Positions 1 through 36,973 of a stretch of DNA of 36,973 nucleotides are shown piece after piece (the stretch's first letter is position 1; the number at the start of each line of letters is the position of its first letter). The DNA comes from a virus. The notes under the pieces were generated by a model. It worked only from the letters and a program-made list of their open reading frames with translations. It did no database searches and was not told where the DNA came from. Made by a program: the position numbers and the translations under genes. The stretch lies in IMG/VR virus record IMGVR_UViG_3300021957_005875, positions 1 to 36,973 of that record; one strand, written 5' to 3'.

Positions 1-119
1 CCTGTCGCCATTGTATATACACTAATATCAGAATCACTCTGAAAATCTAGTTTATCTACTAACATGTTCTCAATAGTCAATACACGATTATTGAGATTAT
101 ACTTGAGCTGCCGCGCCAT
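1..119 (-). CDS. 5' end of unidentified late gene after terminase (partial)
   Basis: An open frame starts at the ATG at 119 and runs off the window edge, giving 39 visible codons. The peptide begins MARQLKYNLNN and contains QSDSDIS, the Asp-Ser-Asp tripeptide typical of the virion proteins at the other end of the window and absent from the terminase and enzyme genes. The start is supported by AGAGG at 130-134, ten bases upstream. In T4 the gene after 17 is 18 (tail sheath), but these residues do not resemble the T4 sheath N-terminus as I know it, so no name is given. A structural role is inferred from position and the Asp-Ser-Asp motif. Confidence 0.6.
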   Translation of the reverse strand, partial: MARQLKYNLNNRVLTIENMLVDKLDFQSDSDISVYTMAT

Positions 120-129
120 CTTTTATTTA

Positions 130-155
130 CCTCTGATCAGACACTTTATTTATTA
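130..155 (-). promoter_or_regulatory. late-promoter-like box and ribosome binding site
   Basis: In the 47-base gap after gp17, the minus strand reads AATAAATA at 154-147, a 7/8 match to the T4-type late box TATAAATA. AGAGG follows at 134-130, ahead of the ATG at 119. A second TAAATA lies four bases before that ATG. The layout fits a late promoter plus Shine-Dalgarno serving the next gene. The AT richness makes chance matches likely. Confidence 0.4.
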
Positions 156-166
156 AACTGAATCCG

Positions 167-2014
167 TTAAAAATTTGATCTGTACAAATCATTATACCAT
201 TCAGGTACTACAGGCTCATCGACGGTTGACCATACGTCACCGTTATTATCAATTTGCTTGTCGATCATTTCATCATAAGGTAAAAAGCCAATTGGCATGA
301 CTTCTTCTTCTAGTTCTCCAAGTTTTTGTTTATACATATGCTGTTTAGCATTTGTGTCTGTTAACTCTTTCCAATATTCGGTACCAGCTGCCCATGCAAA
401 TAATACTAAACACATTACCAAGTCATCGTTGCAACCAGGCTCTGCTTCGAACGAACCTGTGTTGCCTTCACTTTTTCTAACAAACGTTGTAAGTTCAACG
501 TATATATCGTAGTCTTCAATAATAAGTTTGTCAGCTTCTATTAAAGACTTTAAATTTGAACACCCATTGTTTTTTACTGAGTGTGAAGTTGTAACTCCTA
601 ATTTTGATCCAGGACCTGAACCTAATTGAAAACCAGCTCTACCTTTAGATACAGTAGATAAAATATTCTCATACTCAAATTCTTGTTGTACGCCAACAGC
701 AACTTGTTGTCCTACGTCATTAACTTCAACTAAAACCCAAGCGTTGTTATAATATTTACCTATGTTAACAATAAAGTTTGGATAAATCATAGGAGATATT
801 TCATTAGATCTAAACTTAGCTACAACCTTATATGGAACTGCACTTATATCTACAACTACAAAAGCACTATAATCTAATCTAACACCTCTAGCAGAATCAA
901 CACACATTATATAGTTATGACCAGGTTTTGAATCTTCATAGAAGTCAACATGTTCTTGACTTTTTATTGGATTCATATAAGTCAATGCACTTAACTTTGT
1001 TGGTGCTATGAGAGTATTTGATGAACCAATAAACTGACATTCAAATTCTTGTCTGAATTGATCTTCAGATGTGTTAGATATTTGTTCTTGTTTCCAATCT
1101 TCATCTCTTCCTGGAACATCCCACCAATTTATTTCAATAGGTTTAAATTTAGATCTTTTCTCAGTAGATTCCATCCACATTTTATAAAAATGATTCATAC
1201 CTTTTGGTGTTGATACAACTATCATTTTTGTATCTGAACCAGAGGAAATAGTTGGATAAACTGAACGAAAGAAATCTTCAGCATCATTAGGTGGAACGAA
1301 AGCAAATTCATCTAAAAATAACAATGAAAATGACATACCTCGGGCTGCTGATCCAGACGATGCTGTTGCAATTACTTTTGATCCATTTTCAAGTTCTATT
1401 GATCTTTTATTATATGTTATACAACCCTGTTGTAACCAAAAAGGCAACGACTCATATGCTGTTGCTAATCTTCCTAACATTTCTTGAGCTAGCTCACCTT
1501 TGTTAGCTAGTATACCTACAACCTTACCAGGATTAAAAAGTAAGTACCATAGAATGTAAGCTACAGAAGTAGTTGATTTACCACTCTGTCTTGGTAGTTT
1601 ACAAATAGTAAATCTATTGTCATTAAAAGTACTTATCATATTTCTTTGAAATTGATACATAGTAAAAGGAATCAAACCAAAGTCAACAGACATAATTCTT
1701 ATATATGTTTCAGTAAAATAAATTGGATCTTGACTACACTTTTGAAATTCTTTTAATTGATCAGGTGTATAATCTACAGAAACGAATGCTGCTTTTACGT
1801 TTGGATTTCCCATGTAATGAGAAACACCAGTAGAGTTTTTTTCAAACAAATCACTATGAGTTTGTTCAGTAGGAGCATCGTGATAATGTCTTTGTTTTGA
1901 AATATGTTCAATTAATGTTTTTTTATTTTTAACATATACGTCTCCAAACTTTTTAAACCCTTTGTGGAAATCTGGATTATATATATCTTTTTTTATTAAA
2001 TTATCAATTGTCAC
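167..2014 (-). CDS. 17: terminase large subunit (gp17-like)
   Basis: This is the DNA-packaging motor ATPase and nuclease of T4-type phages. The 615 residues compare with about 610 in T4. The ATPase half shows a Walker A PRQSGKST (141-148), Walker B LLFLDE (231-236) with the catalytic Glu, and a coupling motif STPKG (269-273). The nuclease half shows the RNase H-like acidic residues in CVDSARG (Asp373), Asp381, and a late NDD near the C-terminus. It overlaps the end of the small-terminase gene by 11 bases, the normal 16-17 order. It contains no Asp-Ser-Asp/Glu tripeptide, unlike the virion genes. Identification is secure from motifs, length and neighbour. Confidence 0.95.
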   Translation of the reverse strand: MTIDNLIKKDIYNPDFHKGFKKFGDVYVKNKKTLIEHISKQRHYHDAPTEQTHSDLFEKNSTGVSHYMGNPNVKAAFVSVDYTPDQLKEFQKCSQDPIYFTETYIRIMSVDFGLIPFTMYQFQRNMISTFNDNRFTICKLPRQSGKSTTSVAYILWYLLFNPGKVVGILANKGELAQEMLGRLATAYESLPFWLQQGCITYNKRSIELENGSKVIATASSGSAARGMSFSLLFLDEFAFVPPNDAEDFFRSVYPTISSGSDTKMIVVSTPKGMNHFYKMWMESTEKRSKFKPIEINWWDVPGRDEDWKQEQISNTSEDQFRQEFECQFIGSSNTLIAPTKLSALTYMNPIKSQEHVDFYEDSKPGHNYIMCVDSARGVRLDYSAFVVVDISAVPYKVVAKFRSNEISPMIYPNFIVNIGKYYNNAWVLVEVNDVGQQVAVGVQQEFEYENILSTVSKGRAGFQLGSGPGSKLGVTTSHSVKNNGCSNLKSLIEADKLIIEDYDIYVELTTFVRKSEGNTGSFEAEPGCNDDLVMCLVLFAWAAGTEYWKELTDTNAKQHMYKQKLGELEEEVMPIGFLPYDEMIDKQIDNNGDVWSTVDEPVVPEWYNDLYRSNF

Positions 2015-2372
2015 GATTAAGAAGTTCTAACAAATCTTTAGTGTTCATTTTAACATTAAGATTATTATTTGTAATACTTTTGTTTTCGCCCGATGGATTT
2101 TGTAACTTTTCAGTTTTCAAATGGTGATCCATCATTTTTGCAGCATTATCTCCTAATGCTTTTGCGGCTTCGGTAGCAACTTCTATTGCCCTAGGATGTT
2201 CAGACTCTTGTGCTAAATTTACTGCTGCATCTAAAATATCTTGTAATCTTTCTGTAGATGTATACAATATTTCTCTAGCATAGGTATAGTCGTCATTCCT
2301 ATTTGTTATAATCTTTTCTAGATTATTTTTTTCAATTTTTAAATTTTTTTGTAATTCTTTTTCTTTTTCCAT
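2004..2372 (-). CDS. 16: terminase small subunit (gp16-like)
   Basis: This 122-residue, highly charged helical protein lies directly upstream of gp17. T4 gp16, which recognises DNA and stimulates gp17, has about 164 residues, so this one is short. Residues 1-25 are Lys/Glu-rich and probably coiled coil. The central segment HPRAIEVATEAAKALGDNAA resembles the oligomerisation core of gp16 proteins. The ATG at 2372 lies seven bases from an exact TATAAATA box (2387-2380), and no Shine-Dalgarno sequence is visible. It is the first minus-strand gene after the divergent junction with the plus-strand gene at 2410. The call rests mainly on position plus the core motif. Confidence 0.8.
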   Translation of the reverse strand: MEKEKELQKNLKIEKNNLEKIITNRNDDYTYAREILYTSTERLQDILDAAVNLAQESEHPRAIEVATEAAKALGDNAAKMMDHHLKTEKLQNPSGENKSITNNNLNVKMNTKDLLELLNRDN

Positions 2373-2409
2373 AACATATTATTTATAACGGTTATAACAT
2401 AAATATATT
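2373..2409. promoter_or_regulatory. divergent late promoter pair with inverted repeat
   Basis: The 37-base gap between gp16 (minus) and the plus-strand gene holds TATAAATA on the minus strand (2387-2380) and CATAAATA on the plus strand (2398-2405). The first box is seven bases from its start codon and the second is four. A 7-bp inverted repeat, TTATAAC/GTTATAA with a one-base centre at 2390, spans 2383-2397 and joins the two boxes. No purine-rich ribosome site fits on either side. The boxes match the known T4-type late consensus; an operator role for the repeat is inference. Confidence 0.5.
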
Positions 2410-2913
2410 ATGCTTAAACATCTTGAATACAAAATTAATAAAAAAAAATATAGAGATTTGTTCTATAATAATATTCAAAAATATGGTCAATGGCATTGGT
2501 TATGTCCAAAGAGACAAGAATTATTCTGGTATCAGTTATTCATCTCAGATAAACATGAACTAAAAAAAGATTTATTTGAGCTTGAAAATGAACTAGGTAT
2601 TTATGGTATGAATAATTATCCAAGGTTTAGCTATCAGTTTCCAAATACAAAACTAGGACATCATAAAGATGAAGATAATATGGTATCAATAAATATTAAT
2701 CTTCTAGACACAACACCAATTATACACCTTGAACACAAACCTTTTCCTTATGAAATAATACTTGTAGACGTTGGAAATATACTACATGGTGTTGAGCCTG
2801 ATAATAATCCTAGACTAATTCTTAAATTTTGCTTAAGACACCCTTATGAAGAGGTGTATGAAAGACTGGACAAGTTCGGACTATTTAGTACAGAGTCTGA
2901 TTTTATCATTTAA
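2410..2913 (+). CDS. small HxD...H oxygenase-like protein, divergent paralogue, only plus-strand gene
   Basis: The 167-residue protein is homologous to the three small oxygenase-like proteins on the opposite strand. It shares the N-terminal HLEYKINKKKYRDL block, a core with His-x-Asp (HKD, about 85-87), a Val-Ser-Ile-Asn-Ile strand, a distal His126 in NILHGVEP, Arg135 in PRLILKF, and the tail YEEVYERL. HxD...H plus a following Arg is the Fe(II)/2-oxoglutarate binding set of the double-stranded beta-helix dioxygenases. It is the most diverged copy and is inverted relative to everything else here. Its 3' end overlaps the next minus-strand gene tail-to-tail by 33 bases. The substrate is unknown; a peptidyl Asp/Asn or small-molecule hydroxylase is plausible. 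Confidence 0.65.
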   Translation: MLKHLEYKINKKKYRDLFYNNIQKYGQWHWLCPKRQELFWYQLFISDKHELKKDLFELENELGIYGMNNYPRFSYQFPNTKLGHHKDEDNMVSININLLDTTPIIHLEHKPFPYEIILVDVGNILHGVEPDNNPRLILKFCLRHPYEEVYERLDKFGLFSTESDFII

Positions 2914-3363
2914 CATCTCTCTAACTTTGTCATAGCTTGTGTCCAGAAAAGAAAACTTAAGTAAAAGTCTTTCTTCTGAATACTTTGGAACAGCGTGGTT
3001 CAAGCTTGTATTAAATAACGCGCACTCATAGTGTATTTCACCGTAATCTTCGAATATAACAGGAGCATAGTCGTCTGATAAGACGATGTTAACTGAACAT
3101 TCTGTAGCAGGATCAACATGCATATGTACACTTGTGTTTGCGTATTGTTTATAAGCTACTATGATACTGCCGGGTAATTGTTTATGCAGGTCTTCGATAT
3201 GAGGATACATAACGATGTTTTCTTTTAGTCGTGCTTTTAGCCATGTTTTTCGAAAATAATATTGTTCTGGTGCAAATGGCTGAAAATCAAGTTCACTGAC
3301 TTCGTCTTTAAGTTCTTCTTTATCATATTGTAAATTTAAGTGTGTTACGTATAATTTCTGCAT
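2881..3363 (-). CDS. small 2OG-Fe(II) oxygenase-like protein, tandem copy 1
   Basis: This 160-residue member of a local paralogous family starts with the THLNLQYDKEEL block. It carries HVD at 82-84 (His-x-Asp, iron), distal His123 in SLNHAVPKYSEE and Arg132 in ERLLLKFSFLD (2-oxoglutarate carboxylate). These match the iron and cosubstrate ligands of the Asp/Asn beta-hydroxylase branch of Fe(II)/2-oxoglutarate oxygenases. It overlaps the upstream mini-kinase gene by 19 bases, implying coupled translation, and overlaps the plus-strand paralogue at its 3' end. The family fold is inferred from motif order. The substrate cannot be read from sequence. Confidence 0.65.
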   Translation of the reverse strand: MQKLYVTHLNLQYDKEELKDEVSELDFQPFAPEQYYFRKTWLKARLKENIVMYPHIEDLHKQLPGSIIVAYKQYANTSVHMHVDPATECSVNIVLSDDYAPVIFEDYGEIHYECALFNTSLNHAVPKYSEERLLLKFSFLDTSYDKVREMLNDKIRLCTK

Positions 3364-3779
3364 CTAAAAAAGTCTACTATGTAAAAATAATTTCTATTGA
3401 GATATCGATAAACATTACTTTTATGATAAAATCCTATCTGGTCTAAATCAATTATCTTAAGTTGTTTATCAGGAGTTACTATCAAGTTAAGTGAATGTAT
3501 GTCCTCGGCAAATAAAAATAAATCTTTGTCCTTGATCCGAGTCAAGGTGTTCATAAAATCCATACATTTCGACAGCACCCACATCATGTCTTCTACTGAT
3601 TTCATATCGGTTTCTTTCAATGGTATTCCTTCAACGTACTCATATATTATTTTTTTGTCGTTGTACTCCACTATCTTAGGAACCATTGGGTGATTTAGCG
3701 TTAAGAGACTATTAATTGGTAATTGATGCTCTTTTGGATACGCTGATCTGTTATCTTTAAATATTTTTTCATGTAACAT
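3345..3779 (-). CDS. mini kinase-like protein
   Basis: This 144-residue protein has the core of the protein-kinase/aminoglycoside-phosphotransferase fold. A hinge-like strand IIYEYVEGIPL (44-54) is followed by a catalytic-loop-like EDIHSLNLIV with Asp93 and Asn98, and a metal-binding IIDLDQIGF with Asp111, the DFG equivalent. The N-lobe is very short, with no glycine-rich loop and no obvious ATP-binding Lys, so it is either a minimal kinase or inactive. It sits between two oxygenase paralogues, overlapping both (11 and 19 bases), so it probably works in the same pathway. A small-molecule, sugar or protein substrate is possible. Fold confidence is moderate; activity is uncertain. Confidence 0.5.
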   Translation of the reverse strand: MLHEKIFKDNRSAYPKEHQLPINSLLTLNHPMVPKIVEYNDKKIIYEYVEGIPLKETDMKSVEDMMWVLSKCMDFMNTLTRIKDKDLFLFAEDIHSLNLIVTPDKQLKIIDLDQIGFYHKSNVYRYLNRNYFYIVDFFRCRNYT

Positions 3780-4284
3780 TTATAATGCTCGCAGGTAGTC
3801 TGTTGTAGCACTCTTCATAAGTCTTATCAAATATACTGAGTTTTAACAGTAGTCTTTCTTCTGAGTGTTTCTTTACAGAGTGTCTCTTACTTACGTTGAT
3901 AAGAGCGCATTCATACTGAATGTCACCGATATCCTCAAACGTTATTGGTCCAAAATTATCTGAAAGTAAGATGTTGATACATGTTTGAGTTCCATTGTCG
4001 CTGTGCATAGGAACTTCAGTGTTTGCATGTTGTTTCAAGTATCTTGGATCGATATTAACATTAAACAAACTCTCAAAATATTGTGTTAATTTTTTGATGT
4101 CACCAAAAGGTTTCTTCATGTGGCCAAACTCCCAAGACGGAAAGTTCTCAAAAGGTGTGCCTTTTGCTTTTTTACTTTTAATCCTAAGAGGATTAAAATC
4201 TATAAGTTCTGACTCTAAAATTAGTTTATCGACGTTATAGTCAATTTTTAAGTGTGTCAGGTAATCTTTCGATACATTCTTCAT
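3769..4284 (-). CDS. small 2OG-Fe(II) oxygenase-like protein, tandem copy 2
   Basis: The 171 residues are clearly homologous to copies 1 and 3. They include THLKIDYNVDKL near the N-terminus, HSD at 94-96, then INILLSDNFGPITFEDIGDI, His135 in KRHSVKKHSEE and Arg144 in ERLLLKLSIFD. These are the expected Fe(II) triad and 2-oxoglutarate Arg. The tail DKTYEECYNRLP matches copy 3 almost residue for residue, which supports recent tandem duplication. The reading frame overlaps the upstream copy by 44 bases, long for this genome, so the ATG at 4284 is tentative. No other in-frame Met precedes the conserved block. Confidence 0.65.
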   Translation of the reverse strand: MKNVSKDYLTHLKIDYNVDKLILESELIDFNPLRIKSKKAKGTPFENFPSWEFGHMKKPFGDIKKLTQYFESLFNVNIDPRYLKQHANTEVPMHSDNGTQTCINILLSDNFGPITFEDIGDIQYECALINVSKRHSVKKHSEERLLLKLSIFDKTYEECYNRLPASIINVT

Positions 4285-4735
4285 ATGTCTTATCCAAAAT
4301 ACTAAGATTAAATAACCATCTCTCTGTCTTACTTGATTTAACCTTGTGTTTCTTTTTTATGTTAAGTAGTGCACAATCGTAATATACGTCGCCAATATCT
4401 TCAAACGTTATGGGTGAATTATTTTCTGATAGTAGAATATTAATTGAACACATTGGTCTTCCATCAGTATGAAACGGTATTTCACAACCCGGCATCTGTT
4501 TAAAAAATTGTGTCCTAATTTTTGTTTCAAATAGTTTTCGAAAGTAAGTTGATATCCTATTGACCTCTTCAATATGATCTATGTCTCTGCAAATTTGCCA
4601 GCCAGGTGCATGTATAAAAAAAGGATTCTGTGCTTTTTTCACATTATTTAGTTTAAAGTCTACGTAATCCACTGTGTCAAGATCTTTTATTAATCTTTCT
4701 TTATCATATTTAAAATTAAGGTGAGTGAAATGCAT
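4241..4735 (-). CDS. small 2OG-Fe(II) oxygenase-like protein, tandem copy 3
   Basis: The 164 residues begin MHFTHLNFKYDKERL, so the conserved block sits right at the start and fixes the ATG. HTD at 89-91 supplies the His-x-Asp, His130 the distal iron ligand and Arg139 the cosubstrate contact. SINILLSENNSPITFEDIGD is near-identical to copy 2. The protein overlaps the TauD-like gene by 20 bases upstream and copy 2 downstream. Together with copies 1 and 2, the plus-strand copy and the longer hydroxylase at 5880, it forms one related set. Non-redundant substrates are likely because the middle segments (30-75) are not conserved. Confidence 0.65.
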   Translation of the reverse strand: MHFTHLNFKYDKERLIKDLDTVDYVDFKLNNVKKAQNPFFIHAPGWQICRDIDHIEEVNRISTYFRKLFETKIRTQFFKQMPGCEIPFHTDGRPMCSINILLSENNSPITFEDIGDVYYDCALLNIKKKHKVKSSKTERWLFNLSILDKTYEECIERLPDTLKN

Positions 4736-5426
4736 ATCTCATCAATCTTCTCTTAACGTGTGAAGGTGTGTGATCACGCTTGTGACTGACTGTCATATTA
4801 TTCCAAATAACTAGATCACCTGCTTCCCAATTATGAACATGTATATTATTTTTGTCCTCAAAGATATTATTTAACTCATCAAAATATTCAGTACCAGCAT
4901 ACGCTGGACTAAAAAATATATATTCACCAAATTTATCATTACGATATATTGATTGTTTAGTTTTCGATTTCATTAGAAAAGCTCTTTTGTATACTGGTGA
5001 TCTAAAATCATGAGGATACGCGGATCTGTCAAAATAGTTTCTTACAGAAAATTCAACAGGACCTTCTTCAATAACTTTTGTTTTAAGTGATTCATCAAGT
5101 TGAGACCATGCTCTTATACTGTTGCAAAAATACGTAGGACTAGATCCTTGTTCAGCTTCCTTACAATACAAACCAACGAAAGGATGTATATCACTTAAAT
5201 ACGCTCTATCATTATGCCACATCATATCTTCTTCTTGCCATACATGATCTTCACTCTTATCATCAGTACCAATTGGAACTTCTTTTTTTCCATATAGATC
5301 TTGACTTTCAAGTGTACCTACTTTGTGTATTGTATCAATATCAGCTTTCTTTACTATAAGAATCTGAATATTACCATCATAAAAATCTTCTAAATCGTTT
5401 AAATTATCTACTGTTTTTGTAAACAT
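4716..5426 (-). CDS. TauD/TfdA-type 2-oxoglutarate dioxygenase
   Basis: This 236-residue protein fits the TauD/TfdA family, somewhat shorter than the usual 270-300. The iron-binding His-x-Asp is in MMWHNDRAYL (His71, Asp73). A cosubstrate-binding strand and cap, GLYCKEAEQGSSPTYFCN, follows. The C-terminal GDLVIWNNMTVSHKRD gives the distal His215, and the KRRLMRY segment supplies the conserved Arg. Members hydroxylate or cleave small molecules such as taurine, carnitine precursors or amino acids, and some act on natural-product intermediates. It is a different oxygenase branch from its tandem neighbours. It overlaps genes on both sides by about 20 bases. Family is confident, substrate unknown. 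Confidence 0.85.
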   Translation of the reverse strand: MFTKTVDNLNDLEDFYDGNIQILIVKKADIDTIHKVGTLESQDLYGKKEVPIGTDDKSEDHVWQEEDMMWHNDRAYLSDIHPFVGLYCKEAEQGSSPTYFCNSIRAWSQLDESLKTKVIEEGPVEFSVRNYFDRSAYPHDFRSPVYKRAFLMKSKTKQSIYRNDKFGEYIFFSPAYAGTEYFDELNNIFEDKNNIHVHNWEAGDLVIWNNMTVSHKRDHTPSHVKRRLMRYAFHSP

Positions 5427-5908
5427 AACTCACCTATCCACCCTACATATTGAAAATCGTTTTGCGTTACTTGGTATTTATTGTCATCTGTTAAAAAATT
5501 TATTGCTTTACACATTCGTCTTACAATGTGAGGTGTTTTATCTTCTCGAGAAAAAAATAAATTATTTTGGCCTATTGCTTTACAATATTTTATTTGACTC
5601 TTTAACATACTTTCTGTTGAAGGTCTAATAAATTTTCTATCTTTATATTGAGAAATACTTATACCATCATCATAATAAAATCTAGATAATACTCTTAACA
5701 TTCCATTGAAAATAGGCCTATCATGTATAAAACTTATAGATACAGGACGCTCATAATACAATCCTATTGTACATGCTATATCATCTTTTATTTTAAAATA
5801 ATTATTAGATAATTTATTTTTTTTATTACTAATAGCTTTATGAGTTAAATATTTTATTTCAAAATTTAATGACTTACTATCAGTTGTTATAAACTTCCAA
5901 CCATTCAC
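5408..5908 (-). CDS. unrecognised protein, possibly GNAT-like
   Basis: The protein has 166 residues and no motif I can name with certainty. The middle, IGLYYERPVSISFIHDRPIFN followed by MLRVLSRFYYDD, is a beta-beta-alpha pattern reminiscent of small phage GNAT-like acetyltransferases. The later QIKYCKAIGQNNLFFSRED would fit a helix and strand after the acetyl-CoA site, but the canonical R/QxxGxG/A loop is not evident. It sits between two oxygenase genes with overlaps of 29 and 19 bases, so it is translated with them. Treat it as a conserved-looking hypothetical protein. Confidence 0.55.
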   Translation of the reverse strand: MNGWKFITTDSKSLNFEIKYLTHKAISNKKNKLSNNYFKIKDDIACTIGLYYERPVSISFIHDRPIFNGMLRVLSRFYYDDGISISQYKDRKFIRPSTESMLKSQIKYCKAIGQNNLFFSREDKTPHIVRRMCKAINFLTDDNKYQVTQNDFQYVGWIGELCLQKQ

Positions 5909-6590
5909 AATTAAGAGTCTCCTGTGAGTCTATTACTATCATTAAATGTATTCTAGGATATTTTCCTTCATTTTTTACCCAATGATTTTTACCTGAATTG
6001 ATAAACCAAACATATCCGTCAGCAGGTACATGTACATCATTCATTGTAGCTTTTATGTTTGTATTAATAGCTATATGGTATCTTGTAGAAAAAGTAGTAT
6101 CATAATCCCTATGAGGCGCTATACCTCCGCCAGGTTCAGTAATTGTAATGGCTACTCTAGTAACTTTATTTCCAAAACTTTCAATTACTTCTTTTAAATA
6201 TAAAGGTAAATTTGTTTTTAGTTTACTATAAGCCCTTTCATCAAATCTTTTATCATTTTTCATAAAACCTTTATCGTATCTTTTGCCTGAATTTCTATCT
6301 AAAGGTATTTTATAATCAGGATCAAAATCAGTTAAAGCTATTTGTTTATAAGGTATATTTTTCCAATCAAAATTTTTATCTATATCTGAATTTGTCTTAC
6401 CATCATACGCAGCAGGTGTTAAATTATAACCATATGCATCTCTTAAACTTTTATAAGGACCTTCTTCCATACTATCTTCGTTATAAAGACTAAGGTAGTT
6501 TATTATATCTTTTGTTAACCTATCAATATCATATTTTAAATTAAGTTTAATTAACGAAGGCAGGTCTTTTCTTGATTTCCATTTTATCAT
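5880..6590 (-). CDS. aspartyl/asparaginyl beta-hydroxylase-like 2OG oxygenase
   Basis: The 236 residues include a C-terminal jelly-roll with GGGIAPHRDYD (His160, Asp162), a Tyr-His-Ile-Ala-Ile strand, a Gly-x-x-Trp-Phe-Ile-Asn turn, distal His203 in GKNHWVKNEG and Arg213 in PRIHLMIVID. This order is that of the Asp/Asn beta-hydroxylase family, which hydroxylates Asp or Asn side chains in proteins. The N-terminus IKLNLKYDIDRLTKDI matches the opening block of the smaller tandem proteins, so it is probably the fuller-length relative of that set. It is the first gene after a 30-base AT-rich gap (6591-6620). That gap holds TATAAT-like sequence and is the only break among the oxygenase genes. Confidence 0.75.
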   Translation of the reverse strand: MIKWKSRKDLPSLIKLNLKYDIDRLTKDIINYLSLYNEDSMEEGPYKSLRDAYGYNLTPAAYDGKTNSDIDKNFDWKNIPYKQIALTDFDPDYKIPLDRNSGKRYDKGFMKNDKRFDERAYSKLKTNLPLYLKEVIESFGNKVTRVAITITEPGGGIAPHRDYDTTFSTRYHIAINTNIKATMNDVHVPADGYVWFINSGKNHWVKNEGKYPRIHLMIVIDSQETLNCEWLEVYNN

Positions 6591-6620
6591 AATATTATTA
6601 TAGTAAATTTATTATTTTTT

Positions 6621-7181
6621 TTATTGCCAACTATAATGAACTAGTTTTACTTCACCGTCTTGAAAAAACTCGCCTTTAAACGCTCGCTGTACCCACCATT
6701 CTGGGACTGTTCTGACCTCGAGATTTTCTCTAGCTGTGTCTTCGACAAAGTACTGTTCCCCGTTAACTGGTCCAACTGTAGTCTGATTTTCAATATATTT
6801 AGTTGTATAATATTCAGGTTTTTCTCTGAATCTGTTGACAATGTATTTACATTCTTTAGGGTAGTATTTATAGAAACCTCCATTAATTTTGTATTGTTCT
6901 TTGTGTGTATCTTTCCACCAACTAGGAATACTTAAAAACTCTCCTCTTTCAATTGGATAGTTAAACAATTCCATATAGTTATTAAACAAACCAATGTCAA
7001 CATCTATTACACATATAGGTTCGTCAACATCTAAATCCATAAATCTTAATTTGTTCCATTGTAAAATAAATGGATTCACAGATTTGTTAATAAATGTTAT
7101 ACCAGGAATTTTTTCTTTTAAATATTCTTCATATTCAATTCCATATTTGTTACCTATTCGAACAGCATATACTTTGACCAT
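6621..7181 (-). CDS. small GT-A-type glycosyltransferase
   Basis: The 186-residue protein opens with a nucleotide-binding-like beta strand (MVKVYAVRIGNKYG). It has the sequence NKLRFMDLDVDEPICVIDVDIGLF, in which DVD is the metal/nucleotide-sugar DxD motif of GT-A enzymes. It ends with VKLVHYSWQ, a typical closing strand with a metal-ligand His. The enzyme is short compared with ordinary bacterial glycosyltransferases of 250 residues or more. It overlaps the next glycosyltransferase gene by 28 bases. The acceptor is unknown; lipopolysaccharide-type glycans, DNA or virion proteins are all possible for phage enzymes. Confidence 0.7.
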   Translation of the reverse strand: MVKVYAVRIGNKYGIEYEEYLKEKIPGITFINKSVNPFILQWNKLRFMDLDVDEPICVIDVDIGLFNNYMELFNYPIERGEFLSIPSWWKDTHKEQYKINGGFYKYYPKECKYIVNRFREKPEYYTTKYIENQTTVGPVNGEQYFVEDTARENLEVRTVPEWWVQRAFKGEFFQDGEVKLVHYSWQ

Positions 7182-7708
7182 GGTCCTTGCTCCCTCATTT
7201 TGTCGTATGCTTGATTAAAAATAGTAACACCCCAATTGTCATTAAACCCTTGCCAATTATAAGAAGTGCACACCGGCTCATATGTTGTATAACTCATGTC
7301 TAATTCATAAATGTATTGATCAATACCTTTGTATTTCATCATATAGTAATCTGGATTTGAGTTGAAAATATTATAATAAAAAGAATAATCTCCTTCCCAC
7401 GACATAACTGAGGAATTTAATGGTGTGTGATACTTTTCTCTCCACCACGCTTTTAATAACGTAAATTGTTTTCTTTGTAAGTATTCAACATTTTTTGTTA
7501 AGCACACGTCTAAATCAAAATAAAGATAAGGACCTTTCTTAAAGTCTCTAAACAATTGAAGTTTGTTCCACACACCATCATATTGTTCTTCAGTAATTAT
7601 ATGAACATTATCATACTTTGTACCAGTTCTATCTAACATATAAATTATATTATCAGTATAAATTTGAGGATACTTGTCTCCTGTATTAACTAATAATATA
7701 TCAACCAT
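7154..7708 (-). CDS. small GT-A-type glycosyltransferase
   Basis: This 184-residue protein has the same fold signature as its neighbour: an N-terminal strand DILLVNTGDKYP, then WNKLQLFRDFKKGPYLYFDLDVCL with a DLD metal motif. LNSSVMSWEGD closely parallels VNSSVVMWEGD in the third glycosyltransferase at 8718. That segment is the acceptor/donor pocket in this type of phage enzyme. Its ATG lies inside the stop region of the methyltransferase gene (8-base overlap), so the two are translated together. The substrate is unknown. The relation to the 8718 protein is strong by eye over the middle 100 residues. Confidence 0.75.
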   Translation of the reverse strand: MVDILLVNTGDKYPQIYTDNIIYMLDRTGTKYDNVHIITEEQYDGVWNKLQLFRDFKKGPYLYFDLDVCLTKNVEYLQRKQFTLLKAWWREKYHTPLNSSVMSWEGDYSFYYNIFNSNPDYYMMKYKGIDQYIYELDMSYTTYEPVCTSYNWQGFNDNWGVTIFNQAYDKMREQGPWSKYMLFE

Positions 7709-8345
7709 TCCATTTACCCATTACCATAAATCTATTCCAGAATTCTTTTTTACCATTAACTATAGTTTTCATAGTTTTATTTCCACCCCATATTTCAGAA
7801 ATATCATTTTGAATAATTAACTGTTGACAATTTTCTACACAATTAACATGATCAGTCTCATTAGTTTTATTATTAGATTGAAGTACTAATAATGTTCTTT
7901 CTGGTATTTTATAATAATCTTGCATTAATAACATATCAGGCATATGCTCACATGATGTATTAATAACCATATGAGTTCTTCTGATCTCTTTATAATCAAA
8001 ATAATTTATATTGAAAATTTTTATATTTTTTAAATTAAAAAGTTCAGTATATTTCCAAGCAAACAATGTCGCGCTTTTGTCAATATCAAATAAATTTATT
8101 TCTTTAATAGAATTTTTATATTTTTTTAATAACATTTCAATAAGAGGAAACCCAAACCAACCTCCTATAATTTCAATCTTAAATTGATTATTTTCATCTA
8201 GGGGTATCTTAACATTATCTAAACTATCTACTAACCATTGTTTACATAATATTTGATTAGGCGATAATGAATCCATCCATCTATTCATTTTTTCCGGATG
8301 ATTGTATCTAACCCATTTCATCATTTCAGAATATTCAATCTGCAT
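7701..8345 (-). CDS. class I SAM-dependent methyltransferase-like protein
   Basis: This 214-residue protein shows a Rossmann-type SAM site. FKIEIIGGWFGFPLIEML is the glycine loop, INLFDIDKSATLFAWKYTE contains the acidic residue expected to hold the SAM ribose, and IFNINYFDYKEI is the next strand. VINTSCEHMPDM then stands at the motif IV position. The N-terminus resembles phage proteins with an aromatic-rich lead segment. It sits between glycosyltransferases with 8- and 11-base overlaps, suggesting methylation of a sugar or of the glycosylated product. The small gene at 8335 is a shortened relative. Confidence 0.65.
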   Translation of the reverse strand: MQIEYSEMMKWVRYNHPEKMNRWMDSLSPNQILCKQWLVDSLDNVKIPLDENNQFKIEIIGGWFGFPLIEMLLKKYKNSIKEINLFDIDKSATLFAWKYTELFNLKNIKIFNINYFDYKEIRRTHMVINTSCEHMPDMLLMQDYYKIPERTLLVLQSNNKTNETDHVNCVENCQQLIIQNDISEIWGGNKTMKTIVNGKKEFWNRFMVMGKWNG

Positions 8346-8751
8346 TGTTTCCCTTTACAACAAACCACTTATCTATATTATAGCTGAAATCAACATTTGT
8401 TATATTATTTTGTTCAATTAATATATCTACATTATCAATTGGGTTGCAATCACCATTGTGTTGATCGTTGTCACCAATTATAATTAAATCACCTTTATAA
8501 ACTTTACCTATAGGATAATGCTTTTCAGCATTAAAGTCAACGACTAATTCATTAAATTTAACTTTATCAAAAATAACATCTTTTGGATTTTCAAATTTAG
8601 GATCATAATCTATAATATCAACATGTATACCCAAACCTGATAACTTGTATACAAGTTCACTTCTTTCGTTGCAAGCAACTAAAGTAATAGATTCGTAACC
8701 ATTGTTAATGATTGAATCTAATAATAACTTTTCCAGATCTCTTCTGCCCAT
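8335..8751 (-). CDS. shortened paralogue of the neighbouring methyltransferase-like protein
   Basis: The protein has 138 residues. Its second half aligns with the methyltransferase encoded next to it: ELVVDFNAEKHYPIG parallels MVINTSCEHMPDM, IIIGDNDQHNGDCNPIDNV parallels VLQSNNKTNETDHVNCVENC, and both end with an aromatic strand (WFVVKGN and RFMVMGKW). The first half keeps a strand-turn ITLVACNERSEL where the SAM loop should be, but without the GxG pattern, so it may not bind SAM. It could be a partner subunit. It overlaps its neighbours by 11 and 34 bases, which argues for a functioning gene rather than debris. Confidence 0.6.
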   Translation of the reverse strand: MGRRDLEKLLLDSIINNGYESITLVACNERSELVYKLSGLGIHVDIIDYDPKFENPKDVIFDKVKFNELVVDFNAEKHYPIGKVYKGDLIIIGDNDQHNGDCNPIDNVDILIEQNNITNVDFSYNIDKWFVVKGNNAD

Positions 8752-9443
8752 CCTTGTACCTCATCTAACTCAAATGCTTGTTCAGTAATACCTTTATTAT
8801 ACAAAATATGTGAAGTATTGAATATACTTATTTTGCCTTTTCTTTTAAAATATTCTTTGTTATAGTTACTAACTATACCTTCGTCCCAATAATCTAGTAA
8901 ACCTTTTCTATGAGCTTGGTAAAATAAAAATTTGTCTAAAGATTTGTATGTAAAGAAAGCTTCCTTTTCTTTGTCTACAAGTAAGTCATACAAGTACCTA
9001 CCATTATCACCTTCCCACATTACAACGGAGGAATTGACGTGACAAGACACCCCTTTACCGTACCATTTCTCTGAACGCTCTTTATAATCATTCCAGTAGT
9101 TCCATATAAATTTAGGTCTAGGTAACTCTTGTTCAATTAGTTCATCTATATTATCATGTATTAATATATCTAAATCTAACCAACAATTTCTACCTTCTAC
9201 GAACTTGTTGAATAAGACGAGTTTTTCTCGAGTAAAGATTTGATTTTTTGGATAATGAAAAGGATCAAAGCTGGTATAATCGATAATATTGATATTGCTA
9301 TCAATATCGTGAACGTTGTCAGTAATAACATTAAGTATAAAATTGTGACTACAGTTATTCCGTAAACTTCCATAAAGTCTATTGACGTATTCTGGGCCAT
9401 ATTTAGCTCCCCATTTAAATGTGAAAAAGTTTATTGTGGCCAT
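8718..9443 (-). CDS. GT-A-type glycosyltransferase
   Basis: At 241 residues this is the largest of the three glycosyltransferases. It starts MATINFFTFKWGAKYGPEYV, a nucleotide-binding start common in this phage family. FTREKLVLFNKF precedes NCWLDLDILIHDNI, where DLD is the DxD metal motif. VNSSVVMWEGD and LDKFLFYQAH complete the family signature. A C-terminal His is present in NTSHILYNKG. The full set of conserved positions suggests this is the active prototype and the two shorter ones are derivatives. Its start overlaps the end of the radical SAM gene at 9431 by 13 bases. Confidence 0.8.
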   Translation of the reverse strand: MATINFFTFKWGAKYGPEYVNRLYGSLRNNCSHNFILNVITDNVHDIDSNINIIDYTSFDPFHYPKNQIFTREKLVLFNKFVEGRNCWLDLDILIHDNIDELIEQELPRPKFIWNYWNDYKERSEKWYGKGVSCHVNSSVVMWEGDNGRYLYDLLVDKEKEAFFTYKSLDKFLFYQAHRKGLLDYWDEGIVSNYNKEYFKRKGKISIFNTSHILYNKGITEQAFELDEVQGWAEEIWKSYY

Positions 9444-10498
9444 AATTTATGACCTGTACCTATTTTACGTTTAGGTATTTTACTATCAGCAGAAGATACA
9501 CATGTTTTAGTCGAACATATTTTAGGCTTGTCAAATAATTTAAAACCTTTATGAATATAACCTAAAGGTTCATCTCTACAACTATAACTACGTTTTACAC
9601 TACCATCTGGTTCTCTAATTATTATTGATCTATAACCTGAAGAACATTCCCATCCTTCAAATTTGTTAAAATTAAAAGCATTAAATCTTTCAGCTTGATC
9701 CATCCACCATATTTTATTTTTCGAGTCTCTCATTTCAACTTGAAAAATTTGTTTACCCTCAACTTTTTGAGGCATTCCATTATGTAATATGTCTAACATC
9801 TCGTCAGTATAACCATCAACAACAAAAGAAGCTGTTGGATCTGATTGAGGTTTAAGAGTTACATTAATATTCTTTTCTGCAAAGAAGTTAGCGTCTTCTA
9901 AACATTGCCAAAATGTATCAACTAACATCACTTGATTAATAGTAATTTTAGTTCCATTGTCTTGTAAGTAAACTAACTTATCTCTAAACTCTTCTAACTT
10001 GGCTTGTGTGTTAACTGACTCTCTATGACAAGAAGCTGTAATTGAAGCTCTGTTAAATTTCTTAGCTATATTTAAATACTTATCCCACCAAGGTCCTTTC
10101 CTTGATAAGTTAGTTGTCATATGTATAGAAGTATAATTGCAATTATTAGAGTCATCAGCAAGATGCTCGAGTATTTCCAAATACCCTGGATGAAAAGTAG
10201 GTTCACCGCCACTAAGTGAAAAATGAAATGAATTAAACCCATTGTCCCTCGCTTGTCTTTTTATTTCGTCTATGGTCATTAAACACAGTTCAGTATCTCT
10301 ATGATCTTTTTTACTTGATCTAGCATAAGGCCAACAATAAGAACAATTGTAGTTACAAAACCTACCTAATAACCAAGACACTGTAAACAAATCTCTAGTT
10401 ACCATAGTATGCTGACCAACCATTTCTATGTCTTCAAATGGTATATCGTTGAAATTATATTTGCTTTTATTCAATTCCATGTGGATGTGGTTTTCCAT
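9431..10498 (-). CDS. radical SAM protein with C-terminal Cys cluster
   Basis: This 355-residue protein has the 4Fe-4S/SAM motif CNYNCSYC (Cys48, 52, 55) and a GGEPTFHPG strand for the SAM amino group. A C-terminal region has at least four Cys, including YSCRDEP and ICSTKTC. The C-terminal cluster is SPASM/twitch-like, the arrangement that holds auxiliary iron-sulfur clusters in peptide-modifying radical SAM enzymes. It is the most canonical of the seven radical SAM proteins here and is separated from the other six by the broken thioesterase and the coiled-coil gene. The ATG at 10498 lies 32 bases inside the thioesterase reading frame; a second in-frame ATG at 10480 is also possible. Confidence 0.85.
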   Translation of the reverse strand: MENHIHMELNKSKYNFNDIPFEDIEMVGQHTMVTRDLFTVSWLLGRFCNYNCSYCWPYARSSKKDHRDTELCLMTIDEIKRQARDNGFNSFHFSLSGGEPTFHPGYLEILEHLADDSNNCNYTSIHMTTNLSRKGPWWDKYLNIAKKFNRASITASCHRESVNTQAKLEEFRDKLVYLQDNGTKITINQVMLVDTFWQCLEDANFFAEKNINVTLKPQSDPTASFVVDGYTDEMLDILHNGMPQKVEGKQIFQVEMRDSKNKIWWMDQAERFNAFNFNKFEGWECSSGYRSIIIREPDGSVKRSYSCRDEPLGYIHKGFKLFDKPKICSTKTCVSSADSKIPKRKIGTGHKLWPQ

Positions 10499-10819
10499 CT
10501 TTTATATTAACAAACACTATATCGTCTACTTCAGTAATAATTTTTTTAGTTTTAATATTTCTTACAGTAGCTTTAATTGTTATACTAGTTTTTCCTAATT
10601 TTATTGTATCCATTCCTATTTCAATTATATCACCATGCTCAGCGCCAGCTATAAAATCTATTTTTCCTATAGTTCTCGTAACAACATTTCTACTATCAAG
10701 TTGACAACTACATAGATATATGCTTCTTCGTCAATCCAATCAAGTACTCTTCCTCCAAATAATACACCTATAGCATTTAAATCTTTAGGAGCTATCATTT
10801 TTCTAGTTCTATATATCAT
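10467..10819 (-). pseudogene. acyl-CoA thioesterase, hotdog fold, broken by one-base frameshift
   Basis: Translating the 310-base gap recovers a hotdog thioesterase in two frames. Frame one starts at the ATG at 10819 (an in-frame ATG precedes it at 10822, with GGAG at 10829-10826) and reads APKDLNAIGVLFGGRVLDW then IDEEAYIY. At about 10709-10715 the frame shifts by one base and continues CQLDSRNVVTRTIGKIDF, GDIIEIGMD, LGKTSITIKATVRN and DDIVFVN, ending at TAA 10467. The span is 353 bases, one short of 118 codons, consistent with loss of a single base. DLN...GG and the VT...GD pattern are family hallmarks. It is either a real inactivating deletion or a sequencing/assembly error. Family members hydrolyse acyl-CoA thioesters. 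Confidence 0.85.
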
Positions 10820-11564
10820 CATTATCTCCAAAGTATTGGGTGAATAATTTATCTCCTAATATTTTTTGTAACTCTGAATATTTTATTCTTTCGTTTTGTA
10901 AGTTATTTCTTTCTTTTTCCAATTGTGAAATTATAGTATTACTAATTTGATCTTTTTTTAATATTTGATTTTTATATTTTTCTATTTGTATATTCGTTTT
11001 TTCTAATATTTGATTTCTATTAAATTTGTTGTAGAAATCAAAAGTAACTCTTTTTGTAAATTTGTCTGTATAACTTAATACTGATTTTATTTCCTTAACA
11101 TATTTTAGCGAAGAGTAAGGCAAATACCAAAATTTACCTTTATCATCTATTAGAATATTTTCCAAATAATTGTAGTAGCTTCCTGTTTCAACGTTGTTTA
11201 TTATACAACCATCTTTTAAATTTTTTGTTGAATATTTTATAAAACTATTAGGAACTTCATAAGTCATGAAACGATAATAATTTATTAAATTTTTTTTTGT
11301 TATTAAAATATTATTTTTTAAAACAGTTTTTAAACTTGTTGATTTTTTTATTAAATTCATTCCTATAACTAAGTTATATTCATTTCTTTCCCAAACTGTA
11401 ATATTAGGAATAAAATTTATACTTCTACTTAATTGAAATACATGTTTTTTAAAAAAATCAAACTCTTCAATTGCAGAATTATTTTTAGCTTTTAAAAATT
11501 TGTAAACTGTATTTTCTTTGTCGTCTATTTTAATATTTTTAAAATTAGTATTCTTTAATTCCAT
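10809..11564 (-). CDS. unrecognised protein with coiled-coil C-terminus, possible degenerate kinase-like domain
   Basis: The protein has 251 residues and is very Lys/Asn/Ile-rich. Residues 1-170 have a weak kinase-like rhythm. TVYKFLKAKNNSAIEEFDFF could be a Lys-strand and Glu-helix, VIGMNLIKKSTSLKTVL a hinge, and YLENILIDDKGKFWYL a catalytic-loop Asn and following hairpin, similar in layout to the mini-kinase at 3345. However, the DFG-type Asp is replaced (WYLPYSS). Residues 185-235 are a heptad-like coiled coil rich in Lys, Glu, Gln and Ile. The stop overlaps the thioesterase start (ATGATATATAG) and the start overlaps the radical SAM gene by 10 bases. No function is assigned. A pseudokinase-type scaffold is the best guess, at low certainty. 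Confidence 0.5.
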   Translation of the reverse strand: MELKNTNFKNIKIDDKENTVYKFLKAKNNSAIEEFDFFKKHVFQLSRSINFIPNITVWERNEYNLVIGMNLIKKSTSLKTVLKNNILITKKNLINYYRFMTYEVPNSFIKYSTKNLKDGCIINNVETGSYYNYLENILIDDKGKFWYLPYSSLKYVKEIKSVLSYTDKFTKRVTFDFYNKFNRNQILEKTNIQIEKYKNQILKKDQISNTIISQLEKERNNLQNERIKYSELQKILGDKLFTQYFGDNDDI

Positions 11565-12577
11565 TGAGCTAAAAAAGGATCAAATTTGTTGTTACATTTA
11601 ACTGCACATACTTTTAATTTATCCTTTCCTTTCCAACTATCTTTAATTTTTTTTAAAAAACCACTTTCCATCACTTCTTTAATTGAGCTATCAAGAGCAT
11701 TAATGTTATAACCATTTAAATATTCCCATATTTCTGAAGCTTTAGGATCTAAATACCACTTGTACATTTGACCAGCAGTCCAACAACAAGGTAAAACTAA
11801 ACCTTCAGCTGATATGTAAATTTCTTTTTTTTGAACACATTTAGGTACTACGTCAAAAAATTCAAGAGATTTGTTAATATCAATATCTCTTTCTAGTTCT
11901 TTATTTCTATATTTTAACTGTTTAGGTTTACTTAAAAGCGTTCCTAGACCTTCTCTAAAAACTGCTTGATGTTGTTCTTTTTTTTCTAAATTAGAAGTAA
12001 GATATCTACCTGATTTTTTTACTATAAATTTATTAATACCCAATAACTTAGAATATCTTTCTGCTTCTTCCACCTGATGTTCATTGTAATTAAAAACTAA
12101 AAAAGTCCAATCTCCTTTACCTCCTGCGCTAGTAAAAGCATCTATGTTCTCTTCAACGTTTTTCCAAACAACGCCTTGTCTATACAAATGATTTGTATTT
12201 TCTAAACCATCTACAGAAAAATTTACATGTACATTCAACTTAGCTAAATCAGACCACCACTCTGGTTTTCTAGCCCCACCATTTGTTGTTATTCCTAAAT
12301 TTAAATTTTTATTATTACTTCTAAAATATTCAAACATTTCTAAACATTGAGGTGCAAAAATAGGATCGCCGTGATTTCCACACATGTATATATTATCAAG
12401 TTGATTTAAAAATTTATTATCGAAAAGGTGTTTAACATTATCTAGTGTCAATGACTTATTTTTAAGATAAGGATTAACATTGCCTCCATTCATGTTTCTA
12501 TCACACATAGGACATGATGCTTGACAAAGCTGTGTTGACTCTAAATGAACTTGTTTAATTTGATTATAATTATACAC
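11555..12577 (-). CDS. radical SAM protein, C-terminal SPASM-like type
   Basis: The 340 residues carry the SAM-cluster motif CQASCPMC (Cys18, 22, 25). The usual GGE strand is replaced by CGNHGDPIFAP. The C-terminal region EIYISAEGLVLPCCWTAGQ plus CAVKC supplies at least five Cys for an auxiliary cluster. Layout and the GD variant match the protein at 13856, so the two form one subfamily. The start codon is GTG at 12577, fused to the previous stop as TAGTG, giving tight translational coupling. Family enzymes use 5'-deoxyadenosyl radical chemistry, and SPASM members commonly modify peptides. The substrate is unknown. Confidence 0.8.
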   Translation of the reverse strand: MYNYNQIKQVHLESTQLCQASCPMCDRNMNGGNVNPYLKNKSLTLDNVKHLFDNKFLNQLDNIYMCGNHGDPIFAPQCLEMFEYFRSNNKNLNLGITTNGGARKPEWWSDLAKLNVHVNFSVDGLENTNHLYRQGVVWKNVEENIDAFTSAGGKGDWTFLVFNYNEHQVEEAERYSKLLGINKFIVKKSGRYLTSNLEKKEQHQAVFREGLGTLLSKPKQLKYRNKELERDIDINKSLEFFDVVPKCVQKKEIYISAEGLVLPCCWTAGQMYKWYLDPKASEIWEYLNGYNINALDSSIKEVMESGFLKKIKDSWKGKDKLKVCAVKCNNKFDPFLAQWN

Positions 12578-13863
12578 TATATATATTCTAAATATTTTTT
12601 ATCTAGTAAAGTTATATCTTGATTTCTAATTTTATCAAATAACAAAGTCGTATCTCTAAATTGTATTCGAAATTCATTAATTTCATCCTCATCAATATAC
12701 ACTTTTAACATATTTGTTATAGGAGTTATAAACATTAATTTTTCTTTTTCTGACATATTCCACTTTTTAAAACTTTGCTCTAAAACTTCTAAAATAAAAA
12801 GTTTATGGTCGTCATGTAAAATAGCTATACTTAAATTTTTCTGGGATACAATTGAAAATAAAAATCTATCAATTTTTTTTGCTCTATATAAAGATATGCA
12901 CCAATCAATTATTTGATCTATATTAAAAATATTCCACATTTGTATAACCATTGTTATACTCATTGAAACTTTTGTATTTAAATTATTAAGTCTAAGATCA
13001 ATTAATTTTTCAAATCCTTCTAAAGTTTTATTCCATTTACCAGGAAATCTAATATACTCATAAACATCTCCAATACCATCTAAACTATTTGTAAAATGTA
13101 TACGTTTTACTTTTAATTGTTTAAAAATTTTTATAACTTTGTCTGTTATTTTCGTAGCATTAGTTGTAATTATTATATTAGTATTTTTATTATTTTTTAA
13201 TTTATCTAACATATGAAATACTTCTTCCATAATTAATGGCTCGCCACCTAATAATTTTAAATAAATTATATGCTCTAATGGTATAATATTATATAACTGA
13301 TCTTTAGACTTTCTTTTATCAAATATATGTACATCTTGTGCTGTTAATTTTACTTTATTCTTAAATTGTTCTTTTATATTACTATCTAGGTTTTTTATTT
13401 CTTCAGCAAATAAAGATGAGTTAGCAGGTCCACACATTCTACATTTTAAATTACATAAATTTGAAGGTCTATAATCTAACCAAAATATTTTATCATGAGT
13501 AGTTCCTTTATCAATATCATATTCAAATGAACCATATATTTCTTCAATATCTTTAGCTATTTCAAAATAATTATTTCTGGAATTTTGACCATTTTCTTCT
13601 TTAAATTTACATAAATGACAAATAGAATGAAATTCACCTTTCATAAGAGTAGATCTTATTTCTTTAGCAAAATTGTTATTGAAAATATCTTTTTTAAAAT
13701 CTTTAACATCTTCATGTTTAAATGTTTTTCTTGCTTGTATTTCTTGGAAATTGTTAGACTCACAACAAGGTTTATATGAACCGTCAAATGTATTATTTTT
13801 ACTTGGATTACCTCTCCAAAACATTCCTAAAAATGGAGCTGCACATAAAGGTTTCTTATTCAT
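12577..13863 (-). CDS. radical SAM protein, N-terminal twitch-like type
   Basis: The 428 residues have an unusual order, with a Cys-rich domain before the radical SAM core. Cys7 in LCAAPF, Cys33-Cys34 in YKPCCESN and CHLC (82-85) precede CNLKCRMC (137, 141, 144), followed by LLGGEPLIMEE. The pattern CxxPF...PCC...CxxC looks like an auxiliary-cluster (twitch/SPASM-like) domain moved to the N-terminus. Three further genes upstream share it (15015, 16393, 17616). It is the most AT-biased and Lys/Ile/Asn-rich of the group. It overlaps both neighbours (1 and 8 bases). Confidence 0.8.
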   Translation of the reverse strand: MNKKPLCAAPFLGMFWRGNPSKNNTFDGSYKPCCESNNFQEIQARKTFKHEDVKDFKKDIFNNNFAKEIRSTLMKGEFHSICHLCKFKEENGQNSRNNYFEIAKDIEEIYGSFEYDIDKGTTHDKIFWLDYRPSNLCNLKCRMCGPANSSLFAEEIKNLDSNIKEQFKNKVKLTAQDVHIFDKRKSKDQLYNIIPLEHIIYLKLLGGEPLIMEEVFHMLDKLKNNKNTNIIITTNATKITDKVIKIFKQLKVKRIHFTNSLDGIGDVYEYIRFPGKWNKTLEGFEKLIDLRLNNLNTKVSMSITMVIQMWNIFNIDQIIDWCISLYRAKKIDRFLFSIVSQKNLSIAILHDDHKLFILEVLEQSFKKWNMSEKEKLMFITPITNMLKVYIDEDEINEFRIQFRDTTLLFDKIRNQDITLLDKKYLEYI

Positions 13864-15034
13864 TAATTTGTAATCCTCTAGTTACTTTATATTCAGTTTG
13901 AATTTCTCCACAAAATTTAGGACATGTAGTTACTCTTGGATTGTTTTTAGAAAATGTTGTATTTTTTAAACTATCAGGTAATGCGTCTGTAAAAAATTCA
14001 TGAGTTAAAATATCATATATGTTATTTTTTTTCAAAGAATTGAATTCAAATCCATATTTTTTTAAGTACCAATTGTATCCATTTTTTCTTTCCATTTTCA
14101 TTCTTGATCTATAAAAATTAGGACCTTTATTATAATCTGTAAAATCAGGCTGCCTATGATACATTGAACTAAAGAAACAACATCTACTAATTCTACCATC
14201 GTAATCTATATTAAATTTATTCTGAAGTCCCCATCTACATGTTACATCTGAAAAATTGTCGTATTCTCTTTGTGAATTAAATTTTAATTTATTAGCATAT
14301 GATAAAATTTCTTCTTTGTTAGCTTCATCATATTCTACTCCTTCGTTGTTCAAATCTTTTTTTCTTTCTAAAGGTTTTCTATCTTTGTATTCATTTTTAA
14401 CTTCACCTTTATAATTTGTATGCTGTATAATTCTATTATTTTTTAAAGTAAATTTAAATCCTAATTCGGAAGCTATTTTTTTTGCTTGTTCTATTTGATG
14501 AATATTGTGTTGAAATTCTATCATAGCCCAAGTAGTATGCCCTCCTGCTTCTTTAAAAGCTTTGGCATTTTCTAAAACTTTATTAAAATTTACTCCTCTT
14601 CTATATCTCTGATGAGTCTCATCGTCTATTCCATCAAAAGCAAATCTAACTTTTACGTCATACTTAGCTAATTTTTTCCACCAACTTGTATTATGTAAAC
14701 CACCATTTGTTTCTATAAAAAAATTTTTTATATTTTTAGATTTTTTTAAAGCATAGTCGATAAATTCTAAAGCTTTTGGATGTAACATAAAGTCTCCATA
14801 AGCTCCTGTTAAAGATAAAGTATTCAATTTATCAGTTATTCTTTGATCGTCAAATATACTTTTCCACATATCTTCAGTCATGTTACCTTTATTGCCTATT
14901 TTAATATTTGGATTTACAATGTCTGATTTTGAAACAAATCTACTGCAACCTTGACAAGTACTGTTACAATTAGATGTTAGTTCTATTTGTAATCGTAATT
15001 TGTCTTTTATTTTATTATCCATTGTATTTGGCAT
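13856..15034 (-). CDS. radical SAM protein, C-terminal SPASM-like type
   Basis: The 392 residues have CNSTCQGC (Cys23, 27, 30), a TGAYGDFMLHP strand in place of GGE, and FNIDYDGRISRCCFFSS plus CPKFC at the C-terminus. A substrate-contact segment VRFAFDGIDDETHQRYRRG is close to VNFSVDGLENTNHLYRQG in the 11555 protein, so these two are paralogues. The ATG at 15034 is preceded by AAGGA about nine bases upstream and lies inside the end of the previous gene (20-base overlap). A second ATG four codons on is less well placed. It is probably a peptide-modifying enzyme or part of a multi-enzyme chain with its neighbours. Confidence 0.8.
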   Translation of the reverse strand: MPNTMDNKIKDKLRLQIELTSNCNSTCQGCSRFVSKSDIVNPNIKIGNKGNMTEDMWKSIFDDQRITDKLNTLSLTGAYGDFMLHPKALEFIDYALKKSKNIKNFFIETNGGLHNTSWWKKLAKYDVKVRFAFDGIDDETHQRYRRGVNFNKVLENAKAFKEAGGHTTWAMIEFQHNIHQIEQAKKIASELGFKFTLKNNRIIQHTNYKGEVKNEYKDRKPLERKKDLNNEGVEYDEANKEEILSYANKLKFNSQREYDNFSDVTCRWGLQNKFNIDYDGRISRCCFFSSMYHRQPDFTDYNKGPNFYRSRMKMERKNGYNWYLKKYGFEFNSLKKNNIYDILTHEFFTDALPDSLKNTTFSKNNPRVTTCPKFCGEIQTEYKVTRGLQINE

Positions 15035-16406
15035 AAGGTTTTCCTTTTATAAACTGAGCTGCTGGTCTCACAATACTTGTATCTGTAATATAACTTTTAT
15101 CATACCTATCGTAATATTTTTTTAAAAAAGGAGCAATTTTTAATGTATCAGTTCCCCTTATTTTATCAAGAGCAATGTTTGATCTTACAAAATCATTTGC
15201 ATATTTTTTATTAAGTTCTTTAAAATCGTAATTAAGTTCTGTATATACTGTATCGAACCACCACAAAGTATCTTTGTTCATCTTATTAAAAAATATTGTT
15301 TGATCAATTTCGTCTCTAATTATATCTTTATCTTCTTTATCTAACCAACCAGAATGTAAATACCAAGGATCTACCATAGAATTATACATTACGCCTTTCA
15401 ATTTATTACCATATTTGTTTTTTAAAGATAAAAAATACTCAGTCGTTTTTCTAATTTCCCACAAAACAACAGGTTGCATTGTACATAAAATGCCAACGTC
15501 TCCATACTTAAACAACTCATCAATTACTTTTAATTTATCTTCCCATTTTGTTCCGTGTCTTAAATAGTCTTCAGTACTTTCTGTTGCATCAATTGAAAGA
15601 TTGAATCTCACATGTTTAAATTCTTTTAGTAATAATTTTGTTCTTTCAGGAAAAACAGTACCATTGACTATTAAATGTAATTTCATTTTACTCGAATAGC
15701 CATTATCAACTATTTTTTTTAAGATACGATAAACTCTTGTATCTAATAAGGTTTCTCCTCCAGACATTTTTAAATATAAAACTTTATCTAAGTTAAGAGA
15801 AGAAACTATATCATAATTTGGATCTTCCCAATTAATTTTTTTAGCTCTTTCAATATTAGCTTTAGATCCAGTTACGTTATCCCAATGAGACCAACCTTGT
15901 ATTTCAGGGTTGGCTAAAACTTCTTTTTCTATTTTATCAGACCATATAGAATTACAAGACCTACACTTTAGATTGCATAATTTAGAAGGCCTCAAATCAA
16001 CATCTATAGGTTTTTTAAATTCTTCAGTACCATTTTTTACAGACCAATTAAAATTAAGATGTCCAAAAGTTTCTTTATATTTTTTAGCAAAGGCTAATCT
16101 ATCAGCATTAGAAGCTACTTTTTCTTTTTCCCATTTGCCACACCACCATGAACAAACACTAGGCATTTTACCATCAAGAAATTGTTTTCTAATATCTTGC
16201 ATTTCTTTACCTGTCCACCATTCGTTAAATTTTTCTTCTAATGGTTTTTTGTCTAAATCGTCAAACCTTCCAACAACATGACTCATGCAACAAAGTTTAA
16301 AACCTCTGTTGTTGACATTAATATGTGTATGCATAAATGGTGCAGTACAAAAATTATCATTGGGTAAGAATTTTTTAAATTCTTCTAATTCTTCAAATGT
16401 TTTCAT
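15015..16406 (-). CDS. radical SAM protein, N-terminal twitch-like type
   Basis: The 463 residues have the N-terminal cluster domain NFCTAPFMHTHIN (Cys20), FKLCCMS (39-40) and VCSWWC (85-89), where CxxxC replaces the CxxC of its relatives. The radical SAM motif CNLKCRSC (144, 148, 151) follows, then KMSGGETLL and the substrate strand VRFNLSIDATESTEDYLRHG. The last motif (SIDGxxxxYxRxP in relatives) is shared through the set with local changes, a sign of paralogues diverging in specificity. It overlaps both neighbours (20 and 14 bases), so it is in the same operon. Confidence 0.8.
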   Translation of the reverse strand: MKTFEELEEFKKFLPNDNFCTAPFMHTHINVNNRGFKLCCMSHVVGRFDDLDKKPLEEKFNEWWTGKEMQDIRKQFLDGKMPSVCSWWCGKWEKEKVASNADRLAFAKKYKETFGHLNFNWSVKNGTEEFKKPIDVDLRPSKLCNLKCRSCNSIWSDKIEKEVLANPEIQGWSHWDNVTGSKANIERAKKINWEDPNYDIVSSLNLDKVLYLKMSGGETLLDTRVYRILKKIVDNGYSSKMKLHLIVNGTVFPERTKLLLKEFKHVRFNLSIDATESTEDYLRHGTKWEDKLKVIDELFKYGDVGILCTMQPVVLWEIRKTTEYFLSLKNKYGNKLKGVMYNSMVDPWYLHSGWLDKEDKDIIRDEIDQTIFFNKMNKDTLWWFDTVYTELNYDFKELNKKYANDFVRSNIALDKIRGTDTLKIAPFLKKYYDRYDKSYITDTSIVRPAAQFIKGKPYAKYNG

Positions 16407-17619
16407 TTATAAACTCTACTAGCATAGGGTGTAATGTTTTATATGATTGGTTTCTTATTTTGTCAAAGTCTAATGTTACTTGAACAAATTCTTTTATTTT
16501 ATCTTTATCATATACTAAATTTTTTATACATTGTTCAACTTCATTTAAAAAAATATAATTTTTACCTTTTATTCGAAAGTCTTTTATACCTTCTTCTAAG
16601 ATATGTTTTGGAAGATATTTAATATCTAAACATGAATTAACGGGTTTAAGATTAAAATCAAAATATATTTTAGGTATATATTTTTTATCTCTTAAATGAG
16701 ACCAAGTTATCCATGGATATTCAAGAGTGTATTCTTCTAGTCTTTTATAAAGACTTCCCAAATTTAAATAATTATACGAATTAACTATTGTACTAAATTT
16801 AACGTTAAATTTTTTAGTTAAATGTAAGTTATTTGATTCAACAAAATCAAAAAAATCTAATAATCTTTTTTCTATTAATTTCCAATTAAAAGGATATCTT
16901 ATATAGTCATAAGTATTACCTTCACCATCTATTGAAATGTTAACAGATATTTGACGGAAATGTAAAAATTTTTCTAAATACTTAGGAGTAAATTTTGTAC
17001 CATTTGTTGTAAGTTCTAAAAGTATTTTTTTTGAATTACCTGTTTCTATTAATTTATCCATAACATCTAAAAAATCTTTTGATATGAAAGGTTCACCTCC
17101 TGTTACTTTAAAGACATTAATATTATCAATATTGTCAAACATTTCTTGTTTTTTATCTTTATAAGATAAAATAGTTGTATCTTTACTAATAAAATCTCTA
17201 TCTAAAAAATCTGGTAATTTCATATCCTTATTGTATTGTTTTATAGTTTTCCATATTTGATCTGAACTATCGGGGTTACACATCCTACATTGTAGGTTAC
17301 ATTTATTATCAAATTTAATATCAAAATATTTTAACTCAGGCTTATCTTTATCAAACAAATATCTAAATTTTTTATTATATCTTTCTCTGTAGCTTTTAAT
17401 TCCTTTTTCTTCTTGTTTCCAACACACGTTACAAATAGAAGGTTTTTCCCCATTCATTAATTGTTTTCTAAAATTTTCTAATTCCTTAGATTTAAAAGCT
17501 TCGTTTATATTTGAACCTTTTGGTATATCAAAATGTGCAGAGGTATTACAGCATGGTTTAAACCAACCGCTTACTGATTCAGATATATGTATCCATGGAA
17601 GTACACACAAGTTGCTCAT
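16393..17619 (-). CDS. radical SAM protein, N-terminal twitch-like type
   Basis: The 408 residues start MSNLCVLPWIHIS, so the first cluster Cys is residue 5 and the ATG at 17619 is fixed by the motif. WFKPCC (23-24) and CNVC (63-66) complete the N-terminal cluster domain. CNLQCRMC (107, 111, 114) is the SAM cluster, with VTGGEPFISKD after it. ISVNISIDGEGNTYDYIRYP matches the paralogue motif. The start overlaps the previous stop as ATGA. It is the shortest of the four N-terminal-domain type. Function is as for its paralogues, substrate unknown. Confidence 0.8.
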   Translation of the reverse strand: MSNLCVLPWIHISESVSGWFKPCCNTSAHFDIPKGSNINEAFKSKELENFRKQLMNGEKPSICNVCWKQEEKGIKSYRERYNKKFRYLFDKDKPELKYFDIKFDNKCNLQCRMCNPDSSDQIWKTIKQYNKDMKLPDFLDRDFISKDTTILSYKDKKQEMFDNIDNINVFKVTGGEPFISKDFLDVMDKLIETGNSKKILLELTTNGTKFTPKYLEKFLHFRQISVNISIDGEGNTYDYIRYPFNWKLIEKRLLDFFDFVESNNLHLTKKFNVKFSTIVNSYNYLNLGSLYKRLEEYTLEYPWITWSHLRDKKYIPKIYFDFNLKPVNSCLDIKYLPKHILEEGIKDFRIKGKNYIFLNEVEQCIKNLVYDKDKIKEFVQVTLDFDKIRNQSYKTLHPMLVEFINENI

Positions 17620-19055
17620 TTATACCACTCAAGCCAATCCATTTCCGGAAATGTTTTATTAAAATCTATATTTCTTTCCTTAGATACTTTATAGCACCAT
17701 TCATTTGTTTCGTATAATCTCACTGACCAATCTTCTGCATTCATAAAATTTATTAAACCTTGGATTCTTTTTAAACCATATTCACTTTCAGCCCACTTAT
17801 CGTAATTGATATCTTGAACACCGGTACACAATTTCCAATTTTCTTTTAACCATGGATATAATTCTTCATCAAATTTTTGTGATACTTCGTTCTTAAACCA
17901 TTGTGGAAGTACTTTTATATTCAATTGAGGTGGCCAATAAGCTAGATGACACGAAAACATTCCAGCACCACTTGGCCATTTGTTAAGAAGTTTGAAATTA
18001 CTTTTAAGTTTCCATTTTAAAAATTCTGGTAAATAATATATATTTAAAGCTATTCCTGTCCAAGCAGTAGTAAGTGATAAGTTGCCGTGAGGATAATTAT
18101 CTAATTTGTGGATTTGTTGTTCTATCTGATTCCAATCGCTTGGGTATCTTATATATTCTAATCTGTCCTCTATATCATCTATTGAAAAATGAAATATAAC
18201 ATTACGGAACTGCTTCCACAAATCAAATAAATCTTCTCTCCACTCAATACCATTACTATTATATCTCAATTCAATATTTTTAGCTAACCCATCTTTAATA
18301 ATTTTTTCTAATAAAGTATAATGATCGTCCATTATAAGAGCTTCTCCACCTGCCCAATACAATTGTTTTAGGTGAGGCAATTGATCATATAGTTCTTTCC
18401 AAAAGCTAGGATTTTTTTTATGCCAGTTGTAAGAACCTCCAGACCAAGCTAGCTTACCAGATTCTTTTTCCCACACCATTGACTTTTTTAATTGATTATT
18501 TTGTAACTTAGGATATATTTTTTTATATTCAGGTACCCAATTAGAACTATCATGAGGGGAGCACATTACACATGCAAGTTGACATTTAGATCCAAGTCTA
18601 AGATCTATATATCTAATTTTAGGATCAACAGTACCATCTTCTCTTGTATTGCCTATAATATCATCAATACCTAATTCGTTTACCCACTTACGTGTTTCCC
18701 ATATTCTTTTACTTCTGTGTCCGGCTTCTTCTTCTTTAAAACACTTTGTACAAGATTGAGGTTGTTCTCCTTTAAGCATCATTTTACGAATACTTTTCAT
18801 GTATTCATTATTCCATGATTCTAATAACCCTGTTGTTGCAAGATTAGCTGGCTTTCCATCATCTCTTTTCAACACACCAGATTCAGAGATTGTTTTATTG
18901 TTAGAATCTGCATTAACACTAACAGCGCTAGCATTAGCTGTACAACAAACTCTCATGTGACCATTTGGTCTAGTTGAAAGATGTAGCCAAGGTAAAGCGC
19001 AAAATGTTTCAGAAGGTAATTTATTTGTCAAGAATAATAGCAACTGTATATGCAA
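17616..19055 (-). CDS. radical SAM protein, N-terminal twitch-like type, non-ATG start
   Basis: The 479 residues are the longest of the set. The N-terminal cluster domain reads CALPWLHLSTRPNGHMRVCC (Cys19, 37, 38) and CTKC (102-105). CQLACVMC (158, 162, 165) follows, then WAGGEALIMDD and VIFHFSIDDIEDRLEYIRYP. Between the CC and the CxxC there is an extra Ser/Asn-rich insertion (40-75). No ATG precedes the first Cys in frame. TTG codons at 19055 and at 19031 (just before the upstream TAA) are the candidates, and neither has a good Shine-Dalgarno sequence. The N-terminal boundary is therefore uncertain, while the rest is secure. Confidence 0.8.
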   Translation of the reverse strand: MHIQLLLFLTNKLPSETFCALPWLHLSTRPNGHMRVCCTANASAVSVNADSNNKTISESGVLKRDDGKPANLATTGLLESWNNEYMKSIRKMMLKGEQPQSCTKCFKEEEAGHRSKRIWETRKWVNELGIDDIIGNTREDGTVDPKIRYIDLRLGSKCQLACVMCSPHDSSNWVPEYKKIYPKLQNNQLKKSMVWEKESGKLAWSGGSYNWHKKNPSFWKELYDQLPHLKQLYWAGGEALIMDDHYTLLEKIIKDGLAKNIELRYNSNGIEWREDLFDLWKQFRNVIFHFSIDDIEDRLEYIRYPSDWNQIEQQIHKLDNYPHGNLSLTTAWTGIALNIYYLPEFLKWKLKSNFKLLNKWPSGAGMFSCHLAYWPPQLNIKVLPQWFKNEVSQKFDEELYPWLKENWKLCTGVQDINYDKWAESEYGLKRIQGLINFMNAEDWSVRLYETNEWCYKVSKERNIDFNKTFPEMDWLEWYK

Positions 19056-19554
19056 CAGTTTCCATAAAATTAGAAGACTTTCTCAACGAAGCTTTTAATT
19101 CTCTGTTAGTTGAATTTTTAACTTTTTCTATTTCAAATGATTGTAATTTAAGCTTAAAAAGAATATCATCAGAAATGTTAGTAATGTCAAACATAGACTT
19201 TTCTTGATTGTCATGGTTGACCTGTGTAGGTATTTTACTTGACAACTCATTAAAAATCTCTTTTTTTATTCTAGTTTCAAATTCTTTATTTTGTTCTTCA
19301 ATTAACTCATTAGTTTTTAATGTATTTTGTTCTACACTTTCTAAAGAAATTTGTTCTAAAAATTCAGTAAAGTAATCAGAAGGTTCTACTCTTATAGTTC
19401 TAATAAATGTATTTTCTTTAGGATGTTCTTTACCTGACCAATCTTTAACTACAAATTGTTCTTTAACTCTAACATTAATTGTAGTTTTATCTTGATCTAT
19501 AAAAATTGCTGAGTCTGGTTCGTAAATTGTTTTAGTTGAAATAATGTTTTCCAT
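19021..19554 (-). CDS. unrecognised protein at head of the radical SAM operon
   Basis: The 177 residues match nothing I recognise. An N-terminal half with beta strands (TTINVRVKEQFVVKDWSG) is followed by a Glu/Lys-rich helical segment (about 85-120) and a C-terminal helix ending in a short hydrophobic stretch (VAYTVAIILDK). AGGA lies ten bases before the ATG at 19554, and a 19-base gap separates it from the fibre-like gene. Its stop region contains the TTG start of the first radical SAM gene. It could be a small virion or chaperone protein ending the structural module, or a partner/substrate of the radical SAM enzymes. Sequence alone does not decide. Confidence 0.6.
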   Translation of the reverse strand: MENIISTKTIYEPDSAIFIDQDKTTINVRVKEQFVVKDWSGKEHPKENTFIRTIRVEPSDYFTEFLEQISLESVEQNTLKTNELIEEQNKEFETRIKKEIFNELSSKIPTQVNHDNQEKSMFDITNISDDILFKLKLQSFEIEKVKNSTNRELKASLRKSSNFMETVAYTVAIILDK

Positions 19555-19573
19555 AATATAATCCTATGCGCTG

Positions 19574-20503
19574 TTATGTATTGTGTAACCTTAAGTAATG
19601 TACATTTGATGTTAAACCTGACACAGCTCTATAATATATGTGGCTAGAAACTAATTGTGCTAACGATGCATCTGTACTACTATCGTAATGTGTTTCTGTG
19701 TATGAACCTGCATCAATGCCTGTTGAATCAGCACCAAACGTATAAACTAATCTATTACCTTCATTGATTCTGTTGTATAATAATGGTAAAGTATAATTAG
19801 TTATTTCAGCATCTGACATTTCTTTAAAACCAGTGTTGCTGTCAGTCCTTACTGGACGAACAACTGATGGCGAAGTTTCAGAAGTTCTTTTATAAAGAGT
19901 ATAAGTAGTTGTAACAGGACCTGAATAGTTAGCTGGATTAACAGCTCTGTTAGCCATAGAATGTCCTGTACTAGTCCAATCACCACCAGGCGATGATGTA
20001 GCTAATTTAAAAATACCAACGCCACCACCTTCTATATCTTGTACAAGTGGATCAATTAAGGTATCATAAACATCTTGTAAAGTTTGAACACCATCGATGT
20101 AACCTAAAGGTTGGACGTTATTAAAGGAAGCATCAACAGCTACCAATGGTCCTAAATTCCAGTTTATTGATGAAGGCACATCATTACTGTTGTTATAATT
20201 TTGAGATACTGTATACGCTACACTACTTAAAGTTCCTGGTGCAGATACATTTGAGTTTGATGGATCTACACCGTGTACATTGCCAATGTTACTTGAAGAT
20301 CTTCCTACAGATCTAGATTCATCTGTAACAGATCCTATACTAGAATACCCAGCTGGAGCTGAATTAATTGTTACGTGCCCTGGTCCATCTGTTAATGCAG
20401 CATATGCTACACGTGTTACATAGGAAACATAATCTAACTCGCCGTCAGACATTTCCTTTAGTCCTGTTGTACCATCTATTTTAAAAGGTCTTCTTACTGT
20501 CAT
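19574..20503 (-). CDS. tail fibre/baseplate accessory protein with two internal repeats
   Basis: The 309 residues are rich in Ser, Thr, Asn, Gly and Tyr, as in phage fibre proteins. Two copies of a roughly 60-residue unit lie at residues 2-63 and 215-275, each opening with the pattern TGLKEMSDGEL or TGFKEMSDAEI. The middle (75-205) has DGVQTLQDVYDTLIDPLV. It follows two other tail proteins and precedes the enzyme island. Unlike most of the module it has no Asp-Ser-Asp/Glu tripeptide. The ATG at 20503 has AGGA eight bases upstream. A structural role is likely, but the exact virion position is unknown. Confidence 0.65.
   Translation of the reverse strand: MTVRRPFKIDGTTGLKEMSDGELDYVSYVTRVAYAALTDGPGHVTINSAPAGYSSIGSVTDESRSVGRSSSNIGNVHGVDPSNSNVSAPGTLSSVAYTVSQNYNNSNDVPSSINWNLGPLVAVDASFNNVQPLGYIDGVQTLQDVYDTLIDPLVQDIEGGGVGIFKLATSSPGGDWTSTGHSMANRAVNPANYSGPVTTTYTLYKRTSETSPSVVRPVRTDSNTGFKEMSDAEITNYTLPLLYNRINEGNRLVYTFGADSTGIDAGSYTETHYDSSTDASLAQLVSSHIYYRAVSGLTSNVHYLRLHNT
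19679..19861 (-). repeat. protein-coding repeat unit B of the fibre-like protein
   Basis: Encodes residues 215-275: VRPVRTDSNTGFKEMSDAEI, ending DAGSYTETHYD. It has the same order of motifs and similar length as unit A. Divergence outside the EMSD core indicates an old duplication. Confidence 0.7.
20315..20500 (-). repeat. protein-coding repeat unit A of the fibre-like protein
   Basis: Encodes residues 2-63: VRRPFKIDGTTGLKEMSDGE, then strand-rich sequence ending SIGSVTDES. It aligns with unit B at 19679-19861. Confidence 0.7.
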
Positions 20504-20548
20504 AATATCCTACTTTTTATTTGTTATAGTAAAAACATACACTTTTTT

Positions 20549-21862
20549 TTAATTATCTGAGTCTAAACCAACCATAGTAAATTGTGTAGTACCATTAACA
20601 TCTTTTATTCTTAATCTTTTTGTTTTAGTAAACATTTCATTTTGAAATTCAAATCTAGATCCTGCTCTTAATGTACCATCCTTTACATTAAAATTACCGT
20701 TAAATATAGTTGTAGAATCAGAATCAAAAGTTTGAATTTGTGATGTTGTACCTAAATTTCTTGTAATTAAAAATGAATTACTTTGTACTTGTCTCCACTC
20801 GCCGTATCTTTCATTACCAGCTCCATCTGAATCATAAAGTACAATTCCATTTGATGTTCTATCTGAATCGTTCAATGCACGTGCTTTGTTTTGTGCTCTT
20901 GTACTATTAATAATTGATAAATCTAACCAATATAAAAATGAAGGTTCGCTATCGTTTTGAATACCAGGAGGTTGAATCCACAAGTCTCCACTGTTACCAG
21001 CACTACCTGATTCTGTACTAACTATAGGAGGTGTGTTTGAAACTGCTGGAACAGATTGACTTAAATCTAAAATAACTGGATTGTTTGTATCAATAAAAGC
21101 TCTAAATTTATCTGAACCTTCTGTAAACCCTCCAGTTGATGTTATTAAGTTTGTAACGTAATAACTATTGTTGGAAGTTGTAACATCTTTGTAAACAGGT
21201 CGACTTGAAGTAGTAACAGATGTGACTGATCCAACAGTTTTAAAAGTTTGTATAAACGAATTTGGTGTAACTGTTCCACTACCTGTAAATATATCTGTGT
21301 CGTCTGCAGAGTCTTGTATATATCTTGAAACATTAGTTAAGTTATGATCAACAAACTTAACAAAATCTGAATCCAAATCATATGACATTGAATTGTCTGA
21401 ATCGTTATTAAAAATAAGTATTTGAGTATCTTTACCAAAAGTTCCCAACGCTGCTCCATTGACAACAGATACCTTTGGATAGTTACTACTTATATGTGAA
21501 GCTATACCCGTAATAAAATTTGTAACAGCAGTAGAATCATCAGAGTCAATATTATAAAAAGTTTTTGTTCCATTGTTGAAATTTAATCCAACTTTTTGTC
21601 CAACATACGCAAATGGTATAGGAGTTATTGTTAATAATATTCCTGCTTTAGTAACTAGTTGTGATAACTTAGCGTTATAATCTACAGTTGTAAATGCGTT
21701 TTTCTTGGTGTATATTTTTTGCGTGTTTAAATTTAAAGCAATTTCACCTTCTAATATATCAGAAGCTAAAGGTCTTCCATCTCCATTTACATTAGAACTG
21801 TATGTTCTTCTGTGTTGGTAATAACCTCTGCTGAAATCTGAATCAATGTTTGGATTGGCCAT
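20549..21862 (-). CDS. tail fibre-like structural protein
   Basis: The 437 residues include, near the N-terminus, ASDILEGEIALNLNTQKIYT, a segment common at the head of phage tail-fibre and neck-appendage proteins. The rest is beta-rich with many Asn, Ser and Thr. It carries nine Asp-Ser-Asp/Glu tripeptides, one at residues 7-9 and one at the very C-terminus (GLDSDN), the highest density after the large protein at 33903. The stop of gp10 and this ATG are fused as TAATG at 21862. A baseplate-proximal fibre subunit or baseplate accessory is likely; which one cannot be said. Confidence 0.7.
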   Translation of the reverse strand: MANPNIDSDFSRGYYQHRRTYSSNVNGDGRPLASDILEGEIALNLNTQKIYTKKNAFTTVDYNAKLSQLVTKAGILLTITPIPFAYVGQKVGLNFNNGTKTFYNIDSDDSTAVTNFITGIASHISSNYPKVSVVNGAALGTFGKDTQILIFNNDSDNSMSYDLDSDFVKFVDHNLTNVSRYIQDSADDTDIFTGSGTVTPNSFIQTFKTVGSVTSVTTSSRPVYKDVTTSNNSYYVTNLITSTGGFTEGSDKFRAFIDTNNPVILDLSQSVPAVSNTPPIVSTESGSAGNSGDLWIQPPGIQNDSEPSFLYWLDLSIINSTRAQNKARALNDSDRTSNGIVLYDSDGAGNERYGEWRQVQSNSFLITRNLGTTSQIQTFDSDSTTIFNGNFNVKDGTLRAGSRFEFQNEMFTKTKRLRIKDVNGTTQFTMVGLDSDN

Positions 21863-23292
21863 TACTCAATACTTCCTTTAACAAAAATTTCTACTCTTCC
21901 ATTAAATGGATAATTTGAAATTAAAATTAACATACCATCTTTAGTACATATTGAAGGCAAATTAATTTCATTATACCAACTATCAATAGGTTTGTTTACA
22001 CCATTATCGTAAGTACCATGTTGTGTTGCTATTTGTGCTCTTCTATATTTTCTTTGTACAATTGAATCTGAATCAAATTTATCACTGTATAAAATATTGT
22101 CGTTTCCATCTCCAGTAATGTTTTCTGAATTGGCTGTCTCGTAAGAAGCAAAAAAGTTTTGAAGCTTGTTTCCAAATTCATCAGAATCATAACCTACATC
22201 TTGATATACTTTAAATACTGGCATAGTATTGTTGCCTAATATTCTTTGTCCTTTAGTACTCATAACAGGTAACAAATATTGATTTTGTAATATAACAGAA
22301 TCTGAATCATTTAAATCTGCGTTTGTCCACTGAAACCATTCTCTGTTTGTAAAATTATCTACAGTGTGTCTTAAACTAGTATCGCCTGCATTGCTTATTA
22401 TAGTTTTTGTATATGTCCAACCTTTGTCAACACCTAAGTAATTGCATTCTACCTGCGTGTATTGTTCGTTAAATGTTATATTAGATACATCCACATTAGG
22501 AGTTAAACTAGCTCCACTTGAACCTCCATATTGAACTTTTTCGTATGTGCTCATAGCTACAATATCTGAGTTGGATATTTGTGGAATTCTTATTGAAGCA
22601 TTAACAGGAATTGTAGCTCCAGGATTTAAAATTTTAGCATGATTTACAGAAGGAAAAGTATCTGAGTCAGGACTCAAACCAGCTTCTGGTGTGTTTGTTA
22701 TCCATTCGTTAATTTGAGATACTGATTGCCATTCGTAAGGAGTTGTCCAAAGTGATAAAGGTTTATCTTGACTTATATGACCCAAGCTATCTCTTATTAT
22801 TATTCTATCACCTGCTTTTGCTAATGGTAAAACACAATGAAAATATTCTGAATCCATTTGTGTTAGATCAGGAACAATTTGTTCCCCTCTAGATAAAAAA
22901 TACCATTCTTTACTATCATAAGCAGCAGGAATAGTTGTATTGTTATTTGAATATATTGTTCCTTCTGAATCATTTATAAAGTAGCCTTCATTGTTATGAA
23001 AAAACTTAAATGAACCATCGCTTCTTTTAGTAGCATTATCTGAATCAGTTTGGAAAACTACTCTTCTAAACTTACCTGCTCCAAAAAGTTCTCCAACTTT
23101 ATATTCACCTTCAGAGTAAATTTTTCTATATCCATAGTTATTACCTTTTGGATCATTACCAATTGGATTGTCACCAAAATTTTGATAAATGTCAGCGAAA
23201 AGGTTATTGATCTTTAGACCACCTTTTCTAATTGTGTCACCTGTACCTGAGTCAGGAGCGCTTCCTATATTAATTAAATCTTTACTTGCCAT
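21862..23292 (-). CDS. 10: baseplate wedge protein gp10-like
   Basis: The N-terminus INIGSAPDSGTGDTIRKGGL then KINNLFADIYQNFGD matches the T4 gp10 opening (INIG...DGTGDYLRKGGIKIN...FDELY) nearly position by position. T4 gp10 has about 602 residues and this one has 476, so the C-terminal part differs. Gp10 forms a trimer in the baseplate wedge and anchors the short fibres. Seven Asp-Ser-Asp/Glu tripeptides lie along its length. It follows gp15 with a three-base gap and AATAAATA just before its ATG. In T4, gene 10 lies before 11-12 and well before 14-15, so gene order is changed here. Confidence 0.75.
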   Translation of the reverse strand: MASKDLINIGSAPDSGTGDTIRKGGLKINNLFADIYQNFGDNPIGNDPKGNNYGYRKIYSEGEYKVGELFGAGKFRRVVFQTDSDNATKRSDGSFKFFHNNEGYFINDSEGTIYSNNNTTIPAAYDSKEWYFLSRGEQIVPDLTQMDSEYFHCVLPLAKAGDRIIIRDSLGHISQDKPLSLWTTPYEWQSVSQINEWITNTPEAGLSPDSDTFPSVNHAKILNPGATIPVNASIRIPQISNSDIVAMSTYEKVQYGGSSGASLTPNVDVSNITFNEQYTQVECNYLGVDKGWTYTKTIISNAGDTSLRHTVDNFTNREWFQWTNADLNDSDSVILQNQYLLPVMSTKGQRILGNNTMPVFKVYQDVGYDSDEFGNKLQNFFASYETANSENITGDGNDNILYSDKFDSDSIVQRKYRRAQIATQHGTYDNGVNKPIDSWYNEINLPSICTKDGMLILISNYPFNGRVEIFVKGSIE

Positions 23293-23295
23293 GTT

Positions 23296-24141
23296 TTATT
23301 TATTCGGTAAATCTCTTACTATTTTTATTATATTACCATCACTATCACTCAAATTAAGTATAGTTGGGCTTCTGTCTGAATCATTGTTAAACAACGTTTC
23401 TGAATCTATTTGATGAGCATAACCAGTTTCTATTCCATCTTGACTTGATGCTCTATTCATTTTATTTATTGGTATACCTGTTGGTGGAACACTAACAATT
23501 GCTCTTGAATCTAAAATAACAGTTGTAGGAGCTACTGGGCCATGCATCCATATTTTAGTTTGAAATTCTAATGTCCATTCTATAAATCTTCTATCGCCTA
23601 AATCACCAGTATAATCGTCAGCCCAAGTAACTGCTAATAAGTTAAATGTTTGATCAAATGTATTTGTTGGAGTTGGTGTTAAACTACTTGTATCTTCTGG
23701 AAAATGTCTAACTTTAACTGTGTAAGCTGGTGTAAAGAAAGGTAGTATTTGTTCAAGTATTTGCCATCCATCGTTTAATGTCTTAGCTGTTAGGTTTAAT
23801 GTAAAATCTAAATTGTAAGGTACTGGTACGTTTATCCTTTGTCTAGGATCACTGAGGCCATCTGGTGTTCTCAACATTGATTGTTTATTTGTTAATTTTC
23901 TACTAGTGTCATAATTCATTGCAACAATTTCATAAGACATTCTTGGAAGTAATTTTTCAAACATTTCTTCAGAAGGTTTAAATTGTTTTTGTGAATCTAA
24001 CCATTTTTGTCTAGGACCATATGCAATAGGAACAGGAAGCATTTTGCCATCTCTTCTTTTAATAACAATATTATTGAAAAGACTTCCAAAAACTGCAACT
24101 GACGTTTTTATAGACTCGTTGTAAAAATGTGTACCTAACAT
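23296..24141 (-). CDS. 15: tail sheath stabiliser/completion protein gp15-like
   Basis: The 281 residues compare with about 272 in T4. The start LGTHFYNESIKTSVAVFGSL then FNNIVIKRRDG parallels T4 gp15 (FGYFYNSSFRRYATLMGDLFSNIQIKR). LPVPIAYGPRQKWL, LPRMSYEIVAMNYD, ILEQILPFFTPAY and RRFIEWTLEF...WMHGPV all have T4 counterparts. Gp15 caps the tail tube and sheath at the neck end. Three Asp-Ser-Asp/Glu tripeptides are confined to the last 40 residues, beyond the part that aligns with T4. It follows gp14 directly. Confidence 0.9.
   Translation of the reverse strand: MLGTHFYNESIKTSVAVFGSLFNNIVIKRRDGKMLPVPIAYGPRQKWLDSQKQFKPSEEMFEKLLPRMSYEIVAMNYDTSRKLTNKQSMLRTPDGLSDPRQRINVPVPYNLDFTLNLTAKTLNDGWQILEQILPFFTPAYTVKVRHFPEDTSSLTPTPTNTFDQTFNLLAVTWADDYTGDLGDRRFIEWTLEFQTKIWMHGPVAPTTVILDSRAIVSVPPTGIPINKMNRASSQDGIETGYAHQIDSETLFNNDSDRSPTILNLSDSDGNIIKIVRDLPNK
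23297..23304 (-). promoter_or_regulatory. late-promoter-like box four bases before gp10 start
   Basis: The minus strand reads AATAAATA, then AAAC, then the ATG. It overlaps the last codons of gp15. It is a 7/8 match to TATAAATA, with the same four-base spacing as the box at 32429. No Shine-Dalgarno sequence is seen. AT richness leaves chance possible. Confidence 0.35.
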
Positions 24142-25173
24142 TTATTTTTTATCCAAAGGGTTTATAATACCTGGTTGATTGTGAGCTGATGTTCCGTAGT
24201 CTTCAACAACAACACTGTTCTTCGAGAAAACTTCACCATCATCGTTATATACTATTTTTTCTTGAGCTCTCTTTTCTATAGCTCTATTATTAGCATATGA
24301 ATCAGTTATAGTATCTGAATCCCTAACTATGTTTATTGCTTTCGTATCACTATCCTCAAAGTTGTATCCTGCTTTAGCTCTTGCAACAACTTCATTTGTA
24401 GAAGTTTCTTCTGCACCAGTTGTTGTGTTGTAAGTAATAGCTGTTGGAGAAAATCCAATGTCTTCTCCAGAAAGTTCGAATAGTTTACACCTAAGTTTGT
24501 ATTGATAATTATCACCTACCTGAAAAAACGCACCATCATGAAATGTAGTTACACGTGTTATTTCAAACATCTTTGGTACATAATTTTTTTTATTTTGAGC
24601 AGATCTACCAAAAGGTACAACTATTATATCACCTTCTAATGGTCTAGATCTGTTATACATTGATGAATCACTATCTGATAAATCACTGTCGTAATCTTTA
24701 TATTTGTTTTCAAAGTTGTTTATTGCTACTGACAAAATAACTTCTTCTCTAAATTCAATACCATAGTTAGTCATTACGTCGCCTTCACCTTCGAAACCAG
24801 CAGCAGCAACTAACATCATATCCATACTCAAGCCTCTATGAAAACTTGATTCTGGTCTTTCGTTGAATACTGAATCTGTATGCGAGGAATGTCTAGGCAT
24901 ATAACGAATAGTAATACCATTAGTATTAATTGATTCTCTTATAAGATTTTGAACTAATCTTTGTTCGTTTGTTGAAAAGTTAGCTGAAGATCCATATTGA
25001 TTTATATATCCATTTATATAGGTATTAGATATACCTGCTTGAATATCATAATTTGAATTAATTTTTTTAATACTTCTGTTTTGATTTATACCAAAATCAG
25101 AATCATTATCAGCATTGTTTAACTCAGCTTCTGTAGCAACGGTGAAACCTATGTATTTGTTTACAATAGCCAT
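24142..25173 (-). CDS. 14: neck protein gp14-like
   Basis: The 343 residues compare with about 256 in T4. Shared landmarks include ITIRYMPRHSSHTDSVFNE, AGFEGEGDVMTNYGIEFREE, PLEGDIIVVPFG, FEITRV and FFQVGDNYQYKL...LSGEDI. Gp14 joins gp13 in the head-neck collar; no gp13 is seen here. The extra length includes an insertion YDSDLSDSDSS placed exactly where T4 has a short link (between the NFENKY and PLEGD segments), plus further Asp-Ser-Asp copies. Five are present in all. The gene starts with a TAATG fusion at 25173. Confidence 0.9.
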   Translation of the reverse strand: MAIVNKYIGFTVATEAELNNADNDSDFGINQNRSIKKINSNYDIQAGISNTYINGYINQYGSSANFSTNEQRLVQNLIRESINTNGITIRYMPRHSSHTDSVFNERPESSFHRGLSMDMMLVAAAGFEGEGDVMTNYGIEFREEVILSVAINNFENKYKDYDSDLSDSDSSMYNRSRPLEGDIIVVPFGRSAQNKKNYVPKMFEITRVTTFHDGAFFQVGDNYQYKLRCKLFELSGEDIGFSPTAITYNTTTGAEETSTNEVVARAKAGYNFEDSDTKAINIVRDSDTITDSYANNRAIEKRAQEKIVYNDDGEVFSKNSVVVEDYGTSAHNQPGIINPLDKK

Positions 25174-25910
25174 TATGCATAGTATCCTGCGTCTCTTCCT
25201 GATGTACTAGATTTAACAGTCAACTCAGTTATTGCATCTTCAACTGTAGTTGCTTGAAGTCTTTTACTATTAGCAGCACCTTGATTTAATTTTTGATATT
25301 CAGAATACAATTGTTGTTGTTCTAAACTAGTTAATGTTGTATTAGCTAAACCCTGAGCTAATCTAGAAACTGCTCCATCAAAATCAAAAGTAACATTACT
25401 ACCACCATTGTTATGGTCTAATTCAAATTTTGATTTTGTATTGTTGTATTTTAAAAATGAACCTCCTGCTATGGAATATACACCATTAGATAATGTAAAA
25501 CTTTCAATAGTAATAAAGTTTGTATATACAGGTGTTAAATCTGGATTAGTTGTTGTTATAGCATGATCTAAGATTATTGTATCGTTGTTGTTAGGAGATA
25601 ACCCTGTTATTTCTACATATGTTTTAGCACCTAAAAACGTTCCAGCTGAACTTAATGTAGATATATCTGTGTTAACATTAACGTTAACTCTATATACTGC
25701 TTCAATAAAATTATTTAATTTTTGAAAAGCTGTTCTTAATGGATCTCCGTCGTTAGCATTTGGTGAGGAACCTACGTTTACACGAGTGTTGTTATTTACT
25801 GAGTAATCATTCTCAGAGACAACTGCATTTCCATTTGCAGGATCTGTAATAGAAGGTCTATTAATAGAACCTGCCTTTGTAAGATAATCTGAAAGTAAAG
25901 TATTAGCCAT
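25173..25910 (-). CDS. baseplate protein with gp9/gp10-type N-terminal motif
   Basis: The 245 residues contain RVNVGSSPNANDGDPLRTAF then QKLNNFIEAVY, the same small alpha-beta module that opens gp10 and is found in T4 gp9. A beta-rich middle and a Gln/Leu helix (190-215) follow. It may be the gp9 or gp11 equivalent, but the similarity outside the module is too weak to name it. No Asp-Ser-Asp/Glu tripeptide is present. The ATG at 25910 sits inside the last codons of the small coiled-coil gene. Confidence 0.65.
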   Translation of the reverse strand: MANTLLSDYLTKAGSINRPSITDPANGNAVVSENDYSVNNNTRVNVGSSPNANDGDPLRTAFQKLNNFIEAVYRVNVNVNTDISTLSSAGTFLGAKTYVEITGLSPNNNDTIILDHAITTTNPDLTPVYTNFITIESFTLSNGVYSIAGGSFLKYNNTKSKFELDHNNGGSNVTFDFDGAVSRLAQGLANTTLTSLEQQQLYSEYQKLNQGAANSKRLQATTVEDAITELTVKSSTSGRDAGYYA

Positions 25911-26070
25911 TTTTTTCCAACAATTTTGTTAATAATGTTTCTATATTATTTAATTTCTCTTCCATCTTGTCAATTCTTTTTTCTTTTTCTTTTCTACTTA
26001 TAATTTTATTTCTAAGAGAAGGATCAGTGTTAATTATAGCTCCGTTTACACGTTTAAGACTTTTATGCAA
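25903..26070 (-). CDS. small coiled-coil structural protein, TTG start
   Basis: The otherwise empty 152-base gap encodes 55 residues: HKSLKRVNGAIINTDPSLRN after the initiator, then KIISRKEKEKRIDKMEEKL and NNIETLLTKLLEKNG. The second half is an amphipathic heptad helix (Ile/Met/Leu at a and d). TTG at 26070 overlaps the stop of the upstream protein (GTTGCATAA), and the stop overlaps the next gene's ATG. Small proteins with a KRVNGAI.NTDPSLRN-like start followed by a coiled coil are, to my knowledge, found near neck/baseplate genes of marine T4-like phages. It could mediate oligomerisation. No Met is available upstream of the conserved block. Confidence 0.7.
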   Translation of the reverse strand: MHKSLKRVNGAIINTDPSLRNKIISRKEKEKRIDKMEEKLNNIETLLTKLLEKNG

Positions 26071-27910
26071 CCGCTATAATCCTCAAATTTTTAATTCTAG
26101 GAACATATGATTCATTTTTAGTTTTCATTCTAATTCTTACAATAAAATCTGTAAAGTCTTCACCTACTTTATGCTCAGCTGTATATTCCTTGAAATCTTG
26201 AGCAGAACTAAATTGTCCAAAATTAGTTTCATTAATAAACTGATTTAGTTTAAAGTCTTCAAAATTTTGATCGTTAATATTTTTTGTATCTCCTAACCTC
26301 TTAGCTTTAAAAGATATATCAATTTCATTAGATGGATTCATATCAGCTGAAAATTTTATAATAATAGTATCTGCTGGTGTTTCTAAGCTAACTAACTTAG
26401 TCACATAGTCTGAATGATCTACTTTACTTGCATACAATGAAGAATAATACGAAGCAACTTTTTCTTGTTTGTTAACATTGTCTGAGTCACCTTCACCTAA
26501 TAAATCACTATCATTAGCTCTTGAATTTTGAAACGATAAGTAGTTGTTATCAAGATCTGAATCATCAGGACTTTGACCTACTTTATTTCTCAATAATTTA
26601 ACTCTGTTAATTATATTGAATTGATTTGATTCAATAGGTATAACAGGAGAGAAATTTTCATTAGCTGTATTCATAACTATATTCATATCTAATGTGCTTG
26701 ATGTTGAATTAACAGACGACAAAACAGATTTTGGTTTATCAAAATATACGTTTTTATCTGCTTCAATATGAATAAAATTATCATCTTTTGAACCAGTATT
26801 TCTATAATCTGTGTGTGTAGTATCTAAAACTTTCAAGCCATTAACAATATTATTATCTAAAGTAGTACCTGATGTGCTTTTTATCTTTGCATCAATTCTT
26901 GTAAATTCATTATTCACTGCATTAAGATTTGAATATAAATTACTATATTGTAAATTAGAAGTTGCAAGTACATTTAAACCACCACCATCTTCGTTAGAAG
27001 ATGCATTTTGTGTAACCTTTATAAAGTATCCATTTTGAAAAGGATAAAGTACATCGTGGGATTTTACAAATCCATCTAAAGCTGCATCTTTTTGAGTGTT
27101 AATTTGATCAATAGGAATACCTCCTAACAAACTAGTACCGTTTGATCCTACTACACCTGATATTACAACTTTTTGATTTGCTCCATACATGCCGTGGTTA
27201 ATATGTTTAACTAAAACGTAAGGCGAATGATTAAAAGTTCTCAAAGGAATACCATCGTTCAACTTACCTACATTAACTGCTAATTTTGAAAGTTTAGATC
27301 TTAAATTTATTTCATTAGTTGCTGTGTCAAACTTAGCTTTGTACAATCTAAATTTCATGTCTTTTGTTGGAATAGGTATGTATGTAAAACCATTATCAGA
27401 TGTATAAAGTGTTCCACCTGCTTGTCCTATAACTGGAGGTCTGTTTATTAAACCACCTTTGCCAGCGGTAATATCAGTTTTGCCTAATTCAGATACATAA
27501 ATGCTAGTTAGAGGAGATCTAGTTTTTACTACTAATGAATAAACTTTGCTAGCTAATAAGTAAACTGGAGAGTTAAATCTAAAATTTGATACTGTAGTTG
27601 CAGTAGCTCTACCAACAGCTGAACCATCGCTATCTGTTAAAAATTTAGAAGCATAACCTACCACAACACTACCTGGAGTTCCATCAGGTCTTGTGTCTCT
27701 TAATTCTACTCTAACATAATTTTGATTACTGTTCAAATCTACATAGTCAAAAAATATATCTACAGAAGTTACAAAACATGCATCTCTTACTGCTAAAGAA
27801 TTTTCATCATTAGAAGTTGTTTTATTAAAAGGAATTCCATCAGCATCGTAACCTAACGATTGTGCAAATACACCTGGTAAAGTAAAAGTTTGAGCTATAC
27901 TACCTATCAT
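26063..27910 (-). CDS. structural protein resembling the C-terminal part of DUF4815 proteins
   Basis: The 615 residues begin MIGSIAQTFTLPGVFAQSLG, then VTSVDIFFDYVD, VRVELRDTRPDGTPGSVVV, NSPVYLLASKVYSLVVKT and SIYVSELGKTD. This order of motifs (AQTF, VxSVDxFF, VELR...G.PG, YxLVV, YVSELG) is what follows the DUF4815 region in many single-chain phage structural proteins. Here it is a separate gene, joined to the DUF4815 gene by a TAATG stop-start fusion. Four Asp-Ser-Asp tripeptides are present. It is probably a baseplate or tail-tip component that assembles with the upstream product. Confidence 0.7.
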   Translation of the reverse strand: MIGSIAQTFTLPGVFAQSLGYDADGIPFNKTTSNDENSLAVRDACFVTSVDIFFDYVDLNSNQNYVRVELRDTRPDGTPGSVVVGYASKFLTDSDGSAVGRATATTVSNFRFNSPVYLLASKVYSLVVKTRSPLTSIYVSELGKTDITAGKGGLINRPPVIGQAGGTLYTSDNGFTYIPIPTKDMKFRLYKAKFDTATNEINLRSKLSKLAVNVGKLNDGIPLRTFNHSPYVLVKHINHGMYGANQKVVISGVVGSNGTSLLGGIPIDQINTQKDAALDGFVKSHDVLYPFQNGYFIKVTQNASSNEDGGGLNVLATSNLQYSNLYSNLNAVNNEFTRIDAKIKSTSGTTLDNNIVNGLKVLDTTHTDYRNTGSKDDNFIHIEADKNVYFDKPKSVLSSVNSTSSTLDMNIVMNTANENFSPVIPIESNQFNIINRVKLLRNKVGQSPDDSDLDNNYLSFQNSRANDSDLLGEGDSDNVNKQEKVASYYSSLYASKVDHSDYVTKLVSLETPADTIIIKFSADMNPSNEIDISFKAKRLGDTKNINDQNFEDFKLNQFINETNFGQFSSAQDFKEYTAEHKVGEDFTDFIVRIRMKTKNESYVPRIKNLRIIAVA

Positions 27911-30900
27911 TATGTACCTCCATGATCAGTATCATTGTCTGGTCCTCCAAAACCACCGTCAGTACCATCATGGCCTTCTCCATCATCATTTCCACTACCT
28001 TCTTGGTCATTTGAATACATACTATTAACATGTGCTGTATGAAGATTTTGAACGTGTCCATCAATACCACTATGTATATTTCCATGGGAAGAAAAGTCTG
28101 AATAATCTAAAGTTCCATTAGAAGCAGGCTCGAAAGGATCTGCTATATTGTTAGCTGCGTGAATATCATCCATGATATTTGAAGTCTGGGTCACACCTCT
28201 ATTTGTTGAGTCGCCCTCGTAAGTGTTTTCACTAGTATCAGTAGCAACAACTCTTCCTAAATATCTTGACACCTTATTAAATGTTTTTAATCTTGTTTCT
28301 GTCAAAACTAAAACATCTTCTATACCATCTGTTCTAAATTTAGACAAATTACCTATATCATATGAAGAACCAGCAGTGTATTTTGCCTGAGCTGTTGAAA
28401 GAGCTGTAACGTCTTTAAGTGTAAATATATGATTTCCTGTTTTGTATGTATTTGCTGGAATTGTAAATTTACCTCTTATTAAACCAAATCCATCAGTTTT
28501 AAGCACACCTTTGGTGCTGCCAATAAAACTTATAGCTCCAGATGTATCATCTGCTTGTATACATTTATCAGTTACATCTCTATGATCAAACATTGCAATC
28601 ATTGTTGTGTTAGGTTTTAAACCTTCAGCATTAAAAATAATTTCTCTTGATGGTATAAATGCATTTGTATCAATAAAAGTATCTTCTCTGTCAAATTGAT
28701 TAGCTTTGTCTCTTGTTACAAATTGTTTTTGAAAAGTATTTTTTATCTGTGGTTGTGTATCTAAAGTTACAGAAAAATTACCTCTTGTAGCTGTCATTGT
28801 TGATACAGATCCTAAGTCTTCCCAATCTCCTGCCCATCTATCAGACATTGGAACAGCTTTAACATGTTTTTCAAATTCTTGTAAGGTAACATCTGAATCA
28901 TTAATGAGACCTTCTCTGTCAATGGTATACTTTTTAATTTGTCTACCAGCTTTTATTTTTACTGTATCTCTTGGAGGATCTAAAGTTATATATCCTGTAT
29001 AAGTACTAGTTGAGTATGGATTTACTTTTATTGATGAAGAAGCTTGAAGCTGCGAAACATATTCGTTATCATTATTATCTACATTAGGAAATTGTGTATA
29101 CGATTTAGTTATAAAACCTTGTTTAAAATAAAAAGGATCTATACCACTTCTTTGTAAACCTGTATCAGTACTATCTAAAAGTTCCATATCAACAGTAGTT
29201 GCAACTGAAACTGGTCTTAATGTTTTATCTTTTAATGAAGCGGTAGCAGAAGATAATTTATAATCTTGTATAACATTATCAGTTGATACAGAAAAATCAT
29301 CAACAATAAATCCTAATTTAGTTCTATCGCTTACATCTTCAGCTAGAGCTTGTGTTTCTAAAATTGATAATGAAACTATATTTTCAAGATTTTTTAATCT
29401 ATTTTCAATACCTTGTATGTCTTTCATTGTAAAGTTTCTATTATTTTCTATAACTTTAGTCAATTGACTAAAAACTTTAAATGCTCCAGGAACTTTCACA
29501 GTTGCTAATTTCATTCCCATAGAATTAGTAAATTTAGGAACTTGAGGATCTCTAGCAGGCAAACCAGACAATCTTGAAATTTGTTTGTTGGCTCCTGAAT
29601 TAATATACAATACATCATATCTACTTAGATATTCTTCAAATGTAAATGTAAATTTAGATTTACTATCAAAACTATTGCCTACACCTGGAATAATACTAGG
29701 TCTATTTTGAAAAACTTTATGATTAAAATGAAAAGAATTAAGACCTGTGTTAGTATTTGACTGAAGTTTCTTTCTAAAATCAATTATATTTTTTCTACTG
29801 ATACCATTTATAACTTCGTTACCTTTTATTTGAACTATTGTATTATTAAAAACTGGATTAGATTTTCCAAAACCTCCGTCTAAATATGAATCTGCACTGT
29901 AATAAAATTTGTTTGTTGCATCTTGATCTTCATAATAAGAAAAGAAAACAGTCAAGTCACCCTTAGATGGTGATTGAATTAATTTTTTTCTTATTAATTT
30001 ACCTGTTTCATATGTATGATTTTTTTGTCCATCGTCTACAAAATAATTTTGTTCAACTCTATTTCCAAAAGTTTCAGTTATATTAGTTGCAACTTTTATT
30101 CTGTTAGATTCAAATGTTACTTTGTTTGTAAAAGTATCTTTATCATTAGGAACTACTATTATTAAATTTTCGTTAGTAACAAAAGATTTACTGTTGTCTC
30201 TTTTAATAATTTCTATTACAGTAGTTGAACCAGTACCTGTTCTTGTAGTATGATAACCACTAGTGTTAGTTAGTTCAGTTTCATTTAAAGAAGTATTAGA
30301 CAAAGCAACTATAGCATAAGTTCTAGAAATAGCTCCAATAATTAAAGATCCTTGAGGAATAATTCCACCACCAGCTATGTTGATATTAATTTGATTAAAA
30401 TGTGAGAATTGATTATCTACTGTTCCTTGAGATAAACCTTGAACTTTATGTATATCAGAATATATTAAAGTCATTTCTCTGTCATTAGTAGTCCATCCAT
30501 AATTTATAGATGTAGATCTACCAGCTCCGTTTCTTATTTTTACGTAAGCATATTTTAATTTTTTTGTTAATTCGTTTCCGTCGTCAATTCTTGTTCTAAC
30601 ATAATCACCATTTGCTGTAGCTGTAGATAAAAAAGTATCAGTGGTATTTGGTGTTATAGAAATATTTCCTCCTGTTCCAGCTATCAAAGGAGGATTAGGC
30701 ATTAATACTTCAAAGTCGTTGTCAAAAACTTTAGAGTCATCTCTAGCTGTTCGAACAATTCCAGGTACTAATCCTAAAAGCTGACTTTTATTATTTTGTA
30801 TTTTTGAATTGCTTTTTATCTTTGCGTAAAAAGTTCCAGCCTTACCTGCTATATTAGTAATGTTGTTCCAACTATAACTTTCTACTGAAACAATTGTTTT

Positions 30901-32424
30901 CTTTAAACTTTTATCAACAGATGATGATATGGTTTGTCCAACTCTAAAATTTTTATTATGATCTATTAATAGAATATCTGAATCGTCTACCCAATTGCTA
31001 TCTGCAGAACCTGTGTTTTCTAATTCTGTGTAGTAAGCTGAAGTATCATTAATAGTTTTAATATCATATCCAATACCTAAGACGTGAGGGGTACCTTGCA
31101 ATTTAAGCTTTTGAAAAAATTTAACATCATACAAGTAAAGTCTTGTATCGTTAATTGATACGTTTACTAGACCATAAGCTCTAGCATATCCATATGTTTT
31201 ATTATCAGAATCTTGTAACAGCAATCTATTAGTATGCAAGTGTGGGTTATTTGATGTAGCAGATGCAAAACCTGGAAGAGCACTATTTGTTTCTATATCA
31301 ATATTAATAAACGGTACACCTGTAATATCAACGGTTTCACTGTTAACTTTAAGTGTAGACTCAGGTTTAGGTGCAACTATAGATGTTTTACCTTTGCTTT
31401 GAAATCTATCACCATTGACATATGCTTTAATTCTATCAAAAGTGTACGCAAAAGTTGAATCGCTGTCTGTGTAATTATAAGTCAAGTTTGTAGGTGAAAC
31501 TTGATAGCTTCCTAATGTTTCGTATATTCTATCACTGAAAGCTTTTGAAATACCTCCGCCTATATTATCTGTTGTAGATGTTTGTTGAATTGAAATACCA
31601 TTTTGTATGTTCATTACTTCAAAAAAGTTAGGATCTGTATCTGCTGATAAAGATCTTATACCAAAAGCCAAAGTTTGTTGTAGTCTATGAGCACCAGGAG
31701 CTCCTTCGTTTGAAGAACCTCTTGCATTATCAAACAACGAAGTATCGGTATTTGGTGTTACTAATGTCTCTGAAACAGTAAAACCTAATTTAACATTAGG
31801 AGAATTACTATTATTATCTACTACAACAGTTTGTTGTTGTACTCTAGTAAAAAATCCTTGAACATAATAAACACCTTCTTCAATATGAGCAAGAGAACAA
31901 TTAGAAGTTGTTGCATATGTATTGTACAATTCAGCTGTCAACGATGGGTTGTCAGCAAGTGTTGCATATATAAAACCTCCTGATGGATCAAATTCATCAC
32001 TAGTTATATATTTTATATACAAATTACCTATAGACGTTATTTTGTTAACTCCAGTAGGGCTAGTCATTACAACTGCCTTAGCTGATCCACTTGAATTTGT
32101 AATAACTAAATTTTCTATATTCAGTATATTAGATAATATAGAACTTGCTCTAGCTGCTGAAGGAGGAAAAGACGTATTAGAAGATCCTGTAAGAGATAAT
32201 TTTTTTGCTTTCTTATCAAATTGGATTTTTGCGCCTGTTACTCTAGCCCCATCCTTTAAAAGAAAATCACCTGTTCTTTTAATTTGTTCTTGGAGTATAG
32301 TTTGAGCTGCAGTAAGTTCTCTTGCTTGAACTGGAAATCCAGGTCTGAATAAAACTCTTAAAAAATCTTTGTTTTCATCAAAGTCATCAAAGTAAGGTGA
32401 AATGTTTAAATCAATATTAGCCAT
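27910..32424 (-). CDS. giant DUF4815-type virion structural protein
   Basis: The 1504 residues are the largest complete gene of the window. The N-terminus has ISPYFDDFDENKDFLRVLFR then PGFPVQARELTAAQTILQEQ and GARVTGAK, the hallmark of DUF4815 proteins in T4-like marine phages. The body is beta-rich. The C-terminus is low-complexity Gly/Asp/Asn/His (last 45 residues), an unusual acidic tail just before the stop. Only four Asp-Ser-Asp tripeptides occur, sparse for its length. The ATG follows TATAAATA by four bases with no Shine-Dalgarno sequence. The protein is presumed to be baseplate or tail-associated. Confidence 0.8.
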   Translation of the reverse strand: MANIDLNISPYFDDFDENKDFLRVLFRPGFPVQARELTAAQTILQEQIKRTGDFLLKDGARVTGAKIQFDKKAKKLSLTGSSNTSFPPSAARASSILSNILNIENLVITNSSGSAKAVVMTSPTGVNKITSIGNLYIKYITSDEFDPSGGFIYATLADNPSLTAELYNTYATTSNCSLAHIEEGVYYVQGFFTRVQQQTVVVDNNSNSPNVKLGFTVSETLVTPNTDTSLFDNARGSSNEGAPGAHRLQQTLAFGIRSLSADTDPNFFEVMNIQNGISIQQTSTTDNIGGGISKAFSDRIYETLGSYQVSPTNLTYNYTDSDSTFAYTFDRIKAYVNGDRFQSKGKTSIVAPKPESTLKVNSETVDITGVPFINIDIETNSALPGFASATSNNPHLHTNRLLLQDSDNKTYGYARAYGLVNVSINDTRLYLYDVKFFQKLKLQGTPHVLGIGYDIKTINDTSAYYTELENTGSADSNWVDDSDILLIDHNKNFRVGQTISSSVDKSLKKTIVSVESYSWNNITNIAGKAGTFYAKIKSNSKIQNNKSQLLGLVPGIVRTARDDSKVFDNDFEVLMPNPPLIAGTGGNISITPNTTDTFLSTATANGDYVRTRIDDGNELTKKLKYAYVKIRNGAGRSTSINYGWTTNDREMTLIYSDIHKVQGLSQGTVDNQFSHFNQININIAGGGIIPQGSLIIGAISRTYAIVALSNTSLNETELTNTSGYHTTRTGTGSTTVIEIIKRDNSKSFVTNENLIIVVPNDKDTFTNKVTFESNRIKVATNITETFGNRVEQNYFVDDGQKNHTYETGKLIRKKLIQSPSKGDLTVFFSYYEDQDATNKFYYSADSYLDGGFGKSNPVFNNTIVQIKGNEVINGISRKNIIDFRKKLQSNTNTGLNSFHFNHKVFQNRPSIIPGVGNSFDSKSKFTFTFEEYLSRYDVLYINSGANKQISRLSGLPARDPQVPKFTNSMGMKLATVKVPGAFKVFSQLTKVIENNRNFTMKDIQGIENRLKNLENIVSLSILETQALAEDVSDRTKLGFIVDDFSVSTDNVIQDYKLSSATASLKDKTLRPVSVATTVDMELLDSTDTGLQRSGIDPFYFKQGFITKSYTQFPNVDNNDNEYVSQLQASSSIKVNPYSTSTYTGYITLDPPRDTVKIKAGRQIKKYTIDREGLINDSDVTLQEFEKHVKAVPMSDRWAGDWEDLGSVSTMTATRGNFSVTLDTQPQIKNTFQKQFVTRDKANQFDREDTFIDTNAFIPSREIIFNAEGLKPNTTMIAMFDHRDVTDKCIQADDTSGAISFIGSTKGVLKTDGFGLIRGKFTIPANTYKTGNHIFTLKDVTALSTAQAKYTAGSSYDIGNLSKFRTDGIEDVLVLTETRLKTFNKVSRYLGRVVATDTSENTYEGDSTNRGVTQTSNIMDDIHAANNIADPFEPASNGTLDYSDFSSHGNIHSGIDGHVQNLHTAHVNSMYSNDQEGSGNDDGEGHDGTDGGFGGPDNDTDHGGT

Positions 32425-32428
32425 GTTC

Positions 32429-32436
32429 TATTTATA
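32429..32436 (-). promoter_or_regulatory. T4-type late promoter box
   Basis: An exact TATAAATA on the minus strand sits in the 12-base gap between gp8 and the DUF4815 gene. GAAC separates it from the ATG. In T4, late transcription starts about six bases after the box, which would put the start at or next to the ATG and give a leaderless mRNA. Confidence 0.6.
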
Positions 32437-33903
32437 TCAAAAAGTTAAGATAAAATTAAACGATTCAATTTGATCTTTTGCTCTTCTTATTTTAGTACTT
32501 TTAATATCTGAAAGCAAAATATCTCCTGAATTGAATAATATTTCTCTGTTATTAATTTTAGATATTGTTAAAGGATTGCCTGACACGTTTCCTGAGCTAG
32601 TAACAATTTTAATTTCATCGTTTACTAAAAACGAATCTTTATCCTTTACTTTACCTAAATTCACGTAAAAATATTCTTTCTTTGAAATATCTACTGCAAC
32701 AATTCTTCCAACTTTAGAGTTAGTAGAATCGTAATTGTTTCCAGTAATATCTGATGTCGAAACAACATCTCCTATGTTAAATGTTGTATTTCCGCCATCG
32801 GAATCACTTCCAATAAAAGATTTACATGTTATGTAAAAATCATTTTTTGCAATTTTATTTGTTGAGTTATCAATTGGATTTCTAACCAAAGAAACCATTC
32901 TAAAATCATTTCTTGCAAATTTGACAACTTGTTCGTCAGGTACATTTCTAATATTGACCATAACGTGTTTTGAATTTAATTCTAATGGAGCATTTGTTCC
33001 ATGACCTAAACCAGGTGAAACATTAGCTATTAAACCATCAGGTGTATCTGTGTTTATTTTAATTATTGTACCTTCGCTATAACCTTCACCGTTGTTTATA
33101 AGACTAAAGTTAAATTCACTATCGTGTTTTTCAATTGAACCTGAAAATACTTTAGTAGGAACATTTGATGTTGAATTTTGTGCAGATACTGATATAGAGG
33201 TTGGTATGTTAGAAAAAGAACCATAATTGTTTCTTGCCCAAACTTCCCAATCACTATCATTAATTGAAACACTATAAAGAGAACCAACTGACGAATCTCT
33301 TTGAACCTGAAATTGTTTATATTTTGATGTTCCTACATTTAAGTTTTCAATTTCATTATCTTCTATTCTTTCAGGAACTGGAATAAAATTTTCTGTAATA
33401 AATCTTAAACTGTCAGATGAATTAATTGTATACATGTATTGCCATATGTATTTGTCAGACGTAATTATTGGTGTAGACTGATCTCCTGAAGGAACAGCAA
33501 CACTTGAAGCTTTAGGATAATGTAACACTTTATATACGTTTAAATTTGTTACACCTCTTATAACAGAAGTTACCATAACATAATCATTTACATTATATCT
33601 TGTTCCTGTAATCCAATTGATTCTTGGAATTACTCTTGTTACATTTCCTTTTTGAAGTTTATGAGCAGTTGTCGAATGTTGCATGTAATAACTTTTATCG
33701 TCTGAATTAAATGTTGGGTTTATACCACCTGTAAATTCAGCATCGTCATCTATTCCATCTGAGTCTGTATATCTTTGAATATCAGAATCATTGTTAAAAC
33801 TTACAAATGCATAATATGCATCTAAGTTATCAATATCTTTTAAATTATCTCTTACAGCTTTAGCTATAAAAGAATTAAAGTTGTTTGTTATTTTAGCAGT
33901 CAT
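32437..33903 (-). CDS. 8: baseplate wedge protein gp8-like
   Basis: The 488 residues compare with about 334 in T4. Landmarks shared with T4 gp8 are VIPRINWITGTRYNVNDYV, a YKVLHYP strand, ITSDKYIWQYMYTI, FIPVPERI, and a C-terminus ILFNSGD...ESFNFILTF like T4's ending in EINILFTF. Gp8 is a dimer in the baseplate wedge. Five Asp-Ser-Asp/Glu tripeptides occur. The first cluster (residues 38-56) forms TDSDGIDDDAEF, which resembles a calcium-binding DxDxDGxxDD loop. It begins with a TAATG fusion to the previous stop. Confidence 0.85.
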   Translation of the reverse strand: MTAKITNNFNSFIAKAVRDNLKDIDNLDAYYAFVSFNNDSDIQRYTDSDGIDDDAEFTGGINPTFNSDDKSYYMQHSTTAHKLQKGNVTRVIPRINWITGTRYNVNDYVMVTSVIRGVTNLNVYKVLHYPKASSVAVPSGDQSTPIITSDKYIWQYMYTINSSDSLRFITENFIPVPERIEDNEIENLNVGTSKYKQFQVQRDSSVGSLYSVSINDSDWEVWARNNYGSFSNIPTSISVSAQNSTSNVPTKVFSGSIEKHDSEFNFSLINNGEGYSEGTIIKINTDTPDGLIANVSPGLGHGTNAPLELNSKHVMVNIRNVPDEQVVKFARNDFRMVSLVRNPIDNSTNKIAKNDFYITCKSFIGSDSDGGNTTFNIGDVVSTSDITGNNYDSTNSKVGRIVAVDISKKEYFYVNLGKVKDKDSFLVNDEIKIVTSSGNVSGNPLTISKINNREILFNSGDILLSDIKSTKIRRAKDQIESFNFILTF

Positions 33904-36900
33904 TAATCTTTTCTCAAACTATTATATAAATTAGGATTTCTACTATCAGAATCTACATCTCTTAAATTAGTTAGTACTTTATTTATTGGGTTAACGTAAG
34001 CGTTTTGCCAAACAATTGTATCGGTTGTGTTCCAAAATTCTTTATTTATTGAAGATTTAACTTCTGAATATAATGGTTTAAAGTTTGAATAATTGTTAAC
34101 GTTTCTATAATCAACACCAGTAGCGTTAACATAAGATGAACTATATCCTTGTACTTCCCAACCTTCGTTGTTTATTCTTTTTCTATGAATAGTATTCCAT
34201 TTTTGTTCAAAAGCTTCAATGTTGTAAAAAGTTGTTCCATTAACTGCATAAGAAAAAGAATTATCCATTTTTGTAGCATTGTTTAAATCGTTTTGATGTT
34301 CTATTAGATATTCATAATTTCTTTTTGTGAGTTCTTGTTTAACAAAATCAGAGTCTTTGTCTTTTAATTTTTTGTAAACTATACCTTTGAAAATACTTGC
34401 TTCTTCACTGTCATTTATATAACTGTTATCACTATCTTTTGAATAATCGAATCTTATAAAATTAATATCATTTTGTTTTTCTGAATCATACATCATGTAA
34501 ATATTTGTTCCAGCTTTGAATTGTGTTTTACCTAAAGATAAATTTAATTGATCTGGATATCTTTTTAAGTTTACATATTTGTAAAAATCTTGTGAATATT
34601 CTGAATCGTTTGGTTTAACATCATATGTTAAATGAACATAATCTCTTTCAGATATAAATTCTGAATTGTCACTATCTTTCAATTGTGTAGATTTTGGATC
34701 AATAAAACCTATTGGTTCATAATCCCAAAATGCATTTCCAAATTCAGCTTCTTCAGCTTCTTGTAAATTTAAACTAGTGTTGTCTGCTGTTATACTTGTT
34801 CCATTTTCAAATGTAGCATTGTAATAATTAAAAGCATTTGAAGCATATATAGACGTAGCTGCATTTATTGAACCTTTATTTTCTGCTGCATTAACAGAAT
34901 GATCAAGAGATCTATCAAAAGTTATTTTAAAAGATTCGCTTATATTTTCAACTCTAGCTGTTTTTTTAGTTGAGCTTGGTACGTTAGAATTTATGTTTAA
35001 AGAACTTAATAAATTCATTCCAGCAGGATGAAGAGTATTTTTAACATACTCTCTCCAATTTTCAATTGATATATCTGATTTTAAAACATAGCTGTACACA
35101 TCATAGAAAAAATTATCTCTAATAACTCCTCCACTTAATGAATTTAAAAAACCTTTTTCGTCTAAAAATTGTTTAGATGTTTGACCTGAACCTTCAAATA
35201 CAACACTAGCTTTACTTCTTTGATGATTTGCAATAATATTATTAAATTTAAATTGTTCTTTTACTGTTACATTATTTGTTTCTTTGTCAACAGGAACTAA
35301 TCTTAATATTTTATATCTTTCATTCTCTATGTTATTTAAATCAGAATCAAATGGATAGCTATCGTCAGAGTCTATTTTTAAAGTTTGATTTATTTTTATT
35401 ATATTTTTATCTTTGTTTACGCTTACAATCTTTCCAATGAACTTAGTATTTTTAAATCTTCCTACGTTTTCATTCAAACCTACAAATGGTGTTTGTTTTA
35501 TTTTTTTAAAATTAATTGATCTATACTTATCACTGTCTTCATATCTATTCAATAAGTCAAAGTGAAAATCATCTAATCCTTTTAAATTAGGATCTTGTAA
35601 AAAAATTCTCAATGTTTCTGAATCTGGATTTCCTTTTTCATCGCTATCAATAACTTTGAACCTATATGTAGATGATGTTTTTATTTCTCTATCTAATATA
35701 TCTTTTAAAGTATGAGCTAACGATTCTGAATCTGTATGATTAAATTTAAACTCGCTGTCAATCCATTGAAAAGTATTAAAATTGAATGAATATGGTATTC
35801 TTACTCTAACTAATTCACTGTCTTGATTATTAAATTTTCTATTACTAAATTTTATACTAAATCTAAATGTATCACTATCAAACAAAAACCCATCAGAGTC
35901 TGCTTCAAATTTTTGAATTCTAACAGTTTGACCTTCGTTTAAATCTGTTTCACCATGTATGTTTATATTCATTGGCATTAAAACATTGATATTGTTTTCA
36001 GAATCAAAAAAACCTTTGTTGAAAAAATTGAAATCATTTATTCTACCAATAGCATTTGAAAAAGGAACAATTTCTGCTCCATGTCCATTACCAGAAATAA
36101 TTTTTACTTGAGGTAGTTGACTGTAATTGCCACCTTGTAGTATTGGCACATTTACATTTTGAAAGTCATTTGATAGATATCCATTTCTTAAAATACCAGT
36201 TCTTACATTGTTGTTATCAATTGATGTAATTCTTCCAGCAGAATCTACTTCAGTTATTGTTGCTGAACCTCCAGTACCATAGCCATTAGATGTAAAAATT
36301 ATAGTATCATTTACGCTGTAATTAATTCCTCTATTTTTAACTATTACTGATGTCACTGAACCAGATGTGGTAGATCTAACTGGAATTGTAAACTTGTTTT
36401 GATTTTGAGTAACTATTATTTCGTCACCTACATTATACAAACCAATTTCAGAATCTTGTATGGATAAATTTTTTATTTGTCTAAGAACAGTTCCAGTAAC
36501 ATATTTGCTTCTATCTTTTTTGTTTATAATTAAAATTTCTGAATCAGGTTGTTTCTTAAAAGAAGCTGAAGTAGTAATTGTAACAACAGAATTGTTTCCA
36601 ATTTTATCAATTTTAGATCCAAACACAACAGTAGCTATTTCACTATCGTCTTGTTCAATAAAAGAATTATTGAAATCAACATTATTAAGAACACCATCTG
36701 AATCTTTTGATAAAAATGTTAAAACATTATTAGATACATATGTACCTTCTGATGCATCTAATATTTGTTCGCTCGGTTGTATTACATCAATTTCTTTAGC
36801 ATACAAAAGTCTAAAAAATAATTTAAAAGAATTTGGTGTACCTTTAGAAAGATACAAATCTCTAATTTTATTAATTAAAAATCTATCATCTGTTCCAATA

Positions 36901-36973
36901 GGGGTAGCTGATATTGGCAACACATCTCTTTTAAAATATTCTAAAAAAGCTTCTAATGTTTTATCAGGATCTC
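33903..36973 (-). CDS. large baseplate/tail structural protein, 5' end outside window
   Basis: The frame is open to the right-hand edge, so the true start lies beyond 36973. The TTG at 36923 is internal, because DKTLEAFLEYFKRDVLPIS reads straight through it. At least 1022 residues are visible. The N-terminal visible part has IRDLYLSKGTPNSFKLFFRL then LYAKEIDVIQP, which is found in large baseplate wedge proteins of T4-like marine phages, in the position of T4 gp7. I therefore favour a gp7-like role, without certainty. It carries 22 Asp-Ser-Asp/Glu tripeptides, the densest in the window. It is located directly upstream of gp8 and fused by TAATG. Confidence 0.65.
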   Translation of the reverse strand, partial: DPDKTLEAFLEYFKRDVLPISATPIGTDDRFLINKIRDLYLSKGTPNSFKLFFRLLYAKEIDVIQPSEQILDASEGTYVSNNVLTFLSKDSDGVLNNVDFNNSFIEQDDSEIATVVFGSKIDKIGNNSVVTITTSASFKKQPDSEILIINKKDRSKYVTGTVLRQIKNLSIQDSEIGLYNVGDEIIVTQNQNKFTIPVRSTTSGSVTSVIVKNRGINYSVNDTIIFTSNGYGTGGSATITEVDSAGRITSIDNNNVRTGILRNGYLSNDFQNVNVPILQGGNYSQLPQVKIISGNGHGAEIVPFSNAIGRINDFNFFNKGFFDSENNINVLMPMNINIHGETDLNEGQTVRIQKFEADSDGFLFDSDTFRFSIKFSNRKFNNQDSELVRVRIPYSFNFNTFQWIDSEFKFNHTDSESLAHTLKDILDREIKTSSTYRFKVIDSDEKGNPDSETLRIFLQDPNLKGLDDFHFDLLNRYEDSDKYRSINFKKIKQTPFVGLNENVGRFKNTKFIGKIVSVNKDKNIIKINQTLKIDSDDSYPFDSDLNNIENERYKILRLVPVDKETNNVTVKEQFKFNNIIANHQRSKASVVFEGSGQTSKQFLDEKGFLNSLSGGVIRDNFFYDVYSYVLKSDISIENWREYVKNTLHPAGMNLLSSLNINSNVPSSTKKTARVENISESFKITFDRSLDHSVNAAENKGSINAATSIYASNAFNYYNATFENGTSITADNTSLNLQEAEEAEFGNAFWDYEPIGFIDPKSTQLKDSDNSEFISERDYVHLTYDVKPNDSEYSQDFYKYVNLKRYPDQLNLSLGKTQFKAGTNIYMMYDSEKQNDINFIRFDYSKDSDNSYINDSEEASIFKGIVYKKLKDKDSDFVKQELTKRNYEYLIEHQNDLNNATKMDNSFSYAVNGTTFYNIEAFEQKWNTIHRKRINNEGWEVQGYSSSYVNATGVDYRNVNNYSNFKPLYSEVKSSINKEFWNTTDTIVWQNAYVNPINKVLTNLRDVDSDSRNPNLYNSLRKD

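Follow-up and report, generated by a model that had tools for sequence, protein, structure and literature searches.

How did a short stretch of one viral genome come to carry a whole series of genes whose products share a His-x-Asp motif, a distal His, and a following Arg, and what might these proteins do? We addressed these questions for the block at positions 2410 to 6590 of the IMG/VR virus record IMGVR_UViG_3300021957_005875, whose full length of 36,973 bases is referred to below as the window. With a probability of about 80%, we consider the block to be a mobile cassette of several small Fe(II)/2-oxoglutarate (2OG) oxygenases, in which the short proteins branch off distantly within the Asp/Asn/Pro-hydroxylase superfamily and the gene copies stem from old duplications and from reassortment between phages.

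Gene content and setting of the oxygenase block

The window comes from a marine, T4-like virus that infects bacteria. Genes for baseplate, neck, and tail are located at 20.5 to 37 kb, twitch-family radical SAM proteins are also encoded, and the oxygenase block at 2.4 to 6.6 kb adjoins the terminase genes (Table 1). All five open reading frames (ORFs) that an earlier note on this DNA had listed as a family of oxygenases were found where it had placed them. The block holds six oxygenase genes in all, the sixth coding for a TauD/TfdA protein, which represents a different oxygenase family and was absent from that list. The 166–amino acid ORF gave no Pfam match above the cut-off. The 3′ end of the only plus-strand gene overlaps the gene at 2881–3363 by 33 bp. 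The note had described the short minus-strand genes as three tandem copies; however, the kinase-like ORF separates 2881 from 3769 (proteins are designated here by the first coordinate of their genes). Nor does a tandem run continue to 5880, since the TauD gene and the 166–amino acid ORF lie between 4241 and 5880.

Table 1. Features of the oxygenase block and the neighboring large terminase gene.
Feature	Position	Strand	Residues, matches, and other evidence
T4-type large terminase	167-2014		Pfam Terminase_6N
Eight-gene cassette	2410..6590	.	Collinear with IMGVR_UViG_3300020420_000012, both flanks unrelated
Convergent short oxygenase paralogue, 167 aa	2410..2913	+	H85, D87, H126; R135; homology
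Short oxygenase copy, 160 aa	2881..3363	-	H82, D84, H123; R132
RIO/ABC1-kinase-like ORF, 144 aa	3345..3779	-	Pfam RIO1 E 2.4e-6, above cut-off
Short oxygenase copy, 171 aa	3769..4284	-	H94, D96, H135; R144; AlphaFold, Foldseek
Short oxygenase copy, 164 aa	4241..4735	-	H89, D91, H130; R139
TauD/TfdA-family 2OG-Fe(II) oxygenase, 236 aa	4716..5426	-	Pfam PF02668 E 6e-22
ORF without family, 166 aa, GTG start, GNAT-like by eye only	5408..5908	-	Ortholog in related cassette
Asp_Arg_Hydrox-family 2OG-Fe(II) oxygenase, 236 aa	5880..6590	-	H160, D162, H203; R213; PF05118

The short proteins share putative metal ligands and a predicted fold

The minus-strand short proteins 2881, 3769, and 4241 are mutually homologous (BLAST E values of 3e-44, 1e-30, and 1e-24), with pairwise identities of 40, 39, and 31% over nearly their full length. 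The plus-strand protein 2410 is homologous to them as well, as can be seen from its BLAST match to 3769 (E = 3.8e-9) and from its alignment with the short-family profile (hhalign, 98.3%, E = 2.5e-14). The four short proteins are thus one homologous set, in agreement with the earlier note. The distance from Asp to the distal His is 39 residues and that from His to Arg is 9 residues in all four, and all 80 members collected from the short and 2410 families have retained His, Asp, the second His, and Arg. The retention of the ligands described for the window copies therefore extends to their relatives. The accompanying claim that the middle segments differ had to be corrected: divergence is found mainly in the N-terminal half, at approximately residues 30 to 65, and conservation is high in the catalytic half.

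AlphaFold modeled 3769 with a mean pLDDT of 89.1 and a pTM of 0.86. When this model was compared with the Protein Data Bank (PDB) by Foldseek, the matches included 6n1f, PHD2, prolyl-4-hydroxylases, and AspH, with a probability of 1.00 and E values of ~1e-5; comparison with BFVD returned phage and other viral oxygenases. PHD2/EGLN proteins and prolyl-4-hydroxylases, the best of these matches, are just 10 to 17% identical to 3769. The earlier note had raised the possibility of models without a double-stranded β-helix; the 3769 model instead matches many 2OG oxygenases and, together with the four invariant residues, it upholds the identification of these proteins as oxygenases. The double-stranded β-helix is predicted with confidence for 3769 and, by homology, is expected in the other short copies. 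The model of 2410 is poor (pLDDT of 62.6; best PDB match at an E value of only 8e-3) and too weak for claims about its fold, which therefore rests on homology. The short-family profile matched no oxygenase when searched by sequence against the PDB.

Kinship of the short proteins with the long 5880 protein

Protein 5880 is a member of the Asp_Arg_Hydrox family PF05118 (E = 2.4e-9; 37.6 bits compared to a cut-off of 22.6), which includes AspH, L-proline cis-4-hydroxylase, and the caprazamycin β-hydroxylase 7v4f (PMC9814697). The 5880 profile matched β-hydroxylase 7v4f (E = 7e-21) and cis-4-proline hydroxylase (E = 1e-10) in the PDB. In 5880, 41 residues lead from Asp to His and 10 from His to Arg; PF05118 proteins have the fold, the order of ligands, and a near-identical His-x-Asp/His/Arg spacing in common with the short proteins. 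Unlike PF05118 members, the short proteins fall below the family cut-off, are 160 to 171 amino acids long, and have no solved structure that could be found by sequence. PF05118 gave no match to the short copies of the window, and its best match among their relatives was a short domain of L003 (E = 6e-4; 20.0 bits compared to the cut-off of 22.6).

The earlier note had assigned 5880 to the same family as the short proteins on the basis of a common opening block and of the His-x-Asp, distal His, and Arg that follow. By BLAST, this tie amounts to a 14-residue opening with E values of 0.03 to 0.05 at best, which is insignificant on its own. What stands is a distant kinship at the profile level: in a profile-profile comparison, the 5880 and short families were aligned at 78.6% and an E value of 1.7e-5, with both metal-ligand regions and the Arg in register.

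The short and Asp_Arg_Hydrox domains are found within one ORF in several other phages (L013 to L015, L017, L018, and L020), while L011 has them as separate overlapping genes, and a single ORF of L003 contains two short domains. These arrangements are the strongest clue to function. Enzymes that can be fused usually have a substrate or a pathway in common. The fusions in some phages and the co-transfer in the present case (see below) therefore suggest that the short and Asp_Arg_Hydrox enzymes probably act on one substrate or in one pathway. Among 83 neighbors in other phages, the commonest families were TauD (10), radical SAM (7), and fatty-acid desaturase (7); the TauD and desaturase enzymes likewise use oxygen.

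Distribution of the short family

None of 21 short-family members matched PHROG 61 or any other PHROG profile at an E value of 0.01, and none reached a Pfam cut-off. A search with 3769 against cultured-phage records returned no match. The cultured relative Mosig, a pelagimyophage, carries three Asp_Arg_Hydrox genes; a match to the short family was absent among the ten Mosig coding sequences checked. When 84,980 prokaryote species genomes were searched, one match was obtained, on a contig of 8.2 kb that had been binned into an Opitutia metagenome-assembled genome (MAG). This contig bears the same fusion and the same convergent 2410-type gene as the viral contigs. Since the sole prokaryotic match has such a viral-like gene arrangement, the short family appears, by its sequence distribution in the collections searched, to be viral.

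2OG-Fe(II) oxygenases of marine phages are already known: those of PHROG 61 are widespread (PMC12774648, PMC11561400) and have structural kinship to human EGLN3 (PMC12774648). The proteins described here belong to the same superfamily and likewise occur in marine phages in many copies; they represent a further family and not a new type of system. What they add is a family that is unrecognized by Pfam and PHROGs and has a defined cassette and fusions. In pelagimyophages, an Asp/Asn β-hydroxylase is reported to be core, and a host recognition cluster contains tail fibers, glycosyltransferases, and radical SAM cassettes (PMC7029224). The layout of the window is similar, with a hypervariable island of tail fibers, radical SAM proteins, and glycosyltransferases; unlike in that cluster, the oxygenase cassette adjoins the terminase genes.

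Predicted reaction and possible substrates

Judging from fold and conserved residues, from which metal, cofactor, and reaction are deduced, the six small iron enzymes probably hydroxylate a substrate. In each short protein, Fe(II) would be bound through His-x-Asp and the distal His, and 2OG through the Arg located 9 residues after the latter; an oxygen atom would then be inserted into a C-H bond of the substrate. Since the nearest fold relatives hydroxylate amino acid residues, a protein or peptide is our first guess, and the likeliest targets may be amino acid side chains, perhaps of tail fibers or of the host surface. The known substrates of 2OG oxygenases also include nucleic acids, lipids, and small molecules, and a lipid, a glycan, or a small molecule may be the target here instead; the literature searched named no substrate for phage enzymes of the short-oxygenase kind.

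The proteins could also have an auxiliary metabolic role, drawing down or sensing 2OG or modifying host metabolites, with no macromolecular substrate at all. For the 2OG oxygenases of cyanophages, participation in 2OG balance or in DNA repair has been suggested, with numerous ones proposed to modulate 2OG (PMC3037559), and the PDB sequence matches of 5880 are small-molecule hydroxylases (cis-4-proline hydroxylase and a nucleoside β-hydroxylase). We nevertheless consider such a role unlikely, as specific substrates, and not bulk turnover of 2OG, are suggested by the domain fusions and by the large number of diverged paralogues in each phage, and the cassette is devoid of recognizable metabolic pathway genes.

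The block is probably transferred as a unit

The 81.6-kb contig IMGVR_UViG_3300020420_000012 carries these eight genes as well, with order and orientation unchanged. Nucleotide identity between the two contigs is 58 to 97% per 150-bp bin over nearly the whole 2410–6590 interval and drops to 33 to 47% in the bins at and beyond both cassette ends. The kinase-like ORF and the 166–amino acid ORF have orthologs at the same places in the related cassette (87 and 73% identical, respectively), and the 4241 ortholog is 97.6% identical at the protein level and 94% at the nucleotide level, the peak of the cassette. In contrast to the cassette genes, virion proteins with matches between the two contigs are only ~24 to 29% identical, and the terminase genes of the window have no match within the 80 kb of IMGVR_UViG_3300020420_000012 that were searched. 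The cassette of that contig is located ~45 kb away from virion genes. A collinear block with unrelated flanks points to transfer as a unit, and on the evidence of this one pair of contigs, both of them fragments, the cassette probably moves in this way between distantly related phages. The identity peak at 4241 suggests a later exchange in the middle of the cassette.

One may go further and imagine that the eight genes encode a complete modification pathway that moves horizontally. The paralogous oxygenases, the TauD protein, and the kinase-like protein would then modify a single macromolecule of the phage or the host one after another and create a dense, phage-specific hydroxylation pattern. 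We regard this extension as speculative and quite improbable.

Origin and selection of the gene copies

The earlier note derived the family from local tandem duplication and one inversion, with selection for different substrates, which can be read as recent events in the present phage. The three short genes do lie close together on one strand, and the AU test does not reject a single ancestor for these genes and their L019 ortholog (p = 0.43). However, protein 4241 is 60% identical to the product of L019:7586-8083 from another phage compared to 40% for its neighbor 3769, and the paralogues of the window have diverged as much as copies from unrelated phages. When the copies of the window and of its near relative L002 were constrained to group alone, the tree was rejected (p = 1e-5). 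Duplication is therefore possible but must be old, and its recent occurrence in this phage is very hard to sustain.

The inversion fares no better. The 2410 gene belongs to a clade of its own with a support of 100/100, and in many other phages (L025, L023, L026, L030, L034, and L103) genes of the 2410 type converge on a short gene, though they share its strand in L058, L042, and L100. With an old clade and a recurrent convergent placement, one inversion in the present phage is the wrong picture. Old duplications combined with reassortment among phages, as in our main reading, are the explanation we prefer.

Selection was estimated as dN/dS against the near relative by the NG86 and YN00 methods. 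NG86 gave values of 0.04 for 4241, 0.05 for 3769, and 0.07 for 5880, the dS of the last being near saturation; YN00 gave 0.03 for 4241 and 0.08 for 3769. For 2881, 2410, and 5408, dS was saturated, and most genes other than 4241, 3769, and 5880 were either saturated or poorly measured. These values indicate purifying selection, and the range of 0.03 to 0.08 for the two well-measured copies excludes decay for the copies measured, as the earlier note had argued. Its further proposal of selection for different substrates is a possibility with which both the purifying selection and the divergence of the N-terminal halves would agree, without pointing to it.

Marine phages abound in 2OG-Fe(II) oxygenases, none of which has, to our knowledge, an established substrate. 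The present analysis contributes a family that Pfam and PHROGs have overlooked and that probably travels with specific partners in a defined cassette, and the natural fusions point to enzymes that probably work together. This narrows the choice of proteins to express and of peptides or glycans to look for.

A tripeptide motif in virion genes

The tripeptide DS[DE] occurs 59 times in ten virion genes compared to 5 expected occurrences (maximum of 14 in 2,000 shuffles) and is absent from the oxygenases. Hydroxylation of Asp (or Ser) within these motifs by the cassette enzymes, an idea prompted by this distribution and by the presence of Asp hydroxylases among the nearest relatives of 5880, is extremely unlikely and was rejected, since G001, the relative with the collinear cassette, shows no DS[DE] enrichment (11 compared to ~13 expected). 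The motif and the cassette were therefore left unconnected, and the enrichment is apparently unrelated to the oxygenases. The DS[DE] copies use mixed Ser codons and are conserved at homologous places in relatives, with varying flanks.

Distribution of the DS[DE] tripeptide

The virion genes of the window (20549-36923, minus strand) encode 59 DS[DE] tripeptides versus 5 expected, while the enzyme genes (167-19554) contain none. It is possible that DS[DE] in the virion genes represents a modification or recognition motif. Ser codons within these tripeptides are mixed, and 22 of them fall in 33903-36923 alone. Nearly all of these 22 sites are retained in the related loci L080 to L083; the residues beside them vary. 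The enrichment is absent in Mosig, a cultured relative phage, and in the contig carrying the same oxygenase cassette as the window. Another DS[DE]-rich ORF, located on the strand opposite to the virion genes, has 6 to 10 tripeptides in each of L080 to L083 (versus ~0.4). The L081 counterpart (235 aa) is truncated at the locus edge.

Features of the window and of the loci compared with it
Feature	Location	Strand	Remark
RIO/ABC1-kinase-like protein	window 3345-3779		144 aa
Seven large radical SAM-like ORFs in a row	window 9431-19055	-	by appearance
Two consecutive short oxygenase domains	L003:3331-4374		single ORF
DS[DE]-rich ORF	L080:6035-6907	-	~290 aa; counterparts in L081, L082, L083

Oxygenase cassette and radical SAM-like genes

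The kinase-like protein, which is below normal kinase length, is kept in both oxygenase cassettes (87%). In the two-domain ORF of L003, the second short oxygenase domain is strongly diverged. NZKY01000164.1 (L104), assigned to an Opitutia bacterium MAG, carries the oxygenase fusion and the convergent gene, as viral contigs do, and is probably a phage contig binned with the bacterium. Two of the seven radical SAM-like ORFs (9431-10498 and 17616-19055) were scanned against NCBIfam, and both match a twitch-domain radical SAM family.
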